Part shown: piece after piece, positions 1 through 43,350 of the stretch
Layout: every line of letters begins with the position of its first letter
Position numbering within the stretch: position 1 is the first letter of the stretch
Virus record (IMG/VR): IMGVR_UViG_3300017728_000022
Location: 1-43,350 of that record
DNA length: 43,350 bases
Strand: one strand, 5' to 3'
From: a virus
The notes under the pieces: model-generated
The model's database searches: none
Seen by the model: only the letters and a program-made list of their open reading frames with translations
Told to the model about the DNA's origin: nothing
Translations under genes and position numbers: made by a program

Positions 1-1285
1 TAAAATATATGACTCAACAATACTCGCGACTAATCAAGGATCAGTCAGAAGAGGAGCAGCATCGGTTAACATCAATATTGAACACGATGATTTTGAAGAG
101 TGGCTTGAAATTAGAGAACCTAAAGGAGATGTTAACAGACAATCACTTAACCTACATCAATGCGCAGTTGTGGGTGATAAGTTTATGCGACGCCTTGAAC
201 AAGGAGATGCGAATGCTAGAACTAGATGGAGTAAACTACTTAGAAAGCGAAAAGCAACTGGAGAACCGTATATTATGTTTAAAGGAAATGTTAACAAAGC
301 GAATCCAGCAGCATATAAAGGCAATGGGTTAAAGGTTCACATGACTAATATATGTAGCGAAATAACATTACACACAGACGAGAATCATAGCTTTGTATGC
401 TGTTTGTCGTCATTAAACTTAGCTAAATATGATGAATGGAAAGGAACAAACCTTATACACGACGCCACATGGTTTCTTGATGGCGTTATGGAGGAATTTA
501 TTCAAAGAGCAAAAGGACTTAGAGGTTTTGAAAATGCCGTTCGTTCTGCTACAAAAGGACGAGCGCTTGGGTTGGGTGTACTCGGATGGCACACGTATCT
601 CCAAGAAAAGGGAATACCTTTTGAAGGTTTACTTGCTCAGTTTGAAACTAGGAAAATTTTTAGTCAAATTAAAATTGAAAGTGAAAGAGCTTCTATGGCC
701 CTTGCTGAGATTTATGGCGAGCCTTTGTGGTGTGTTGGTACTGGTATGCGCAATACTCACCTGCGTGCTATTGCTCCCACTGTTAGTAATTCAAAGCTTG
801 GCGGGAATGTTTCGCCAGGAATAGAACCTTGGGCTGCTAATGTTTTTACAGAACAATCTGCTAAAGGTACTTTTATTAGAAAAAACCCTACATTAGTTAA
901 ACTATTAAAAAAACATAAATTAAATACAAGTGAGACATGGAATAAGATATTGGAAGACGGAGGTAGTATACAGGGTATCGATGCTTTGGATAATACTACT
1001 ATGGGGCATGACATACCAGTTAAAGAAGTTTTTAAAACATTTAAAGAAATCAATCAGCTGGAACTCATTGCCCAGGCCGGACTAAGGCAGCAGTACATAG
1101 ATCAATCAGTTAGTTTAAATTTAGCATTCCCTAGCGAAGCTACTCCTAAGTGGCTTAATAAAGTTCATTTTGATGCGTGGAAAAAAGGCGTTAAAACTTT
1201 ATACTATACACGTACTGAATCTGTTTTGCGCGGTGATATAGCTCAGCAAGCTATGAGTGAAGATTGTTTAGCTTGTGATGGATAG
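1..1285 (+). CDS. nrdA: Class I ribonucleotide reductase, large (alpha) subunit, C-terminal part
   Basis: This is the 3' part of a gene that begins before the window; the frame is open from base 2. The enzyme reduces ribonucleoside diphosphates to deoxynucleotides and would supply dNTPs for phage replication together with a small subunit encoded elsewhere. Visible family hallmarks are GSVRRGAASVNI near the left edge, NICSEI (the N-x-C-x-E active-site motif), VCCLSSLNL (second redox cysteine), LYYTRTES (the paired radical-transfer tyrosines) and a C-terminal CLACDG tail that serves as the thioredoxin-linked cysteine pair. The first ATG inside the window, at 170, is internal and is not the real start. 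It is the only long plus-strand gene here and converges on the late operon. It probably closes a plus-strand nucleotide-metabolism or replication block lying outside the window. Confidence 0.95.
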   Translation, partial: KIYDSTILATNQGSVRRGAASVNINIEHDDFEEWLEIREPKGDVNRQSLNLHQCAVVGDKFMRRLEQGDANARTRWSKLLRKRKATGEPYIMFKGNVNKANPAAYKGNGLKVHMTNICSEITLHTDENHSFVCCLSSLNLAKYDEWKGTNLIHDATWFLDGVMEEFIQRAKGLRGFENAVRSATKGRALGLGVLGWHTYLQEKGIPFEGLLAQFETRKIFSQIKIESERASMALAEIYGEPLWCVGTGMRNTHLRAIAPTVSNSKLGGNVSPGIEPWAANVFTEQSAKGTFIRKNPTLVKLLKKHKLNTSETWNKILEDGGSIQGIDALDNTTMGHDIPVKEVFKTFKEINQLELIAQAGLRQQYIDQSVSLNLAFPSEATPKWLNKVHFDAWKKGVKTLYYTRTESVLRGDIAQQAMSEDCLACDG

Positions 1286-1334
1286 TAAGCATATATGTTT
1301 ACAATATGAAGCAGAAGTAAGCGTGTGTGTTTAC
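1285..1334. repeat. Two 18-bp near-palindromic repeats after nrdA
   Basis: Two related units, gtaagcATATATgtttac at 1285-1302 and gtaagcGTGTGTgtttac at 1317-1334, follow the nrdA stop codon. The arms gtaagc and gtttac pair with one G-T wobble, so each could fold in RNA. They may act as 3' mRNA stabilisers or a protein-binding pair, but could be chance. Confidence 0.4.
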
Positions 1335-1370
1335 TAAAGGCTAAAAGTTATAACTATTAGTTACTATAAT

Positions 1371-1407
1371 AAAAAAAGGGTCTCTTAATTGAGGCCCTTT
1401 TTTTTAT
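1371..1407. terminator. Bidirectional intrinsic terminator between convergent units
   Basis: The stem gggtctc/gaggccc (seven pairs, one G-T) has a 6-nt loop. It is flanked by a run of A on the left and a run of T on the right, so it ends in a U tract when read from either strand. It lies between nrdA (+) and the end of the leftward late operon (-), where a shared terminator is expected. Confidence 0.85.
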
Positions 1408-1499
1408 TTGTCTTTGTAATTGTGAAACATTAATTTATACATTAATTTATTCCAAGTACTTTTGAATTTGTAAATTAAATACTTTAGTTTTGATTTCAT
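1404..1499 (-). CDS. Very small basic hypothetical protein (31 aa)
   Basis: A 31-codon frame begins with MKSKLKYLIYKFKS and ends with HNYKDK. It is the last frame of the late operon, and its stop codon lies in the T tract of the terminator. It is rich in Lys, Tyr and Trp and has no membrane segment. Its leader is A/T-rich like other genes here. I do not recognise a function. The length and tight fit between endolysin and terminator make it plausible, but a chance frame cannot be excluded. Confidence 0.45.
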   Translation of the reverse strand: MKSKLKYLIYKFKSTWNKLMYKLMFHNYKDK

Positions 1500-1525
1500 A
1501 GTTTTATTTTTATATATTATAATTT

Positions 1526-1879
1526 TTAATATACCCACATTACATTAGGTGATTTGTTTTTGTCTATGTCTACGTGAATAAATGAACCAGCTACACCTAA
1601 TCTATTAAACCCCACTTCTCTCAATATACCCTCTAGTTTAAATCTATCTATAGAATTAGTGCAAGATATATCTGCAGCTAAACCCTTGAGGTGGGAAGAA
1701 GAAGGTTTTCCACCTACCTTTTTATTGTGTGCGGCTGTTCTATACCCTGAGTTTATTTTTATAGGTTTACCAAACTTTTTACGAGCTATATCAAGCATAC
1801 TTAAAAGCTCTTCACTCATTTTACTGCCGCTGCCTTTTTCATCAGGCGAATCAAATTCTTCTACCTTAAAATACCTCAT
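1526..1879 (-). CDS. Peptidase M15 family endolysin (D-Ala-D-Ala carboxypeptidase-like)
   Basis: This 117-aa protein should cleave peptidoglycan cross-links at the end of infection. The M15 zinc motifs are clear: SGYRTAAHN at about residues 44-52, SSHLKGLAAD with ligands His63 and Asp70, and FIHVDID with ligand His102. The size fits single-domain phage M15 (M15A/DUF882-like) endolysins. The start chosen is the ATG of MRYFKVEEFD at 1879, because it overlaps the stop of the upstream holin-like gene (TAATG). The longer frame, starting at 1957, would run back through that gene. There is no signal peptide, so it would need a holin to reach the wall. The family assignment is firm; the bond cleaved is inferred. 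Confidence 0.9.
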   Translation of the reverse strand: MRYFKVEEFDSPDEKGSGSKMSEELLSMLDIARKKFGKPIKINSGYRTAAHNKKVGGKPSSSHLKGLAADISCTNSIDRFKLEGILREVGFNRLGVAGSFIHVDIDKNKSPNVMWVY

Positions 1880-2034
1880 TAATCCTCTTCTTTTACTTTT
1901 GACCACTTGGCAATGGTATAACCTATAGTTACTACTAATAATATTATTTTTAACCAATCCTCTATCTGTGTAAAGGTTATGACTCCTAGCGTGCTGCCGT
2001 TTATAGCGTATAACTTAATTTCTTGTAAGCTCAT
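1879..2034 (-). CDS. Small one-TM protein, probable holin-like lysis protein (51 aa)
   Basis: A 51-aa frame starts MSLQEIKLYAING. It has a hydrophobic segment around residues 29-43 (LKIILLVVTIGYTIAKW) and a charged C-terminus ending KVKEED. Its stop overlaps the endolysin start as TAATG, so the two are translationally coupled. A short membrane protein directly before an M15 lysin is the classic holin position. No holin family motif is visible, so the role rests on topology and neighbourhood. A second, more typical holin lies at 32892-33287, so this one may be an accessory holin or another membrane factor. Confidence 0.65.
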   Translation of the reverse strand: MSLQEIKLYAINGSTLGVITFTQIEDWLKIILLVVTIGYTIAKWSKVKEED

Positions 2035-2039
2035 GTATT

Positions 2040-2264
2040 TTAGTATTTGGTAACTCTACCTTTAGTGTTCTTTTCTTTTTGGGCTTTTCTTTTGGATTCA
2101 GGAGTAACTTCACTCCAGGTTTTTGGTGTTTCTTTAGATACTTTCTTGGTGGGCCTAAATGTGTTTTCACCTTCGCTGTAATCTTCTTTACCACTAGGTG
2201 TTTTCCATTCCTCTTTAAACCATCTATTAAGATTCTTAAATGGTGAATTTTGTTTATAAGCCAT
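2040..2264 (-). CDS. Small basic protein with SPFK motif and WKTPSGKEDYSEGENTF block
   Basis: This 74-aa protein starts MAYKQNSPFKNLNRWF. The start chosen is one base after the stop of the preceding gene; the longer frame overlaps that gene. It has a Trp/Lys-rich N-terminal part, then TPSGKEDYSEGENTFRP, then a Lys-rich tail ending KGRVTKY. I recall this block from small proteins of marine phages, some annotated as DUF5872-like, but could not check. The MAYKQ opening and SPxK motif recur in other small proteins of this genome. Function is unknown; the basic charge would suit nucleic-acid or virion binding. Confidence 0.75.
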   Translation of the reverse strand: MAYKQNSPFKNLNRWFKEEWKTPSGKEDYSEGENTFRPTKKVSKETPKTWSEVTPESKRKAQKEKNTKGRVTKY

Positions 2265-2265
2265 A

Positions 2266-2562
2266 TTACTTAGATTTATTTCCCCAGTTAGCGGCACCAA
2301 CTTTTCTGCATTTAACTAGCGCTCCACTAGCATAAGCTGACGGCCACTTTTTGTATCTGCTCTTTACTTTACTGTAACAAGCATCTTTCTTTTTCGCAGG
2401 AGATCCTACGTGATAACCTTTGTTACCCTTAGCGCCTAACCCCTGCAATCCTATCTTATATATAGGACCACCTGATCCGTCCGCATTTAAAGCAACTTCT
2501 CTATTAGTGGGATATGTGCTAGCTCCACCTTTTTCTTTTACTACTGCTGTTATTGGTTTCAT
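2266..2562 (-). CDS. Conserved small basic protein with WPSAYASGALVKCR motif
   Basis: This 98-aa Lys/Gly-rich protein contains HVGSPAKKKDACY followed by KSRYKKWPSAYASGALVKCR and a C-terminal KVGAANWGNKSK. The WPSAYASGALVKCR stretch is one I recall as widely conserved among phage-encoded small proteins of unknown function, including marine phages. Two cysteines flank the conserved core and could be metal ligands, although that is speculative. The gene sits six bases after the giant polyvalent protein and one base before the 74-aa protein, so all are co-transcribed. The SPAK motif links it to the other small basic proteins here. Confidence 0.8.
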   Translation of the reverse strand: MKPITAVVKEKGGASTYPTNREVALNADGSGGPIYKIGLQGLGAKGNKGYHVGSPAKKKDACYSKVKSRYKKWPSAYASGALVKCRKVGAANWGNKSK

Positions 2563-2567
2563 ATTAT

Positions 2568-5500
2568 TTAGTCTTTCCAGCTGCCGCGCTTTACATTGTG
2601 CCAGCCTTTTTTATTACTCTTTTTATTTTTTCCGCTTTCAATCAGTCCTAGATCCCATTGGCTGTAGCCTAATGTTAGTGCTATTGATTGCCACATCTTA
2701 GTTTCATTATCAAGCGCTACTCTTATGTTGTCAGCTTTTCTAATCAATCTATCAACAGGTAAATTAAACCCTGCTGAAAGTATTTGCCCCACTGCATAAT
2801 ATGCGGGGTTGTCTAAACCATACCCAACCATTTTCTCTCTAGTAGTTTTATAACTAAAAGCTCTAGCTGCAGACATTATCTTCCGCATCTTAGAATCTAT
2901 AGGTGGAGATATGCTTAAAGCTCTTTGAGCAGCAACCGTATAATCAGGTCGGCTTTTTTCACTTTGTGTATAAATTTCCGCAACTATATTCTTAATCGTA
3001 GAAGCTATAGCTCCATAAATACCAGTTCCACGTAAGATGGAATCTAACATAGAATTAGCGACTCTGATTTCTTTGTTTTTTGCTTTTTCTTCGTCGTCAT
3101 CAAATGCTACCGCAAATAAAGCTGCTTGTAAGCTAGAGAATATAATATTCTGCACAGCTGTATAATATATGATCTTGGTTATATTTGTTTTAGCGTCTCC
3201 ACGTCCGTTTTTAAGATCCAAGAAAGCCTTTTTAGATAATCTCATGTATTGCATAGGGGTATTCGCAAAGGCTAATACAATACGTCCTAATGGGCTCGCT
3301 TGTTGTTGCGATATTCTATCTGGTCTTGAGGATTGCTGTGTTTCTTCTGCAATTTCTTGGAAATCTAAAAAAGCTTGCTCTTCAGCTTTTGCTTTAGTCA
3401 TTCCCTCGGCCACGTACATATTTATTCTATTTCTAATAAATGAAGCTCCACCCATTGCGATTGCAAAACTATCCGCTATCTGCGTAGGTAAGAAACCTGC
3501 TTTTAACAATGAGGCAAACACAGCTTTAGCTTTATTTGTTTCATTTTCAGCAGCGCTAGCAATATCATCCGCATTAACGTCATTTTTTAAACCAGATCTT
3601 CTTTGTTTCAAAAAGTCTGAATTAAATATCATTGAAAAATCACTCCAAAATTGTTTTTGGTTTGCGAAAGCTTTTGCAGCTTGTATAGGGTTGTTATCGT
3701 GCCAATTTATAAAGTTTACAATAGACAAAGTTTGTAGCAATGCTGATCTAGTATTGAAAAACATTATTGTACCTACAGAATCATTAACCCAATTCATAAA
3801 GCGATTAGTAAGCTTATTTGCGCCAGATGGTCTGTTACGGCCTGTTTTCATTCTGTAGAGCATGTCCTGTAGTGCTTCTACATAGCTATCCCCAAATTGG
3901 GATCTTAGTTTATTTATATTATCTTTTGTAAAGATAGCGTCTGCATTTTCTTGCCACTCTTTTAAAAACTCCGCTCTTTTTACAGTATTGATCATGTTGA
4001 TAGCATCTGTAGTTATAGTTCCAGCCACCCAACTATCTTGGGGCTCTGGATAACCATCCAACACTTTATCTAATTGATCTGCAAATTTTTTCAATTTAGG
4101 GTTGTTGTTAACTACCTCTATCAATTCTTGTTGCTCTTCTGCTGTTAGGTCTGGAATATCAAATCCATTTTTAGTCCACAAGTAAACTCTAACTGCTGCT
4201 TCGTTTGTAAAACCAGTCTCATTAATCTTACCTAACCCAGCTGGTATATTTTTTATGCTTTTCTTTAATTGCTTTACAATAGCTGTAGCGTTTTGCTTAT
4301 AGCTTTCGAATTCTCTAATACCTTTTGCAAATGGATCAAACAATGATTTTTTAAACCAAGCTTGATGCGCTTCACCTTTTTTGCCTTTACCAGTTAGCTT
4401 GTATAACAACCCAGCAAAATCTTCTGCAGAGGGTGGTAAAAAGAATTTGAACCTACCTTTCTTTTTGCCAAGCATTTTTGCTTTATTACCTGATATTTTT
4501 TTATCAGCATCTATTCCAGTAACATCTTGTATAATATTATTAAAATCAGAATTTAAGCTTTTTGCAAATTGTATTTTAGCTTGGTGAACTTTAGACTTAA
4601 CGTCTGCTTGTTCTAAAACTTCTTGTACCGCTTGTACGTTTTTATATGCGTCATCTGCAAAGTAAAAATCATTGTAACCTTCAGCTACTTTTCCAATTAC
4701 CCACTTAGCTTTAGCAATAGCTGTGCCATCACCTAGTCCAAATATATTTTCTAATTTAATATCTAAACCGATTCCCTTAAGAAACGTATGTATAGCATAT
4801 TTTGAATTAGCCGGTCTAGCGGTTAGAATGTAGACATTGGAATTACCAAACTTTTTATTACGAGCAACAGCTTTGTCAAACATTGGGCCTTTTGCACCGT
4901 TCATAACCTTGCTAAACTCGCTAAAGTCAAATTCAGCTCCCTGTGCCGCTAATTGGTCTGCTTGTAAAGCAAATTCAGTTGCATTTATTTTCCCTTTTGT
5001 ACCGTTAGGCAATGTATATAAAACGTTGCTCTTAGTTGTAGCTAAAGTATCGTCGAAATCCCATACGCTTATACCTTTATTAGGAGCGTCTATTCTATTA
5101 GACATAGCTTTAGCCTGATTAAGCGTTTTGCTAAATTGAAATAAATTATGTTTTTTCATTTCCTCCTGAACCTGCTTTTGCTGGGATGGATTCAAATATT
5201 TATAAGTTCTTTCAAATCCTTGTCTGTTCTTGAAGGCTTTAGTTTCACCAAACAACGACATAGTCACTACGTCTGCCATATCAAATGGATCAAAAGCAAG
5301 CTTACTTTTAGAATATTGAGTAAACTTTAATTTACCGCTGGCTTTTAATTTGCTTATTTCTTCTTTAATAAGATCTGTTTCGTATCTCCCGATACCGTCT
5401 AAGCCTTGTTTATTTAATATTAAATCTAATTTTTTAGGTATTAAATTTATTTTAGCTCCGTTGAGTATTTTTGTTAATACTTTAAAATCAATTTCACCTT

Positions 5501-8500
5501 TAGCATATTTAACCAAAGCTTCTGTTAGCTGCTTAGCAGTAGTTTCATGCTCCAGTATTAATTTTGCTATTGGCGTATTTACCATAAACATACCAGTAGA
5601 ACTTAGTTTCCTAACAGCTCCTCTTTGATCTGCTGTCGATAAATTTATAAATCCAATTACAGCATCTACCTCGTTATTTTGCTTGGCTCTGTTAATTTCA
5701 TCAATTAAATAATTTCTTACTAATATTGCCTCTTTGTTAACTTGATCAATATTATTTTCAAAGTTTGATTTTAATTCTGTTATTTGAACTAATCCTTTTA
5801 GTTTTATTTTATTAACTGTAATGTAGGTTTTAAATCTAGTTTTACCGTCTTTATCTTTATAAGACTCTTTTAATAAATCTATTTTTAGTTTTGATAATTG
5901 ATCCGCTCCAAAAGCAGGAACTAATATATTATTAAATATTTTTTCATTAGTTGTATTACCGTCAACCCCTAAGGTACGTATGGATCTACTTGTTATATTT
6001 AAGTAATTAACTATAGCTTCAACCTTGCTTTTATCATCTGTAGCTTCGTCAAAATCTCGCTTAACCTTAGTTGTAGAATAATTATAACCAATTATTTTTT
6101 GTTGGTACTTATAAATTTTTGTAAATTCTTTTACTCCTTCATTAACTATGTTAGCTACACTAGGTGTTCTTAGTGTAAATTGCAATTTAGATAATACATT
6201 AACAACATATTCTCTATATGCTCTTGTGCTTAATTGGTCTTTTCCAATAGAATGAACAGCTTTAATCAGGTCTTTTGTTGTTCTGATTTGTCCGTTGGTT
6301 ACTTTATTAATGAGCTCCTGCAAGACACCTTTTCTTAACTCGGTAATATTTTCTCTTTGAGCCAATTGCTCTAATACATCTATAGTGTCTTTTTGGTTTA
6401 ATTCTTTACTAAACTGTATTATATCAAAACCTTCTTTCTCGCCTTTGTATCTATCTATCTTAGATTCTAGGTTAGCTAATTGTGCTTCTATAACAATATC
6501 GTTAATAACATCCAAAGAATTCTCTGGAGCCAATTCCTGTATAGATTTTAAATCGCTTAAATTAGAGGGGGTTGCATAGTCTGCTACAACCTGTTTTGCC
6601 AATGGTTCAAGTATTTCTCTAAATAATTGCTTCTGTCTTTCTAGTACAGCAGACTTTTTACCTTTAACAAAATAAGTTAAGAAATCTCTTTTTTCTATTT
6701 TCTTAATTCTATATACAGGGTTGCCTTCTGGGGTAACTTCTCTACCTACTTTTTCAAGAGGAAATAACTTGCCATAGCTCTTCTTAATGCTTTTAATTGG
6801 CAAAGCTTTAGTTATTATATCAAAAGTATTTGGATCGTTTAGAAAGTCTATATAAGATCCAGGGATTACAGCATTAGGGTATACTCCTGTTATAGCCCCT
6901 AGCTTTTTCATTAACTTTTTAAATAACTGTTTTTGTATATAGTTTTCTAACCAAGAAACTATATAAGTGTCTCTACCTTTCTTAACTTCTAAAGTTTCAG
7001 ACAAAGTACCTTTTTGTACTCTTATTCTTATTTCTTTTTCTAACTCAGTTCTAATATCGTTTATTAAATCTTCGTCTACTATGTCTAGCTCATCGAAAGT
7101 ACGTTGGCCTCTTTCTACTGTGCCACTACGATCAATAGACGGTGTATCATTAGTGTCGACCACTCCCTTAGCATCTGATATATCACTAGTAAATTCTTTG
7201 TTAGCGTCTGCGAACATTAAAGATTGCCTAGCTTGTACACCGTATCTTTTTACATATCCTGCTAAATCTTTGTTGACAGCGGGATTAAATGTACGTATTG
7301 CGCTAGCAACCTCAGCTCTTAATATAGACAAAGCATCTTGGAACTCTAATGCTTCAGGTCCAACTTGCTTGAACTTTTGTTGTACTATTGTATTAATATA
7401 CCCTTCAAAAAGAGGTATTAGCTTTTTCTCTAAAGATGCTGGTAATGGCTTACTAGCCTTGTACTCTGTTCTTTCGACACCCTCCATACCTTCATTGTAA
7501 GTGTCCATAATCTTTTTAGACTTTGGATCTCTAGGGCCTAAGTCTGTTGTTCTAACGGGCTTAGCCTCTACTTTCTTTTTAGGCTTTGGTTTAGGTTTAG
7601 CTTCTTGTTTAATAGCTGATCTACCAGAAGCAACCCTTTCTTCGGCTTCCTCTAGTAATCTTTCCGCTTCTTCTACTTTCTTTTCAAGAGTAGGATTATT
7701 AGGGTCTTCTGCAAAAGCATCTAAAGCATCATCTAAAGCATTTTCAAGATTTAATATTTCTTGACTAGAAGAAAATTGCATTGCATTCTCAGGATCTCTT
7801 AATCCTGGATCTTCTGAAACTAGTCTATTTGCTTTTGTTTCTGCTTTTTGTACAGCCTCTACAGCTTTATCACTTATTTCTCCGCCCTCTTTTAAACCTG
7901 ATGTAAATTCTTTAAGCCAGTTGTATACACCACGGGCATCGTCAAAATGTAGGTCTTCATGATTTTCAATACCAGACTTAAGGCCTAACTTGCTTATTAT
8001 GTTGTTAAACCACAATCTTATTTTATCAAACAAAGAAGGGTCAAAATCTAATTCACCAGAAATAACAGCATCAGAAAGATAGTTTAAAAACTCTATAGCT
8101 TGCTTTTCTTTACCTTGTGTTTGCGCTATTTTTTTATTAATTGATCTTCTAACCTTAGCAGGCAGAATCTTCATAAGGTCATCGTAGTTTGCTTTCTGAT
8201 TTAAGTAGCTACCTACTAAAGAGTTAAGTATAGGGTGGATAATTTCATGTGAAGTAACCGTCCATTTACCTGTTTGTCGAGCCATCTCTTTGTTTATAAA
8301 AAGACTACCCGCCCCTAAATATACTCCGTCAGATTCAGCTGCTTGTTTTGCAACCTCAGCTTTTGTTAGGGGTTTAAAATCAGGGTCAGCTTTTATCTTA
8401 CCTTCTTTTACAGCTTTTAAATAAGATCTTTCTTTTCTTTTTAAAGCTCTATATATAGCGGTTACGTAGGCGTCGGTGTTTTCAAATATTCTTGGAAGCT

Positions 8501-11414
8501 TACTTTCTCCAAATCCTAATTTTCTAGCAAAGTTAACAACAGCAGCGGTGTTTTTTGTAAACTTGCCTTCGAAGACTTTATTATCTGCATCTAATGTGTT
8601 TTGCGCGTCTACCAACAATTTTGTTTGTTGTTCTTTTAAAACTTTAAGCTTTTCATCTATTAGGGCCTGTTCTCCTGGTATTGCGTTCTTTCTTTGCTTT
8701 TCTAATTTACTTATGTTTTCCTGAGAGTCTATGACTTTTAAAAGTTCTGTTGACATGCGTCTATCTGATAGAAACTTAGGCATTTTGTTTATATTTCTAC
8801 CAAACTTCTGTATCTCTTGATTTAAGCCGTCAGCTTCTTTTCTTGTTATATCCCCGTTTTTTACCCAAGAATCAAATATCTTTTCAACTTTAGCAGGGTT
8901 TTGTATTAGCTGCCTTAACTTCTGAACTTTTTCACTGTCATTCATTATGTTTTTTCTGCCAGTTAAAGTTGATATGCTACCAACCCCACCAGCAAATCCG
9001 CCAGCAGCAAACGACAATGCTGAAGTATTTACAAAGTCTTCGTAAGTGTAAGTGTCTTTTAAAAGATCTTTTCCAATACCTTTGTTCAAAACTTTATTTA
9101 AAGCAGCTTCACCTATTTGTTGTACATTTTCCTGCACCATTTCTTTAGCGCCTTCGCTTGCTACAATCGCACCAAATTTAGCTAATTTAGTTTGCAGAGG
9201 AGCTGCTACTATTCTTCCGAAGTTTCTTCTTACACCTGCAGCATTACCAGAAGCATTAATAAGCTGTCTAAATAAGCTTGCTGTGGAATTTTTTCCAGTA
9301 CCTTTAAATATCTTATCTATAAGCCCAGTCTTAGGGTTTATTGGTGTTGTTAAAGCAAATAGCGCAGCCATACCTAAACTTGCCTCATTAGCAATAGCTT
9401 CAGATTCTTCCATGCTCATACCAGCATCCAGTGCAGCTGTCTTAGCTTGATTATAGCCAGTCATTGCTCCATACCCGGATTGGAATATTACAGCATCAGC
9501 CATTCCTTTGCTTATACCTAAAGGTATCTTTTTGCCAAATGTGTCCCAAGTTCCTTTTGCTCCCCCAGTTACTCCACCGTAATTAATACCTCTAGAATTA
9601 ATTCCTTTAGTTTTATTATACCCTAACTCCATTCTAGTTAATCTAGCTTTGGATAAGTTTTTAACTTTACCTAGATATTTTAAAGAAGCTGCTCTCCTTA
9701 AAAGTCCTGTGCCTTTTTGTCCAACAATCTGTATTGCTAATTCACCTATAGTTTGTCCTGCTATAATGCTACCACCAAAACCATCAAAGTCAGCTCCGTA
9801 AATGTAATCACCATTTGCGATAGCATCATCTATAGCCTTTCTGTCTTTATCTGAAATAGTTTTAGAAACATCAAATCCGTTTGTTATTTGCTTGATGCTA
9901 CCATTAGCTTGCTTTATATACTCTTTGCCATTTAAAGTAACTTGCTTGCCTTCAGCATATAAGTAATTTATATTAGCTTCTCCTCTTAAAGCTCTTCTGT
10001 TTGACTTGTCTCTTAAGTCTCTAAATTCGTTAGCTTGTCTTCCTTCTCCAATAATTGGCAACACCCAACCAAACACTTTACCGTCCATTTTTACAAAATC
10101 GTAAACGTCTTCTAAACCATCACCTAGCTTATTTAAAGCGCCTACTAAGGTTCTTCCGCTGCCATAAAGACCGGTTTTAACTCCGGTTTCGGTCTCTTCA
10201 ATTCTTGCTTGTTGAGCATCTTCTATGTTTTTAATTTGCTCAGCGTTATATTTGTTTATTGAATCCCAATTATTAGAATTCCAATCTTCTAATTTATTAA
10301 AATCCAAATGAGTACCGTAATTGTACTTCTCAGGATCCTCCATTAGCTTAACATCTGCAGCTCCCATCGCTTCAGGCAAACTCATATTTTTGTATTCAGA
10401 CGGGTTATTTTTAATTTCTTCTAATACTACTCTTTCAACATTTCTACTAGCTGTCTCAATTAAGTACTCGTCAAAATACGATTTAAGATCCTGCTGCATG
10501 GTTAAATTGTCAGGTAAATTAGAGTCGTCTTGCTCATAAGCTCCAGCTTCTTTTTGCTTATCGAACTCGTCTATATATCCTTTTCTATTCAAAAAGCCCT
10601 GGAAGTCACTAGCATTAACGTTAGCTTCTTCTAATAACACCTTGCTTTCAGGATTGTTTATATAATACTCTTCAATAAAATCAGTGCGCTTATCATCATT
10701 GTATGCTGCATTAGAGTTTGTGTCATTTAAGTCTAAGTCGTTGCTGTTATAAAACTGCTCAGCCTGCTCTTCTATACTAACGTCATTTCTATACCCTCTG
10801 TATTTTTCATGAAGCTCAGGGTTGTTGTTTATAGCGGCCTCGTCTTCAGCGTCGTCTTTTCGCACCCAGTTTGATATAGCTCGTGCAAGCGGGCCTAAAA
10901 CATCAGGTATATTTGCCGTCTTACCTAGCGTCAGGCTCTTGTCCGCCTTAACCGCTTTCGCGAACACAGGATTATTTTTTTCCCAGGCCTTCCAAGAATC
11001 CTTAAAAGATTCACTTGTGCCATCAGCCCAACTATTGTTAGGATCGTCATCAAACATCCTAGATATCATAGTACCACTATAGTCGTCGTCTATTAGTTTT
11101 TCTCTTTTACCTCTATTATTTTCTGATACAAATCCACTATCTAGTTGCTCCGACGAACCATCTACCCAATTGGATCCCGTAGCGTTTGACTCCACACTTG
11201 GATCCGCAGCCGCAGAGTCGTTTGTCTTTACTGATTCTTCAGTATTAAAAAATTGTGTGCTAAAATCGCTGAATGATTTAGTATAATCACCAGAAGATTT
11301 AAGAGCACCATATAATTTTTCCTGCCCTGCCGTAGAGCTAAACTGAGTTTTAAAGTCTTCCAATGACTTAGTATATTTACCGCTTTTATTTAAAGCCTCG
11401 TATAATTTTTCCAT
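2568..11414 (-). CDS. Giant polyvalent virion protein with zincin and HAD-phosphatase motifs (2948 aa)
   Basis: This is probably an internal virion protein delivered with the DNA. The N-terminus has two copies of a ~24-aa unit (residues 3-26 and 33-56, KLYxALxxSGxYTKSxxDF). A Gly/Ala-rich region follows at roughly 550-850. SHEIIHP gives a zinc metallopeptidase HExxH at His1056-His1060. Lys/Pro linkers lie around 1270-1300. A HAD-like domain starts at VWDFDDTLA (Asp2119), with ILTARP, AKAKWVIGK and FADDA supplying the other three HAD motifs. A long hydrophobic helix sits near 2745-2768. The mix of catalytic domains in one ejected protein matches the 'polyvalent protein' class of phages and conjugative elements. 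Residue numbers are approximate. It follows the 469-aa protein by four bases. Activity of each domain is inferred from motifs alone. Confidence 0.85.
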   Translation of the reverse strand: MEKLYEALNKSGKYTKSLEDFKTQFSSTAGQEKLYGALKSSGDYTKSFSDFSTQFFNTEESVKTNDSAAADPSVESNATGSNWVDGSSEQLDSGFVSENNRGKREKLIDDDYSGTMISRMFDDDPNNSWADGTSESFKDSWKAWEKNNPVFAKAVKADKSLTLGKTANIPDVLGPLARAISNWVRKDDAEDEAAINNNPELHEKYRGYRNDVSIEEQAEQFYNSNDLDLNDTNSNAAYNDDKRTDFIEEYYINNPESKVLLEEANVNASDFQGFLNRKGYIDEFDKQKEAGAYEQDDSNLPDNLTMQQDLKSYFDEYLIETASRNVERVVLEEIKNNPSEYKNMSLPEAMGAADVKLMEDPEKYNYGTHLDFNKLEDWNSNNWDSINKYNAEQIKNIEDAQQARIEETETGVKTGLYGSGRTLVGALNKLGDGLEDVYDFVKMDGKVFGWVLPIIGEGRQANEFRDLRDKSNRRALRGEANINYLYAEGKQVTLNGKEYIKQANGSIKQITNGFDVSKTISDKDRKAIDDAIANGDYIYGADFDGFGGSIIAGQTIGELAIQIVGQKGTGLLRRAASLKYLGKVKNLSKARLTRMELGYNKTKGINSRGINYGGVTGGAKGTWDTFGKKIPLGISKGMADAVIFQSGYGAMTGYNQAKTAALDAGMSMEESEAIANEASLGMAALFALTTPINPKTGLIDKIFKGTGKNSTASLFRQLINASGNAAGVRRNFGRIVAAPLQTKLAKFGAIVASEGAKEMVQENVQQIGEAALNKVLNKGIGKDLLKDTYTYEDFVNTSALSFAAGGFAGGVGSISTLTGRKNIMNDSEKVQKLRQLIQNPAKVEKIFDSWVKNGDITRKEADGLNQEIQKFGRNINKMPKFLSDRRMSTELLKVIDSQENISKLEKQRKNAIPGEQALIDEKLKVLKEQQTKLLVDAQNTLDADNKVFEGKFTKNTAAVVNFARKLGFGESKLPRIFENTDAYVTAIYRALKRKERSYLKAVKEGKIKADPDFKPLTKAEVAKQAAESDGVYLGAGSLFINKEMARQTGKWTVTSHEIIHPILNSLVGSYLNQKANYDDLMKILPAKVRRSINKKIAQTQGKEKQAIEFLNYLSDAVISGELDFDPSLFDKIRLWFNNIISKLGLKSGIENHEDLHFDDARGVYNWLKEFTSGLKEGGEISDKAVEAVQKAETKANRLVSEDPGLRDPENAMQFSSSQEILNLENALDDALDAFAEDPNNPTLEKKVEEAERLLEEAEERVASGRSAIKQEAKPKPKPKKKVEAKPVRTTDLGPRDPKSKKIMDTYNEGMEGVERTEYKASKPLPASLEKKLIPLFEGYINTIVQQKFKQVGPEALEFQDALSILRAEVASAIRTFNPAVNKDLAGYVKRYGVQARQSLMFADANKEFTSDISDAKGVVDTNDTPSIDRSGTVERGQRTFDELDIVDEDLINDIRTELEKEIRIRVQKGTLSETLEVKKGRDTYIVSWLENYIQKQLFKKLMKKLGAITGVYPNAVIPGSYIDFLNDPNTFDIITKALPIKSIKKSYGKLFPLEKVGREVTPEGNPVYRIKKIEKRDFLTYFVKGKKSAVLERQKQLFREILEPLAKQVVADYATPSNLSDLKSIQELAPENSLDVINDIVIEAQLANLESKIDRYKGEKEGFDIIQFSKELNQKDTIDVLEQLAQRENITELRKGVLQELINKVTNGQIRTTKDLIKAVHSIGKDQLSTRAYREYVVNVLSKLQFTLRTPSVANIVNEGVKEFTKIYKYQQKIIGYNYSTTKVKRDFDEATDDKSKVEAIVNYLNITSRSIRTLGVDGNTTNEKIFNNILVPAFGADQLSKLKIDLLKESYKDKDGKTRFKTYITVNKIKLKGLVQITELKSNFENNIDQVNKEAILVRNYLIDEINRAKQNNEVDAVIGFINLSTADQRGAVRKLSSTGMFMVNTPIAKLILEHETTAKQLTEALVKYAKGEIDFKVLTKILNGAKINLIPKKLDLILNKQGLDGIGRYETDLIKEEISKLKASGKLKFTQYSKSKLAFDPFDMADVVTMSLFGETKAFKNRQGFERTYKYLNPSQQKQVQEEMKKHNLFQFSKTLNQAKAMSNRIDAPNKGISVWDFDDTLATTKSNVLYTLPNGTKGKINATEFALQADQLAAQGAEFDFSEFSKVMNGAKGPMFDKAVARNKKFGNSNVYILTARPANSKYAIHTFLKGIGLDIKLENIFGLGDGTAIAKAKWVIGKVAEGYNDFYFADDAYKNVQAVQEVLEQADVKSKVHQAKIQFAKSLNSDFNNIIQDVTGIDADKKISGNKAKMLGKKKGRFKFFLPPSAEDFAGLLYKLTGKGKKGEAHQAWFKKSLFDPFAKGIREFESYKQNATAIVKQLKKSIKNIPAGLGKINETGFTNEAAVRVYLWTKNGFDIPDLTAEEQQELIEVVNNNPKLKKFADQLDKVLDGYPEPQDSWVAGTITTDAINMINTVKRAEFLKEWQENADAIFTKDNINKLRSQFGDSYVEALQDMLYRMKTGRNRPSGANKLTNRFMNWVNDSVGTIMFFNTRSALLQTLSIVNFINWHDNNPIQAAKAFANQKQFWSDFSMIFNSDFLKQRRSGLKNDVNADDIASAAENETNKAKAVFASLLKAGFLPTQIADSFAIAMGGASFIRNRINMYVAEGMTKAKAEEQAFLDFQEIAEETQQSSRPDRISQQQASPLGRIVLAFANTPMQYMRLSKKAFLDLKNGRGDAKTNITKIIYYTAVQNIIFSSLQAALFAVAFDDDEEKAKNKEIRVANSMLDSILRGTGIYGAIASTIKNIVAEIYTQSEKSRPDYTVAAQRALSISPPIDSKMRKIMSAARAFSYKTTREKMVGYGLDNPAYYAVGQILSAGFNLPVDRLIRKADNIRVALDNETKMWQSIALTLGYSQWDLGLIESGKNKKSNKKGWHNVKRGSWKD

Positions 11415-11418
11415 TTAA

Positions 11419-12828
11419 TTAAAGATTGTCTAGCGACCCAGTGTTTGAGTTGTTGTTGTTGTTATTTTGAGAACCTGAAGTTTGTTTCCCGTACAAATCT
11501 ATATAGTAGTTCTTAGCCTTAGCGGACAAGTCTGAATTGTTTATGTAGAATTCAAACATTGACCTGGGATCAGAAGTGTTCACGTTTATACCGCGGGCGT
11601 CTTCTTTGGGATCTTTAGCGGGGTTAGTTATGTACATGTTAAAATTACCAAATTGGTCTACAAACTGTTTTCTAAGATCTGGGCTATCCTCCTCGTCCAT
11701 TCCTACCATAAATTTTTCATACATTTGCCCTTTTGTTACGTATATTTTTGTAGACGTGGGATCAATTGAATTTACTATGTTTGCCATTTGATTAGCTATA
11801 GCCACCGCGTTCCCACCTGTTGCTTCTTTCGCTAGCAAAGAAAACTGCAAAGCTTTATCCGCAACATTTCCAGAAACATTTATTTCGTCTTTTAGCGCCC
11901 CGCTAAAACCACCGCTGCCACCTCTACTAGATGGTCTTTTATCCCTGGCTCCTTGAGCTGCTGTATCGGTTAATACGTTCATATAGTTGTCCAGTACTGC
12001 TTGCCTTAAATCATCGTCATTACCAGGAGCAAATAATTCAGGGTCTTCTAAGCCTAATCCGCCTTGCATTATAAAATCGTCTGACGCTAGAGAAAGCAAA
12101 CCTCTTCTACCGCCTTTAATTAGTATGTTATTTAGTTGTTGGCGAATCATATTTTTTCTAGCTCCTGTAAGAGTAGAACCAGCACTGTATATACTTTTAT
12201 TCATTTCTAACAGCTGATTAGCCCCATCGAAGTCTTTTAAGAAAGGCTTAGGAATTTGATTATACGAATCGTAAGTTTCTTTGCCTTCATTCCAAAAAAC
12301 TAAACTACCACCCTCTCCTACACCTAAGCTAGCTTCATTAGTATAAAGCTTAGACGCTTCGTTTAGAGTATTTATTTCATTGCCATCAGATATTAATCCA
12401 TTGTCAAAATCTTTTAGATAAGAAGCTTTATCTTCTTTATATGATTTAACTTGGGTTGCTAAATTCTGGAATGATTGAGATATACCATTTATCTTAGTCC
12501 TAAGTTCCATATACTGAGGAGAAGTAGGATCTTCTATTTTTGCTATTCTACTTGCTGCGTCTGCATATTCAGATCTTTGCTTTACTAAATAATTTGTAAT
12601 TGAATTTTGTTGTGTAGGCGTAAGGTCAGTTACATCTACATTAGTGTCTAAAGCATCAATATAACCAGCCACCTTCGAGTTTATAGCGTCTTTCTTAGCC
12701 TTAGCTTCTTGCATTATTAGCTTGTGATTTGCATACCCTGCTGCAAACCCTTCTGTAAGATTGTCATCCCAGGTTTTTGCTGGGGGAGCATTAGCTATTA
12801 AATCGCCCTGTACTAATTCTTTATTCAT
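11419..12828 (-). CDS. Putative internal virion protein (469 aa)
   Basis: The protein is hydrophilic and largely alpha-helical, with no signal peptide or membrane segment. It opens MNKELVQGDLIANAPPAKTW and has many Asp, Asn and Ala residues. A Gly/Ser-rich linker (SSRGGSGGFSG) lies around residue 300, and the tail is Asn-rich (SQNNNNNNSN). The central part, with KSYKEDKASYLKDF and similar segments, looks coiled-coil prone. It sits between a Gly-rich gp14-like protein and the giant polyvalent protein, the usual place for podoviral ejection proteins. I recognise no catalytic motif. A structural or ejected role is inferred from position and from similar proteins in marine podovirus clusters. Confidence 0.7.
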   Translation of the reverse strand: MNKELVQGDLIANAPPAKTWDDNLTEGFAAGYANHKLIMQEAKAKKDAINSKVAGYIDALDTNVDVTDLTPTQQNSITNYLVKQRSEYADAASRIAKIEDPTSPQYMELRTKINGISQSFQNLATQVKSYKEDKASYLKDFDNGLISDGNEINTLNEASKLYTNEASLGVGEGGSLVFWNEGKETYDSYNQIPKPFLKDFDGANQLLEMNKSIYSAGSTLTGARKNMIRQQLNNILIKGGRRGLLSLASDDFIMQGGLGLEDPELFAPGNDDDLRQAVLDNYMNVLTDTAAQGARDKRPSSRGGSGGFSGALKDEINVSGNVADKALQFSLLAKEATGGNAVAIANQMANIVNSIDPTSTKIYVTKGQMYEKFMVGMDEEDSPDLRKQFVDQFGNFNMYITNPAKDPKEDARGINVNTSDPRSMFEFYINNSDLSAKAKNYYIDLYGKQTSGSQNNNNNNSNTGSLDNL

Positions 12829-12841
12829 ATTATTATATTAT

Positions 12842-13498
12842 TTAAAACAGAGATTGGCCTCCGTTACTAGCTCCGCTCATGAAATCGCCAAATCCAGTTC
12901 CTTTACCTATTGCACCACTGGCAAAACCACCAAGAACACCACTAGCTATTCCTCCAATGCCCCCCATTATTTTAGCTTTACCAGCTTCAACAGCTGCTTT
13001 CTTTTGAGCTAAGTCACCTTGAGCCATACCAAACATAGTTTCCACTTTGTCTTTTTCAGCATCCCTAGATATTAATTCACCTTTTGCTTCATACATTTGT
13101 AGGTTTGCAGCTTGCTGTCTTTCTGCAACTTGATTTTGTCTTTCTTGTTGTCCTATGTCTGCGGAAGCTCTACGTAAGTTTTGTGATTGTTGTCCTGCTA
13201 ATGATTGTGCTAAAGCTGCAATTCCTGATCCACCAGCAGCTCCTTGCATTTGCCCCATTATATTAGACAAACCTTGTTGCTCTTGTTCTGCTTGAAACTG
13301 AGCGGCTTGTTGGTTGACTGTAAGATCTTCCATGGTATTTTCCATGTTAGCATATACATTGGACGTATCTAAGTCCTCGTACTGTCTCTTACGGCGATTA
13401 TATTCTTGTTGCGCTTTACGCATTTCTCTTTTCCTCTTGCCAGCACCGATTAATCCTCCGGCTATTGACAGACCAGAGCTTATTAATCCTCCTATCAT
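12842..13498 (-). CDS. Putative internal virion protein, Gly/Gln-rich (T7 gp14-like in character)
   Basis: This 218-aa protein starts with a Gly/Ser/Ile-rich hydrophobic stretch (residues 1-20, MIGGLISSGLSIAGGLIGAG). A basic heptad-like segment (KRKREMRKAQQEYNRRKRQ) and a long Gln/Ala-rich helical region follow. It ends in another Gly-rich hydrophobic part (IMGGIGGIASGVLGGFASGAIG). This glycine-zipper helix, coiled coil, glycine-zipper pattern is typical of small podoviral internal core proteins that insert into the host envelope during ejection. It is the first of three adjacent genes likely to form the ejection apparatus. The assignment is by character and location, not by a specific motif. 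Confidence 0.7.
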   Translation of the reverse strand: MIGGLISSGLSIAGGLIGAGKRKREMRKAQQEYNRRKRQYEDLDTSNVYANMENTMEDLTVNQQAAQFQAEQEQQGLSNIMGQMQGAAGGSGIAALAQSLAGQQSQNLRRASADIGQQERQNQVAERQQAANLQMYEAKGELISRDAEKDKVETMFGMAQGDLAQKKAAVEAGKAKIMGGIGGIASGVLGGFASGAIGKGTGFGDFMSGASNGGQSLF

Positions 13499-13529
13499 AT
13501 CTGTATAGTTTATATATTATTATTACATG

Positions 13530-13871
13530 TTATTTGCTACTCTCAAATATCTCTGACCCTACAGAAAACACTTCAGCCTCTTCTGTGGTTCCGTTTCTAA
13601 ATTGCACTCTAGCAAAGTAACCCAATAGAGATCCACCGTTAGCTGTATTATCTTTTTGAAATAATATAAAGCTATTAACAGTTGGTCTTTGTTGAGCAGG
13701 TGATATTTCGCATATTATAGCGTTTAACCCTTGATTGATTCCTTTTACTAAACCTATCTTTTCCAAAACTTGACCTTCATATACATTAGGTGAATCCGTA
13801 AAATAAGCTATGTCTCCTATTTGTACTGATACATTTAGGGGGTTAGGGAATAATAATGTTATTTCGTCCAT
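13530..13871 (-). CDS. Small putative virion protein (113 aa)
   Basis: This 113-aa protein starts MDEITLLFPNPLNVSVQIGD and looks beta-rich, with alternating hydrophobic strands and turns such as AYFTDSPNVYEGQV. It has no cysteine pair of note, no membrane segment and no recognised motif. It sits between the 547-aa beta-rich protein and the internal virion proteins, so a tail or head-completion role is plausible. Function is unknown. Confidence 0.65.
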   Translation of the reverse strand: MDEITLLFPNPLNVSVQIGDIAYFTDSPNVYEGQVLEKIGLVKGINQGLNAIICEISPAQQRPTVNSFILFQKDNTANGGSLLGYFARVQFRNGTTEEAEVFSVGSEIFESSK

Positions 13872-13887
13872 ATTTTTATATTATTAT

Positions 13888-15531
13888 TTACGGCGCAACG
13901 CACATATTAGGTCCAGAGCAATCGCTGTATTTACCAGTATTACCATTAGCTCTCTCGTCAAGATAATTTGTAGGTGTTGCTTGCAGATCTATAGTTATTA
14001 ATTCTCTACATTCTCTTTCGTCATTTGGCCCGTTTACAGCCCATACAACATCATTTTGCGCATAGGAATTAGTCATTGTAGCAATTGTAGTTCCCCCGGA
14101 TGCTATAGAATAAGCTTGTGTTGTGCTTAATAAAATAGTATCAGATGGGTCAACGCATAAAGCTGCAATCCACGCTCCAGGCCCCGGAGGACCGTCGTCC
14201 TGAATAAAAGTGTCTACATCTAAAGCGTGCGCTATTGGAACATCTTGTGTTGCTTGTATCGTTATGGTACCTTTTACTTTTACGCTATCGCCAAGCTGAC
14301 CGTTAATTGTCTGCGGGTTGCTTAAAGAATATAAAGTACCAGGATTCGCTGGATCTGGAATAACCGGATTAAACGAACTAGCGGTATGGTCAGCGAGCTT
14401 AGATACATCATTTCCGTTAGCAGCCGTAATCATAAACTGGTATTCAAATGAATTTTGGTCACCTGGTTGATATGTGTAATTTGGTACAGCTATAAATGTG
14501 TCAGGAGATCCTGAGACATTATAGTCACCAGAGGAACTAAATGCAGATATAGTGAATGTAACCTCTTCTGTTTGTGCAAAGCTTAATGTGATATCTGATG
14601 ATCCAGGATTAGCTGTAGCTGGATTTATATCGCCTGTGATTATTATTTTATAAGGTGATTCGCCATCGGCAGATGGAGGAAAAACAATATTAGGACTAGA
14701 ATATTGACCATTACTAGGCATTACTTCATTTGTAGCTATAATAATTTCAGTACCTGTTCCATCTTGATAAAACAAGCTAGCGCTAAATGTAGCGGTTGGG
14801 TCACCAAAAAGATTTAACACTCTAGTGTCTCCTGCGTTAGGTATTGGTGGTTGGTTAAAATTACCTACCCCGCTAACATTGAAAGCATTAATGTATGTTG
14901 TATTTCCAACAGAAGGAATAGCTAATGCTTGTATGTTTATTATATCGCCGGTAACAGAGTTAGCTGGAAAAGTATAATTTATATCGTATGTTACAGCTAT
15001 TAATTCGTTATATTGGTTTAACGTTTCAGTTGTTATAATACTGTAAGCCGAAGGGTCTCCCGTGTTTATGGCCGCTATAGGTGCTTGGTAAAAATAAAAT
15101 CCAGCATTAGCTTGTATGGTTTGATTCCAAACTAATTTTGTTTGAGTAAAATCTCCCGTTTGAGAATAAGCGTATTGTTGAGATACAGGTGTTGCGTTTT
15201 GTGTACCTAAATTTACAATGCCCTCTACTGAATACGGGGCAAATCTAGCAAAACCATTTAAACACAAAGGTACTTCTACATCATTACCTGGCATTATAGT
15301 GCCAGCTAAAAAGTTTACATCTAAAAATACCAAACTGCCGCTTTGTTGAAAACTAACAGAACTAGGGTCTATCCCGGCTGGGAACGGCGCTATTAAGCTA
15401 AAATCCGAAGCTAATACAATATATCCATCATCTGGTGTTATAGTAAGTCTTATTGTTCCGTTTGTGCTTAAGTCGTCTCCTTGAGTTTCATTAAAATTGA
15501 AATCAGATACTGTAAAGTTATTATATGCCAT
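13888..15531 (-). CDS. Putative tail/fibre-associated beta-rich structural protein (547 aa)
   Basis: This 547-aa acidic protein is rich in Thr, Ser, Asn, Gly and Pro, with repeated short beta-strand patterns typical of Ig-like or fibre proteins. Examples are NDVEVPLCLNGFARF and SSDITLSFAQTEEVTFT. The C-terminus has several cysteines (ALCVDPSD, NDERECREL, SDCSGPNMCVAP) that could form a knotted end. It has no signal peptide. It sits two bases after the 1943-aa tail protein and is translated with it. It may be a head fibre, tail fibre or adsorption component; I cannot name a family. Confidence 0.65.
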   Translation of the reverse strand: MAYNNFTVSDFNFNETQGDDLSTNGTIRLTITPDDGYIVLASDFSLIAPFPAGIDPSSVSFQQSGSLVFLDVNFLAGTIMPGNDVEVPLCLNGFARFAPYSVEGIVNLGTQNATPVSQQYAYSQTGDFTQTKLVWNQTIQANAGFYFYQAPIAAINTGDPSAYSIITTETLNQYNELIAVTYDINYTFPANSVTGDIINIQALAIPSVGNTTYINAFNVSGVGNFNQPPIPNAGDTRVLNLFGDPTATFSASLFYQDGTGTEIIIATNEVMPSNGQYSSPNIVFPPSADGESPYKIIITGDINPATANPGSSDITLSFAQTEEVTFTISAFSSSGDYNVSGSPDTFIAVPNYTYQPGDQNSFEYQFMITAANGNDVSKLADHTASSFNPVIPDPANPGTLYSLSNPQTINGQLGDSVKVKGTITIQATQDVPIAHALDVDTFIQDDGPPGPGAWIAALCVDPSDTILLSTTQAYSIASGGTTIATMTNSYAQNDVVWAVNGPNDERECRELITIDLQATPTNYLDERANGNTGKYSDCSGPNMCVAP

Positions 15532-15533
15532 TA

Positions 15534-18500
15534 TTAAGTTGGATTAAGTGGATCGTAATCAGGTAAATACGCGCCTGTGCAAACGTCGAATGATACATAA
15601 GCAAAGAGAGCCGGATCGCAAGGCTGCCCAGTTTGACATTGATTGCCAGATGTACCTAGTCCTCCTGAAAATATTTCAGGACCTCCTTGCTCTCCAGCAG
15701 TTGAACCTTTCTGAATCACTGAAAATTGAACTGCGTCCGCGTGAGTATTAAAACTTCCATTTGCATTATAAGTATCAGGTTCAAATGTAAATGTAACATA
15801 GCAATTATTAAAAGTGTCAGGAAAATCATTAGCTACAGTTTGGGCTTGGTCCTCGGTTAAACTTAAATACGATATTCTATAGTTTTGTTTGTTACTACCA
15901 TAAGCTGGAGTGACATATTTTTGTAAACTATTATTTGGATCATTACCCCATTCAGGCTCATTATTAGCGTACAGCTCATTGGTGGGATTTCCTAGTCCAT
16001 CAATATTTCCTTGAGCTACAGCACTTGGTATTGGGTTGCCCACCCCGGGTGGGTGAGAATAAGGATCACCAGTTCGGCTATTTGGATTACCGTTAGCATC
16101 TAAGGTAAGTGAATCGAAATAAGTGGTTCCTCTGTTACCAACATAGAGTCTTCCAATTACAACACCTCCATTCACATGCTTGTTAGCTACCAGTCTATAA
16201 GTACCTCTACCACACGAATGACCACTGGATGCTTTTTGTTTTTGAGGAACTACAAATGTAAGATCATTTGGATCTGTCCAGGTGGTTGGTACCACAGAGC
16301 CTCCTGTAAACGCCACAAAATCTAGATTTAATAAAGCTGCAACTAAGCCATCTTCCTCGACTAGCAAACTATCTGAAAGATTATCTGGGTCAGTAACAGT
16401 TATAGTGTATGAGAATGTGCCCTGTGGTACAGTCCCTGTTATTGATGCTGTTCCTGTAAAACCATTCCCTGTAGTAGTCAACTGTAAAGTGGAAGGTAAA
16501 TTAGATACGCTCCACCCCAATTCTGATAAAGTATGATCAGGATCTATTGCTGTTATACCTGTCCAACTATATGGATCACCAGCGGTAAAAGGACCAGCTG
16601 GAGGCGTTGAGTTTATAACAGGCCCTTCTGGAACTGATATTATTTCAACATCTACAGTAGCAGGAGAACTATATCTAGATCCATTATAACTTCTATAAGT
16701 GAAACTGCCGGCTCCTCCATAGTAATTTAATACATTAGGCGTAAAAATTATTTCGTCTCCATTAACAGCGCCTAAAACCCCATTTAGAGTGTTGTCGGAT
16801 GCAATCTCGTATGTAAGTGGGAAGCCTTGTGGGTCGCTACCTGTCAATGTCAATACGGTACAAGATGTGCAATCTTCTAAAACTTCATAATATTTATTAT
16901 CAGCATTAGGGGGTTGTATTTGAATGGCACAATCAGGTTCTCCGAATACATGCACATTAAATACAGTTACCGGAGGAGCTATTATATTATTGGCTCTACC
17001 GATACCTTGCATTGGAAACTCCTGTGAATCTAAATTATTATTATCGTTGGATGTGAAATATTTGCCCTCTCCTTTTATGTATTGGAAATATTTGTTTTCC
17101 TTATCTAAAAATTGTTTTATAAACCCATTTTGAAGATCTGTGTTCATGTACTGAGTGTACCAACCCTCGTGCAATAAAGTTTCAGAAGTTAAACTTTGCA
17201 ACTGTAAAGCCTCTACTTCTGCTAAAGATAGGTTAGAGTATTGATCATTGCTATACACATATTCTCTTGATTTACTACCTGAGTAATTTAAAGTCTTATA
17301 CTTTTTTACTACGTTAGGCATTTCATTGATTAAGAAATCAACTGAACTATCATATTGAGTGCCATAGAAATTGTTTCTTACAGAATCAGCTGTTCTGTGC
17401 TCCCACATTCTACCGTTTCTAAAAGTATAATATCTATCATTTAAACTTATACCTCCTTCTGTACTAAAAGTTTTTCTGCTTTCCCAGCCTTTCACTTCTT
17501 CTTTAAAAGATACCACTGTATTATTAGGAGTATATATTGACCAATTACCTTTTATAAAAAATCTATCTTGAAATCTACTAGCCCATTCATCAGTTAGTCC
17601 ATCTAAACATAAATTATAAGCTTTTTTATCATCGTCAAAAGAGCCCCATAAGTATTGAGATTGCTTTAAGTTATCAGAATAGAAGTCACCCATACCATAC
17701 CTAGATATATCTTCAAGGCCATCATTTGATAATCTTAAAACAACACCCCTGTTTTTATCAGTAAAATATGTTCTGAATCCATACGAAGCAAAACTTTCAG
17801 GGTTTTTGCTTATGCCAAATTCTCCTGCGTAAGGAACTGCTTGCCCTAATACATTATTGTTAGATGTAACATTAGAGTTACCATCCGCATTAAATAACGC
17901 ATCTTTATTAGCGAGTATACGAAGTATTTTATCTTCGCATAAAGCCACTAAATTGGTATCTCTTGAATGTAATTTTTGTATAGAGCTATATATAGGATTA
18001 AGATCCTTAGTTATTTTTTCTGCTTGTATAAATTGATTTAGGTTATTTACACCAGATGTTGAATTAAATATTTGAGAATATATTAAACCTGTTAATCTTC
18101 TTTCCTCAGCATAAGGCTCTTTTAAAGTGGCTGAAACTATAGGGCCATTGTCTATAGTGACCGCATTGTAATCATCACGTACCCTGTCTGATTCAACCCC
18201 GTTACCAAAAGATATACAATTATGCCAGTCTAGTATATGAGGGTTGCCATACTCACTCATTGGGTAAACCTTAGAAGCCGCATAATATAATTCTAATTCA
18301 GCTGATTCTTTAGGCTCTGTTTCAAATATACCTGGATTATCACTAGTAAAAGTTACTGTGTCAGGAAGCACGGTTAAAAACTCCATGCGAGGTGAGCTTG
18401 CATCATTCATAGGGCGATTGCCTCCTCTAGGAAAAGACCAACCAGCGGGTCCTTGAAATAAACCAGTACCGTTAGCTACTGTATCAATAGGTTTAACTTT

Positions 18501-21365
18501 AAGTTGAAATCTAGTTCTCTTGTTTGATCCCTTGTTGTATTTGTTTCTTTTTGAATTATTTTCGTAATTCCTAACTCTTTGAAATTCTTTGGTCGCTGTT
18601 ATCTCGTATATAACTTGATCAGGATCCTCCTCAAATCTAAAAAGACCGCCAACTTGTAAAAGTATATCTACAGCATCTCTGTATTGATTGTAGACTGTCC
18701 TACCTACATTAAAATCTGCACCTTGTGGCCATATACCCGTGAAAGATACTGTAATATCATTACCTCCTACAGTATAAGCAGCGCCAGTAGAGCCGTTGGC
18801 ATTAGCTACAGACCCTTGATCTACGAACCAACCGGTATAACCCCAGCCTCCGGTAATGTAACTTCTATTAACACCAGTGCCAATAAAACCCATTTTTAAA
18901 GATTGCTTTACTGCATAATTATTTGAGTTAATAGATGATAATATATATTCCTGTAAAGTTGAATCCTTATATAGTTTAATAAAAAACCTACCTTCAAATT
19001 CTGGTTTATCATCAAAATCCTCTGTAGCAAATTGTACATTTAACCCAACAACTTTATTACCATTAGCGTCGGTAGTGAAAGACATGTCGTCCCCAAATTT
19101 ACCCTCTATTGTTATTCTTAGCGTGTTACTGCCGTCGGTTTGAATACTAGTTACATTATACCAATTACTTCTTGTTGTAGTTGTATATACTCTTACTATT
19201 CTTTGCTTTTGCGTTGAATCTAATATAGATCTAGCTGTGCTAGCCTCTAGGGCATCTTCTTTTATATCTATAGCTGTAAAATCTGGTTGAGGTATTCCAG
19301 TGTCAAGTATATTATCACTGCCGTCAACACTACCTGCAACTTTTATTACTTTTCTTAAAAACAGAGGCGCTTCATTTGAAATAGCTACTACTTTGTATTT
19401 AGCAGGTATTGATACAAATTCGTCTTTGTCATGTCTTTTCTTTAGCTCTAAGAACGTAGATTCGTCAACTTTATTTCTTTCTGCAGAAGGAAAACTTATC
19501 CAAACATTACCGTCTTCAGCATCGTACCACCTGTCCATAGCTAGGTTGTAATACTCGTTAGATGTTTCTTTTATATAGTATCTAAAACCCTCGAAACCAA
19601 TAGGGACATTTCCATCGGTTTGAGCTGTTATTTGGTTATACTCAATTGCTTCAGGTTTTTGTAATGTTGTTGCAGCAGATTCCGATGTAAAAACCGGTGT
19701 TTGTCTACCATATTTATCCTGGAATACTACACCTACTTGATATGTTCTCTGCGATTTTATAGATTGGAATGGTACTTTTGGTAAACTTTCACCTGCCAGC
19801 GTTAGTGTATGCTCACAGCTGCCATTAGTGTAGTCACAGTCCCATTTGTCATTATGAGTAATAGTTTGTGTTAAAGTAGGAGATACATCTATATTAAACA
19901 GATCTTTTAAATTAAAGTTTTGAAGATAATTACCATAGACTATTCTATTACCGGTAATTTCTTGAGATTTTGCTACCCTAGGTACGTTATCATAATTTCT
20001 TAATAGCTGATTAGACGGCAATATTGAAGATATGATTTCAGATTCTATATTGAATTCGTTAGCGTTCCATATATCATCACCCTTAATGAATGTATCTACT
20101 ACATACACGCTTGTACTATTACTTTCTTTATACAAAAGATCTACTTCAACAACATCTAAAGGTATATTAGAGGGTCTAAAGCCTTCTATGATACATTGCC
20201 TAAGCTGGTTTACCATACCTAGATTATACCCTTTTTTTGTTTCGTAATCAAATTCACCAGGTAAGAATGCTATTTCAGAGAATGGGGAAAAAGTTGAATA
20301 ATATCCATCTTTATATTTGTACCTGTAAGCAAATCTTGGAAACTTAAATTCAAAAAATGGTGGCTCATCAATTTTAACCTCCCAAAATATTTCTACATCT
20401 TGTACAGTTTCCGGGACTACAAGTATTTTTACTTCAGCATAAGTTTGTGTAACCCCTGGAGGGACAGCCATTACTTCTACTCTTACTTGATATTCGTTTT
20501 CAAAATTTTCATCATCTACAGCAGACCCGTCTAAGGTTAGTATATCACCTACCCTATAAAAAGGATAAGGCGAGCTAGCCCATGTTAAAGTTAATTCCTC
20601 CCCTATTTGCATAGGAATTCTACAAGTAATATCTACACAGTTACCAGTAGCTGCTCCAGGATCTTCTGTTACAAAATTTTGTTGAGTTGTAGTTTCAACT
20701 ATAGCTGGATTACCGTCTTGATCTACTGCTCGTGTTTCAGACAGCTGTAAGCTAAGCGGGACCGTTGGTGCTTTCTTTATAACAGTAATGTCCTCTTCTA
20801 TGAAATCTCTACCATTGAATACCGTATGAGTGAAAAAGTTTCCCGTTAAGCCCGGGGTTGGGGAAGTAGCGCTTTTAAAATCATTTATATTTATTACCTT
20901 AGGCTCAGTTTGATTATCTGTCCAAAATAATAAATCTTCAATTATATTTATACCTGTTATTAAATAATCTTTACTAAAATTTAATATACCTTGTGTGTCT
21001 ACTAAAACCGGGACAACTACTTCTGTTTTTTGGTCGTACTCCGCAATAGCACTCACTCCTACACTTGATATGAACCAGTATATGGTTTCGTTTATTGCAT
21101 CTCTTATTTCACCTATTTTAACAGGGGACACTAAAGCGTTTATATAACCAGATCCCCATTCGGTGTAAACACCTGTGCTTGGATTTTTATAGCTATATAT
21201 TTTAGGCGTATTACCTTGAATATTTTGCAAAGCACCTACATTACCTGTGTCAGACGTAGATATTTCTAAGTTTAGAGCATCTCTATACTCGCCATTTGGA
21301 ACTAAACGCTCATCAAGGTCTTTGTTCATTCTCCCTGACGTAAACGTGTGAATTAATTCTGGCAT
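15534..21365 (-). CDS. Long tail/stabilisation protein with C-terminal Ig/cadherin-like domains (1943 aa)
   Basis: The N-terminus has GRMNKDLDERLVPNGEYRDA at residues 11-30, then LNLEIS and NVGALQNIQGN. I recall this combination as a hallmark of large stabilisation or tail-tube proteins of marine podoviruses and crAss-like phages. The following ~1400 residues are beta-rich with many aromatic residues, as in propeller-like tail proteins. From about residue 1480, a Cys-rich turn (CAIQIQPP, EDCTSCTVLTLTGSDPQG) leads into two Ig/cadherin-like repeats (TLTGSDPQGFPLTYEIASD and ITVTDPDNLSD). A Gly-rich terminal domain with more cysteines follows and may be the receptor-binding end. It follows the 303-aa connector protein by three bases. 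Family placement is from memory of the N-terminal motif; the Ig call is from sequence pattern. Confidence 0.8.
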   Translation of the reverse strand: MPELIHTFTSGRMNKDLDERLVPNGEYRDALNLEISTSDTGNVGALQNIQGNTPKIYSYKNPSTGVYTEWGSGYINALVSPVKIGEIRDAINETIYWFISSVGVSAIAEYDQKTEVVVPVLVDTQGILNFSKDYLITGINIIEDLLFWTDNQTEPKVININDFKSATSPTPGLTGNFFTHTVFNGRDFIEEDITVIKKAPTVPLSLQLSETRAVDQDGNPAIVETTTQQNFVTEDPGAATGNCVDITCRIPMQIGEELTLTWASSPYPFYRVGDILTLDGSAVDDENFENEYQVRVEVMAVPPGVTQTYAEVKILVVPETVQDVEIFWEVKIDEPPFFEFKFPRFAYRYKYKDGYYSTFSPFSEIAFLPGEFDYETKKGYNLGMVNQLRQCIIEGFRPSNIPLDVVEVDLLYKESNSTSVYVVDTFIKGDDIWNANEFNIESEIISSILPSNQLLRNYDNVPRVAKSQEITGNRIVYGNYLQNFNLKDLFNIDVSPTLTQTITHNDKWDCDYTNGSCEHTLTLAGESLPKVPFQSIKSQRTYQVGVVFQDKYGRQTPVFTSESAATTLQKPEAIEYNQITAQTDGNVPIGFEGFRYYIKETSNEYYNLAMDRWYDAEDGNVWISFPSAERNKVDESTFLELKKRHDKDEFVSIPAKYKVVAISNEAPLFLRKVIKVAGSVDGSDNILDTGIPQPDFTAIDIKEDALEASTARSILDSTQKQRIVRVYTTTTRSNWYNVTSIQTDGSNTLRITIEGKFGDDMSFTTDANGNKVVGLNVQFATEDFDDKPEFEGRFFIKLYKDSTLQEYILSSINSNNYAVKQSLKMGFIGTGVNRSYITGGWGYTGWFVDQGSVANANGSTGAAYTVGGNDITVSFTGIWPQGADFNVGRTVYNQYRDAVDILLQVGGLFRFEEDPDQVIYEITATKEFQRVRNYENNSKRNKYNKGSNKRTRFQLKVKPIDTVANGTGLFQGPAGWSFPRGGNRPMNDASSPRMEFLTVLPDTVTFTSDNPGIFETEPKESAELELYYAASKVYPMSEYGNPHILDWHNCISFGNGVESDRVRDDYNAVTIDNGPIVSATLKEPYAEERRLTGLIYSQIFNSTSGVNNLNQFIQAEKITKDLNPIYSSIQKLHSRDTNLVALCEDKILRILANKDALFNADGNSNVTSNNNVLGQAVPYAGEFGISKNPESFASYGFRTYFTDKNRGVVLRLSNDGLEDISRYGMGDFYSDNLKQSQYLWGSFDDDKKAYNLCLDGLTDEWASRFQDRFFIKGNWSIYTPNNTVVSFKEEVKGWESRKTFSTEGGISLNDRYYTFRNGRMWEHRTADSVRNNFYGTQYDSSVDFLINEMPNVVKKYKTLNYSGSKSREYVYSNDQYSNLSLAEVEALQLQSLTSETLLHEGWYTQYMNTDLQNGFIKQFLDKENKYFQYIKGEGKYFTSNDNNNLDSQEFPMQGIGRANNIIAPPVTVFNVHVFGEPDCAIQIQPPNADNKYYEVLEDCTSCTVLTLTGSDPQGFPLTYEIASDNTLNGVLGAVNGDEIIFTPNVLNYYGGAGSFTYRSYNGSRYSSPATVDVEIISVPEGPVINSTPPAGPFTAGDPYSWTGITAIDPDHTLSELGWSVSNLPSTLQLTTTGNGFTGTASITGTVPQGTFSYTITVTDPDNLSDSLLVEEDGLVAALLNLDFVAFTGGSVVPTTWTDPNDLTFVVPQKQKASSGHSCGRGTYRLVANKHVNGGVVIGRLYVGNRGTTYFDSLTLDANGNPNSRTGDPYSHPPGVGNPIPSAVAQGNIDGLGNPTNELYANNEPEWGNDPNNSLQKYVTPAYGSNKQNYRISYLSLTEDQAQTVANDFPDTFNNCYVTFTFEPDTYNANGSFNTHADAVQFSVIQKGSTAGEQGGPEIFSGGLGTSGNQCQTGQPCDPALFAYVSFDVCTGAYLPDYDPLNPT

Positions 21366-21368
21366 ATT

Positions 21369-22280
21369 CTAGTGTTTTATGATTTTGGACTTATTGCGCA
21401 TAACTTGAGCAATTTCCTCTATTTTAATATTTGATAATCTTATTTTTGTATTACGTCTCGCAGCAGCTAATTCTCTTTTAAATCTATTAACTAAGTATTC
21501 CGGAGTATTGATTCTCGTTGCTAAAATCGCGTGAGCTATGTATTTATACATTGCTTCCTCTGCAAATTTATGTACTGTAAGATCCTCGTCGTCCCCGCTT
21601 AAGCCGTCAGATATATATTTTAATGTGACTATTCTACCTACAAAGCTAGAGTCAAAGTTTATTATGTTGGCTATGGGATCTATATAAAATACACCATTAG
21701 CTTGAGCTCTTTCTGGCGTTAGCCCATATCTTCTTCCAAAGTGATTATTAGCAATTATGTCAGAGCTATTTATATTGTCTGAATTTTGTTGACCACTAGG
21801 TGCGGATTGGAAAGCTGTCTTTGTTTGCGATTGATCCGCTAATAATAGTTCCCTGTTTTGCTCATCGTACAAGTATTGGTAGTCTGATCCTTGCAATATA
21901 GGTAATGGATTTGAAGTTTTTATAGCAGGGTAGACTACTCTTTCAATCCCTCTTTCGTCTGTCCATGTTACCTTAACATAATTTACATAATCTTTAGGCA
22001 GTATAAAATTCAGGCTTGGCCCTATCTCTATTTCTTGTGACTTTACAGATGGTAAAATATCATAGCTAAACTCTTGTAAACAACGCTGAGCATGAAAAGC
22101 TACGTCCGTTCGTTTTATTTTGCTTATTATCTTACCTTCACCTACATAAGATATTATAAAGTTATTCACGATATCTTTAATGCTTGTAAATTGGTACGCT
22201 CCATAATCTTCATCCCAGCTATTCCATTGACCGTCTGGACCTAAGTAGTATTGTTCGTCTGTTTGGTTTATTACGCTCAT
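21369..22280 (-). CDS. Head-tail connector / ring-like protein (303 aa)
   Basis: This 303-aa protein contains DILPSVKSQEIEIGPSLNF followed by ILPKDYVNYVKVTWTDERG. That strand-turn-strand block recurs in connector or tail-tubular proteins of marine and Bacteroidota podoviruses. A later segment (PIANIINFDSSFVGRIVTLKY, written here in part) is typical of the same proteins. The C-terminus is basic. Lying between a second connector-like protein and the long tail protein, it probably forms part of the neck or tail ring below the portal. The name is inferred from position and the recognised block. Confidence 0.75.
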   Translation of the reverse strand: MSVINQTDEQYYLGPDGQWNSWDEDYGAYQFTSIKDIVNNFIISYVGEGKIISKIKRTDVAFHAQRCLQEFSYDILPSVKSQEIEIGPSLNFILPKDYVNYVKVTWTDERGIERVVYPAIKTSNPLPILQGSDYQYLYDEQNRELLLADQSQTKTAFQSAPSGQQNSDNINSSDIIANNHFGRRYGLTPERAQANGVFYIDPIANIINFDSSFVGRIVTLKYISDGLSGDDEDLTVHKFAEEAMYKYIAHAILATRINTPEYLVNRFKRELAAARRNTKIRLSNIKIEEIAQVMRNKSKIIKH

Positions 22281-22283
22281 AGA

Positions 22284-23069
22284 TTATGCTTTTTCTTGTT
22301 GTATTTGTTCTTGTTCTTCTGAATTAAATACTTGATATATACTCAAATCTTTAACTAGCAGTCCAGCTAATTCTAATATCTTTATAACCAATTCAGATTC
22401 TTCTGATGGATCTAATTCAAAATTAACAGAGTAAGTAGAGTCATATAATGCTTCTCCATAAACTGTTTGGTATTTCAATTCTACTTTTTTTGGCCTTTTT
22501 ATATACGTTGCGCTAACATCCGTAACTATATCAGAATTACCGTAAACCTCTAGTCCTTCTGTATCAGAAGTATATACTGGTCTTGAATCCTTAGGTTTGG
22601 TTAAAGGAGAAGAGTTTATATATAAAAATTCATTATGATTTATCCTTTCAGCTTCAACATAATGTATATTTTCTTGTCTGTAGACAGTTGGATTTGCTAC
22701 TGGGTAATTTGCGGGTTGAGTAGGAGAAGGATATAAGTCTTTAGTTGTTACATGCTTATATATAATTGTACCAAGTCGGTACATGTCTGTTGGTAAAACA
22801 AACCGTGTATCTGTAAGATTACGTATCAAGGCTTGCTTAGTTTCAAATGCTGATATTTTTTTATTTAATACATCAAGCATGTCAGAGTATTCAGTGTCGT
22901 TGCCTGGTACCCTCCCGAACTGGTTGATGTCATAAAAGTATTGTTCAAACAAATCCATTTGAGCTTGATTTGCAAACAAATTAAATTCCTGAGGCGTAAC
23001 ATACCCTCGTTGTTCTTTATTGAGTATTCCTAATACTCTTTGGTAAACAGTATCTATACTTACGCTCAT
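22284..23069 (-). CDS. Connector / ring-like neck protein (261 aa)
   Basis: This 261-aa protein starts MSVSIDTVYQRVLGILNKEQ followed by RGYVTPQEFNLFANQAQMDL. That N-terminal pattern (short helix, RGY(V/F)TPxEFN, then a helix ending in FEQYFYDIN) is one I recall from the first ring or tail-tubular-like protein of crAss-like and related podoviruses. The protein ends in a Glu/Gln-rich helix (FNSEEQEQIQQEKA). It is three bases from the 303-aa neck protein and is preceded by a strong RNA hairpin. A role attaching the tail to the portal is inferred. Confidence 0.75.
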   Translation of the reverse strand: MSVSIDTVYQRVLGILNKEQRGYVTPQEFNLFANQAQMDLFEQYFYDINQFGRVPGNDTEYSDMLDVLNKKISAFETKQALIRNLTDTRFVLPTDMYRLGTIIYKHVTTKDLYPSPTQPANYPVANPTVYRQENIHYVEAERINHNEFLYINSSPLTKPKDSRPVYTSDTEGLEVYGNSDIVTDVSATYIKRPKKVELKYQTVYGEALYDSTYSVNFELDPSEESELVIKILELAGLLVKDLSIYQVFNSEEQEQIQQEKA

Positions 23070-23085
23070 ATTCTTTTATTATTAT

Positions 23086-23128
23086 TTATAGTGATTAGGC
23101 CACTTTTAAAGCGACCTAACCGCTATAA
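23086..23128 (-). promoter_or_regulatory. 43-nt near-perfect intergenic RNA hairpin
   Basis: On the minus strand the arms TTATAG...CTATAA and TTAGGTCGCTT...AAGTGGCCTAA fold into about 20 base pairs with one C-A mismatch, a few G-U pairs and a 3-nt UAA loop. It lies between the 277-aa and 261-aa genes. No U tract follows, so it is more likely an mRNA processing or stability element, or a partial attenuator, than a full terminator. Confidence 0.7.
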
Positions 23129-23135
23129 AAGTAAC

Positions 23136-23969
23136 TTAATAAAGTTTCTTCATTATTGCTTTATAAACCTCCATACCTTCATCTGTCTTGAAGTATGCAG
23201 CTAAAGCGGAATAAGGGTGCTCATCAAAAGGAATCGTTAATAATTTTCTATTTGTGTCACCGTAAGAAAATGTTCGCTGATCTTGAGATAAGCTTATGAT
23301 TCCAGCTTCTACAGCTTTCACGCCTACATTTCTTAATTGAACATTATCATCATTTACTAGCTGAATGAAAGTTTGAGGTTGTCTTTTTGCAAAGATCATT
23401 AAATCTCTTTTTATCTCACTAGAAGATAACTGACTAACCTTGCTTCCAAATTCAACCCTAAGAATTGCTTCAGCCTCATCTACAGTTAATTTCTTAGCTG
23501 CGTTTAAAGCCGCTAATTCAAGCTCAATCCAATCTAATTCATTTTCTGATATTCCAACAGGATCAAATTCATAATATATTTGATCTTTATATGGGTGGTA
23601 TAATGATAATAATTTTTGAAGTGCAACTCTTTCTTTAGGTACTACTAATTGGCCATTACGTAATATAATTCTGCCTAATGTTGAAGTTCCTTTTTGTTCG
23701 TCTACAAAAGCAGACGGTTGATTTGTTGCATATCTAATTTCTCTATTGTAACCTAATTCTTTGTCAAAATACAATAAAGGTTTTCTTGCAGAATGCTTTG
23801 AAGGTAAACTATAAACTAATGGTGATTTACCTGTTTTTAAAACATAAGTTCTGTCTTTAAATTCAAACACTGGCTTTACCGGTGCTTTTACTTTTGGTGT
23901 TGCTTTTTCCGCAACGATTTGAGGCGCAACCTCAACAGTTTCTTCTGCTACTTTAGCCTTTTTAGCCAT
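23136..23969 (-). CDS. Putative head-associated structural protein downstream of capsid gene (277 aa)
   Basis: The first ~35 residues are a Lys/Ala/Val/Pro-rich flexible arm (MAKKAKVAEETVEVAPQIV). A folded domain follows with RKPLLYFDKELGYNREIRYA, TNQPSAFVDEQKG and LLSLYHPYKDQIYYEFD. I recall that combination from structural proteins encoded just after the capsid gene in marine phages. RNA hairpins on both sides separate it from the capsid gene and from the connectors, suggesting its dosage is set separately. It may be a head-completion or decoration protein. No enzyme motif is seen. Confidence 0.7.
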   Translation of the reverse strand: MAKKAKVAEETVEVAPQIVAEKATPKVKAPVKPVFEFKDRTYVLKTGKSPLVYSLPSKHSARKPLLYFDKELGYNREIRYATNQPSAFVDEQKGTSTLGRIILRNGQLVVPKERVALQKLLSLYHPYKDQIYYEFDPVGISENELDWIELELAALNAAKKLTVDEAEAILRVEFGSKVSQLSSSEIKRDLMIFAKRQPQTFIQLVNDDNVQLRNVGVKAVEAGIISLSQDQRTFSYGDTNRKLLTIPFDEHPYSALAAYFKTDEGMEVYKAIMKKLY

Positions 23970-24005
23970 AATATAATAAAATTAAATAATTGATAAAAGT
24001 AATAA

Positions 24006-24032
24006 TTACCCCCGTTGATGTAACGAGGGTAA
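24006..24032 (-). terminator. Hairpin after the major capsid gene (possible partial terminator)
   Basis: On the minus strand TTACCCTCGTT pairs with AACGGGGGTAA (11 bp, one U-G) around a 5-nt loop, 20 bases after the capsid stop codon. The following sequence is T-rich but broken (TTATTACTTTT). It probably attenuates read-through or protects the abundant capsid mRNA 3' end. Confidence 0.65.
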
Positions 24033-24051
24033 GAATTACATTAATTAAGCT

Positions 24052-25476
24052 CTATGCTTTTTTCAATAACACAAAGTTGTTAGCAGCTTGTACACATAAA
24101 CATCTTTCTGATAAGAAATGAACGTTCATTGCGTCTTCGTCACTTGTATAGTTTCCACCAACAGATCCAGTGATCCAAGATTTCATTTTTCTATCATCTG
24201 CTTCAGAAGCTCTGTAACGGATGTGTAAGAATGGTCTTGAAATGTTCTGCCCTAATGCTTGGTCATATACAGTTGAAGTTCCAGCTGGTACAATAACACC
24301 TTCAACATCTCCAACTAATCCACGTGTAGTAGCGTCGTTTAAGTATTTCCAGTCTGTTTTGTAAAAGTCGTAAGAACCTCTTCGGAATCCAGAGAATCCT
24401 AAGTTAAGTGCCATGTCTTCAGAATTTTCAAATACTCCAAAAGAAGTACCTCCAGTTCCATAAGAATTTTGAGCAGCTAACATATTGTCGATACCTAAAG
24501 ATGTAGAACGATCTAAGAATAACATATTCTCTTCAATTGCTCCTTGCTTATCAAGCTCTCCTAAGATAGCGTCGAAATCTTCTAGTCCAGTTCCAGCAGC
24601 TCCGAAATCAGCATCAGTATAAACTAACCCTCTGTTTTCAAGTGCAGCGAATAGTCCATCAGATCCAGTAATTTGAGTACCTCCACCTAAATTAGCAGCC
24701 GGCGTAATTGCGTTGGCAGCTTTTTCAGCTTCAATCATACTCATTTCTAATTGATCCTCAAAACGAATTCTTGCTTCGTGCTCAGACTTTAAGTACCATA
24801 AGTACCCAGAAGTTCCAGCTTCAGTAGTTACTTCAACCCATCCAATTTGTGCAGTATCAGAACCGCTTACAGCATACTTGTCTCTAAGAATGATTGGTTT
24901 GTTGTTGAATTGCTCGAAAGCAGCATCTACAGATGTACCTGCGTTGCTTGTACCTTTAGCGTATTCAGAACCGTATACAAATACTTTACCAGCAGCATGA
25001 GCAGTAATAGCTCCAGCATATCCAGCTACAGTAAGTGTTACATCTCCAGCTGCGTCAGGTGCACCAACAGATTGTACATAAGCTTTCTCAACAACTAATC
25101 CGTTGGCTGAAGCAACTACAATAGTAGCACCAGGTCCAATAAGGTTAGTTGAGTTATTAGCAGCGTCTCCAGGAATAACTACAGTTGTTGCTGTAGATAC
25201 AATTGGGTCGTATGCAATGTGTAAACGCCCTTGCTCAGACCATACTACTTGGTCAGATGCCATAGGCATTTCAGCTCCTACCATACGTAAGAATCCAGAG
25301 ATAGTACGGTTACCGTATCTTTCTACTTCTTTCTCATATACTTCTGGTAAGAATTGTTGTGTAAAATCTAAATCTGCAAGAGTTAGATAGTTGTCGTTAA
25401 ACAACGTTTGTGTTGGGCGTGGCGTTAAGTGAGCTAATGCTCCTGCGCTACCCGTAAATGATCCGTTTGCGGCCAT
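24052..25476 (-). CDS. Major capsid protein (HK97-like fold expected)
   Basis: This 474-aa protein would be the head shell subunit. It begins MAANGSFTGSAGALAHLTPR. VWSEQGRLHIAYDP lies around residues 78-91 and FRRGSYDFYKTDWKYLND near residue 360, followed by a conserved-looking C-terminus with HFLSERCLCVQAANNF. Length and gene position (after portal and scaffold-like genes) fit capsid proteins of short-tailed Bacteroidota phages. Codon choice is more uniform than in neighbours (many GCT/GCA, GTA, TCT), as expected of a highly expressed gene. A strong hairpin follows. No own protease is visible next to it. The fold is inferred from the role, not seen. Confidence 0.85.
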   Translation of the reverse strand: MAANGSFTGSAGALAHLTPRPTQTLFNDNYLTLADLDFTQQFLPEVYEKEVERYGNRTISGFLRMVGAEMPMASDQVVWSEQGRLHIAYDPIVSTATTVVIPGDAANNSTNLIGPGATIVVASANGLVVEKAYVQSVGAPDAAGDVTLTVAGYAGAITAHAAGKVFVYGSEYAKGTSNAGTSVDAAFEQFNNKPIILRDKYAVSGSDTAQIGWVEVTTEAGTSGYLWYLKSEHEARIRFEDQLEMSMIEAEKAANAITPAANLGGGTQITGSDGLFAALENRGLVYTDADFGAAGTGLEDFDAILGELDKQGAIEENMLFLDRSTSLGIDNMLAAQNSYGTGGTSFGVFENSEDMALNLGFSGFRRGSYDFYKTDWKYLNDATTRGLVGDVEGVIVPAGTSTVYDQALGQNISRPFLHIRYRASEADDRKMKSWITGSVGGNYTSDEDAMNVHFLSERCLCVQAANNFVLLKKA

Positions 25477-25498
25477 AGTCGTAAATTTTAAATATTAA

Positions 25499-26674
25499 TT
25501 ATTTTTTTCTTCTAATTTTCAACTTGGAAGAACTTTGACCACCTGATACTGATTTAACAGTCCAGCCGTTAGAAGCTTTGACAGTTTCGTGGGTCCCTCT
25601 CGGATCCATGTCAATGTTCTTAGCTTTGGACATCGTTTCTTTTATTGCGTCGGTTTTACCTTGCTGATAAAAGTGATTTGCAATCGCATCAGGGTTCATA
25701 GCTGTAAATAAGGATTTGTGATATCCGGCCGCATCATTCATTTCATTTTTATCATTCAAGAACTTCTTGACAAAATTTGTGATGTCGGATTGACTCTCCT
25801 TAACTTTATCTGCGTTGTTAACTTTGAAACGAAATTTCTTTTCACCAACACTGAAATCAAAACCTTTGAAATCGTTGGAAAAAAGCTTTTCTGTTTTAGT
25901 ATTAAACGTAGATTGTTGTTGTGCAGCTATTTTAGTTGCCTCCTCGTTGTCTTTTTTATAGCGATTAAAAAACTCAACCGCTTTTGTTTGTTCTGGATTT
26001 AATTTAGATCCAGCTTTAACTTCTTTATAGTATTTGGTTTTTAAACCTTCTAAGTGACTTTTAGCTTTAGCTACTTCTTCTTTGTATGCTAATTTTGCTT
26101 TTCTAACCTCTCTCTCTTCATCTAACTCCTCGTCATAAGAAAAGTCTTCCATGAGGACATCAATATCTTCTTTGTCAAGATATGGTTTGGTGTTCTCGTA
26201 ATATTCTCTTAATAATTGCGTTTCATTTAATGAAGCGTAATCCGTGTTAAGCTTTACATAATCCTCCAGGCTTCCCCCGGTCTCATCCATAAACTCAACC
26301 ACTTTTTGTATATTTTCTGGTAATTCAATACCAGCATCCGCTTCAACTATAGCCTGCTCAACTTGTTCGTTTAGTTCCTCTACTTGATCTGTTATTTCTT
26401 CAATAACGGATTCCTCAGCTTGAACGGGCTGTTCTTCATTTTGGATGGGCTCCCGTACTTCTTCAACCACTCCTTCGCTACTTGGCGGGTTTTCGGGTTG
26501 CTCGAGAGGAGCATTGCTTGCATTTGTTTCTTGTTCTGGAACGGCATCTTCTTTTGGTTTACTAAGCTCGTCTAAATTAACCTTAATAACGCCTTCGTCG
26601 TAAGACATTGGGTTTTGCTCTACTGCAGTTGTTTCTTCAACGACTGGAGTTTCTTGTTGTGTTTCTTCTGACAT
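25499..26674 (-). CDS. Scaffold-like capsid assembly protein (391 aa)
   Basis: The N-terminal half is very acidic and low in complexity (many Glu, Gln, Val and Pro). A helical, charged middle with coiled-coil character follows (roughly residues 170-245, EEREVRKAKLAYKEEVAKAK). The end is short and strongly basic (SSSKLKIRRKK). An acidic coiled coil with a basic capsid-binding tail, located between portal and capsid genes, is the standard signature of phage scaffolding proteins. The tail would contact the inner face of the capsid subunits. No protease motif was seen, so it does not look like a protease-scaffold fusion. Confidence 0.8.
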   Translation of the reverse strand: MSEETQQETPVVEETTAVEQNPMSYDEGVIKVNLDELSKPKEDAVPEQETNASNAPLEQPENPPSSEGVVEEVREPIQNEEQPVQAEESVIEEITDQVEELNEQVEQAIVEADAGIELPENIQKVVEFMDETGGSLEDYVKLNTDYASLNETQLLREYYENTKPYLDKEDIDVLMEDFSYDEELDEEREVRKAKLAYKEEVAKAKSHLEGLKTKYYKEVKAGSKLNPEQTKAVEFFNRYKKDNEEATKIAAQQQSTFNTKTEKLFSNDFKGFDFSVGEKKFRFKVNNADKVKESQSDITNFVKKFLNDKNEMNDAAGYHKSLFTAMNPDAIANHFYQQGKTDAIKETMSKAKNIDMDPRGTHETVKASNGWTVKSVSGGQSSSKLKIRRKK

Positions 26675-26706
26675 GATAAAATATTATATAATTATTACTA
26701 TTATTA

Positions 26707-29133
26707 TTACCTAGGATCAAAGGAACCTAGGTCGAAATCCCCGCTAAGTATATCGTTTCCACTGGATTCGAAGTTTCTAGGAGGCAAATCATTCTTTCTT
26801 TGATTTATTAATTCACTCTGTTGTGTTGCTTGCAATTTAGTTCGATCGTCTTTTCTATCTTCTTTTTCTGCTAGTTCAGACTTTCTACCTTGAACCTCAA
26901 CTCCCTTAAGCTGCATGTTCATTGAAAATTCTAGTTGCATTAACTCTTTCTTTAAAGCAGCTTCTTGCATTAATCTTTGAGCATCAATTTGTGCTTTAGC
27001 TTGTTCAAAAGAAACTTTTTGCTGAGTTAAAGCTTGTTGCTTTTGCACCTCTGCCATCGCAGCCGCTTCTGTTGCTTGAGCGTTAGCCTGTGCTTGAGCT
27101 TGCATATTTTGTTGTTGCATCTGCTGATCTAGCATTTGCTTTTCTTTCTTCCTTACTTTTAATAACTGATTAGCTAGCTTTATGTTTTTTATATCTCTTA
27201 AATCAATTGCGTCTGACAAATCAATCATACCCGCTGCAACCGCAGCTTGTATATTATTCTCAAGAACTGCTTTCTCTTCTTCACCTGGTGATAATTCTAT
27301 AAATATACCAAAATCATATAAATATAAATTAGACATTTCCTCTAATACAGCTACGTTCTGGTTGCCTATCTTATGTATAAAAGCTTCCCTGGTTGGAGAG
27401 TACTCTATTATATCAGATATTCTTAACGATAAATTATCGCATAAATCCGATGTTAAAAATAAACTACCGTTTAGTATATGCCTAGTTGCCGTATTAGAAT
27501 TAGCTGCCGCAAGTTTTTGAACACCCACTAAAGCTCTAGCGTCTGGTGTTGTTCCATCTCTTGCTTCGTTAAGGCCAGTTACATCTCTTATCATTTGCAA
27601 ATAATAATTATATGTAGCTATTAAACTTTGAAGCTTTGCTCCGCCTGAGCCTGTTTGTAATTCCTGTATAGGTACTTTGCCAGGATTCATATCTCCCTCT
27701 TGCGTAAATGATCTACCAATAACAGAACCTGTTTGGAAAAACATATTCAACGCTTCTTGGGGATTATAATTTGTACCATTACCTAAGTCAACTTCAGCTA
27801 AACCATCAGCGTCTAAGTAAACACCGTCAGGCACCATTCTAGACATTACTTGTTGAAGCTTCAAATGTGTAAGCTGAATCATATCCGCAAACCCTGTTAT
27901 ACGTGATACGATGCTCTCTATTCGACCTTTATACATTCTAGGTGCTACTATACTATAATTCATTTTAACCTTCGTATAGTCGCTCTTTGGCCTTATCATA
28001 TTTTTAGCCATTTCCCATTTAAGCATCTTACCTCCTAATACTTTTACTCCTTCGTATAAAACCTCTAGGGATTGAGAAGCTTTTGATATTCCGTACTCCT
28101 CCATCAATTCTGGCGGCGGATTAAAATCATCGCTTTTAGGTATAGTTTTTTCAGCTCCTGTTGCTGTTTCTTTTACTTTATAAACATCATTAGCAAAAGT
28201 CTTGTAATTAAAGTACAATATTTGTACAGTGTTTGAATCGTCCTCGTCATAGTTAGTCAGCGTGCGGTCATAAAAGCCGTTATTATTGTATGACTGACTT
28301 GATATTTCAGATAAATCGTCATTAGTAAGACCAGGAAATTCTTTTTTAAGCTCGTTTAAATGAACTCTTCTAATTTCACCTACATAATATATATCATCAA
28401 AATAAGGTGATTCAGTATATGACCAAACTAAGTTGACAGGATCAACGTATTCAACCTTAACTCCTTCTGCTTTAGAGAATGAATTCTTAACAGCCCCTAT
28501 ACCTATAGTGGTTAAATCGTAATTACATCTTCTTTTTATTAAATCATACTTATTGCCCTCTAATAAAACATTAAGCGCTTGTTCTTCGGCTAATTCTACT
28601 TGTTGCTTATAGCTAAGCTGCATGTGTAAATCGAGCTCTTCTTTGTTCTTTGGTAAAGTCTCTTGATCTGTTTCAAATAAATTAACCCCAAATTCAGCTG
28701 CTGCAAACTCGTTTATCTCTTTAGTTTGCATATCTCTTATGATAGCTTCCATGTATCTTGTACGTTTCTCAACGCCGTATGGATCTTGCGAATAAGCTTT
28801 TATGTCAAAAGTTCTTTCTGACATTCCGTTTACTACTATATCTACAAACTTGGGTATAACCGGAACAGGCTTCCAATCTAAATTCAAATACGACAAGTCA
28901 CCATTGATAGACAACTCATCTTTATATTTTTGTATTCCTTGTTCGCCTCTTGCATACAATCTAAGATTGTGAAAAGTGTTTTGATTACTTTTAAACCTAC
29001 CTAGGCCGTTATCGGTTTTGAACCACTCGTTCTCTATAGCTCTACCGATAGATGTACCATAATCTAGTGACATCTTTTCTTCATCGCTCGCTATTTGGCT
29101 CGGAAAATAACTTGTTATAACTGACTCAGCCAT
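26707..29133 (-). CDS. Portal protein
   Basis: The 808-aa protein would form the dodecameric DNA gate at the head vertex. The segment WKPVPVIPKFVDIVVNGM (about residues 87-104) and the central VPDGVYLDADGL / NMFFQTGSVIG / VTGLNEARDG blocks match portals of large podoviruses, including the crAss-like type as I recall them. The C-terminal ~150 residues are a long Gln/Ala/Lys-rich coiled coil (for example MLDQQMQQQNMQAQAQANAQ), the barrel-like extension, ending in an Asp-rich tail. It starts four bases before the preceding terminase ends on the same transcript, and the scaffold gene follows. Confidence 0.9.
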   Translation of the reverse strand: MAESVITSYFPSQIASDEEKMSLDYGTSIGRAIENEWFKTDNGLGRFKSNQNTFHNLRLYARGEQGIQKYKDELSINGDLSYLNLDWKPVPVIPKFVDIVVNGMSERTFDIKAYSQDPYGVEKRTRYMEAIIRDMQTKEINEFAAAEFGVNLFETDQETLPKNKEELDLHMQLSYKQQVELAEEQALNVLLEGNKYDLIKRRCNYDLTTIGIGAVKNSFSKAEGVKVEYVDPVNLVWSYTESPYFDDIYYVGEIRRVHLNELKKEFPGLTNDDLSEISSQSYNNNGFYDRTLTNYDEDDSNTVQILYFNYKTFANDVYKVKETATGAEKTIPKSDDFNPPPELMEEYGISKASQSLEVLYEGVKVLGGKMLKWEMAKNMIRPKSDYTKVKMNYSIVAPRMYKGRIESIVSRITGFADMIQLTHLKLQQVMSRMVPDGVYLDADGLAEVDLGNGTNYNPQEALNMFFQTGSVIGRSFTQEGDMNPGKVPIQELQTGSGGAKLQSLIATYNYYLQMIRDVTGLNEARDGTTPDARALVGVQKLAAANSNTATRHILNGSLFLTSDLCDNLSLRISDIIEYSPTREAFIHKIGNQNVAVLEEMSNLYLYDFGIFIELSPGEEEKAVLENNIQAAVAAGMIDLSDAIDLRDIKNIKLANQLLKVRKKEKQMLDQQMQQQNMQAQAQANAQATEAAAMAEVQKQQALTQQKVSFEQAKAQIDAQRLMQEAALKKELMQLEFSMNMQLKGVEVQGRKSELAEKEDRKDDRTKLQATQQSELINQRKNDLPPRNFESSGNDILSGDFDLGSFDPR

Positions 29134-29137
29134 ATTT

Positions 29138-31351
29138 TTATTTTTCTATTATTTTGGAAAACGCACCTGAATTGGTGTATTTAGCTATTCTTAAATTTAA
29201 TTTTCTTTTTTCTAGTTGAGGCACGGGGCGGTATAAATTCCTATTGCAAGCCATAATGGCGAGACCAGAACTTATAGCAGCATCAAACTTTGTTCTTTTG
29301 TTTATGTCAAACTTTGACCAATCGTTTAAAGTTTCATTAAAGTACATTGTACCGTATTGCCCGTCACTCTTTAATCCTACGTGTTGATCTATATAAGATT
29401 CAATTGCCGCAGCGTGTGCTTGTTTTATATCTTCACTTGAATTAGGTATTCCGCCTATTTCTTTTTCTGTTACGGATAACTTGTTCCATATTTTATCGGG
29501 TCTGTTCATTGAGTACCCTCTATAACCTCTTCTTTTAAAATAATAAAGCAACCTTGGCTTGTTGTTCTCACATAATAAAGGCATCCCGTAAAATACACAT
29601 GCCATTAATACATCTTCAAAAAACATCTCAGCTGTTTGAGGTCTTGCTACGTATTCAAGGAAAAAAGTATTAGGCGGATGATCTTCTAAGCTAAACTTAG
29701 TTAACCCATGCAAAGCCCCCTTTGAACCTCTACCGTCAGTTGTGCCTGATATATCGTAACTATCGCATCCGAATGCACCCATGTGATCATTACCTGGGCT
29801 TTTCATATTGTTTTTAATTACTTGTTTATTTTGTAATGCAACTGTAGGCACCCAAGATAATTTAAACCTACCGTTAGGATTTGGCGTAAATCTAACTTTA
29901 GTGTCTTTTATTCCGTTCTCCCAACTAAAGCTTCCTGTTGTTATTACATTAGAATTGCTTAAGTCTTCGTTGTAGTCTATTTGCTCGTATATTTTAACTA
30001 AATTAAATATACTGTTTTTAGTCTCATCTCTAAATGCGTGCTCCTCTGTCCTAGGGAATTGTCTATAAAATTCATTAAGAGCATCTTGGTCTCCTTTTAA
30101 TCCTTCTACTTCATTATTCCAATGCTCTATTACTCCTTGGTCTATTTGTTCCCCGTGAGGGCCAACACAATCCTCTGGTGGCTTATCGAAGACAGGCATT
30201 CCAAAAGAATCAATGAATCCTTCGTAGTTCCATTCCATAGGTATGAACAAAGAATAGAGTCCTGACTTGGTTTGTCCATTTCTGTTTCTTTTTAAAACAT
30301 TAGAATCGTTGAATAACTTTTTGAAATTTTCACCTCCCTTATCTAAAGCGTTTGATGTTGATCCCATCATACACTTACCAATAATTCTGCTTCCTAATCT
30401 TAGCGTTGTTTTCGTAACCCTCCAGTTGTTGAGGATGTTGTCCGGCTTCTCCCATTTACCCGATTCATCATGGACGAGGAGTTTAAGCTTCTCCCCATCG
30501 TAGGAGTTGTCGCCCGTATTCTTCCAGTCGATAGTGGTATCGAGACCCTCGAGGAGTTCCTGATCTTGTTTATTTTGTATGGATTTTCTAGTGAGTCTAC
30601 TGGCAGGTATTCTATAGGCAAGCTCGGTCTTGGGGCGGTCCATACCGTCTTGGATCGGTTTGAAAAAGAAGGGATAGTTGACGGAAATTGGTACCACCTT
30701 ATCTGTGAACATCTTCTTAGCATCGGAACCCGATTTGGACAATATGCCGAACCGTGAATCCGAGGAAATTGTAGCAAGGTTAACTGACTCAGCTGAGGAC
30801 ATAAAAGAGAACCCTGATCTACGGTTTTTAAGATAACACATTCCATAAGCCCGGGTGTCGGCTTTGCAAGCCTCCCAGAAAATGAAGAATAATCTGTTTG
30901 CTTCCCTAAAGTCTGGGAACCCAACATCAATTTTGGACCACTGCAAGTACATAAAGTGAGTGCCAGTAATGTAAGTAGCCACACTTTTATTATTGAACCA
31001 ATGGCCTTCTTCTCTGCGTTTAAATTGTTCATCTATATATGGTTCCCATTTTTTATGAAAAGCATCAGGGTAATCCCTCCAATCAAAAACACTTTGTATT
31101 TGTTTTAATTCTTTTGGATATTCTTCAACTGTCCACTTGTTATTTGATTTATCTAATTTAGCAGGAACTTTAGGTAAAGCTATTTTTAATCCTTGTATAT
31201 TGTACACTTCACCTATCTGCCCTGTCTTGCTTATTACAACTACATCATTTTCTTTATTGTAGCCGTATTTCCATTTTCTAGACTTATTTAGCCTAGATAT
31301 AGTATTTTGCTTTATTGGCGTTATTACACTGTATAGATTTTGCTTATACAT
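29138..31351 (-). CDS. terL: Terminase large subunit
   Basis: This 737-aa packaging motor has an N-terminal ATPase and a C-terminal RNase H-like nuclease. NRRSGFS (about residues 176-182) is a deviant Walker A as in many marine phage terminases. LLVHDESGKW carries the Walker B pair Asp295-Glu296, and GCDSYD begins the nuclease metal site (Asp530). The start codon overlaps the stop of the terminase-small-like gene by one base. One tract, roughly 30415-30960, which encodes the ATPase core, uses GC-rich codons (CTC, GAC, AAG, ATC) unlike the AT-rich ends of the same gene. This suggests intragenic recombination. The reading frame is intact throughout. Confidence 0.95.
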   Translation of the reverse strand: MYKQNLYSVITPIKQNTISRLNKSRKWKYGYNKENDVVVISKTGQIGEVYNIQGLKIALPKVPAKLDKSNNKWTVEEYPKELKQIQSVFDWRDYPDAFHKKWEPYIDEQFKRREEGHWFNNKSVATYITGTHFMYLQWSKIDVGFPDFREANRLFFIFWEACKADTRAYGMCYLKNRRSGFSFMSSAESVNLATISSDSRFGILSKSGSDAKKMFTDKVVPISVNYPFFFKPIQDGMDRPKTELAYRIPASRLTRKSIQNKQDQELLEGLDTTIDWKNTGDNSYDGEKLKLLVHDESGKWEKPDNILNNWRVTKTTLRLGSRIIGKCMMGSTSNALDKGGENFKKLFNDSNVLKRNRNGQTKSGLYSLFIPMEWNYEGFIDSFGMPVFDKPPEDCVGPHGEQIDQGVIEHWNNEVEGLKGDQDALNEFYRQFPRTEEHAFRDETKNSIFNLVKIYEQIDYNEDLSNSNVITTGSFSWENGIKDTKVRFTPNPNGRFKLSWVPTVALQNKQVIKNNMKSPGNDHMGAFGCDSYDISGTTDGRGSKGALHGLTKFSLEDHPPNTFFLEYVARPQTAEMFFEDVLMACVFYGMPLLCENNKPRLLYYFKRRGYRGYSMNRPDKIWNKLSVTEKEIGGIPNSSEDIKQAHAAAIESYIDQHVGLKSDGQYGTMYFNETLNDWSKFDINKRTKFDAAISSGLAIMACNRNLYRPVPQLEKRKLNLRIAKYTNSGAFSKIIEK

Positions 31352-31626
31352 TACCTAGATCTTTTTTCAGCAAAACCTTTAAAAGCCTCTTTTTTAACTT
31401 CTTCTTTCGGCTTATCGTCTAGTAAGTTCTGTTCTTCTTGTATTCTGTTTAGTATTTCGAAAGCGTCAAAAATAGCTAGCTTTTTAGTTGCTGCTGCATT
31501 CTTTAATCTATCAGCAGTAATATCGTCTCCCGAATCAACGATAGCTTCTTTAGCTACTTTTATTAATTCTTCTACTGCTCTATGCCCAGCTTGGATTATA
31601 TTCTTTTTCGTTTCCTTGACGTTCAT
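31351..31626 (-). CDS. Probable terminase small subunit (91 aa)
   Basis: This 91-aa helical protein contains AGHRAVEELIKVAKEAIVDS, then GDDITADRLKNAAATKKLAI and DAFEILNRI. It ends in a basic tail. It lies directly upstream of terL and shares one base with it, so translation is coupled. The size and all-helical make-up fit a DNA-recognising terminase small subunit, although I see no clear helix-turn-helix. Its first 46 bases overlap the end of the 196-aa gene. The name rests on position and on my memory of the same pair in related phages. Confidence 0.7.
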   Translation of the reverse strand: MNVKETKKNIIQAGHRAVEELIKVAKEAIVDSGDDITADRLKNAAATKKLAIFDAFEILNRIQEEQNLLDDKPKEEVKKEAFKGFAEKRSR

Positions 31627-32170
31627 ATTTGATTGTGATTTGATTAGTTGGTACTCTATATAGCTTTTGCCTGTCTATTATAAACTCGTACTCGCTACTA
31701 GGTTTAAAGCCTATTAAATCCTGCTCTTCAACGTCTTTGAGATCTGGATCTTTTGTTTTAATAACTCCTATTAATGGCTTTTCAAAATTAATAGAAAACA
31801 TTTTATCTTCATGAATGGGTTTTACAAAATTATAACCTTTACAAGCTTCCCATTTATTTTTTCTTTTATAAGCATATACTTGATCAGCGCTTACAAAAAA
31901 AGTGTCATTTTCGAAATAGCTTTTGCTATTCTTTTCATTTCCTCGTATATCTCTATACCTTCTAAAAACATTATGGTGTACAATAACCTCATCACCTATT
32001 TTTATGCTTGTTTCAATTCCTAGTGGTATTGCTATCACTATACCTTCTCTACTTACATAATTGTGATTTTGCAATTCTGTATTTAATATAAGTTTTGAAT
32101 CACCAATTACTTTTTCATTATTGGTCCTGCTGTTTTTAGGTTTTACAATAAACTCAAAAATAGCTTTCAT
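31580..32170 (-). CDS. Putative GroES-like barrel protein (196 aa)
   Basis: This 196-aa protein has a middle section (SREGIVIAIPLG, IKIGDEVIVHHNVFRRYRDI, FFVSADQVYAYK) that resembles the beta-barrel and 'xVGDxVxx' turn of co-chaperonin GroES and its distant relatives. The ends do not match GroES, and the protein is about twice the usual length. It is distinct from the genuine GroES at 37115-37372. Its 3' end overlaps the terminase-small-like gene by 46 bases in another frame. It could be a chaperonin partner or an unrelated barrel; the assignment is tentative. Confidence 0.6.
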   Translation of the reverse strand: MKAIFEFIVKPKNSRTNNEKVIGDSKLILNTELQNHNYVSREGIVIAIPLGIETSIKIGDEVIVHHNVFRRYRDIRGNEKNSKSYFENDTFFVSADQVYAYKRKNKWEACKGYNFVKPIHEDKMFSINFEKPLIGVIKTKDPDLKDVEEQDLIGFKPSSEYEFIIDRQKLYRVPTNQITIKYERQGNEKEYNPSWA

Positions 32171-32389
32171 TTAATAATCTATATTATATTCAATAGCTAT
32201 TGCCATGTTTTTATTGAAATCTTTCCAAGGTAACACGTCGTCCCCTTTCTGTATATAAATAGAGTACTTATCTTTCTCTTCTATAATATTAACTATAGTA
32301 TGCCCGCCGTAAACCTCTTGACCTACTGCGTAGTGCATCGCATCATTCTTATAGTCTTTACCTATGCTAATCTTCCTTAATAGACTCAT
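32171..32389 (-). CDS. Small hypothetical protein (72 aa)
   Basis: This 72-aa protein starts MSLLRKISIGKDYKNDAMHY and then AVGQEVYGGHTIVNI, with a beta-rich remainder. I recall similar short proteins beside terminase genes in marine phages. No function is known. Its start overlaps the end of the coiled-coil protein gene by 23 bases and its stop abuts the next gene's start, so it belongs to the same tightly packed translational unit. Confidence 0.7.
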   Translation of the reverse strand: MSLLRKISIGKDYKNDAMHYAVGQEVYGGHTIVNIIEEKDKYSIYIQKGDDVLPWKDFNKNMAIAIEYNIDY

Positions 32390-32609
32390 CTTTCTCTTTT
32401 ATTTCGCCTGTAGATATATCTATGTCTACTTTACCGTATTTGTCTTGTAACTCAGACTGCTTAGATTGGAACTCTTTAGACGCCTCGGTTATAGCGTGTA
32501 ATAACTCGTGCTTCTGTGCTTCTATACCCCCTATTTGCAATTGAAGATTATTAATCTTGTGTATGCCGGCTTGCAATTCGTCCAGCTCTTTTTTTTCTAA
32601 TTTACTCAT
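32367..32609 (-). CDS. Small coiled-coil protein (80 aa)
   Basis: This 80-aa protein is nearly all charged helix: KLEKKELDELQAGIHKINNL, then IEAQKHELLHAITEASKEFQ and an acidic end (IKEKDESIKED). It is predicted to form a coiled coil. It has no catalytic motif. The leader before its ATG contains a TAATTAAATTTAATT stretch that is also present before groEL at 38929-38950. It may be a small assembly or lysis accessory protein. Confidence 0.7.
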   Translation of the reverse strand: MSKLEKKELDELQAGIHKINNLQLQIGGIEAQKHELLHAITEASKEFQSKQSELQDKYGKVDIDISTGEIKEKDESIKED

Positions 32610-32635
32610 TTAATTAAATTTAATTGTTATTTTTT

Positions 32636-32890
32636 TTATTTTTGCTTTAGATAATTAATAATTACGTCTAAATCAACATCTTTTAATACTTTATTACCCA
32701 TAGCCGCTTTGTTTTCTTTGAACCAATTCTCCGGATCAGACAAGCATTTTGCATATTGTATTACCATTTCCTGAGGTGTATCGACTATAAATCTATAAGC
32801 GGGGCAACCCACTTGCAAACTCCATCTATCATCAGGAAGCTGCATTATAGTGGTTTTTTGTATTTTAAAATTAGGCTTAAGTTCTGACAT
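32636..32890 (-). CDS. Small hypothetical protein (84 aa)
   Basis: The start chosen is MSELKPNFKIQKT at 32890, one base after the stop of the holin gene; the longer frame from 32950 would run back into that gene. The protein has a compact alpha/beta look: IMQLPDDRWSLQVGCPAYRF, then VDTPQEMVIQYAKCLSDPEN and a C-terminal DVDLDVIINYLKQK. No recognised motif is present. It follows a holin, but nothing links it to lysis beyond that. Confidence 0.65.
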   Translation of the reverse strand: MSELKPNFKIQKTTIMQLPDDRWSLQVGCPAYRFIVDTPQEMVIQYAKCLSDPENWFKENKAAMGNKVLKDVDLDVIINYLKQK

Positions 32891-32891
32891 G

Positions 32892-33287
32892 CTACTTAGA
32901 TTGCATTGATTTCGCTTTTTCCCAAGATCTTCCAACAAAATAAGCACCATAAACCGTCACTAACAATGTTTGAAATATTGGTATATATTCCTCGGCTATT
33001 ACGAATTCCCCAATGTTGCCATCGAAAAATGCACATACCGTAAATATAAATGTTAAATATATAAGAACAGCTGGCCGAATATTTTTAGAAAGAAAAGAGT
33101 CAGATTTCATATCTGATTCCCATCTTGCGGTAACTTGTTCTTGAGCCTCTTTATCTGCTTTTTCTAATATTTCAGTTATAAGCCTATGCGCCTCAAGTTT
33201 TTCCTCCTTGGTTGTTGTAAGCTTATCGATAACGTTACCAACCTCTTTGATAACGCTACCTGATAGCCATTCCCATATTTTTTTCAT
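32892..33287 (-). CDS. Holin, 3-TM type (GTA-holin-like)
   Basis: This 131-aa protein has an amphipathic charged N-terminal helix followed by WESDMKSDSFLSKNIRPAVL. That is the signature junction of the 3-TM holin family found in phages and gene transfer agents (PF11351-like). Hydrophobic segments are near residues 73-90 (VLIYLTFIFTVCAFF) and 100-117 (YIPIFQTLLVTVYGAYFVG). The N-terminal helix may be the third, membrane-associated segment. It would open the inner membrane for lysis. No lysin is adjacent, since the M15 enzyme lies 31 kb away, but both sit on the late strand. Confidence 0.85.
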   Translation of the reverse strand: MKKIWEWLSGSVIKEVGNVIDKLTTTKEEKLEAHRLITEILEKADKEAQEQVTARWESDMKSDSFLSKNIRPAVLIYLTFIFTVCAFFDGNIGEFVIAEEYIPIFQTLLVTVYGAYFVGRSWEKAKSMQSK

Positions 33288-33289
33288 TT

Positions 33290-34273
33290 TTATTTATTGT
33301 CCTTTAACGACGCTTTATCCCTTTTTTGTGATTGATCAGTTATTAGATTTTTCGGATCATATTTAGGGTTATATTCTAGCGGCTCACCGTTCAAAGTGTA
33401 AGTTGGGTGCTTTACATAGCCGGGTTTACGTGCGCTCTTGTTAAGCTTTTTAGTATAGGCAGTTTTAGCCTTTTTAGAAGCTTTCTGCTTTTGTGTTTGT
33501 TTAGCTACTGAAGGCTTAGCAGCTTTAGTTGCTCTTCTTGCTACTCTAGCCGCTTTTCTTTCTGCAGCTCTTTCTTTTCTTTCTGCTTTTTTAATGTTTC
33601 CAGCATCTCTAGCAGTTTTAGCTTTAGCTAATTTTTTATCAATAGACTTTGTCTTTCTAGTTTGCTTTTTAGTAGGCTCTACTTTTTTACCTTTAGGCTT
33701 TATAACAGCAGCATCTATTTTTCCTGTCAATTTTGTTTCTACTGATAAAGGCTTAATACCTGTTGACTTAATCGTTGAAACAGCTGCTACCTTTTTCCTT
33801 TTTTTCGGCTTAGCATCCCAGTTTCCTGTTCCAGTAAAAGATTTTGTTTGTCTTTTCGCTTCCTTTATATAATCAGCTTTTGACATACCCGCATACCTTT
33901 TAGTTTTCTTAGCTTTCTCATAAGCCATATCGTAACTAACCTTTGGTCCGTGTATCACGCCGGTTTTCTTAACCTTTGGATTTAATTCAACAAGATTAGC
34001 GTACTCTTTTTTTACTGAATAAGGAGTCATAGAAATATCATCCGAGGGGATAGCTTGCATGGCGTTGTTAGCTTTCTGATTTCCCCCTATTGTGCCTAGC
34101 CCATCTTCTCCTTTTTTAATGGATTGCCCGTCATATCTATCTTTAGCAGGTGAGGACATTTTCATTTTAACAGGAGCGCCCATGTTTAATATAGGTTGTG
34201 TTACCATACCTCCTTGGGTTGTTCTTTTAATTTTTGCGGTTATAGGACTGCAGCCTTTTTGTTTATATGCCAT
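33290..34273 (-). CDS. Lys/Ala-rich basic protein with SPAK motif (327 aa)
   Basis: This 327-aa protein starts MAYKQKGCSPITAKIKRTTQ and carries MKMSSPAKDRYDG near residue 40. Residues ~150-285 are extremely basic, histone-like and low in complexity (many KKQTRKTKS, KAERKERAAERKAARVARR type stretches). The C-terminus is more ordered (GYVKHPTYTLNGEPLEYNPK). A protein this basic in the late region could condense or escort packaged DNA, or bind the capsid interior. It could also simply be disordered. It starts one base after the stop of the 48-aa protein. Confidence 0.75.
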   Translation of the reverse strand: MAYKQKGCSPITAKIKRTTQGGMVTQPILNMGAPVKMKMSSPAKDRYDGQSIKKGEDGLGTIGGNQKANNAMQAIPSDDISMTPYSVKKEYANLVELNPKVKKTGVIHGPKVSYDMAYEKAKKTKRYAGMSKADYIKEAKRQTKSFTGTGNWDAKPKKRKKVAAVSTIKSTGIKPLSVETKLTGKIDAAVIKPKGKKVEPTKKQTRKTKSIDKKLAKAKTARDAGNIKKAERKERAAERKAARVARRATKAAKPSVAKQTQKQKASKKAKTAYTKKLNKSARKPGYVKHPTYTLNGEPLEYNPKYDPKNLITDQSQKRDKASLKDNK

Positions 34274-34274
34274 C

Positions 34275-34421
34275 TTATTTATTTTTATATGGGAAATATT
34301 TATTTAATGTTTCTTTTCTTTTTTTGCAGCCACACCCTCCAGGTATTTTATCTGCTAATTTTTTTATACCAGTAGCTTTAGTAAATTTTTCTACTGTATC
34401 TCCTAATCCTTTTGATTCCAT
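34275..34421 (-). CDS. Conserved small CGC-motif protein (48 aa)
   Basis: A 48-aa frame reads MESKGLGDTVEKFTKATGIK and then KLADKIPGGCGCKKRKETLN before FPYKNK. The GLGDTVEKFTKATGI...CGCKKR arrangement is one I recall as recurrent in Bacteroidota and marine phages. The closely spaced cysteines within a basic stretch could bind metal or nucleic acid. It overlaps the 44-aa membrane frame by 44 bases in another frame and is one base from the 327-aa gene. Function is unknown. Confidence 0.75.
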   Translation of the reverse strand: MESKGLGDTVEKFTKATGIKKLADKIPGGCGCKKRKETLNKYFPYKNK

Positions 34422-34512
34422 AAGTTAAAATTACTAATGATATTATTGCAATATGATTTATGTTTACATGCGCTTCCCCACATGCCCCTGTAATGTGCTC
34501 TATTATTTCCAT
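34378..34512 (-). CDS. Small one-TM protein (44 aa)
   Basis: A 44-aa frame starts MEIIEHITGACGEAHVN. It has a hydrophobic run (HIAIISLVILTYGI, about residues 20-33) and a strongly basic tail (KRIRRYSRKIY). This gives a single membrane helix with a positive inside, similar to small lysis or host-takeover peptides. It overlaps the 48-aa gene and lies ten bases after the 114-aa gene. With a GTA-type holin nearby it might be a lysis regulator such as an antiholin, but this is speculative. Confidence 0.55.
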   Translation of the reverse strand: MEIIEHITGACGEAHVNINHIAIISLVILTYGIKRIRRYSRKIY

Positions 34513-34522
34513 ATCTTATGTA

Positions 34523-34867
34523 TTAGCAATTCCACCTTCGTCTAGCCGCTCTACCTCTTTCAGATGTCCAACTTTTGGATCTAGCGCAAAAAGCTTTTCT
34601 TCTTTTAGCTGCTTTACCACCTGGCTTTAATTTAGAAGGATCTTTAGTAACCGCTGTTTTAAGTTTACTACCTGGATTATCAGCTCTGTACTTAGCCGTT
34701 CCTTTAGCGGTCATACCTCCTCCAGCTGCTGCTCCAGTGCCTGTCTTGTTAGCTTTATTATAGTACCCTTTAGATTTTTTCCTAGATGGAGCGTCTCCTT
34801 TTTTCTTTAAAGGCGAGTCGCAACCGCAATCTGATGTTTTAAAGGGATTATTTTGAGTATAAGCCAT
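34523..34867 (-). CDS. Conserved Cys/basic-rich small protein, SPLK motif (114 aa)
   Basis: This 114-aa protein starts MAYTQNNPFKTSDCGCDSPL followed by KKKGDAPSRKK. It contains GMTAKGTAKYRADNPGSKLK, then KLKPGGKAAKRRKAFCARSK and ends RGRAARRRWNC. The second half matches a conserved phage domain I recall as DUF6321-like (RRKAFCARS core), though I could not check. Four cysteines and very high basic charge suggest metal or nucleic-acid binding. It shares the MAYxQ opening and SP[A/L]K motif with other small proteins here. Confidence 0.8.
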   Translation of the reverse strand: MAYTQNNPFKTSDCGCDSPLKKKGDAPSRKKSKGYYNKANKTGTGAAAGGGMTAKGTAKYRADNPGSKLKTAVTKDPSKLKPGGKAAKRRKAFCARSKSWTSERGRAARRRWNC

Positions 34868-34869
34868 AA

Positions 34870-35946
34870 TTATTTATTTTTAAAGTAACCTTTCTTTAAA
34901 GCGCTTCTCATTTTACCGGGGGCTGCTTTAATAGCCGCTTGTAAATGAGGGGGTAACGTATTTTGAGCTCCTTGTAGTTTTTTAGTTGCGGGGCTTTTAG
35001 CTTTCATATTATAACCCTTTTTAGTCATGGCTAAGGGACCGTAACTAGATTGTTTATATAAATCCAAGCCAGAACCAAACCCACCTCCTAAACTTATAGG
35101 GGCTATATCATTTGCGCCTATAGCATTAGCGGCTTGACCTGTAGTTACGCCGTTAGCATCTGCTTCTATCTGCTGGTTTTCTTCATCTGCTACCTTTTTA
35201 GCAGCATCGAGTTCAGCTTTATCTTTTGCTGCTTTTGCTGCTGCAGCGGCCGCGGCTTTCTCTGCTTTCTTCTTTTTTATAGCATCTCTTTTGAATTGAG
35301 CTTTTTGTTCAGGATCTGATTGTTCACCTAAACCTCTATCTCTATCCCCTTTGTAATACTCTTCTCCGGCTTGTCTACCAGACTCTCTTGCTAATGTTTG
35401 ATTTTTTGCTGTATTGTCAGCATCTATAAATCGATCATTTTGCTTATTAAACTTACGTCTCTCCTTAGCGGTTGCATCGTCGTTTAATACATATTTACCG
35501 TCTTTAAAAGTAACACCTTTATTTTTATCCAGTCTTCTAGCAGCCTGGTCTCTTTCATTTGTAGCTTTTCTAGTCCCTCTTTTTAAACGATTTATTTCCC
35601 AAGGCTCTAAAACTCTACCTTGCTTAGCTGTTTGTAAAGTGCCTTCGTAATCTAAGTCTTCACCTTTAACAGTAACCTCTTTAGTAGTAGTTACAGGCTC
35701 TGGATCCTTTACACCCTCTTTCCATTCACAGCCAGCCAATTTAGCTTCTTTAGAATTTTTACCTTTGAATTTACCGCAACGTTTTTTAAACTCCGATAAG
35801 TTTGGGTCCTCTGTAGTCGTGGTTACTTTTTTAGTTGATTCTTCACCCTCTTCAGTACCTCCGGCTGTTGCAGGGGTGTCTTGCTTTAAAGGGGAATATT
35901 TAAAAAGAGGTGATCTTTTTACTCTGCTAGTTATTGGTTTGCTCAT
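34870..35946 (-). CDS. Charged helical protein with SPLK motifs (358 aa)
   Basis: The 358-aa protein starts MSKPITSRVKRSPLFKYSPL, so it has two SPL motifs at the N-terminus, and MKAKSPATKK lies near the C-terminus. The middle is a long charged helix with an Ala/Lys run (about residues 230-270, KKKKAEKAAAAAAAKAAKDK) that is likely coiled coil. Two cysteines (KRCGKF, LAGCEW) sit near residue 53-70. There is no enzyme motif. It resembles disordered or coiled accessory virion proteins. Its gene lies two bases before the 114-aa protein gene. Confidence 0.7.
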   Translation of the reverse strand: MSKPITSRVKRSPLFKYSPLKQDTPATAGGTEEGEESTKKVTTTTEDPNLSEFKKRCGKFKGKNSKEAKLAGCEWKEGVKDPEPVTTTKEVTVKGEDLDYEGTLQTAKQGRVLEPWEINRLKRGTRKATNERDQAARRLDKNKGVTFKDGKYVLNDDATAKERRKFNKQNDRFIDADNTAKNQTLARESGRQAGEEYYKGDRDRGLGEQSDPEQKAQFKRDAIKKKKAEKAAAAAAAKAAKDKAELDAAKKVADEENQQIEADANGVTTGQAANAIGANDIAPISLGGGFGSGLDLYKQSSYGPLAMTKKGYNMKAKSPATKKLQGAQNTLPPHLQAAIKAAPGKMRSALKKGYFKNK

Positions 35947-35959
35947 GTCTTATGTTTTA

Positions 35960-36325
35960 TTATTTAGGGTCTATCGCGTTTGCTGCTTGGCTATTACTTT
36001 CTGAACTTGCATTTGCATCAGCTGAGTTATTAACAACTACTTTTGTGCCACCGCCGCCACCGCCGCCTTTTTTACCTCCGCCTAAAGCACCTAATATCAT
36101 AGGGGCCGCTTTCGCTATAGCTGCAATTGGTAATTTAGCTGGGGAGCTTCTCATTTCAGCTGGAGAAGATTCTTCTGATTGTCTCCCTGCGTCAAATTCT
36201 GCTTGTAAATCACCTATGCCAGCTTTCTTAACTGCTCCAATTTTAGCCTCTCCTTTTATAAGAGCCATATTCATTTTGCAGGCGCTTGACGCTTTGCTTG
36301 TTATTGATTTTGCTTTATATCCCAT
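35960..36325 (-). CDS. Small Gly/Ala-rich protein with SSPAK motif (121 aa)
   Basis: The start chosen is MGYKAKSITSKASSACKMNM at 36325, two bases after the previous stop; the longer frame overlaps the previous gene. SEESSPAEMRSSPAKLPIAA lies near the middle, then a hydrophobic Ala-rich segment (IAAIAKAAPMILGALGGG, a possible membrane-interacting helix) and a glycine run (GGKKGGGGGGGTK). The tail is Asn/Ser/Ala-rich. Function is unknown; the glycine zipper would allow membrane interaction on ejection, which is speculative. Confidence 0.65.
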   Translation of the reverse strand: MGYKAKSITSKASSACKMNMALIKGEAKIGAVKKAGIGDLQAEFDAGRQSEESSPAEMRSSPAKLPIAAIAKAAPMILGALGGGKKGGGGGGGTKVVVNNSADANASSESNSQAANAIDPK

Positions 36326-36327
36326 TT

Positions 36328-36678
36328 TTATGAATTTTCGTATGCTTCTTTTTCCCAAGGCAGATTTTCTGCCCCTTCGTTCATTTGATCTCTTTTGTAT
36401 ACTCTAGCGGGGGATTTGGTGTCTTTTTTCCATGTTACCGTATTGTTATCATACTGCAACTTACCTTGAGCCATCTGGTCTAAATGAACTTGTTCATGTT
36501 TAATAGCGTCCTCCTTAGCCTTGCCTTTTAATGCTTTGTCTATAAATATAGTACCGTCATTATTAGCCTCAGCTAGTATGCCTCCCTCTAGTTCTTTTTT
36601 AAACACCGGAGTGTTGTAAGAGGATGTTTCTTTATCTATACCTACAAGGTCTGAAAATTCTTTTAATCTAAATCCCAT
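36328..36678 (-). CDS. Small zincin-like metallopeptidase (116 aa)
   Basis: This 116-aa protein contains DAIKHEQVHLDQM (about residues 57-69), a textbook HExxH zinc site. A downstream NLPWEKEAYE (about residues 104-113) could provide the third ligand Glu as in short zincins. In between, KSPARVYKRDQMNEGAENLP includes the SPAR variant of the shared motif. I recall similar ~110-aa HExxH proteins in marine phages, sometimes called peptidase-like. The substrate is unknown; capsid maturation or host targets are both possible. The start codon shares its A with the preceding gene's stop region (one-base overlap). Confidence 0.75.
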   Translation of the reverse strand: MGFRLKEFSDLVGIDKETSSYNTPVFKKELEGGILAEANNDGTIFIDKALKGKAKEDAIKHEQVHLDQMAQGKLQYDNNTVTWKKDTKSPARVYKRDQMNEGAENLPWEKEAYENS

Positions 36679-37118
36679 TATCTTTCGCTGTCGTTTATCA
36701 TATCATCAATAGCTTTATTATAAACTTTATCAGTATATGTTTTGTTTTTGTAAAATTTACTATTACGTGAAACCGGTAAATCTTCTTGTCCTAATAATAT
36801 TCTATATATTCGCATTATTAATTGACTACACTTTAGTGATACTTTATAGGCAGCATACTTTGAGGTTGTTCTATTCCGTTCTTTAAAAACATCAATCCAG
36901 CCATCTCTTCTTAATCGCTCCCAGCGATTTTTATCCCAACTATAAGTATAAGTACCATTAATAAAATCATTCCTAGTAAAAAGTTTTTTACAATCTAAAT
37001 ATATCAGCAACTCTAAATCAGCATCTTTAAGATCATAAGTTTTACAAGCCCATCTTCTAACAAGCCTATAATACTTAAACAAATTCATATCTCTTAAATC
37101 TTGGCTAGTAAATATCAT
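36678..37118 (-). CDS. Putative winged-helix DNA-binding protein (146 aa)
   Basis: This 146-aa basic protein has KDADLELLIYLDCKKLFTRN followed by an ordered wing-like stretch (TYSWDKNRWERLRRDGWIDV). Next comes a strand with TSKYAAYKVSLKCSQLIMRI and a helical tail. The helix-helix-strand order and spacing suggest a MarR-like winged helix, so it could regulate late transcription or bind packaged DNA. I recall relatives in marine phage clusters with no assigned role. It overlaps groES by four bases (ATGA), so it is translated from the chaperonin transcript. Confidence 0.65.
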   Translation of the reverse strand: MIFTSQDLRDMNLFKYYRLVRRWACKTYDLKDADLELLIYLDCKKLFTRNDFINGTYTYSWDKNRWERLRRDGWIDVFKERNRTTSKYAAYKVSLKCSQLIMRIYRILLGQEDLPVSRNSKFYKNKTYTDKVYNKAIDDMINDSER

Positions 37119-37372
37119 TCTATAAGAACTATATCGGGAGCTTTTAAAACTAAATAAAATTTATCGTCCCACTCTATACCGTGTCCTGCGTGTTTATCAT
37201 ACCAAACCACATCGTCTTTAGCTATTACAGGTACTTGATCACCAACACTAATTACTTTAGCTTTTAGGTATCTAATATCTTTGTTTTGTTTTTCAGTGAG
37301 CTCTAAGCCTCCTACTTTCTTCGGAGCCTCTTTTATTTTTTCTACTATTAAGTAATAATTAATTGCTTTCAT
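37115..37372 (-). CDS. groES: Co-chaperonin GroES homologue (85 aa)
   Basis: This 85-aa protein caps the GroEL chamber. It opens MKAINYYLIVEKIKEAPKKV, and GGLELTEK corresponds to the GroES mobile loop (GGIxLT in bacteria) that binds GroEL. Then come VISVGDQVPVIAKDDVVWYD (barrel with the VGD turn) and a C-terminal strand DDKFYLVLKAPDIVLIE (written in part). It is about ten residues shorter than bacterial GroES, mostly in the roof loop, as in other phage versions. It follows groEL with a one-base overlap, so the order is groEL then groES, the reverse of bacterial operons. Confidence 0.85.
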   Translation of the reverse strand: MKAINYYLIVEKIKEAPKKVGGLELTEKQNKDIRYLKAKVISVGDQVPVIAKDDVVWYDKHAGHGIEWDDKFYLVLKAPDIVLIE

Positions 37373-38928
37373 TATGCTAATCTTTTATTACTAATTACAC
37401 AGTCTGCAGATATTATTGTTGTTACAACACTTACTGCATTTTTTAGCGCCGATTTTGTAACCAAAACCGGATCTATAATACCTGCTTTAATCATATTAAC
37501 TTCTTTGCCAGTCTTAACATCAATACCTCTATTTTTAATAGTAAGCTTTTTGATCTCTACAATACCCGCGTTGTCTAATATGGTGTAGTAAGGTGCTTTG
37601 ATTGCTTCTAGCAATATTTCCTCACCCCTGTTAGCAGGTTTAATTTTCTGTGAAGCATTTAGTAAAGCTACACCTCCACCAGCAACAATACCTTCTTTAT
37701 AAGCGGCTTTTGTCGCATGAATGGCATCCTCAACTCTATCTTTCTTTTCTTTTAATTCCACTTTGGAATCAGCTCCAACTCTTATAATACCAACTTTACC
37801 AGTTAGCATAGATAATCTTTGTTCTAGCTTTTTTCTAAAGAAAGGATTAGTCTCATCTGCAATCTTATTTTCAACAAAAGATATTCTTTCATTTAAAATA
37901 TCTCCATTTGTTTCAACTTGCAGCACTGTGCCTTTTTCGTCAGTGACTGATTTAACGGCTTCACCTAATACATTAGGATCTATTAAATCTAAGTCATCTC
38001 CAAGTGATTCATCTATTATAGTAGCATTTGTCAATATAGCTAAATCTTCTATAGTATCTTGTCTTGTTGGCCCAAAACCAGGTGTATCTATAATGTTTAC
38101 CTTAATATTACCTTTCACTTTATTTGATATCAAAGTAGCTAAAGGTTGTTGCTCTACTTCTGAAACTATTAATAAACTTCTTTTGTTCTTTATAACGTGT
38201 TCTAAGACGTTTTGTATTCTTCTTATATTAGGAATAGGAGAGGAAACAATAAGCACATAGGGGTTATCTAAAACAGCAGATCTCTTGTCTTTGTCTGTCG
38301 CTAAATGTATTGATTTTAATTTTGAATCAAATTGTACTCCTTCAACGAATTCCACGTAAGTTTCGTTCGTTTCAGACTCTTCCATTAATACGACTCCATT
38401 ACTTCCAACTTTTTCGTAAGCTTCTCCAATTTTTCTTCCAAGCTCAACATCGTTGTTACAGCTAATTGTAGCAACACTCCGTAACATTTCACCTTCAACT
38501 GGAGTACTGGACTTATCAAGATGTATCTTAACTTTGTTAGCACAACTAATAATGCCATCTTTAATACCTCTAACTTTTTCTTCATTTAAACTTTCATTAG
38601 CTATTTTTAACAGAGAATCAGCCAGTACGGTAGCCGTCGTGGTACCGTCACCAGCCTCTCTTACTGTATTGCTAGCAGCTTCCTTTATTAAGGTTGCTCC
38701 TATATTTTCAACCGGATGTAATAAGACTACGCTTTCCGCAACGGTTACACCATCTTTTGTAATTACCGGTCTACCCAAAGCATCTTCATATATTACGCAT
38801 TTTCCCGAGGCTCCTAAAGTGGACCTCACTGCGCTTGCTAATTTATCAACGCCTTGCATTATTTCATTTCTAGCAGGTTCACCGAATGTCAGTGTCTTCA
38901 CTATATCGCTTGGATTGTTTGTTTCCAT
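37372..38928 (-). CDS. groEL: Chaperonin GroEL homologue (518 aa)
   Basis: This ATP-driven folding chamber subunit is probably for phage structural proteins. VRSTLGASGKCVIYEDALGR begins the equatorial domain, and ITKDGVTVAESV with EAGDGTTTATVLA (Asp94) forms the nucleotide site. The apical region follows, then AAYKEGIVAGGGVALLNAS returns to the equatorial domain. The protein is about 30 residues shorter than E. coli GroEL and lacks the Gly-Gly-Met tail. It is divergent in the apical (substrate-binding) domain, which suggests a specialised client. The gene has its own A/T-rich leader and a 55-bp upstream gap. Confidence 0.95.
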   Translation of the reverse strand: METNNPSDIVKTLTFGEPARNEIMQGVDKLASAVRSTLGASGKCVIYEDALGRPVITKDGVTVAESVVLLHPVENIGATLIKEAASNTVREAGDGTTTATVLADSLLKIANESLNEEKVRGIKDGIISCANKVKIHLDKSSTPVEGEMLRSVATISCNNDVELGRKIGEAYEKVGSNGVVLMEESETNETYVEFVEGVQFDSKLKSIHLATDKDKRSAVLDNPYVLIVSSPIPNIRRIQNVLEHVIKNKRSLLIVSEVEQQPLATLISNKVKGNIKVNIIDTPGFGPTRQDTIEDLAILTNATIIDESLGDDLDLIDPNVLGEAVKSVTDEKGTVLQVETNGDILNERISFVENKIADETNPFFRKKLEQRLSMLTGKVGIIRVGADSKVELKEKKDRVEDAIHATKAAYKEGIVAGGGVALLNASQKIKPANRGEEILLEAIKAPYYTILDNAGIVEIKKLTIKNRGIDVKTGKEVNMIKAGIIDPVLVTKSALKNAVSVVTTIISADCVISNKRLA

Positions 38929-38983
38929 GTATTTTATTTAATTAAATTTAATTTGCCTTTTACCCGGCAGGGTTATTTTTTAT

Positions 38984-39796
38984 CTACGCTTGAACCACTA
39001 CTGGGCTATCAACCCCTTCTAATATTAAAGTAACCTCAACATCTTCACCTGTATTTGAAAACCCAGTGGATGTAGATGCAGTAAATGCTAATAAATTCCC
39101 TTTTTCGTATGTTAGGTTTAAATTGCTAACATCTTCATAAAACCCAGGGTAATCTCCATCAGAGGTTCTCCATTGTTTTTGTATTGCTCCAGCGGTTGCC
39201 CAAGTAGAGGCTTGCGTCACGTTCAAATTAGGGTTTATAGCTTTAGAAAACCTAAAAGAAACAGTAGCATTATTGTTTATAGTAGTCATACCAACGGTGC
39301 TTGACCACTTAACAGCTACAGCTTTAATTTTACAATCATCCATTATAGTTAAATTACCTAAATGATCCGACGCTGTAGTTAATTCTGTACCCCAATTTAC
39401 AGTATCACCTCCAAGTACATCAGCAGATCCTCCTGCCGCTCCAAAGTTTACAAAGGTACCAGAGAAAGAATCCCTAATTGAAGAACCAGTTGCTGGTGTT
39501 GAAGGATTAAACTTAACATCAAAGACTTCTTCGCCTTCAGCTGGCAAAACGTTCACGAAAGCTTCCACTTCGCATTGTATTAAAGCTGCATTGTACTGCT
39601 CTAAAGTTTCTCCTGTTATATCGCCAGAGAACTCTAACCTTACTATATCATTTTTATTAGGGTTATTTTTTTGAACCCCAAGTATTAAGTCTAAATAATA
39701 GTCATTATTCTTTTTGCCTTTTATTATGCTTAGAACACGACTGCCATCAATTACTATTTGACCCTGTTCTTGAGTCTCTATTACTAAATATCCCAT
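38984..39796 (-). CDS. Putative virion surface/fibre protein (270 aa)
   Basis: This 270-aa protein starts MGYLVIETQEQGQIVIDGSR. It is beta-rich with many Ser, Thr, Asn and Gly residues (SFSGTFVNFGAAGGSADVLG, TASTSTGFSNTGEDVEVTL). The second half looks like a jelly-roll or lectin-type fold by pattern only. It lacks cysteine knots and membrane segments. Together with the 96-aa protein it sits between the non-coding RNA and groEL. A head-fibre or decoration role is plausible; no family recognised. Confidence 0.65.
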   Translation of the reverse strand: MGYLVIETQEQGQIVIDGSRVLSIIKGKKNNDYYLDLILGVQKNNPNKNDIVRLEFSGDITGETLEQYNAALIQCEVEAFVNVLPAEGEEVFDVKFNPSTPATGSSIRDSFSGTFVNFGAAGGSADVLGGDTVNWGTELTTASDHLGNLTIMDDCKIKAVAVKWSSTVGMTTINNNATVSFRFSKAINPNLNVTQASTWATAGAIQKQWRTSDGDYPGFYEDVSNLNLTYEKGNLLAFTASTSTGFSNTGEDVEVTLILEGVDSPVVVQA

Positions 39797-39805
39797 TTTT
39801 TGTTT

Positions 39806-40096
39806 TTATTTGAAAGTTTTAACCACTTTGGGGCCTTTTATAAATTCTAATTTTTTATTGTAGTGTTCGATAGTAGAATCTATAGAAGTTTCCGCAGCTT
39901 CCATTGTTTCTCTTCTTGTTATATCAACCCACTCGTCGTCTTTTCTAAGATCTTGATATTCCGTTTGGTAATATCCGTTTGGTAATTGAACTATTCGCCA
40001 GTTAGCTTTATCAGCAATATGGTTCCATAATTCTAATCGATCTTCTGTTGGTTGTGGTTGACTACTCCACGAATTAGTCTGGTAATAAACTGTCAT
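39806..40096 (-). CDS. Small hypothetical protein (96 aa)
   Basis: The 96-aa protein starts MTVYYQTNSWSSQPQPTEDR. Its middle is Trp/Tyr-rich (IADKANWRIVQLPNGYYQTE) and it ends in a charged helix (EAAETSIDSTIEHYNKKLEF). I recall similar short proteins beside structural genes of marine phages. It is the first gene after the terminator of the structured RNA, so it probably has its own promoter in 40097-40160 (AT-rich, with TAGTAAAATG on the minus strand). Function is unknown. Confidence 0.65.
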   Translation of the reverse strand: MTVYYQTNSWSSQPQPTEDRLELWNHIADKANWRIVQLPNGYYQTEYQDLRKDDEWVDITRRETMEAAETSIDSTIEHYNKKLEFIKGPKVVKTFK

Positions 40097-40163
40097 TGGT
40101 TTAGGTTTTGTAAGTTAATTTTGGTTTATAAAGTTATTATTACTCATTTTACTAATATATTAA

Positions 40164-40201
40164 TACAAAAACACATGGTACTCGCTAAAGTCCATGTGTT
40201 T
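40164..40201 (-). terminator. Intrinsic terminator of the large structured RNA
   Basis: On the minus strand AAACACATGG (40201-40192) pairs perfectly with CCATGTGTTT (40178-40169). Three more pairs extend into the loop, and five U residues follow (GUGUUUUUG). No T tract is present on the plus strand side, which fixes the orientation as leftward. Confidence 0.85.
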
Positions 40202-41182
40202 CGTTATAATTGGGCGCTAATTACAGCACCCCCGCACCAATGAATAGATCAAAGTCGTCCCAAAATACAAGTTTTGCAGTATTCAGAGCCCGTCTAGTAG
40301 AGCGATTAAGCGCTACCTCAAGTAAAAGAAATTTCAGCCATAAGCCTACTCAATCCTTGTCAGTTGCATGTCCGGCTATCGTCGGCGTTTGAAGTACAGT
40401 TACGTTTCATCCGTACTCGACGCATCTCCATATCCAGATCCGAGGGGTCACTGCTGCACCTTTTCATCCCAGTGACTCCTTTTGAGGGGAGCCAAAGAAA
40501 CTACTACGATGCCCGGGTGCTGTTCCTATGGGTAGTCCGTTACTAGAATGCAACCATATCGAGCTGGTGTCCACTTAATGCAAAGCTTTCAGCGCCGCTT
40601 CTGCTGCAGGAATAGGCTTCGATCCGGGCACAATGTTATTCTAGGTTAAAGGCCAAAAAGGGACGCAGGTTAGAGACGGGGTGTACTCCCTCGGTCGCCA
40701 TAAGTTATGGACAGAGGCATGAAGTCGTCAGAGGCCCCGAAGTTCCCCCCGCTAAGGGGGAAAATCAGGACGTAACAGTTACAGAGGCCCCTCTCCAAAG
40801 TCTAGAGGGCAACCGCTCAGGTTAACGTATTAATGCCTTATGTTAAGAAAGGTTATGCACCTTTCAATCCACCGCACCTTTGGCATAGGGCGGGTTTTAC
40901 TCACAGTGCAAGAAGGAAGACCCATACAAGAATAGATGTCTAGGATCGCCGTCTTCACTTTCAACTTCAAATTGGCGACGTAAATCCACTACGAAGCAAA
41001 TTACTACCTATTGTCGCTGACTGTGCAACCTATCACAGGGACAGGGTCCTATCCCCACAAAAAATGCAAGAAGAGACTCAGTGTCACTATATCAAGGAGT
41101 CGTGCAGGGGTGCTGAATGCAGTTCACCCAGCGGCCGCGATATGAATACCGACGAACACCGGGAGTACTAAAAATAGCGCCC
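40164..41182 (-). ncRNA. Large structured non-coding RNA (~1 kb), GOLLD/ROOL-like in architecture
   Basis: About 1 kb without a credible gene is GC-richer than its surroundings and folds strongly on the minus strand. Its ends pair: GGGCGCUA (41182-41175) with UAGCGCCC (40219-40212). Just inside, CAGCACCCCUGCAC (41115-41102) pairs with GUGCGGGGGUGCUG (40237-40224), 14 bp whose single wobble is G-U only on the minus strand. Local hairpins include GAAAGGU/ACCUUUC at 40865-40847, UUCCCCC/GGGGGAA at 40762-40743, GUCACUG/CAGUGAC at 40476-40447 and a two-part stem at 40422-40380. An intrinsic terminator follows at once. The 5' end is unknown; the RNA could be cut from the late transcript or have its own promoter. 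Closed ends, many helices, size and phage location recall GOLLD and ROOL RNAs, but I cannot confirm either family, and it may be new. Confidence 0.85.
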
Positions 41183-41193
41183 ATGTACTTTAT

Positions 41194-41874
41194 TTATAAT
41201 TCAGAGAATGCGATGCCGTTCTTTTTTTGATCGTCAGCGATTCCTCCAGTTAAGTTTATTTTTCTAAGAGTGTGTGAATATGTCACTACTCCTTTTTTTG
41301 TTTTTTTAATTCTAAATCCTATAGGCAATTTCGTGTTGTTAGGAAAATGATTAGTTATAGAACTGTAGCCTGAAAGCAATGGAAATGATAGTTTAAAGTA
41401 ATAATCAAATTTAAAATCATACCAATCACCCGCTGCATTATTTATAGGCAGAGAAACAGGTCTTACATCGTAAGGAGGTGCTGTGTTTGCTGGCTCTTCT
41501 ATCTTCATACCAGAAGATTTGTTTCCTGAAGCACTCGCTCCTCTTTTTCTTTTCTTAGTAAATCTCTCTATAACAACCTCGTAAGTTACACCAGGCTCTA
41601 AAGTTAGATTTTCAAACTCCATGTATAATCGTGGTACTGCCACCACCATACTAGTATTGTTCCAGGCTCTTTGAGAACTGTAGGTTTGGTCTTGGTTCCA
41701 CCTTAACTTTATACCTACTAAATCTAAATCAGCAGCCTCGTTCTCACTAATGTAATCAGTTAACTCTTTGACAGAGAAATTCTTTGTAACATTGTTATTC
41801 TCAACATCGGTACCTATTAATTTATCTGTACCCTTTATATTGGTGTCTAATGCGTATGTACTTATTCTTGCCAT
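41194..41874 (-). CDS. Putative fibre/virion protein with MARISTY N-terminal motif (226 aa)
   Basis: The start chosen is MARISTYALDTNIKGTDKLI, one base after the stop of the preceding gene; the longer frame (from 41901) would overlap it by 26 bases. This N-terminus followed by GTDVENNNVTKNFSVKELTD is one I recall on many structural or fibre-like proteins of marine Bacteroidota phages, where it may be an attachment module. The rest is beta-rich (LTLEPGVTYEVVIERFTKKR) with a basic patch near residue 110. It ends just before the structured RNA begins. Confidence 0.75.
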   Translation of the reverse strand: MARISTYALDTNIKGTDKLIGTDVENNNVTKNFSVKELTDYISENEAADLDLVGIKLRWNQDQTYSSQRAWNNTSMVVAVPRLYMEFENLTLEPGVTYEVVIERFTKKRKRGASASGNKSSGMKIEEPANTAPPYDVRPVSLPINNAAGDWYDFKFDYYFKLSFPLLSGYSSITNHFPNNTKLPIGFRIKKTKKGVVTYSHTLRKINLTGGIADDQKKNGIAFSEL

Positions 41875-41875
41875 G

Positions 41876-42121
41876 TTAGTCTGTATTATAGTTTGCGCCA
41901 CTTTCGCTCTGGGTACCTTGCCCCTCGTTTCCTCTGTTAGATTTTACAGAAACAAACTTTTGTCTTTTGTGATCATAGTCTTGTCCTTCTGCTTCAGACG
42001 GATTCTTCCTACGTTCTCTTTGAGCGTGAGCTTTCTTCGCTTTTCTAGCAGGTGACATCGCATAGGCTTTATCTCTTGCCGCTTTGTCTCTTCGTGCTTG
42101 TGGCGATAACTGTTGTCTCAT
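41876..42121 (-). CDS. Small basic protein with SPAR motif (81 aa)
   Basis: This 81-aa protein starts MRQQLSPQARRDKAARDKAY, then AMSPARKAKKAHAQRERRKN and EGQDYDHKRQKFVSVKSN. It is very basic and probably helical in the first half, with a polar disordered tail. I recall relatives containing the DYDHK block in flavobacterial phages. It is the first gene of the leftward late operon, so its upstream region (42122-42340) should contain the late promoter. Function is unknown. Confidence 0.75.
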   Translation of the reverse strand: MRQQLSPQARRDKAARDKAYAMSPARKAKKAHAQRERRKNPSEAEGQDYDHKRQKFVSVKSNRGNEGQGTQSESGANYNTD

Positions 42122-42340
42122 ACTCTCTATGATTACGCTGTTTTTATTATTATTAATCCAATAGTGACAATAGGTTATTACTATTTCTATATAACTAGCT
42201 AACGTCGTAGACGAGAAAAAAAATATAATAAAAATTTTTTTAGATACTTGGAACGATTGTGTTACGCTATGCTATACAATTTTTTTTTGCCGTGCGGAAA
42301 GTTACTTTTTTTTAGGGGGTCCCCTGTGTTTTTCCCGGGT
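42122..42340. promoter_or_regulatory. AT-rich divergent intergenic region
   Basis: This ~220-bp spacer between the leftward late operon and the rightward small genes holds no credible gene. It has several A and T homopolymer runs (around 42218-42243, 42281-42290 and 42306-42313) and the sequence cgctatgctatac at 42263-42275. The inverse of that sequence recurs near 43189. The late promoter should lie here, but I see no clear TTTG/TAnnTTTG pair on the minus strand. Confidence 0.55.
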
Positions 42341-42493
42341 CTGGCCTGGAGTCTGGCCTTTGCCTGGGTCTGGGTCCGCAGCTGTCCGAGCCTGGCTGTC
42401 CGGATTCCGTGCAGGGTTTAGCCTTTTTCCTGGGCAGGATCCTGGTCCTGGTCCGCGGCCCTGGCTGTGCTGTAGCCTGGTCCTGAACTCTGG
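42341..42493 (+). repeat. GC-rich block of strand-biased CTGG repeats
   Basis: Twelve CTGG tetramers occur in 153 bp, mostly within CCTGG, TCTGG or TCCTGG contexts, and I see no CCAG on the same strand. Composition is sharply GC-rich against an AT-rich spacer. It lies directly upstream of the first 40-nt promoter element. Possible roles are protein-binding iterons, a replication or recombination site, or a structured leader; none can be chosen from sequence alone. Confidence 0.65.
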
Positions 42494-42503
42494 TCCTGAA
42501 AAT

Positions 42504-42543
42504 TTTGCAAGCGTACTACGCTGGTCACCCGATAATATATATG
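42504..42543 (+). promoter_or_regulatory. Early promoter-like element, copy 1
   Basis: TTTGCAA begins the element and GATAATATATATG ends it exactly 40 nt later, with a GCGTACTACGC palindrome between. It lies 22 bases upstream of the 52-aa membrane protein start. Confidence 0.75.
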
Positions 42544-42565
42544 AATAACAAATAACAATAACAAT

Positions 42566-42724
42566 ATGAAAACTAACAGAACATTCCACCACAACAGACT
42601 GATCAACATCGCAACAGGCATCGTGGTCTACGGCACAACAGCATTCATTGGCCTGAGCCTGATCGCAATCGTAGCACACATGATCGAGCACGGCGCGCCA
42701 ACATCCTTTGGGATCTACGGCTAG
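42566..42724 (+). CDS. Small two-segment membrane protein (52 aa)
   Basis: A 52-aa frame starts MKTNRTFHHNRLINIATGIV. It has a hydrophobic stretch around residues 14-38 (IATGIVVYGTTAFIGLSLIA and IVA) and ends in HGAPTSFGIYG. It is preceded by promoter copy 1 and an A-rich leader (AACAATAACAAT) and is followed four bases later by promoter copy 2, so it has its own unit. Codon use is GC-rich (ATC, GGC, CTG, AAC), unlike the late genes. A host-membrane takeover role is possible for such an early peptide, but no family is recognised. Confidence 0.7.
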   Translation: MKTNRTFHHNRLINIATGIVVYGTTAFIGLSLIAIVAHMIEHGAPTSFGIYG

Positions 42725-42727
42725 AGC

Positions 42728-42767
42728 TTTGCAAACATAACACGGTGACACACCGATAATATAAATG
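42728..42767 (+). promoter_or_regulatory. Early promoter-like element, copy 2
   Basis: TTTGCAAAC to GATAATATAAATG, again exactly 40 nt, lies 23 bases upstream of the 50-aa gene start. The A-rich leader TATAACAAATAAA follows, as in copy 1. Confidence 0.75.
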
Positions 42768-42790
42768 TATAACAAATAAAACTAATAATT

Positions 42791-42943
42791 ATGTATCAAA
42801 CAAATCAACAAGCATGGGATGAAGTCATGCGAAACATTAAAGAGTCTGAGCGCAGAACTGTAATCTGCCAGCAGATGTTCGGTCAGGACAACCTGATAGG
42901 TCTAACAAACGAGCAGCGTGATCTGTTCTGGGAATCGATCTGA
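42791..42943 (+). CDS. Small acidic/polar early protein (50 aa)
   Basis: A 50-aa frame begins MYQTNQQAWDEVMRNIKESE and ends NEQRDLFWESI. It looks helical, with no membrane segment and one cysteine. It is driven by promoter copy 2, and its TGA stop overlaps the next ATG (TGATG), so the pair is translationally coupled. Codon use is GC-rich as in the neighbouring early frames. No recognised family; small helical early proteins often bind and modify host enzymes, but that is only a possibility. Confidence 0.65.
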   Translation: MYQTNQQAWDEVMRNIKESERRTVICQQMFGQDNLIGLTNEQRDLFWESI

Positions 42944-43101
42944 TGCTGGTTCGTATCGACACGAAGAACTGGCGCGGCAATTATAACAGTCGCGTGGTTC
43001 GGTTCAGCAACGAGCAGCACCTCAGCAATTATCTGCGCGTGTGCTATCGGGATGAAGCCACATCCAAAGTGATCGGGCACGAGATCCTGGAGCGGGACTA
43101 A
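42943..43101 (+). CDS. Small basic early protein (52 aa)
   Basis: A 52-aa frame starts MLVRIDTKNWRGNYNSRVVR and ends SKVIGHEILERD. It is compact alpha/beta by pattern, with many Arg and Asn residues. It overlaps the preceding stop by one base (TGATG), confirming a two-gene unit. Codons are GC-rich (CGC, CTG, GTG). No motif is recognised. Confidence 0.65.
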   Translation: MLVRIDTKNWRGNYNSRVVRFSNEQHLSNYLRVCYRDEATSKVIGHEILERD

Positions 43102-43122
43102 GATCCTGGCTCTGGCATCTGG
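43087..43122 (+). repeat. Second, shorter CTGG cluster
   Basis: Four CTGG tetramers lie in 36 bp, starting inside the 3' end of the 52-aa basic protein gene. GATCCTGG occurs twice here and once in the larger block at 42341-42493. The same strand bias is seen. Confidence 0.5.
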
Positions 43123-43168
43123 TCCGGCTTACGGCCTGCTTTTGAAATAGGAGCGGAAGAGTATACTC

Positions 43169-43202
43169 CGCGGTACGCCGCGTATAGCGTATAGCATACG
43201 CT
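43169..43202 (+). promoter_or_regulatory. Two adjacent perfect hairpins / operator-like palindromes
   Basis: CGCGG-TACG-CCGCG (43169-43182) and AGCGTAT-AGC-ATACGCT (43186-43202) stand back to back between the two-gene unit and promoter copy 3. No T tract follows, so they are more likely operators or an mRNA 3' end structure than a standard terminator. TATAGC occurs three times around them. The 43102-43211 gap holds no gene. Confidence 0.6.
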
Positions 43203-43211
43203 GTATAGCAC

Positions 43212-43251
43212 TTTGCAAACGTAGTACGTGTAGTTATCGATAATATATATG
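43212..43251 (+). promoter_or_regulatory. Early promoter-like element, copy 3
   Basis: TTTGCAAACGTAGTACG through GATAATATATATG, exactly 40 nt, lies nine bases after the second palindrome. No gene start follows before copy 4, so copies 3 and 4 form a tandem pair. Confidence 0.75.
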
Positions 43252-43290
43252 AATACAAAATAATACTAAACTTAAATAGAAATAAACAAA

Positions 43291-43330
43291 TTTGCAAACG
43301 AAGTACGAATAGTATTCGATAATATAAATG
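43291..43330 (+). promoter_or_regulatory. Early promoter-like element, copy 4
   Basis: TTTGCAAACGAAGTACG through GATAATATAAATG, exactly 40 nt, lies near the window's right edge. The gene it serves must start beyond 43350. Confidence 0.75.
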
Positions 43331-43350
43331 TAACAAAGTAACTTAATAAA

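Follow-up and report, generated by a model that had tools for sequence, protein, structure and literature searches.

Organisation of the locus

The window, as the whole stretch of DNA analysed is called here (43,350 nt; IMG/VR record IMGVR_UViG_3300017728_000022), carries a 971-nt element, which occupies a tail-fibre-like slot at the head of the leftward structural operon, between a 235-aa gene upstream and a 96-aa gene downstream. The flanking genes all lie on the minus strand, as does the terminator-like hairpin that follows the element (Table 1). Read on the minus strand, the element starts with GGGCGCTA (41182) and ends with TAGCGCCC (40212). Two related IMG/VR contigs are referred to throughout: 3300003580_000034 (L003/L007/L014; hereafter L007), which has a full-length homologue in the same place with about 92% DNA identity, and 3300009495_000338 (L016), whose GroEL and TerL are each 92% identical to those of the window.

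The GC content of the element is 49%, compared with 36% in the window. All six reading frames are interrupted by stops, with a longest stop-free run of 78 codons, and the three indels between the window element and its L007 homologue, each of 1 nt, also count against coding; the element is non-coding, neither strand carrying a plausible gene. Its sequence recurs identically in the IMG/VR contigs L002, L004 and L005 and therefore an assembly accident is unlikely as its origin.

A hairpin followed by five U (ACACATGG..CCATGTGT) begins about 10 nt past the 3' end of the element and folds at -18.2 kcal/mol (z -4.0), the copy in L007 being identical and that in L016 differing in the loop only. It is missing from the consensus terminator scan, its loop of 13 nt exceeding the 8-nt limit of that scan. 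The first-pass annotation had described a gene-free structured RNA of about 1 kb with paired ends, raised GC and a terminator directly behind it in a Bacteroidota-type phage, and these features and the coordinates were all borne out, the minus strand being the RNA strand. The octamer TATAAATA, which adjoins the 5' end of the RNA, occurs 12 times in the window against 8.2 expected and is thus not over-represented; its designation as a candidate phage promoter element is speculative.

Table 1. Features of the RNA locus in the window (all on the minus strand)
Feature	Position	Strand	Evidence or remarks
235-aa upstream gene	41194..41901	-	about 45-aa N-terminal stretch common to variable tail-fibre-like proteins of relatives
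TATAAATA octamer adjoining the RNA 5' end	41191..41198	-	overlaps stop codon of upstream gene; in window, L007 and L016
Structured non-coding RNA, 971 nt, P1 first to last base	40212..41182	-	paired ends, fold, compensatory changes against L007, no coding frame
P1 closing helix, 5' strand GGGCGCTA / GGGCGCUA	41182-41175	-	all eight bases paired; a single compensatory change, A-U to U-A, in L007
First local hairpin (RNA positions 13-63)	41120..41170	-	20 pairs: 3 compensatory, 1 one-sided, 1 broken
P2 long-range helix, 5' strand CAGCACCCCTGCAC / CAGCACCCCUGCAC	41115-41102	-	14 pairs, one U-G; 3 compensatory, 0 broken
Internal hairpin (RNA positions 412-449)	40734..40771	-	15 pairs in window fold: 1 compensatory, 1 one-sided, 1 broken
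P2 long-range helix, 3' strand GTGCGGGGGTGCTG / GUGCGGGGGUGCUG	40237-40224	-	pairs with P2 5' strand
P1 closing helix, 3' strand TAGCGCCC / UAGCGCCC	40219-40212	-	pairs with P1 5' strand
Terminator-like hairpin ACACAUGG..CCAUGUGU, then five U	40167..40201	-	z -4.0; conserved in three lineages
96-aa downstream gene	39806..40096	-	conserved in relatives just before GroEL

The TerL relatives of the phage are phages of Flavobacterium, Cellulophaga, Tenacibaculum and Maribacter, and by its terminase it falls into the group of the Flavobacterium elemo phages and the Cellulophaga phages. A longer near-identical record (IMGVR_UViG_3300024428_000003; L190) encodes the phage's own sigma factor. Elsewhere in the window, a phage GroEL (37372-38928) adjoins the RNA slot throughout the clade, a 1943-aa protein (15534-21365) combines a crAssvirus muzzle C-terminal domain with a putative Ig domain, and a 2948-aa protein (2568-11414) has no Pfam match. 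Between the divergent gene blocks lies a GC-rich tract rich in CAGGACC/CCAGG (42330-42500), present in an altered form in L016, and on the plus strand at 42500-43350 repeated promoter-like units (TTTGCAAA, about 20 nt, GATAATATATA) precede rightward, probably early genes.

Paired helices and compensatory changes

The window and L007 elements differ by 74 substitutions, besides the three indels. When the fold predicted from the window alone was tested on L007, 8 compensatory, 14 one-sided compatible and 16 broken pairs were found among 305, whereas random placement of the same substitutions leads one to expect 0.77 +/- 0.86, 16.6 and 26.3, respectively, with none of 2000 placements reaching eight compensatory pairs. 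An independent pair counter distributed the compensatory changes over P1 (one), the first hairpin (three), P2 (three) and the internal hairpin (one), and their number fell from 8 to 0-1 when the partner strand was slid by 1-3 columns; the counter's own shuffle control is weaker (2/500), as two sequences permit only swaps of the 3' letters for each pair.

An 8-bp pairing of the two ends and a 14-bp inner helix with one G-U had been noticed on first reading, with covariation proposed as the check. Both helices, P1 and P2, were located; a 14-bp helix with at most one G-U was seen in none of 25 shuffles, the longest shuffle helix being of 13 bp, and in L007 each of the four varying pairs of P1 and P2 has a compensating change, with no pair broken, while not one of 20,000 random placements reached four. 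Within the two homologous sequences compared, the first reading thereby passes the covariation check, whose failure would have refuted it. Selection on this outer architecture is well supported by the comparison, and the compensatory changes lend support to P1, P2 and the first hairpin. The interior fold beyond these is a prediction. Only 102 of about 305 pairs are common to the single-sequence folds of the window and L007, and the RNA class is known from only two distinct sequences, about 92% identical. A consensus fold gives 10 compensatory and 0 broken pairs, but it had been fitted to both sequences.

That the element is non-coding junk or a decayed gene is scarcely credible, even in a fast-changing slot such as this one, given compensatory changes far above chance, retention at full length in two diverged phages and no tblastx match of the element to the genes of the relatives. 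RNA positions 100-350 and 800-950 show few changes, the middle and both termini many; no constraint was read from this uneven change, nor from higher conservation than in the neighbouring regions, because identity along the two phages is mosaic.

Folding energy and strand preference

The sense strand of the element folds at a minimum free energy of -333.8 kcal/mol (z -2.9) and the antisense strand at -276.3 kcal/mol (z +0.16), the z values ranging from -2.9 to -3.1 on the minus strand as against about +0.2 to +0.5 on the plus strand. In the window element and the L007 homologue alike, the sense strand is the more stable by 43-57 kcal/mol. As a control, coding segments of this phage were folded too, and some reached z -3 to -4.8; folding energy was therefore rejected as sole evidence of a structured RNA, and the convincing evidence is that of the compensatory changes.

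Counted on the plus strand, the pairs comprise 6 compensatory and 24 broken ones. The G-U pairs, the terminator and the gene direction favour the minus strand as the RNA strand. These observations also bear on a possible role of the repeats at the DNA level, in duplex or cruciform form, for instance as a packaging site or a replication or recombination signal. Inverted repeats near the major strand switch of the genome would suit such a role, but it is very improbable, since the stability of the fold is strand-specific (z -3 versus about 0), the G-U pairs of the minus strand (U77-G in P2; C-G to G-U at 68/959) become A-C mismatches on the other strand, and most relatives, which must likewise replicate and package their genomes, are without the element.

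Comparison with known RNA families

GOLLD and ROOL assemble into RNA-only cages, a 14-mer and an 8-mer, respectively, and ROOL, like GOLLD, is often found beside tRNA genes; HEARO is tied to IscB-type elements. The first-pass annotation had suggested either membership in a class of the GOLLD or ROOL type or a new class, with a search of the Rfam models for GOLLD, ROOL, OLE, HEARO and the group I and group II introns as the check. No Rfam family, these included, matched the window or L007 element at gathering scores, and with permissive filters and E values up to 10 only chance matches, nothing credible, were obtained for both; membership in a known class was thereby dropped, while the alternative of a new class held. 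The element is not a detectable member of any known RNA family.

GOLLD was further set aside in view of its neighbourhood, no tRNA gene being present in the window or in the 60 kb of the longer near-identical record, and ROOL for want of a covariance-model match at either threshold; the element is also longer than ROOL and has another genomic setting, the likeness lying in a large phage or prophage RNA with many helices. OLE and HEARO are likewise large structured bacterial RNAs, unmatched by their models here, and no IscB-type element was seen. A template RNA of a diversity-generating retroelement was rejected in the absence of a template repeat matching the fibre-like genes, the longest match of the RNA elsewhere in the phage being at most 12 nt. 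GOLLD often lies near tRNA islands and has one well conserved and one less conserved region (PMC12286853). It shares with the element a length of more than 800 nt, an elaborate fold (predicted for the element), a non-coding nature and a phage origin (PMC12286853). The resemblance to GOLLD and ROOL is one of kind only, in size, phage origin and elaborate fold. As a long non-coding stretch with compensated helices the element falls within the general kind of large structured phage RNAs, and within this known kind it looks like a new class, represented by two homologous sequences.

A separate observation concerns tmRNA-like sequences in the longer record L190, outside the window and about 5 kb from the large RNA. 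An 82-nt match on the minus strand (L190:15188-15269; 57.3 bits, above gathering) spans the whole tmRNA model with the mRNA-like middle missing, i.e. the tRNA-like domain alone. Eight relatives have similar matches of 75-150 nt, and of all nine matches three exceed the cut-off; Cellulophaga phage phi38:1 has a full tmRNA of 362 nt. Just 5' of the tRNA-like domain, L190:15300-15700 (minus) contains a tag-like frame (SNDENVLDADHAFNNKLDE*), a T-arm-like GAGGTTCGAATCCTC and segments recurring in relatives, e.g. GCTAGACGAGTAGCTTAATTAGG..CATAAGTGAATAGCTAG; the stretch may represent a cluster of small RNAs or else a tmRNA that has been split or rearranged.

Distribution of the element and its genomic slot

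Of the 61 clade record handles searched, many being fragments, only those of the window's own phage (several contigs, 100% identity) and of L007 yielded the RNA. Examination of 80 TerL relatives and of 79 loci of an 81-aa gene brought to light neither another homologue of the RNA nor a similar gap downstream. A DNA similarity search of 50,697 phage records returned short chance matches only, exact core patterns of 20 and 22 bases were absent from 84,980 bacterial and archaeal genomes, and patterns of 19-26 bases matched only already known contigs in IMG/VR.

In other relatives, the stretch from the 81-aa gene to the 96-aa gene or to GroEL is taken up by protein genes instead, some of them collagen-like. 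Several of these slot proteins share with the 235-aa protein a stretch of about 45 aa at the N terminus, a pattern known from variable tail fibres, and the slot genes presumably encode tail fibres, although Pfam names none of them. The variety of these genes indicates that the slot is a hypervariable, tail-fibre-like island and, judged from the loci compared, the element is a rare accessory RNA cassette within it.

In L016 the end of the upstream gene (GGATTCTC.GAATTATAAATAAA) and the terminator hairpin are as in the window, and between them the large RNA is replaced by a structured element of about 231 nt (L016:1248-1589), which starts with UAGGGC and ends with GCCCUA as paired ends, folds at z -2.4 and includes three 23-nt tandem repeats. 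No similarity to the window RNA was found beyond the flanks, and homology of the two was rejected, the local score being that of shuffles.

The sporadic presence of the large RNA, its GC content above that of the genome, its terminal complementarity and the unrelated insert found at that position in L016, where a weak sub-threshold match to IS605-orfB-II was obtained (22.1 bits against a cut-off of 88), could be taken to indicate an RNA-based selfish or mobile remnant whose protein is absent, such as an intron-like ribozyme, a transposon guide RNA or a retron-like RNA. Such an origin is nevertheless quite improbable: neither the window nor the L007 element has an Rfam match to group I, group II or HEARO models, no match of 13 nt or longer links the RNA to the rest of the phage, and the compensatory changes argue for an RNA that is maintained rather than decaying. 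The flanking gene is uninterrupted, ending at an identically placed stop codon in the window, L007 and L016, on which ground a self-splicing intron was rejected as well.

Probable function and significance

The reading tentatively preferred, with slightly less than even confidence, is of a new large trans-acting RNA, a scaffold or particle, whose synthesis would accompany that of the first leftward genes and which would be released at its terminator. Leftward transcription of the RNA would go along with that of the first structural-operon genes or begin just downstream of them, the transcript ending at its own hairpin terminator; the P1 closing helix, the 5' hairpin and the 14-bp P2 would shape it into a compact multidomain RNA; and, alone or with protein, it may serve late in infection as such a scaffold or particle. 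Within the hypervariable slot it is a dispensable accessory cassette. Transcription, action in trans, particle formation and late timing are what we infer here. In favour of this reading are the compensated pairs, the more stable sense strand, the missing coding frame, the common strand of terminator and flanking genes, the identical copies in further contigs and the unrelated paired-end element ahead of the same terminator in L016. This reading is weakened by having only two distinct sequences, similar to each other and sharing 102 predicted pairs, and by the terminator directly after the RNA, which also fits a role in cis.

A role of this kind, as a cis-acting transcription or mRNA element, is the main rival and a serious one, though rather unlikely; at the head of the operon, the folded RNA and the terminator would bring about antitermination or attenuation, or stabilise a 3' end. 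The element would gate the passage of polymerase to the GroEL, terminase and capsid genes by a logic like that of the lambda late leader or HK022 put, small antitermination RNAs that act on polymerase, with which the element shares a structured RNA and a terminator ahead of a late operon. This role agrees with the place of the element, which separates the first two genes from the remainder of the leftward operon and has the terminator directly behind it, and with the terminator hairpin kept in L016 though the preceding RNA is replaced. However, known antitermination RNAs are, to our knowledge, all far smaller than about 970 nt, and most relatives run the same operon without the RNA and without the terminator; the operon therefore does not need them, and the element is dispensable among relatives.

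A bolder form of the preferred trans-acting reading, considered doubtful, takes the slot as one for structured RNAs in a lineage of Bacteroidota phages, in which the RNA of about 970 nt would found a new class of giant ornate phage RNAs and form an RNA-only particle late in infection; the smaller, unrelated RNA of the sister phage L016 would then suggest that large RNAs are exchanged as accessory 'RNA morons' in the manner of tail-fibre genes.

We know of only a handful of bacterial RNAs near this size and complexity, those of phages being without known function. If the element indeed represents a new, unrelated class, giant structured RNAs would have arisen more than once in phages and, as the clade has cultivable relatives among the Flavobacterium, Cellulophaga and Maribacter phages, it would provide an independent system for asking whether phages in general make use of RNA-only cages.
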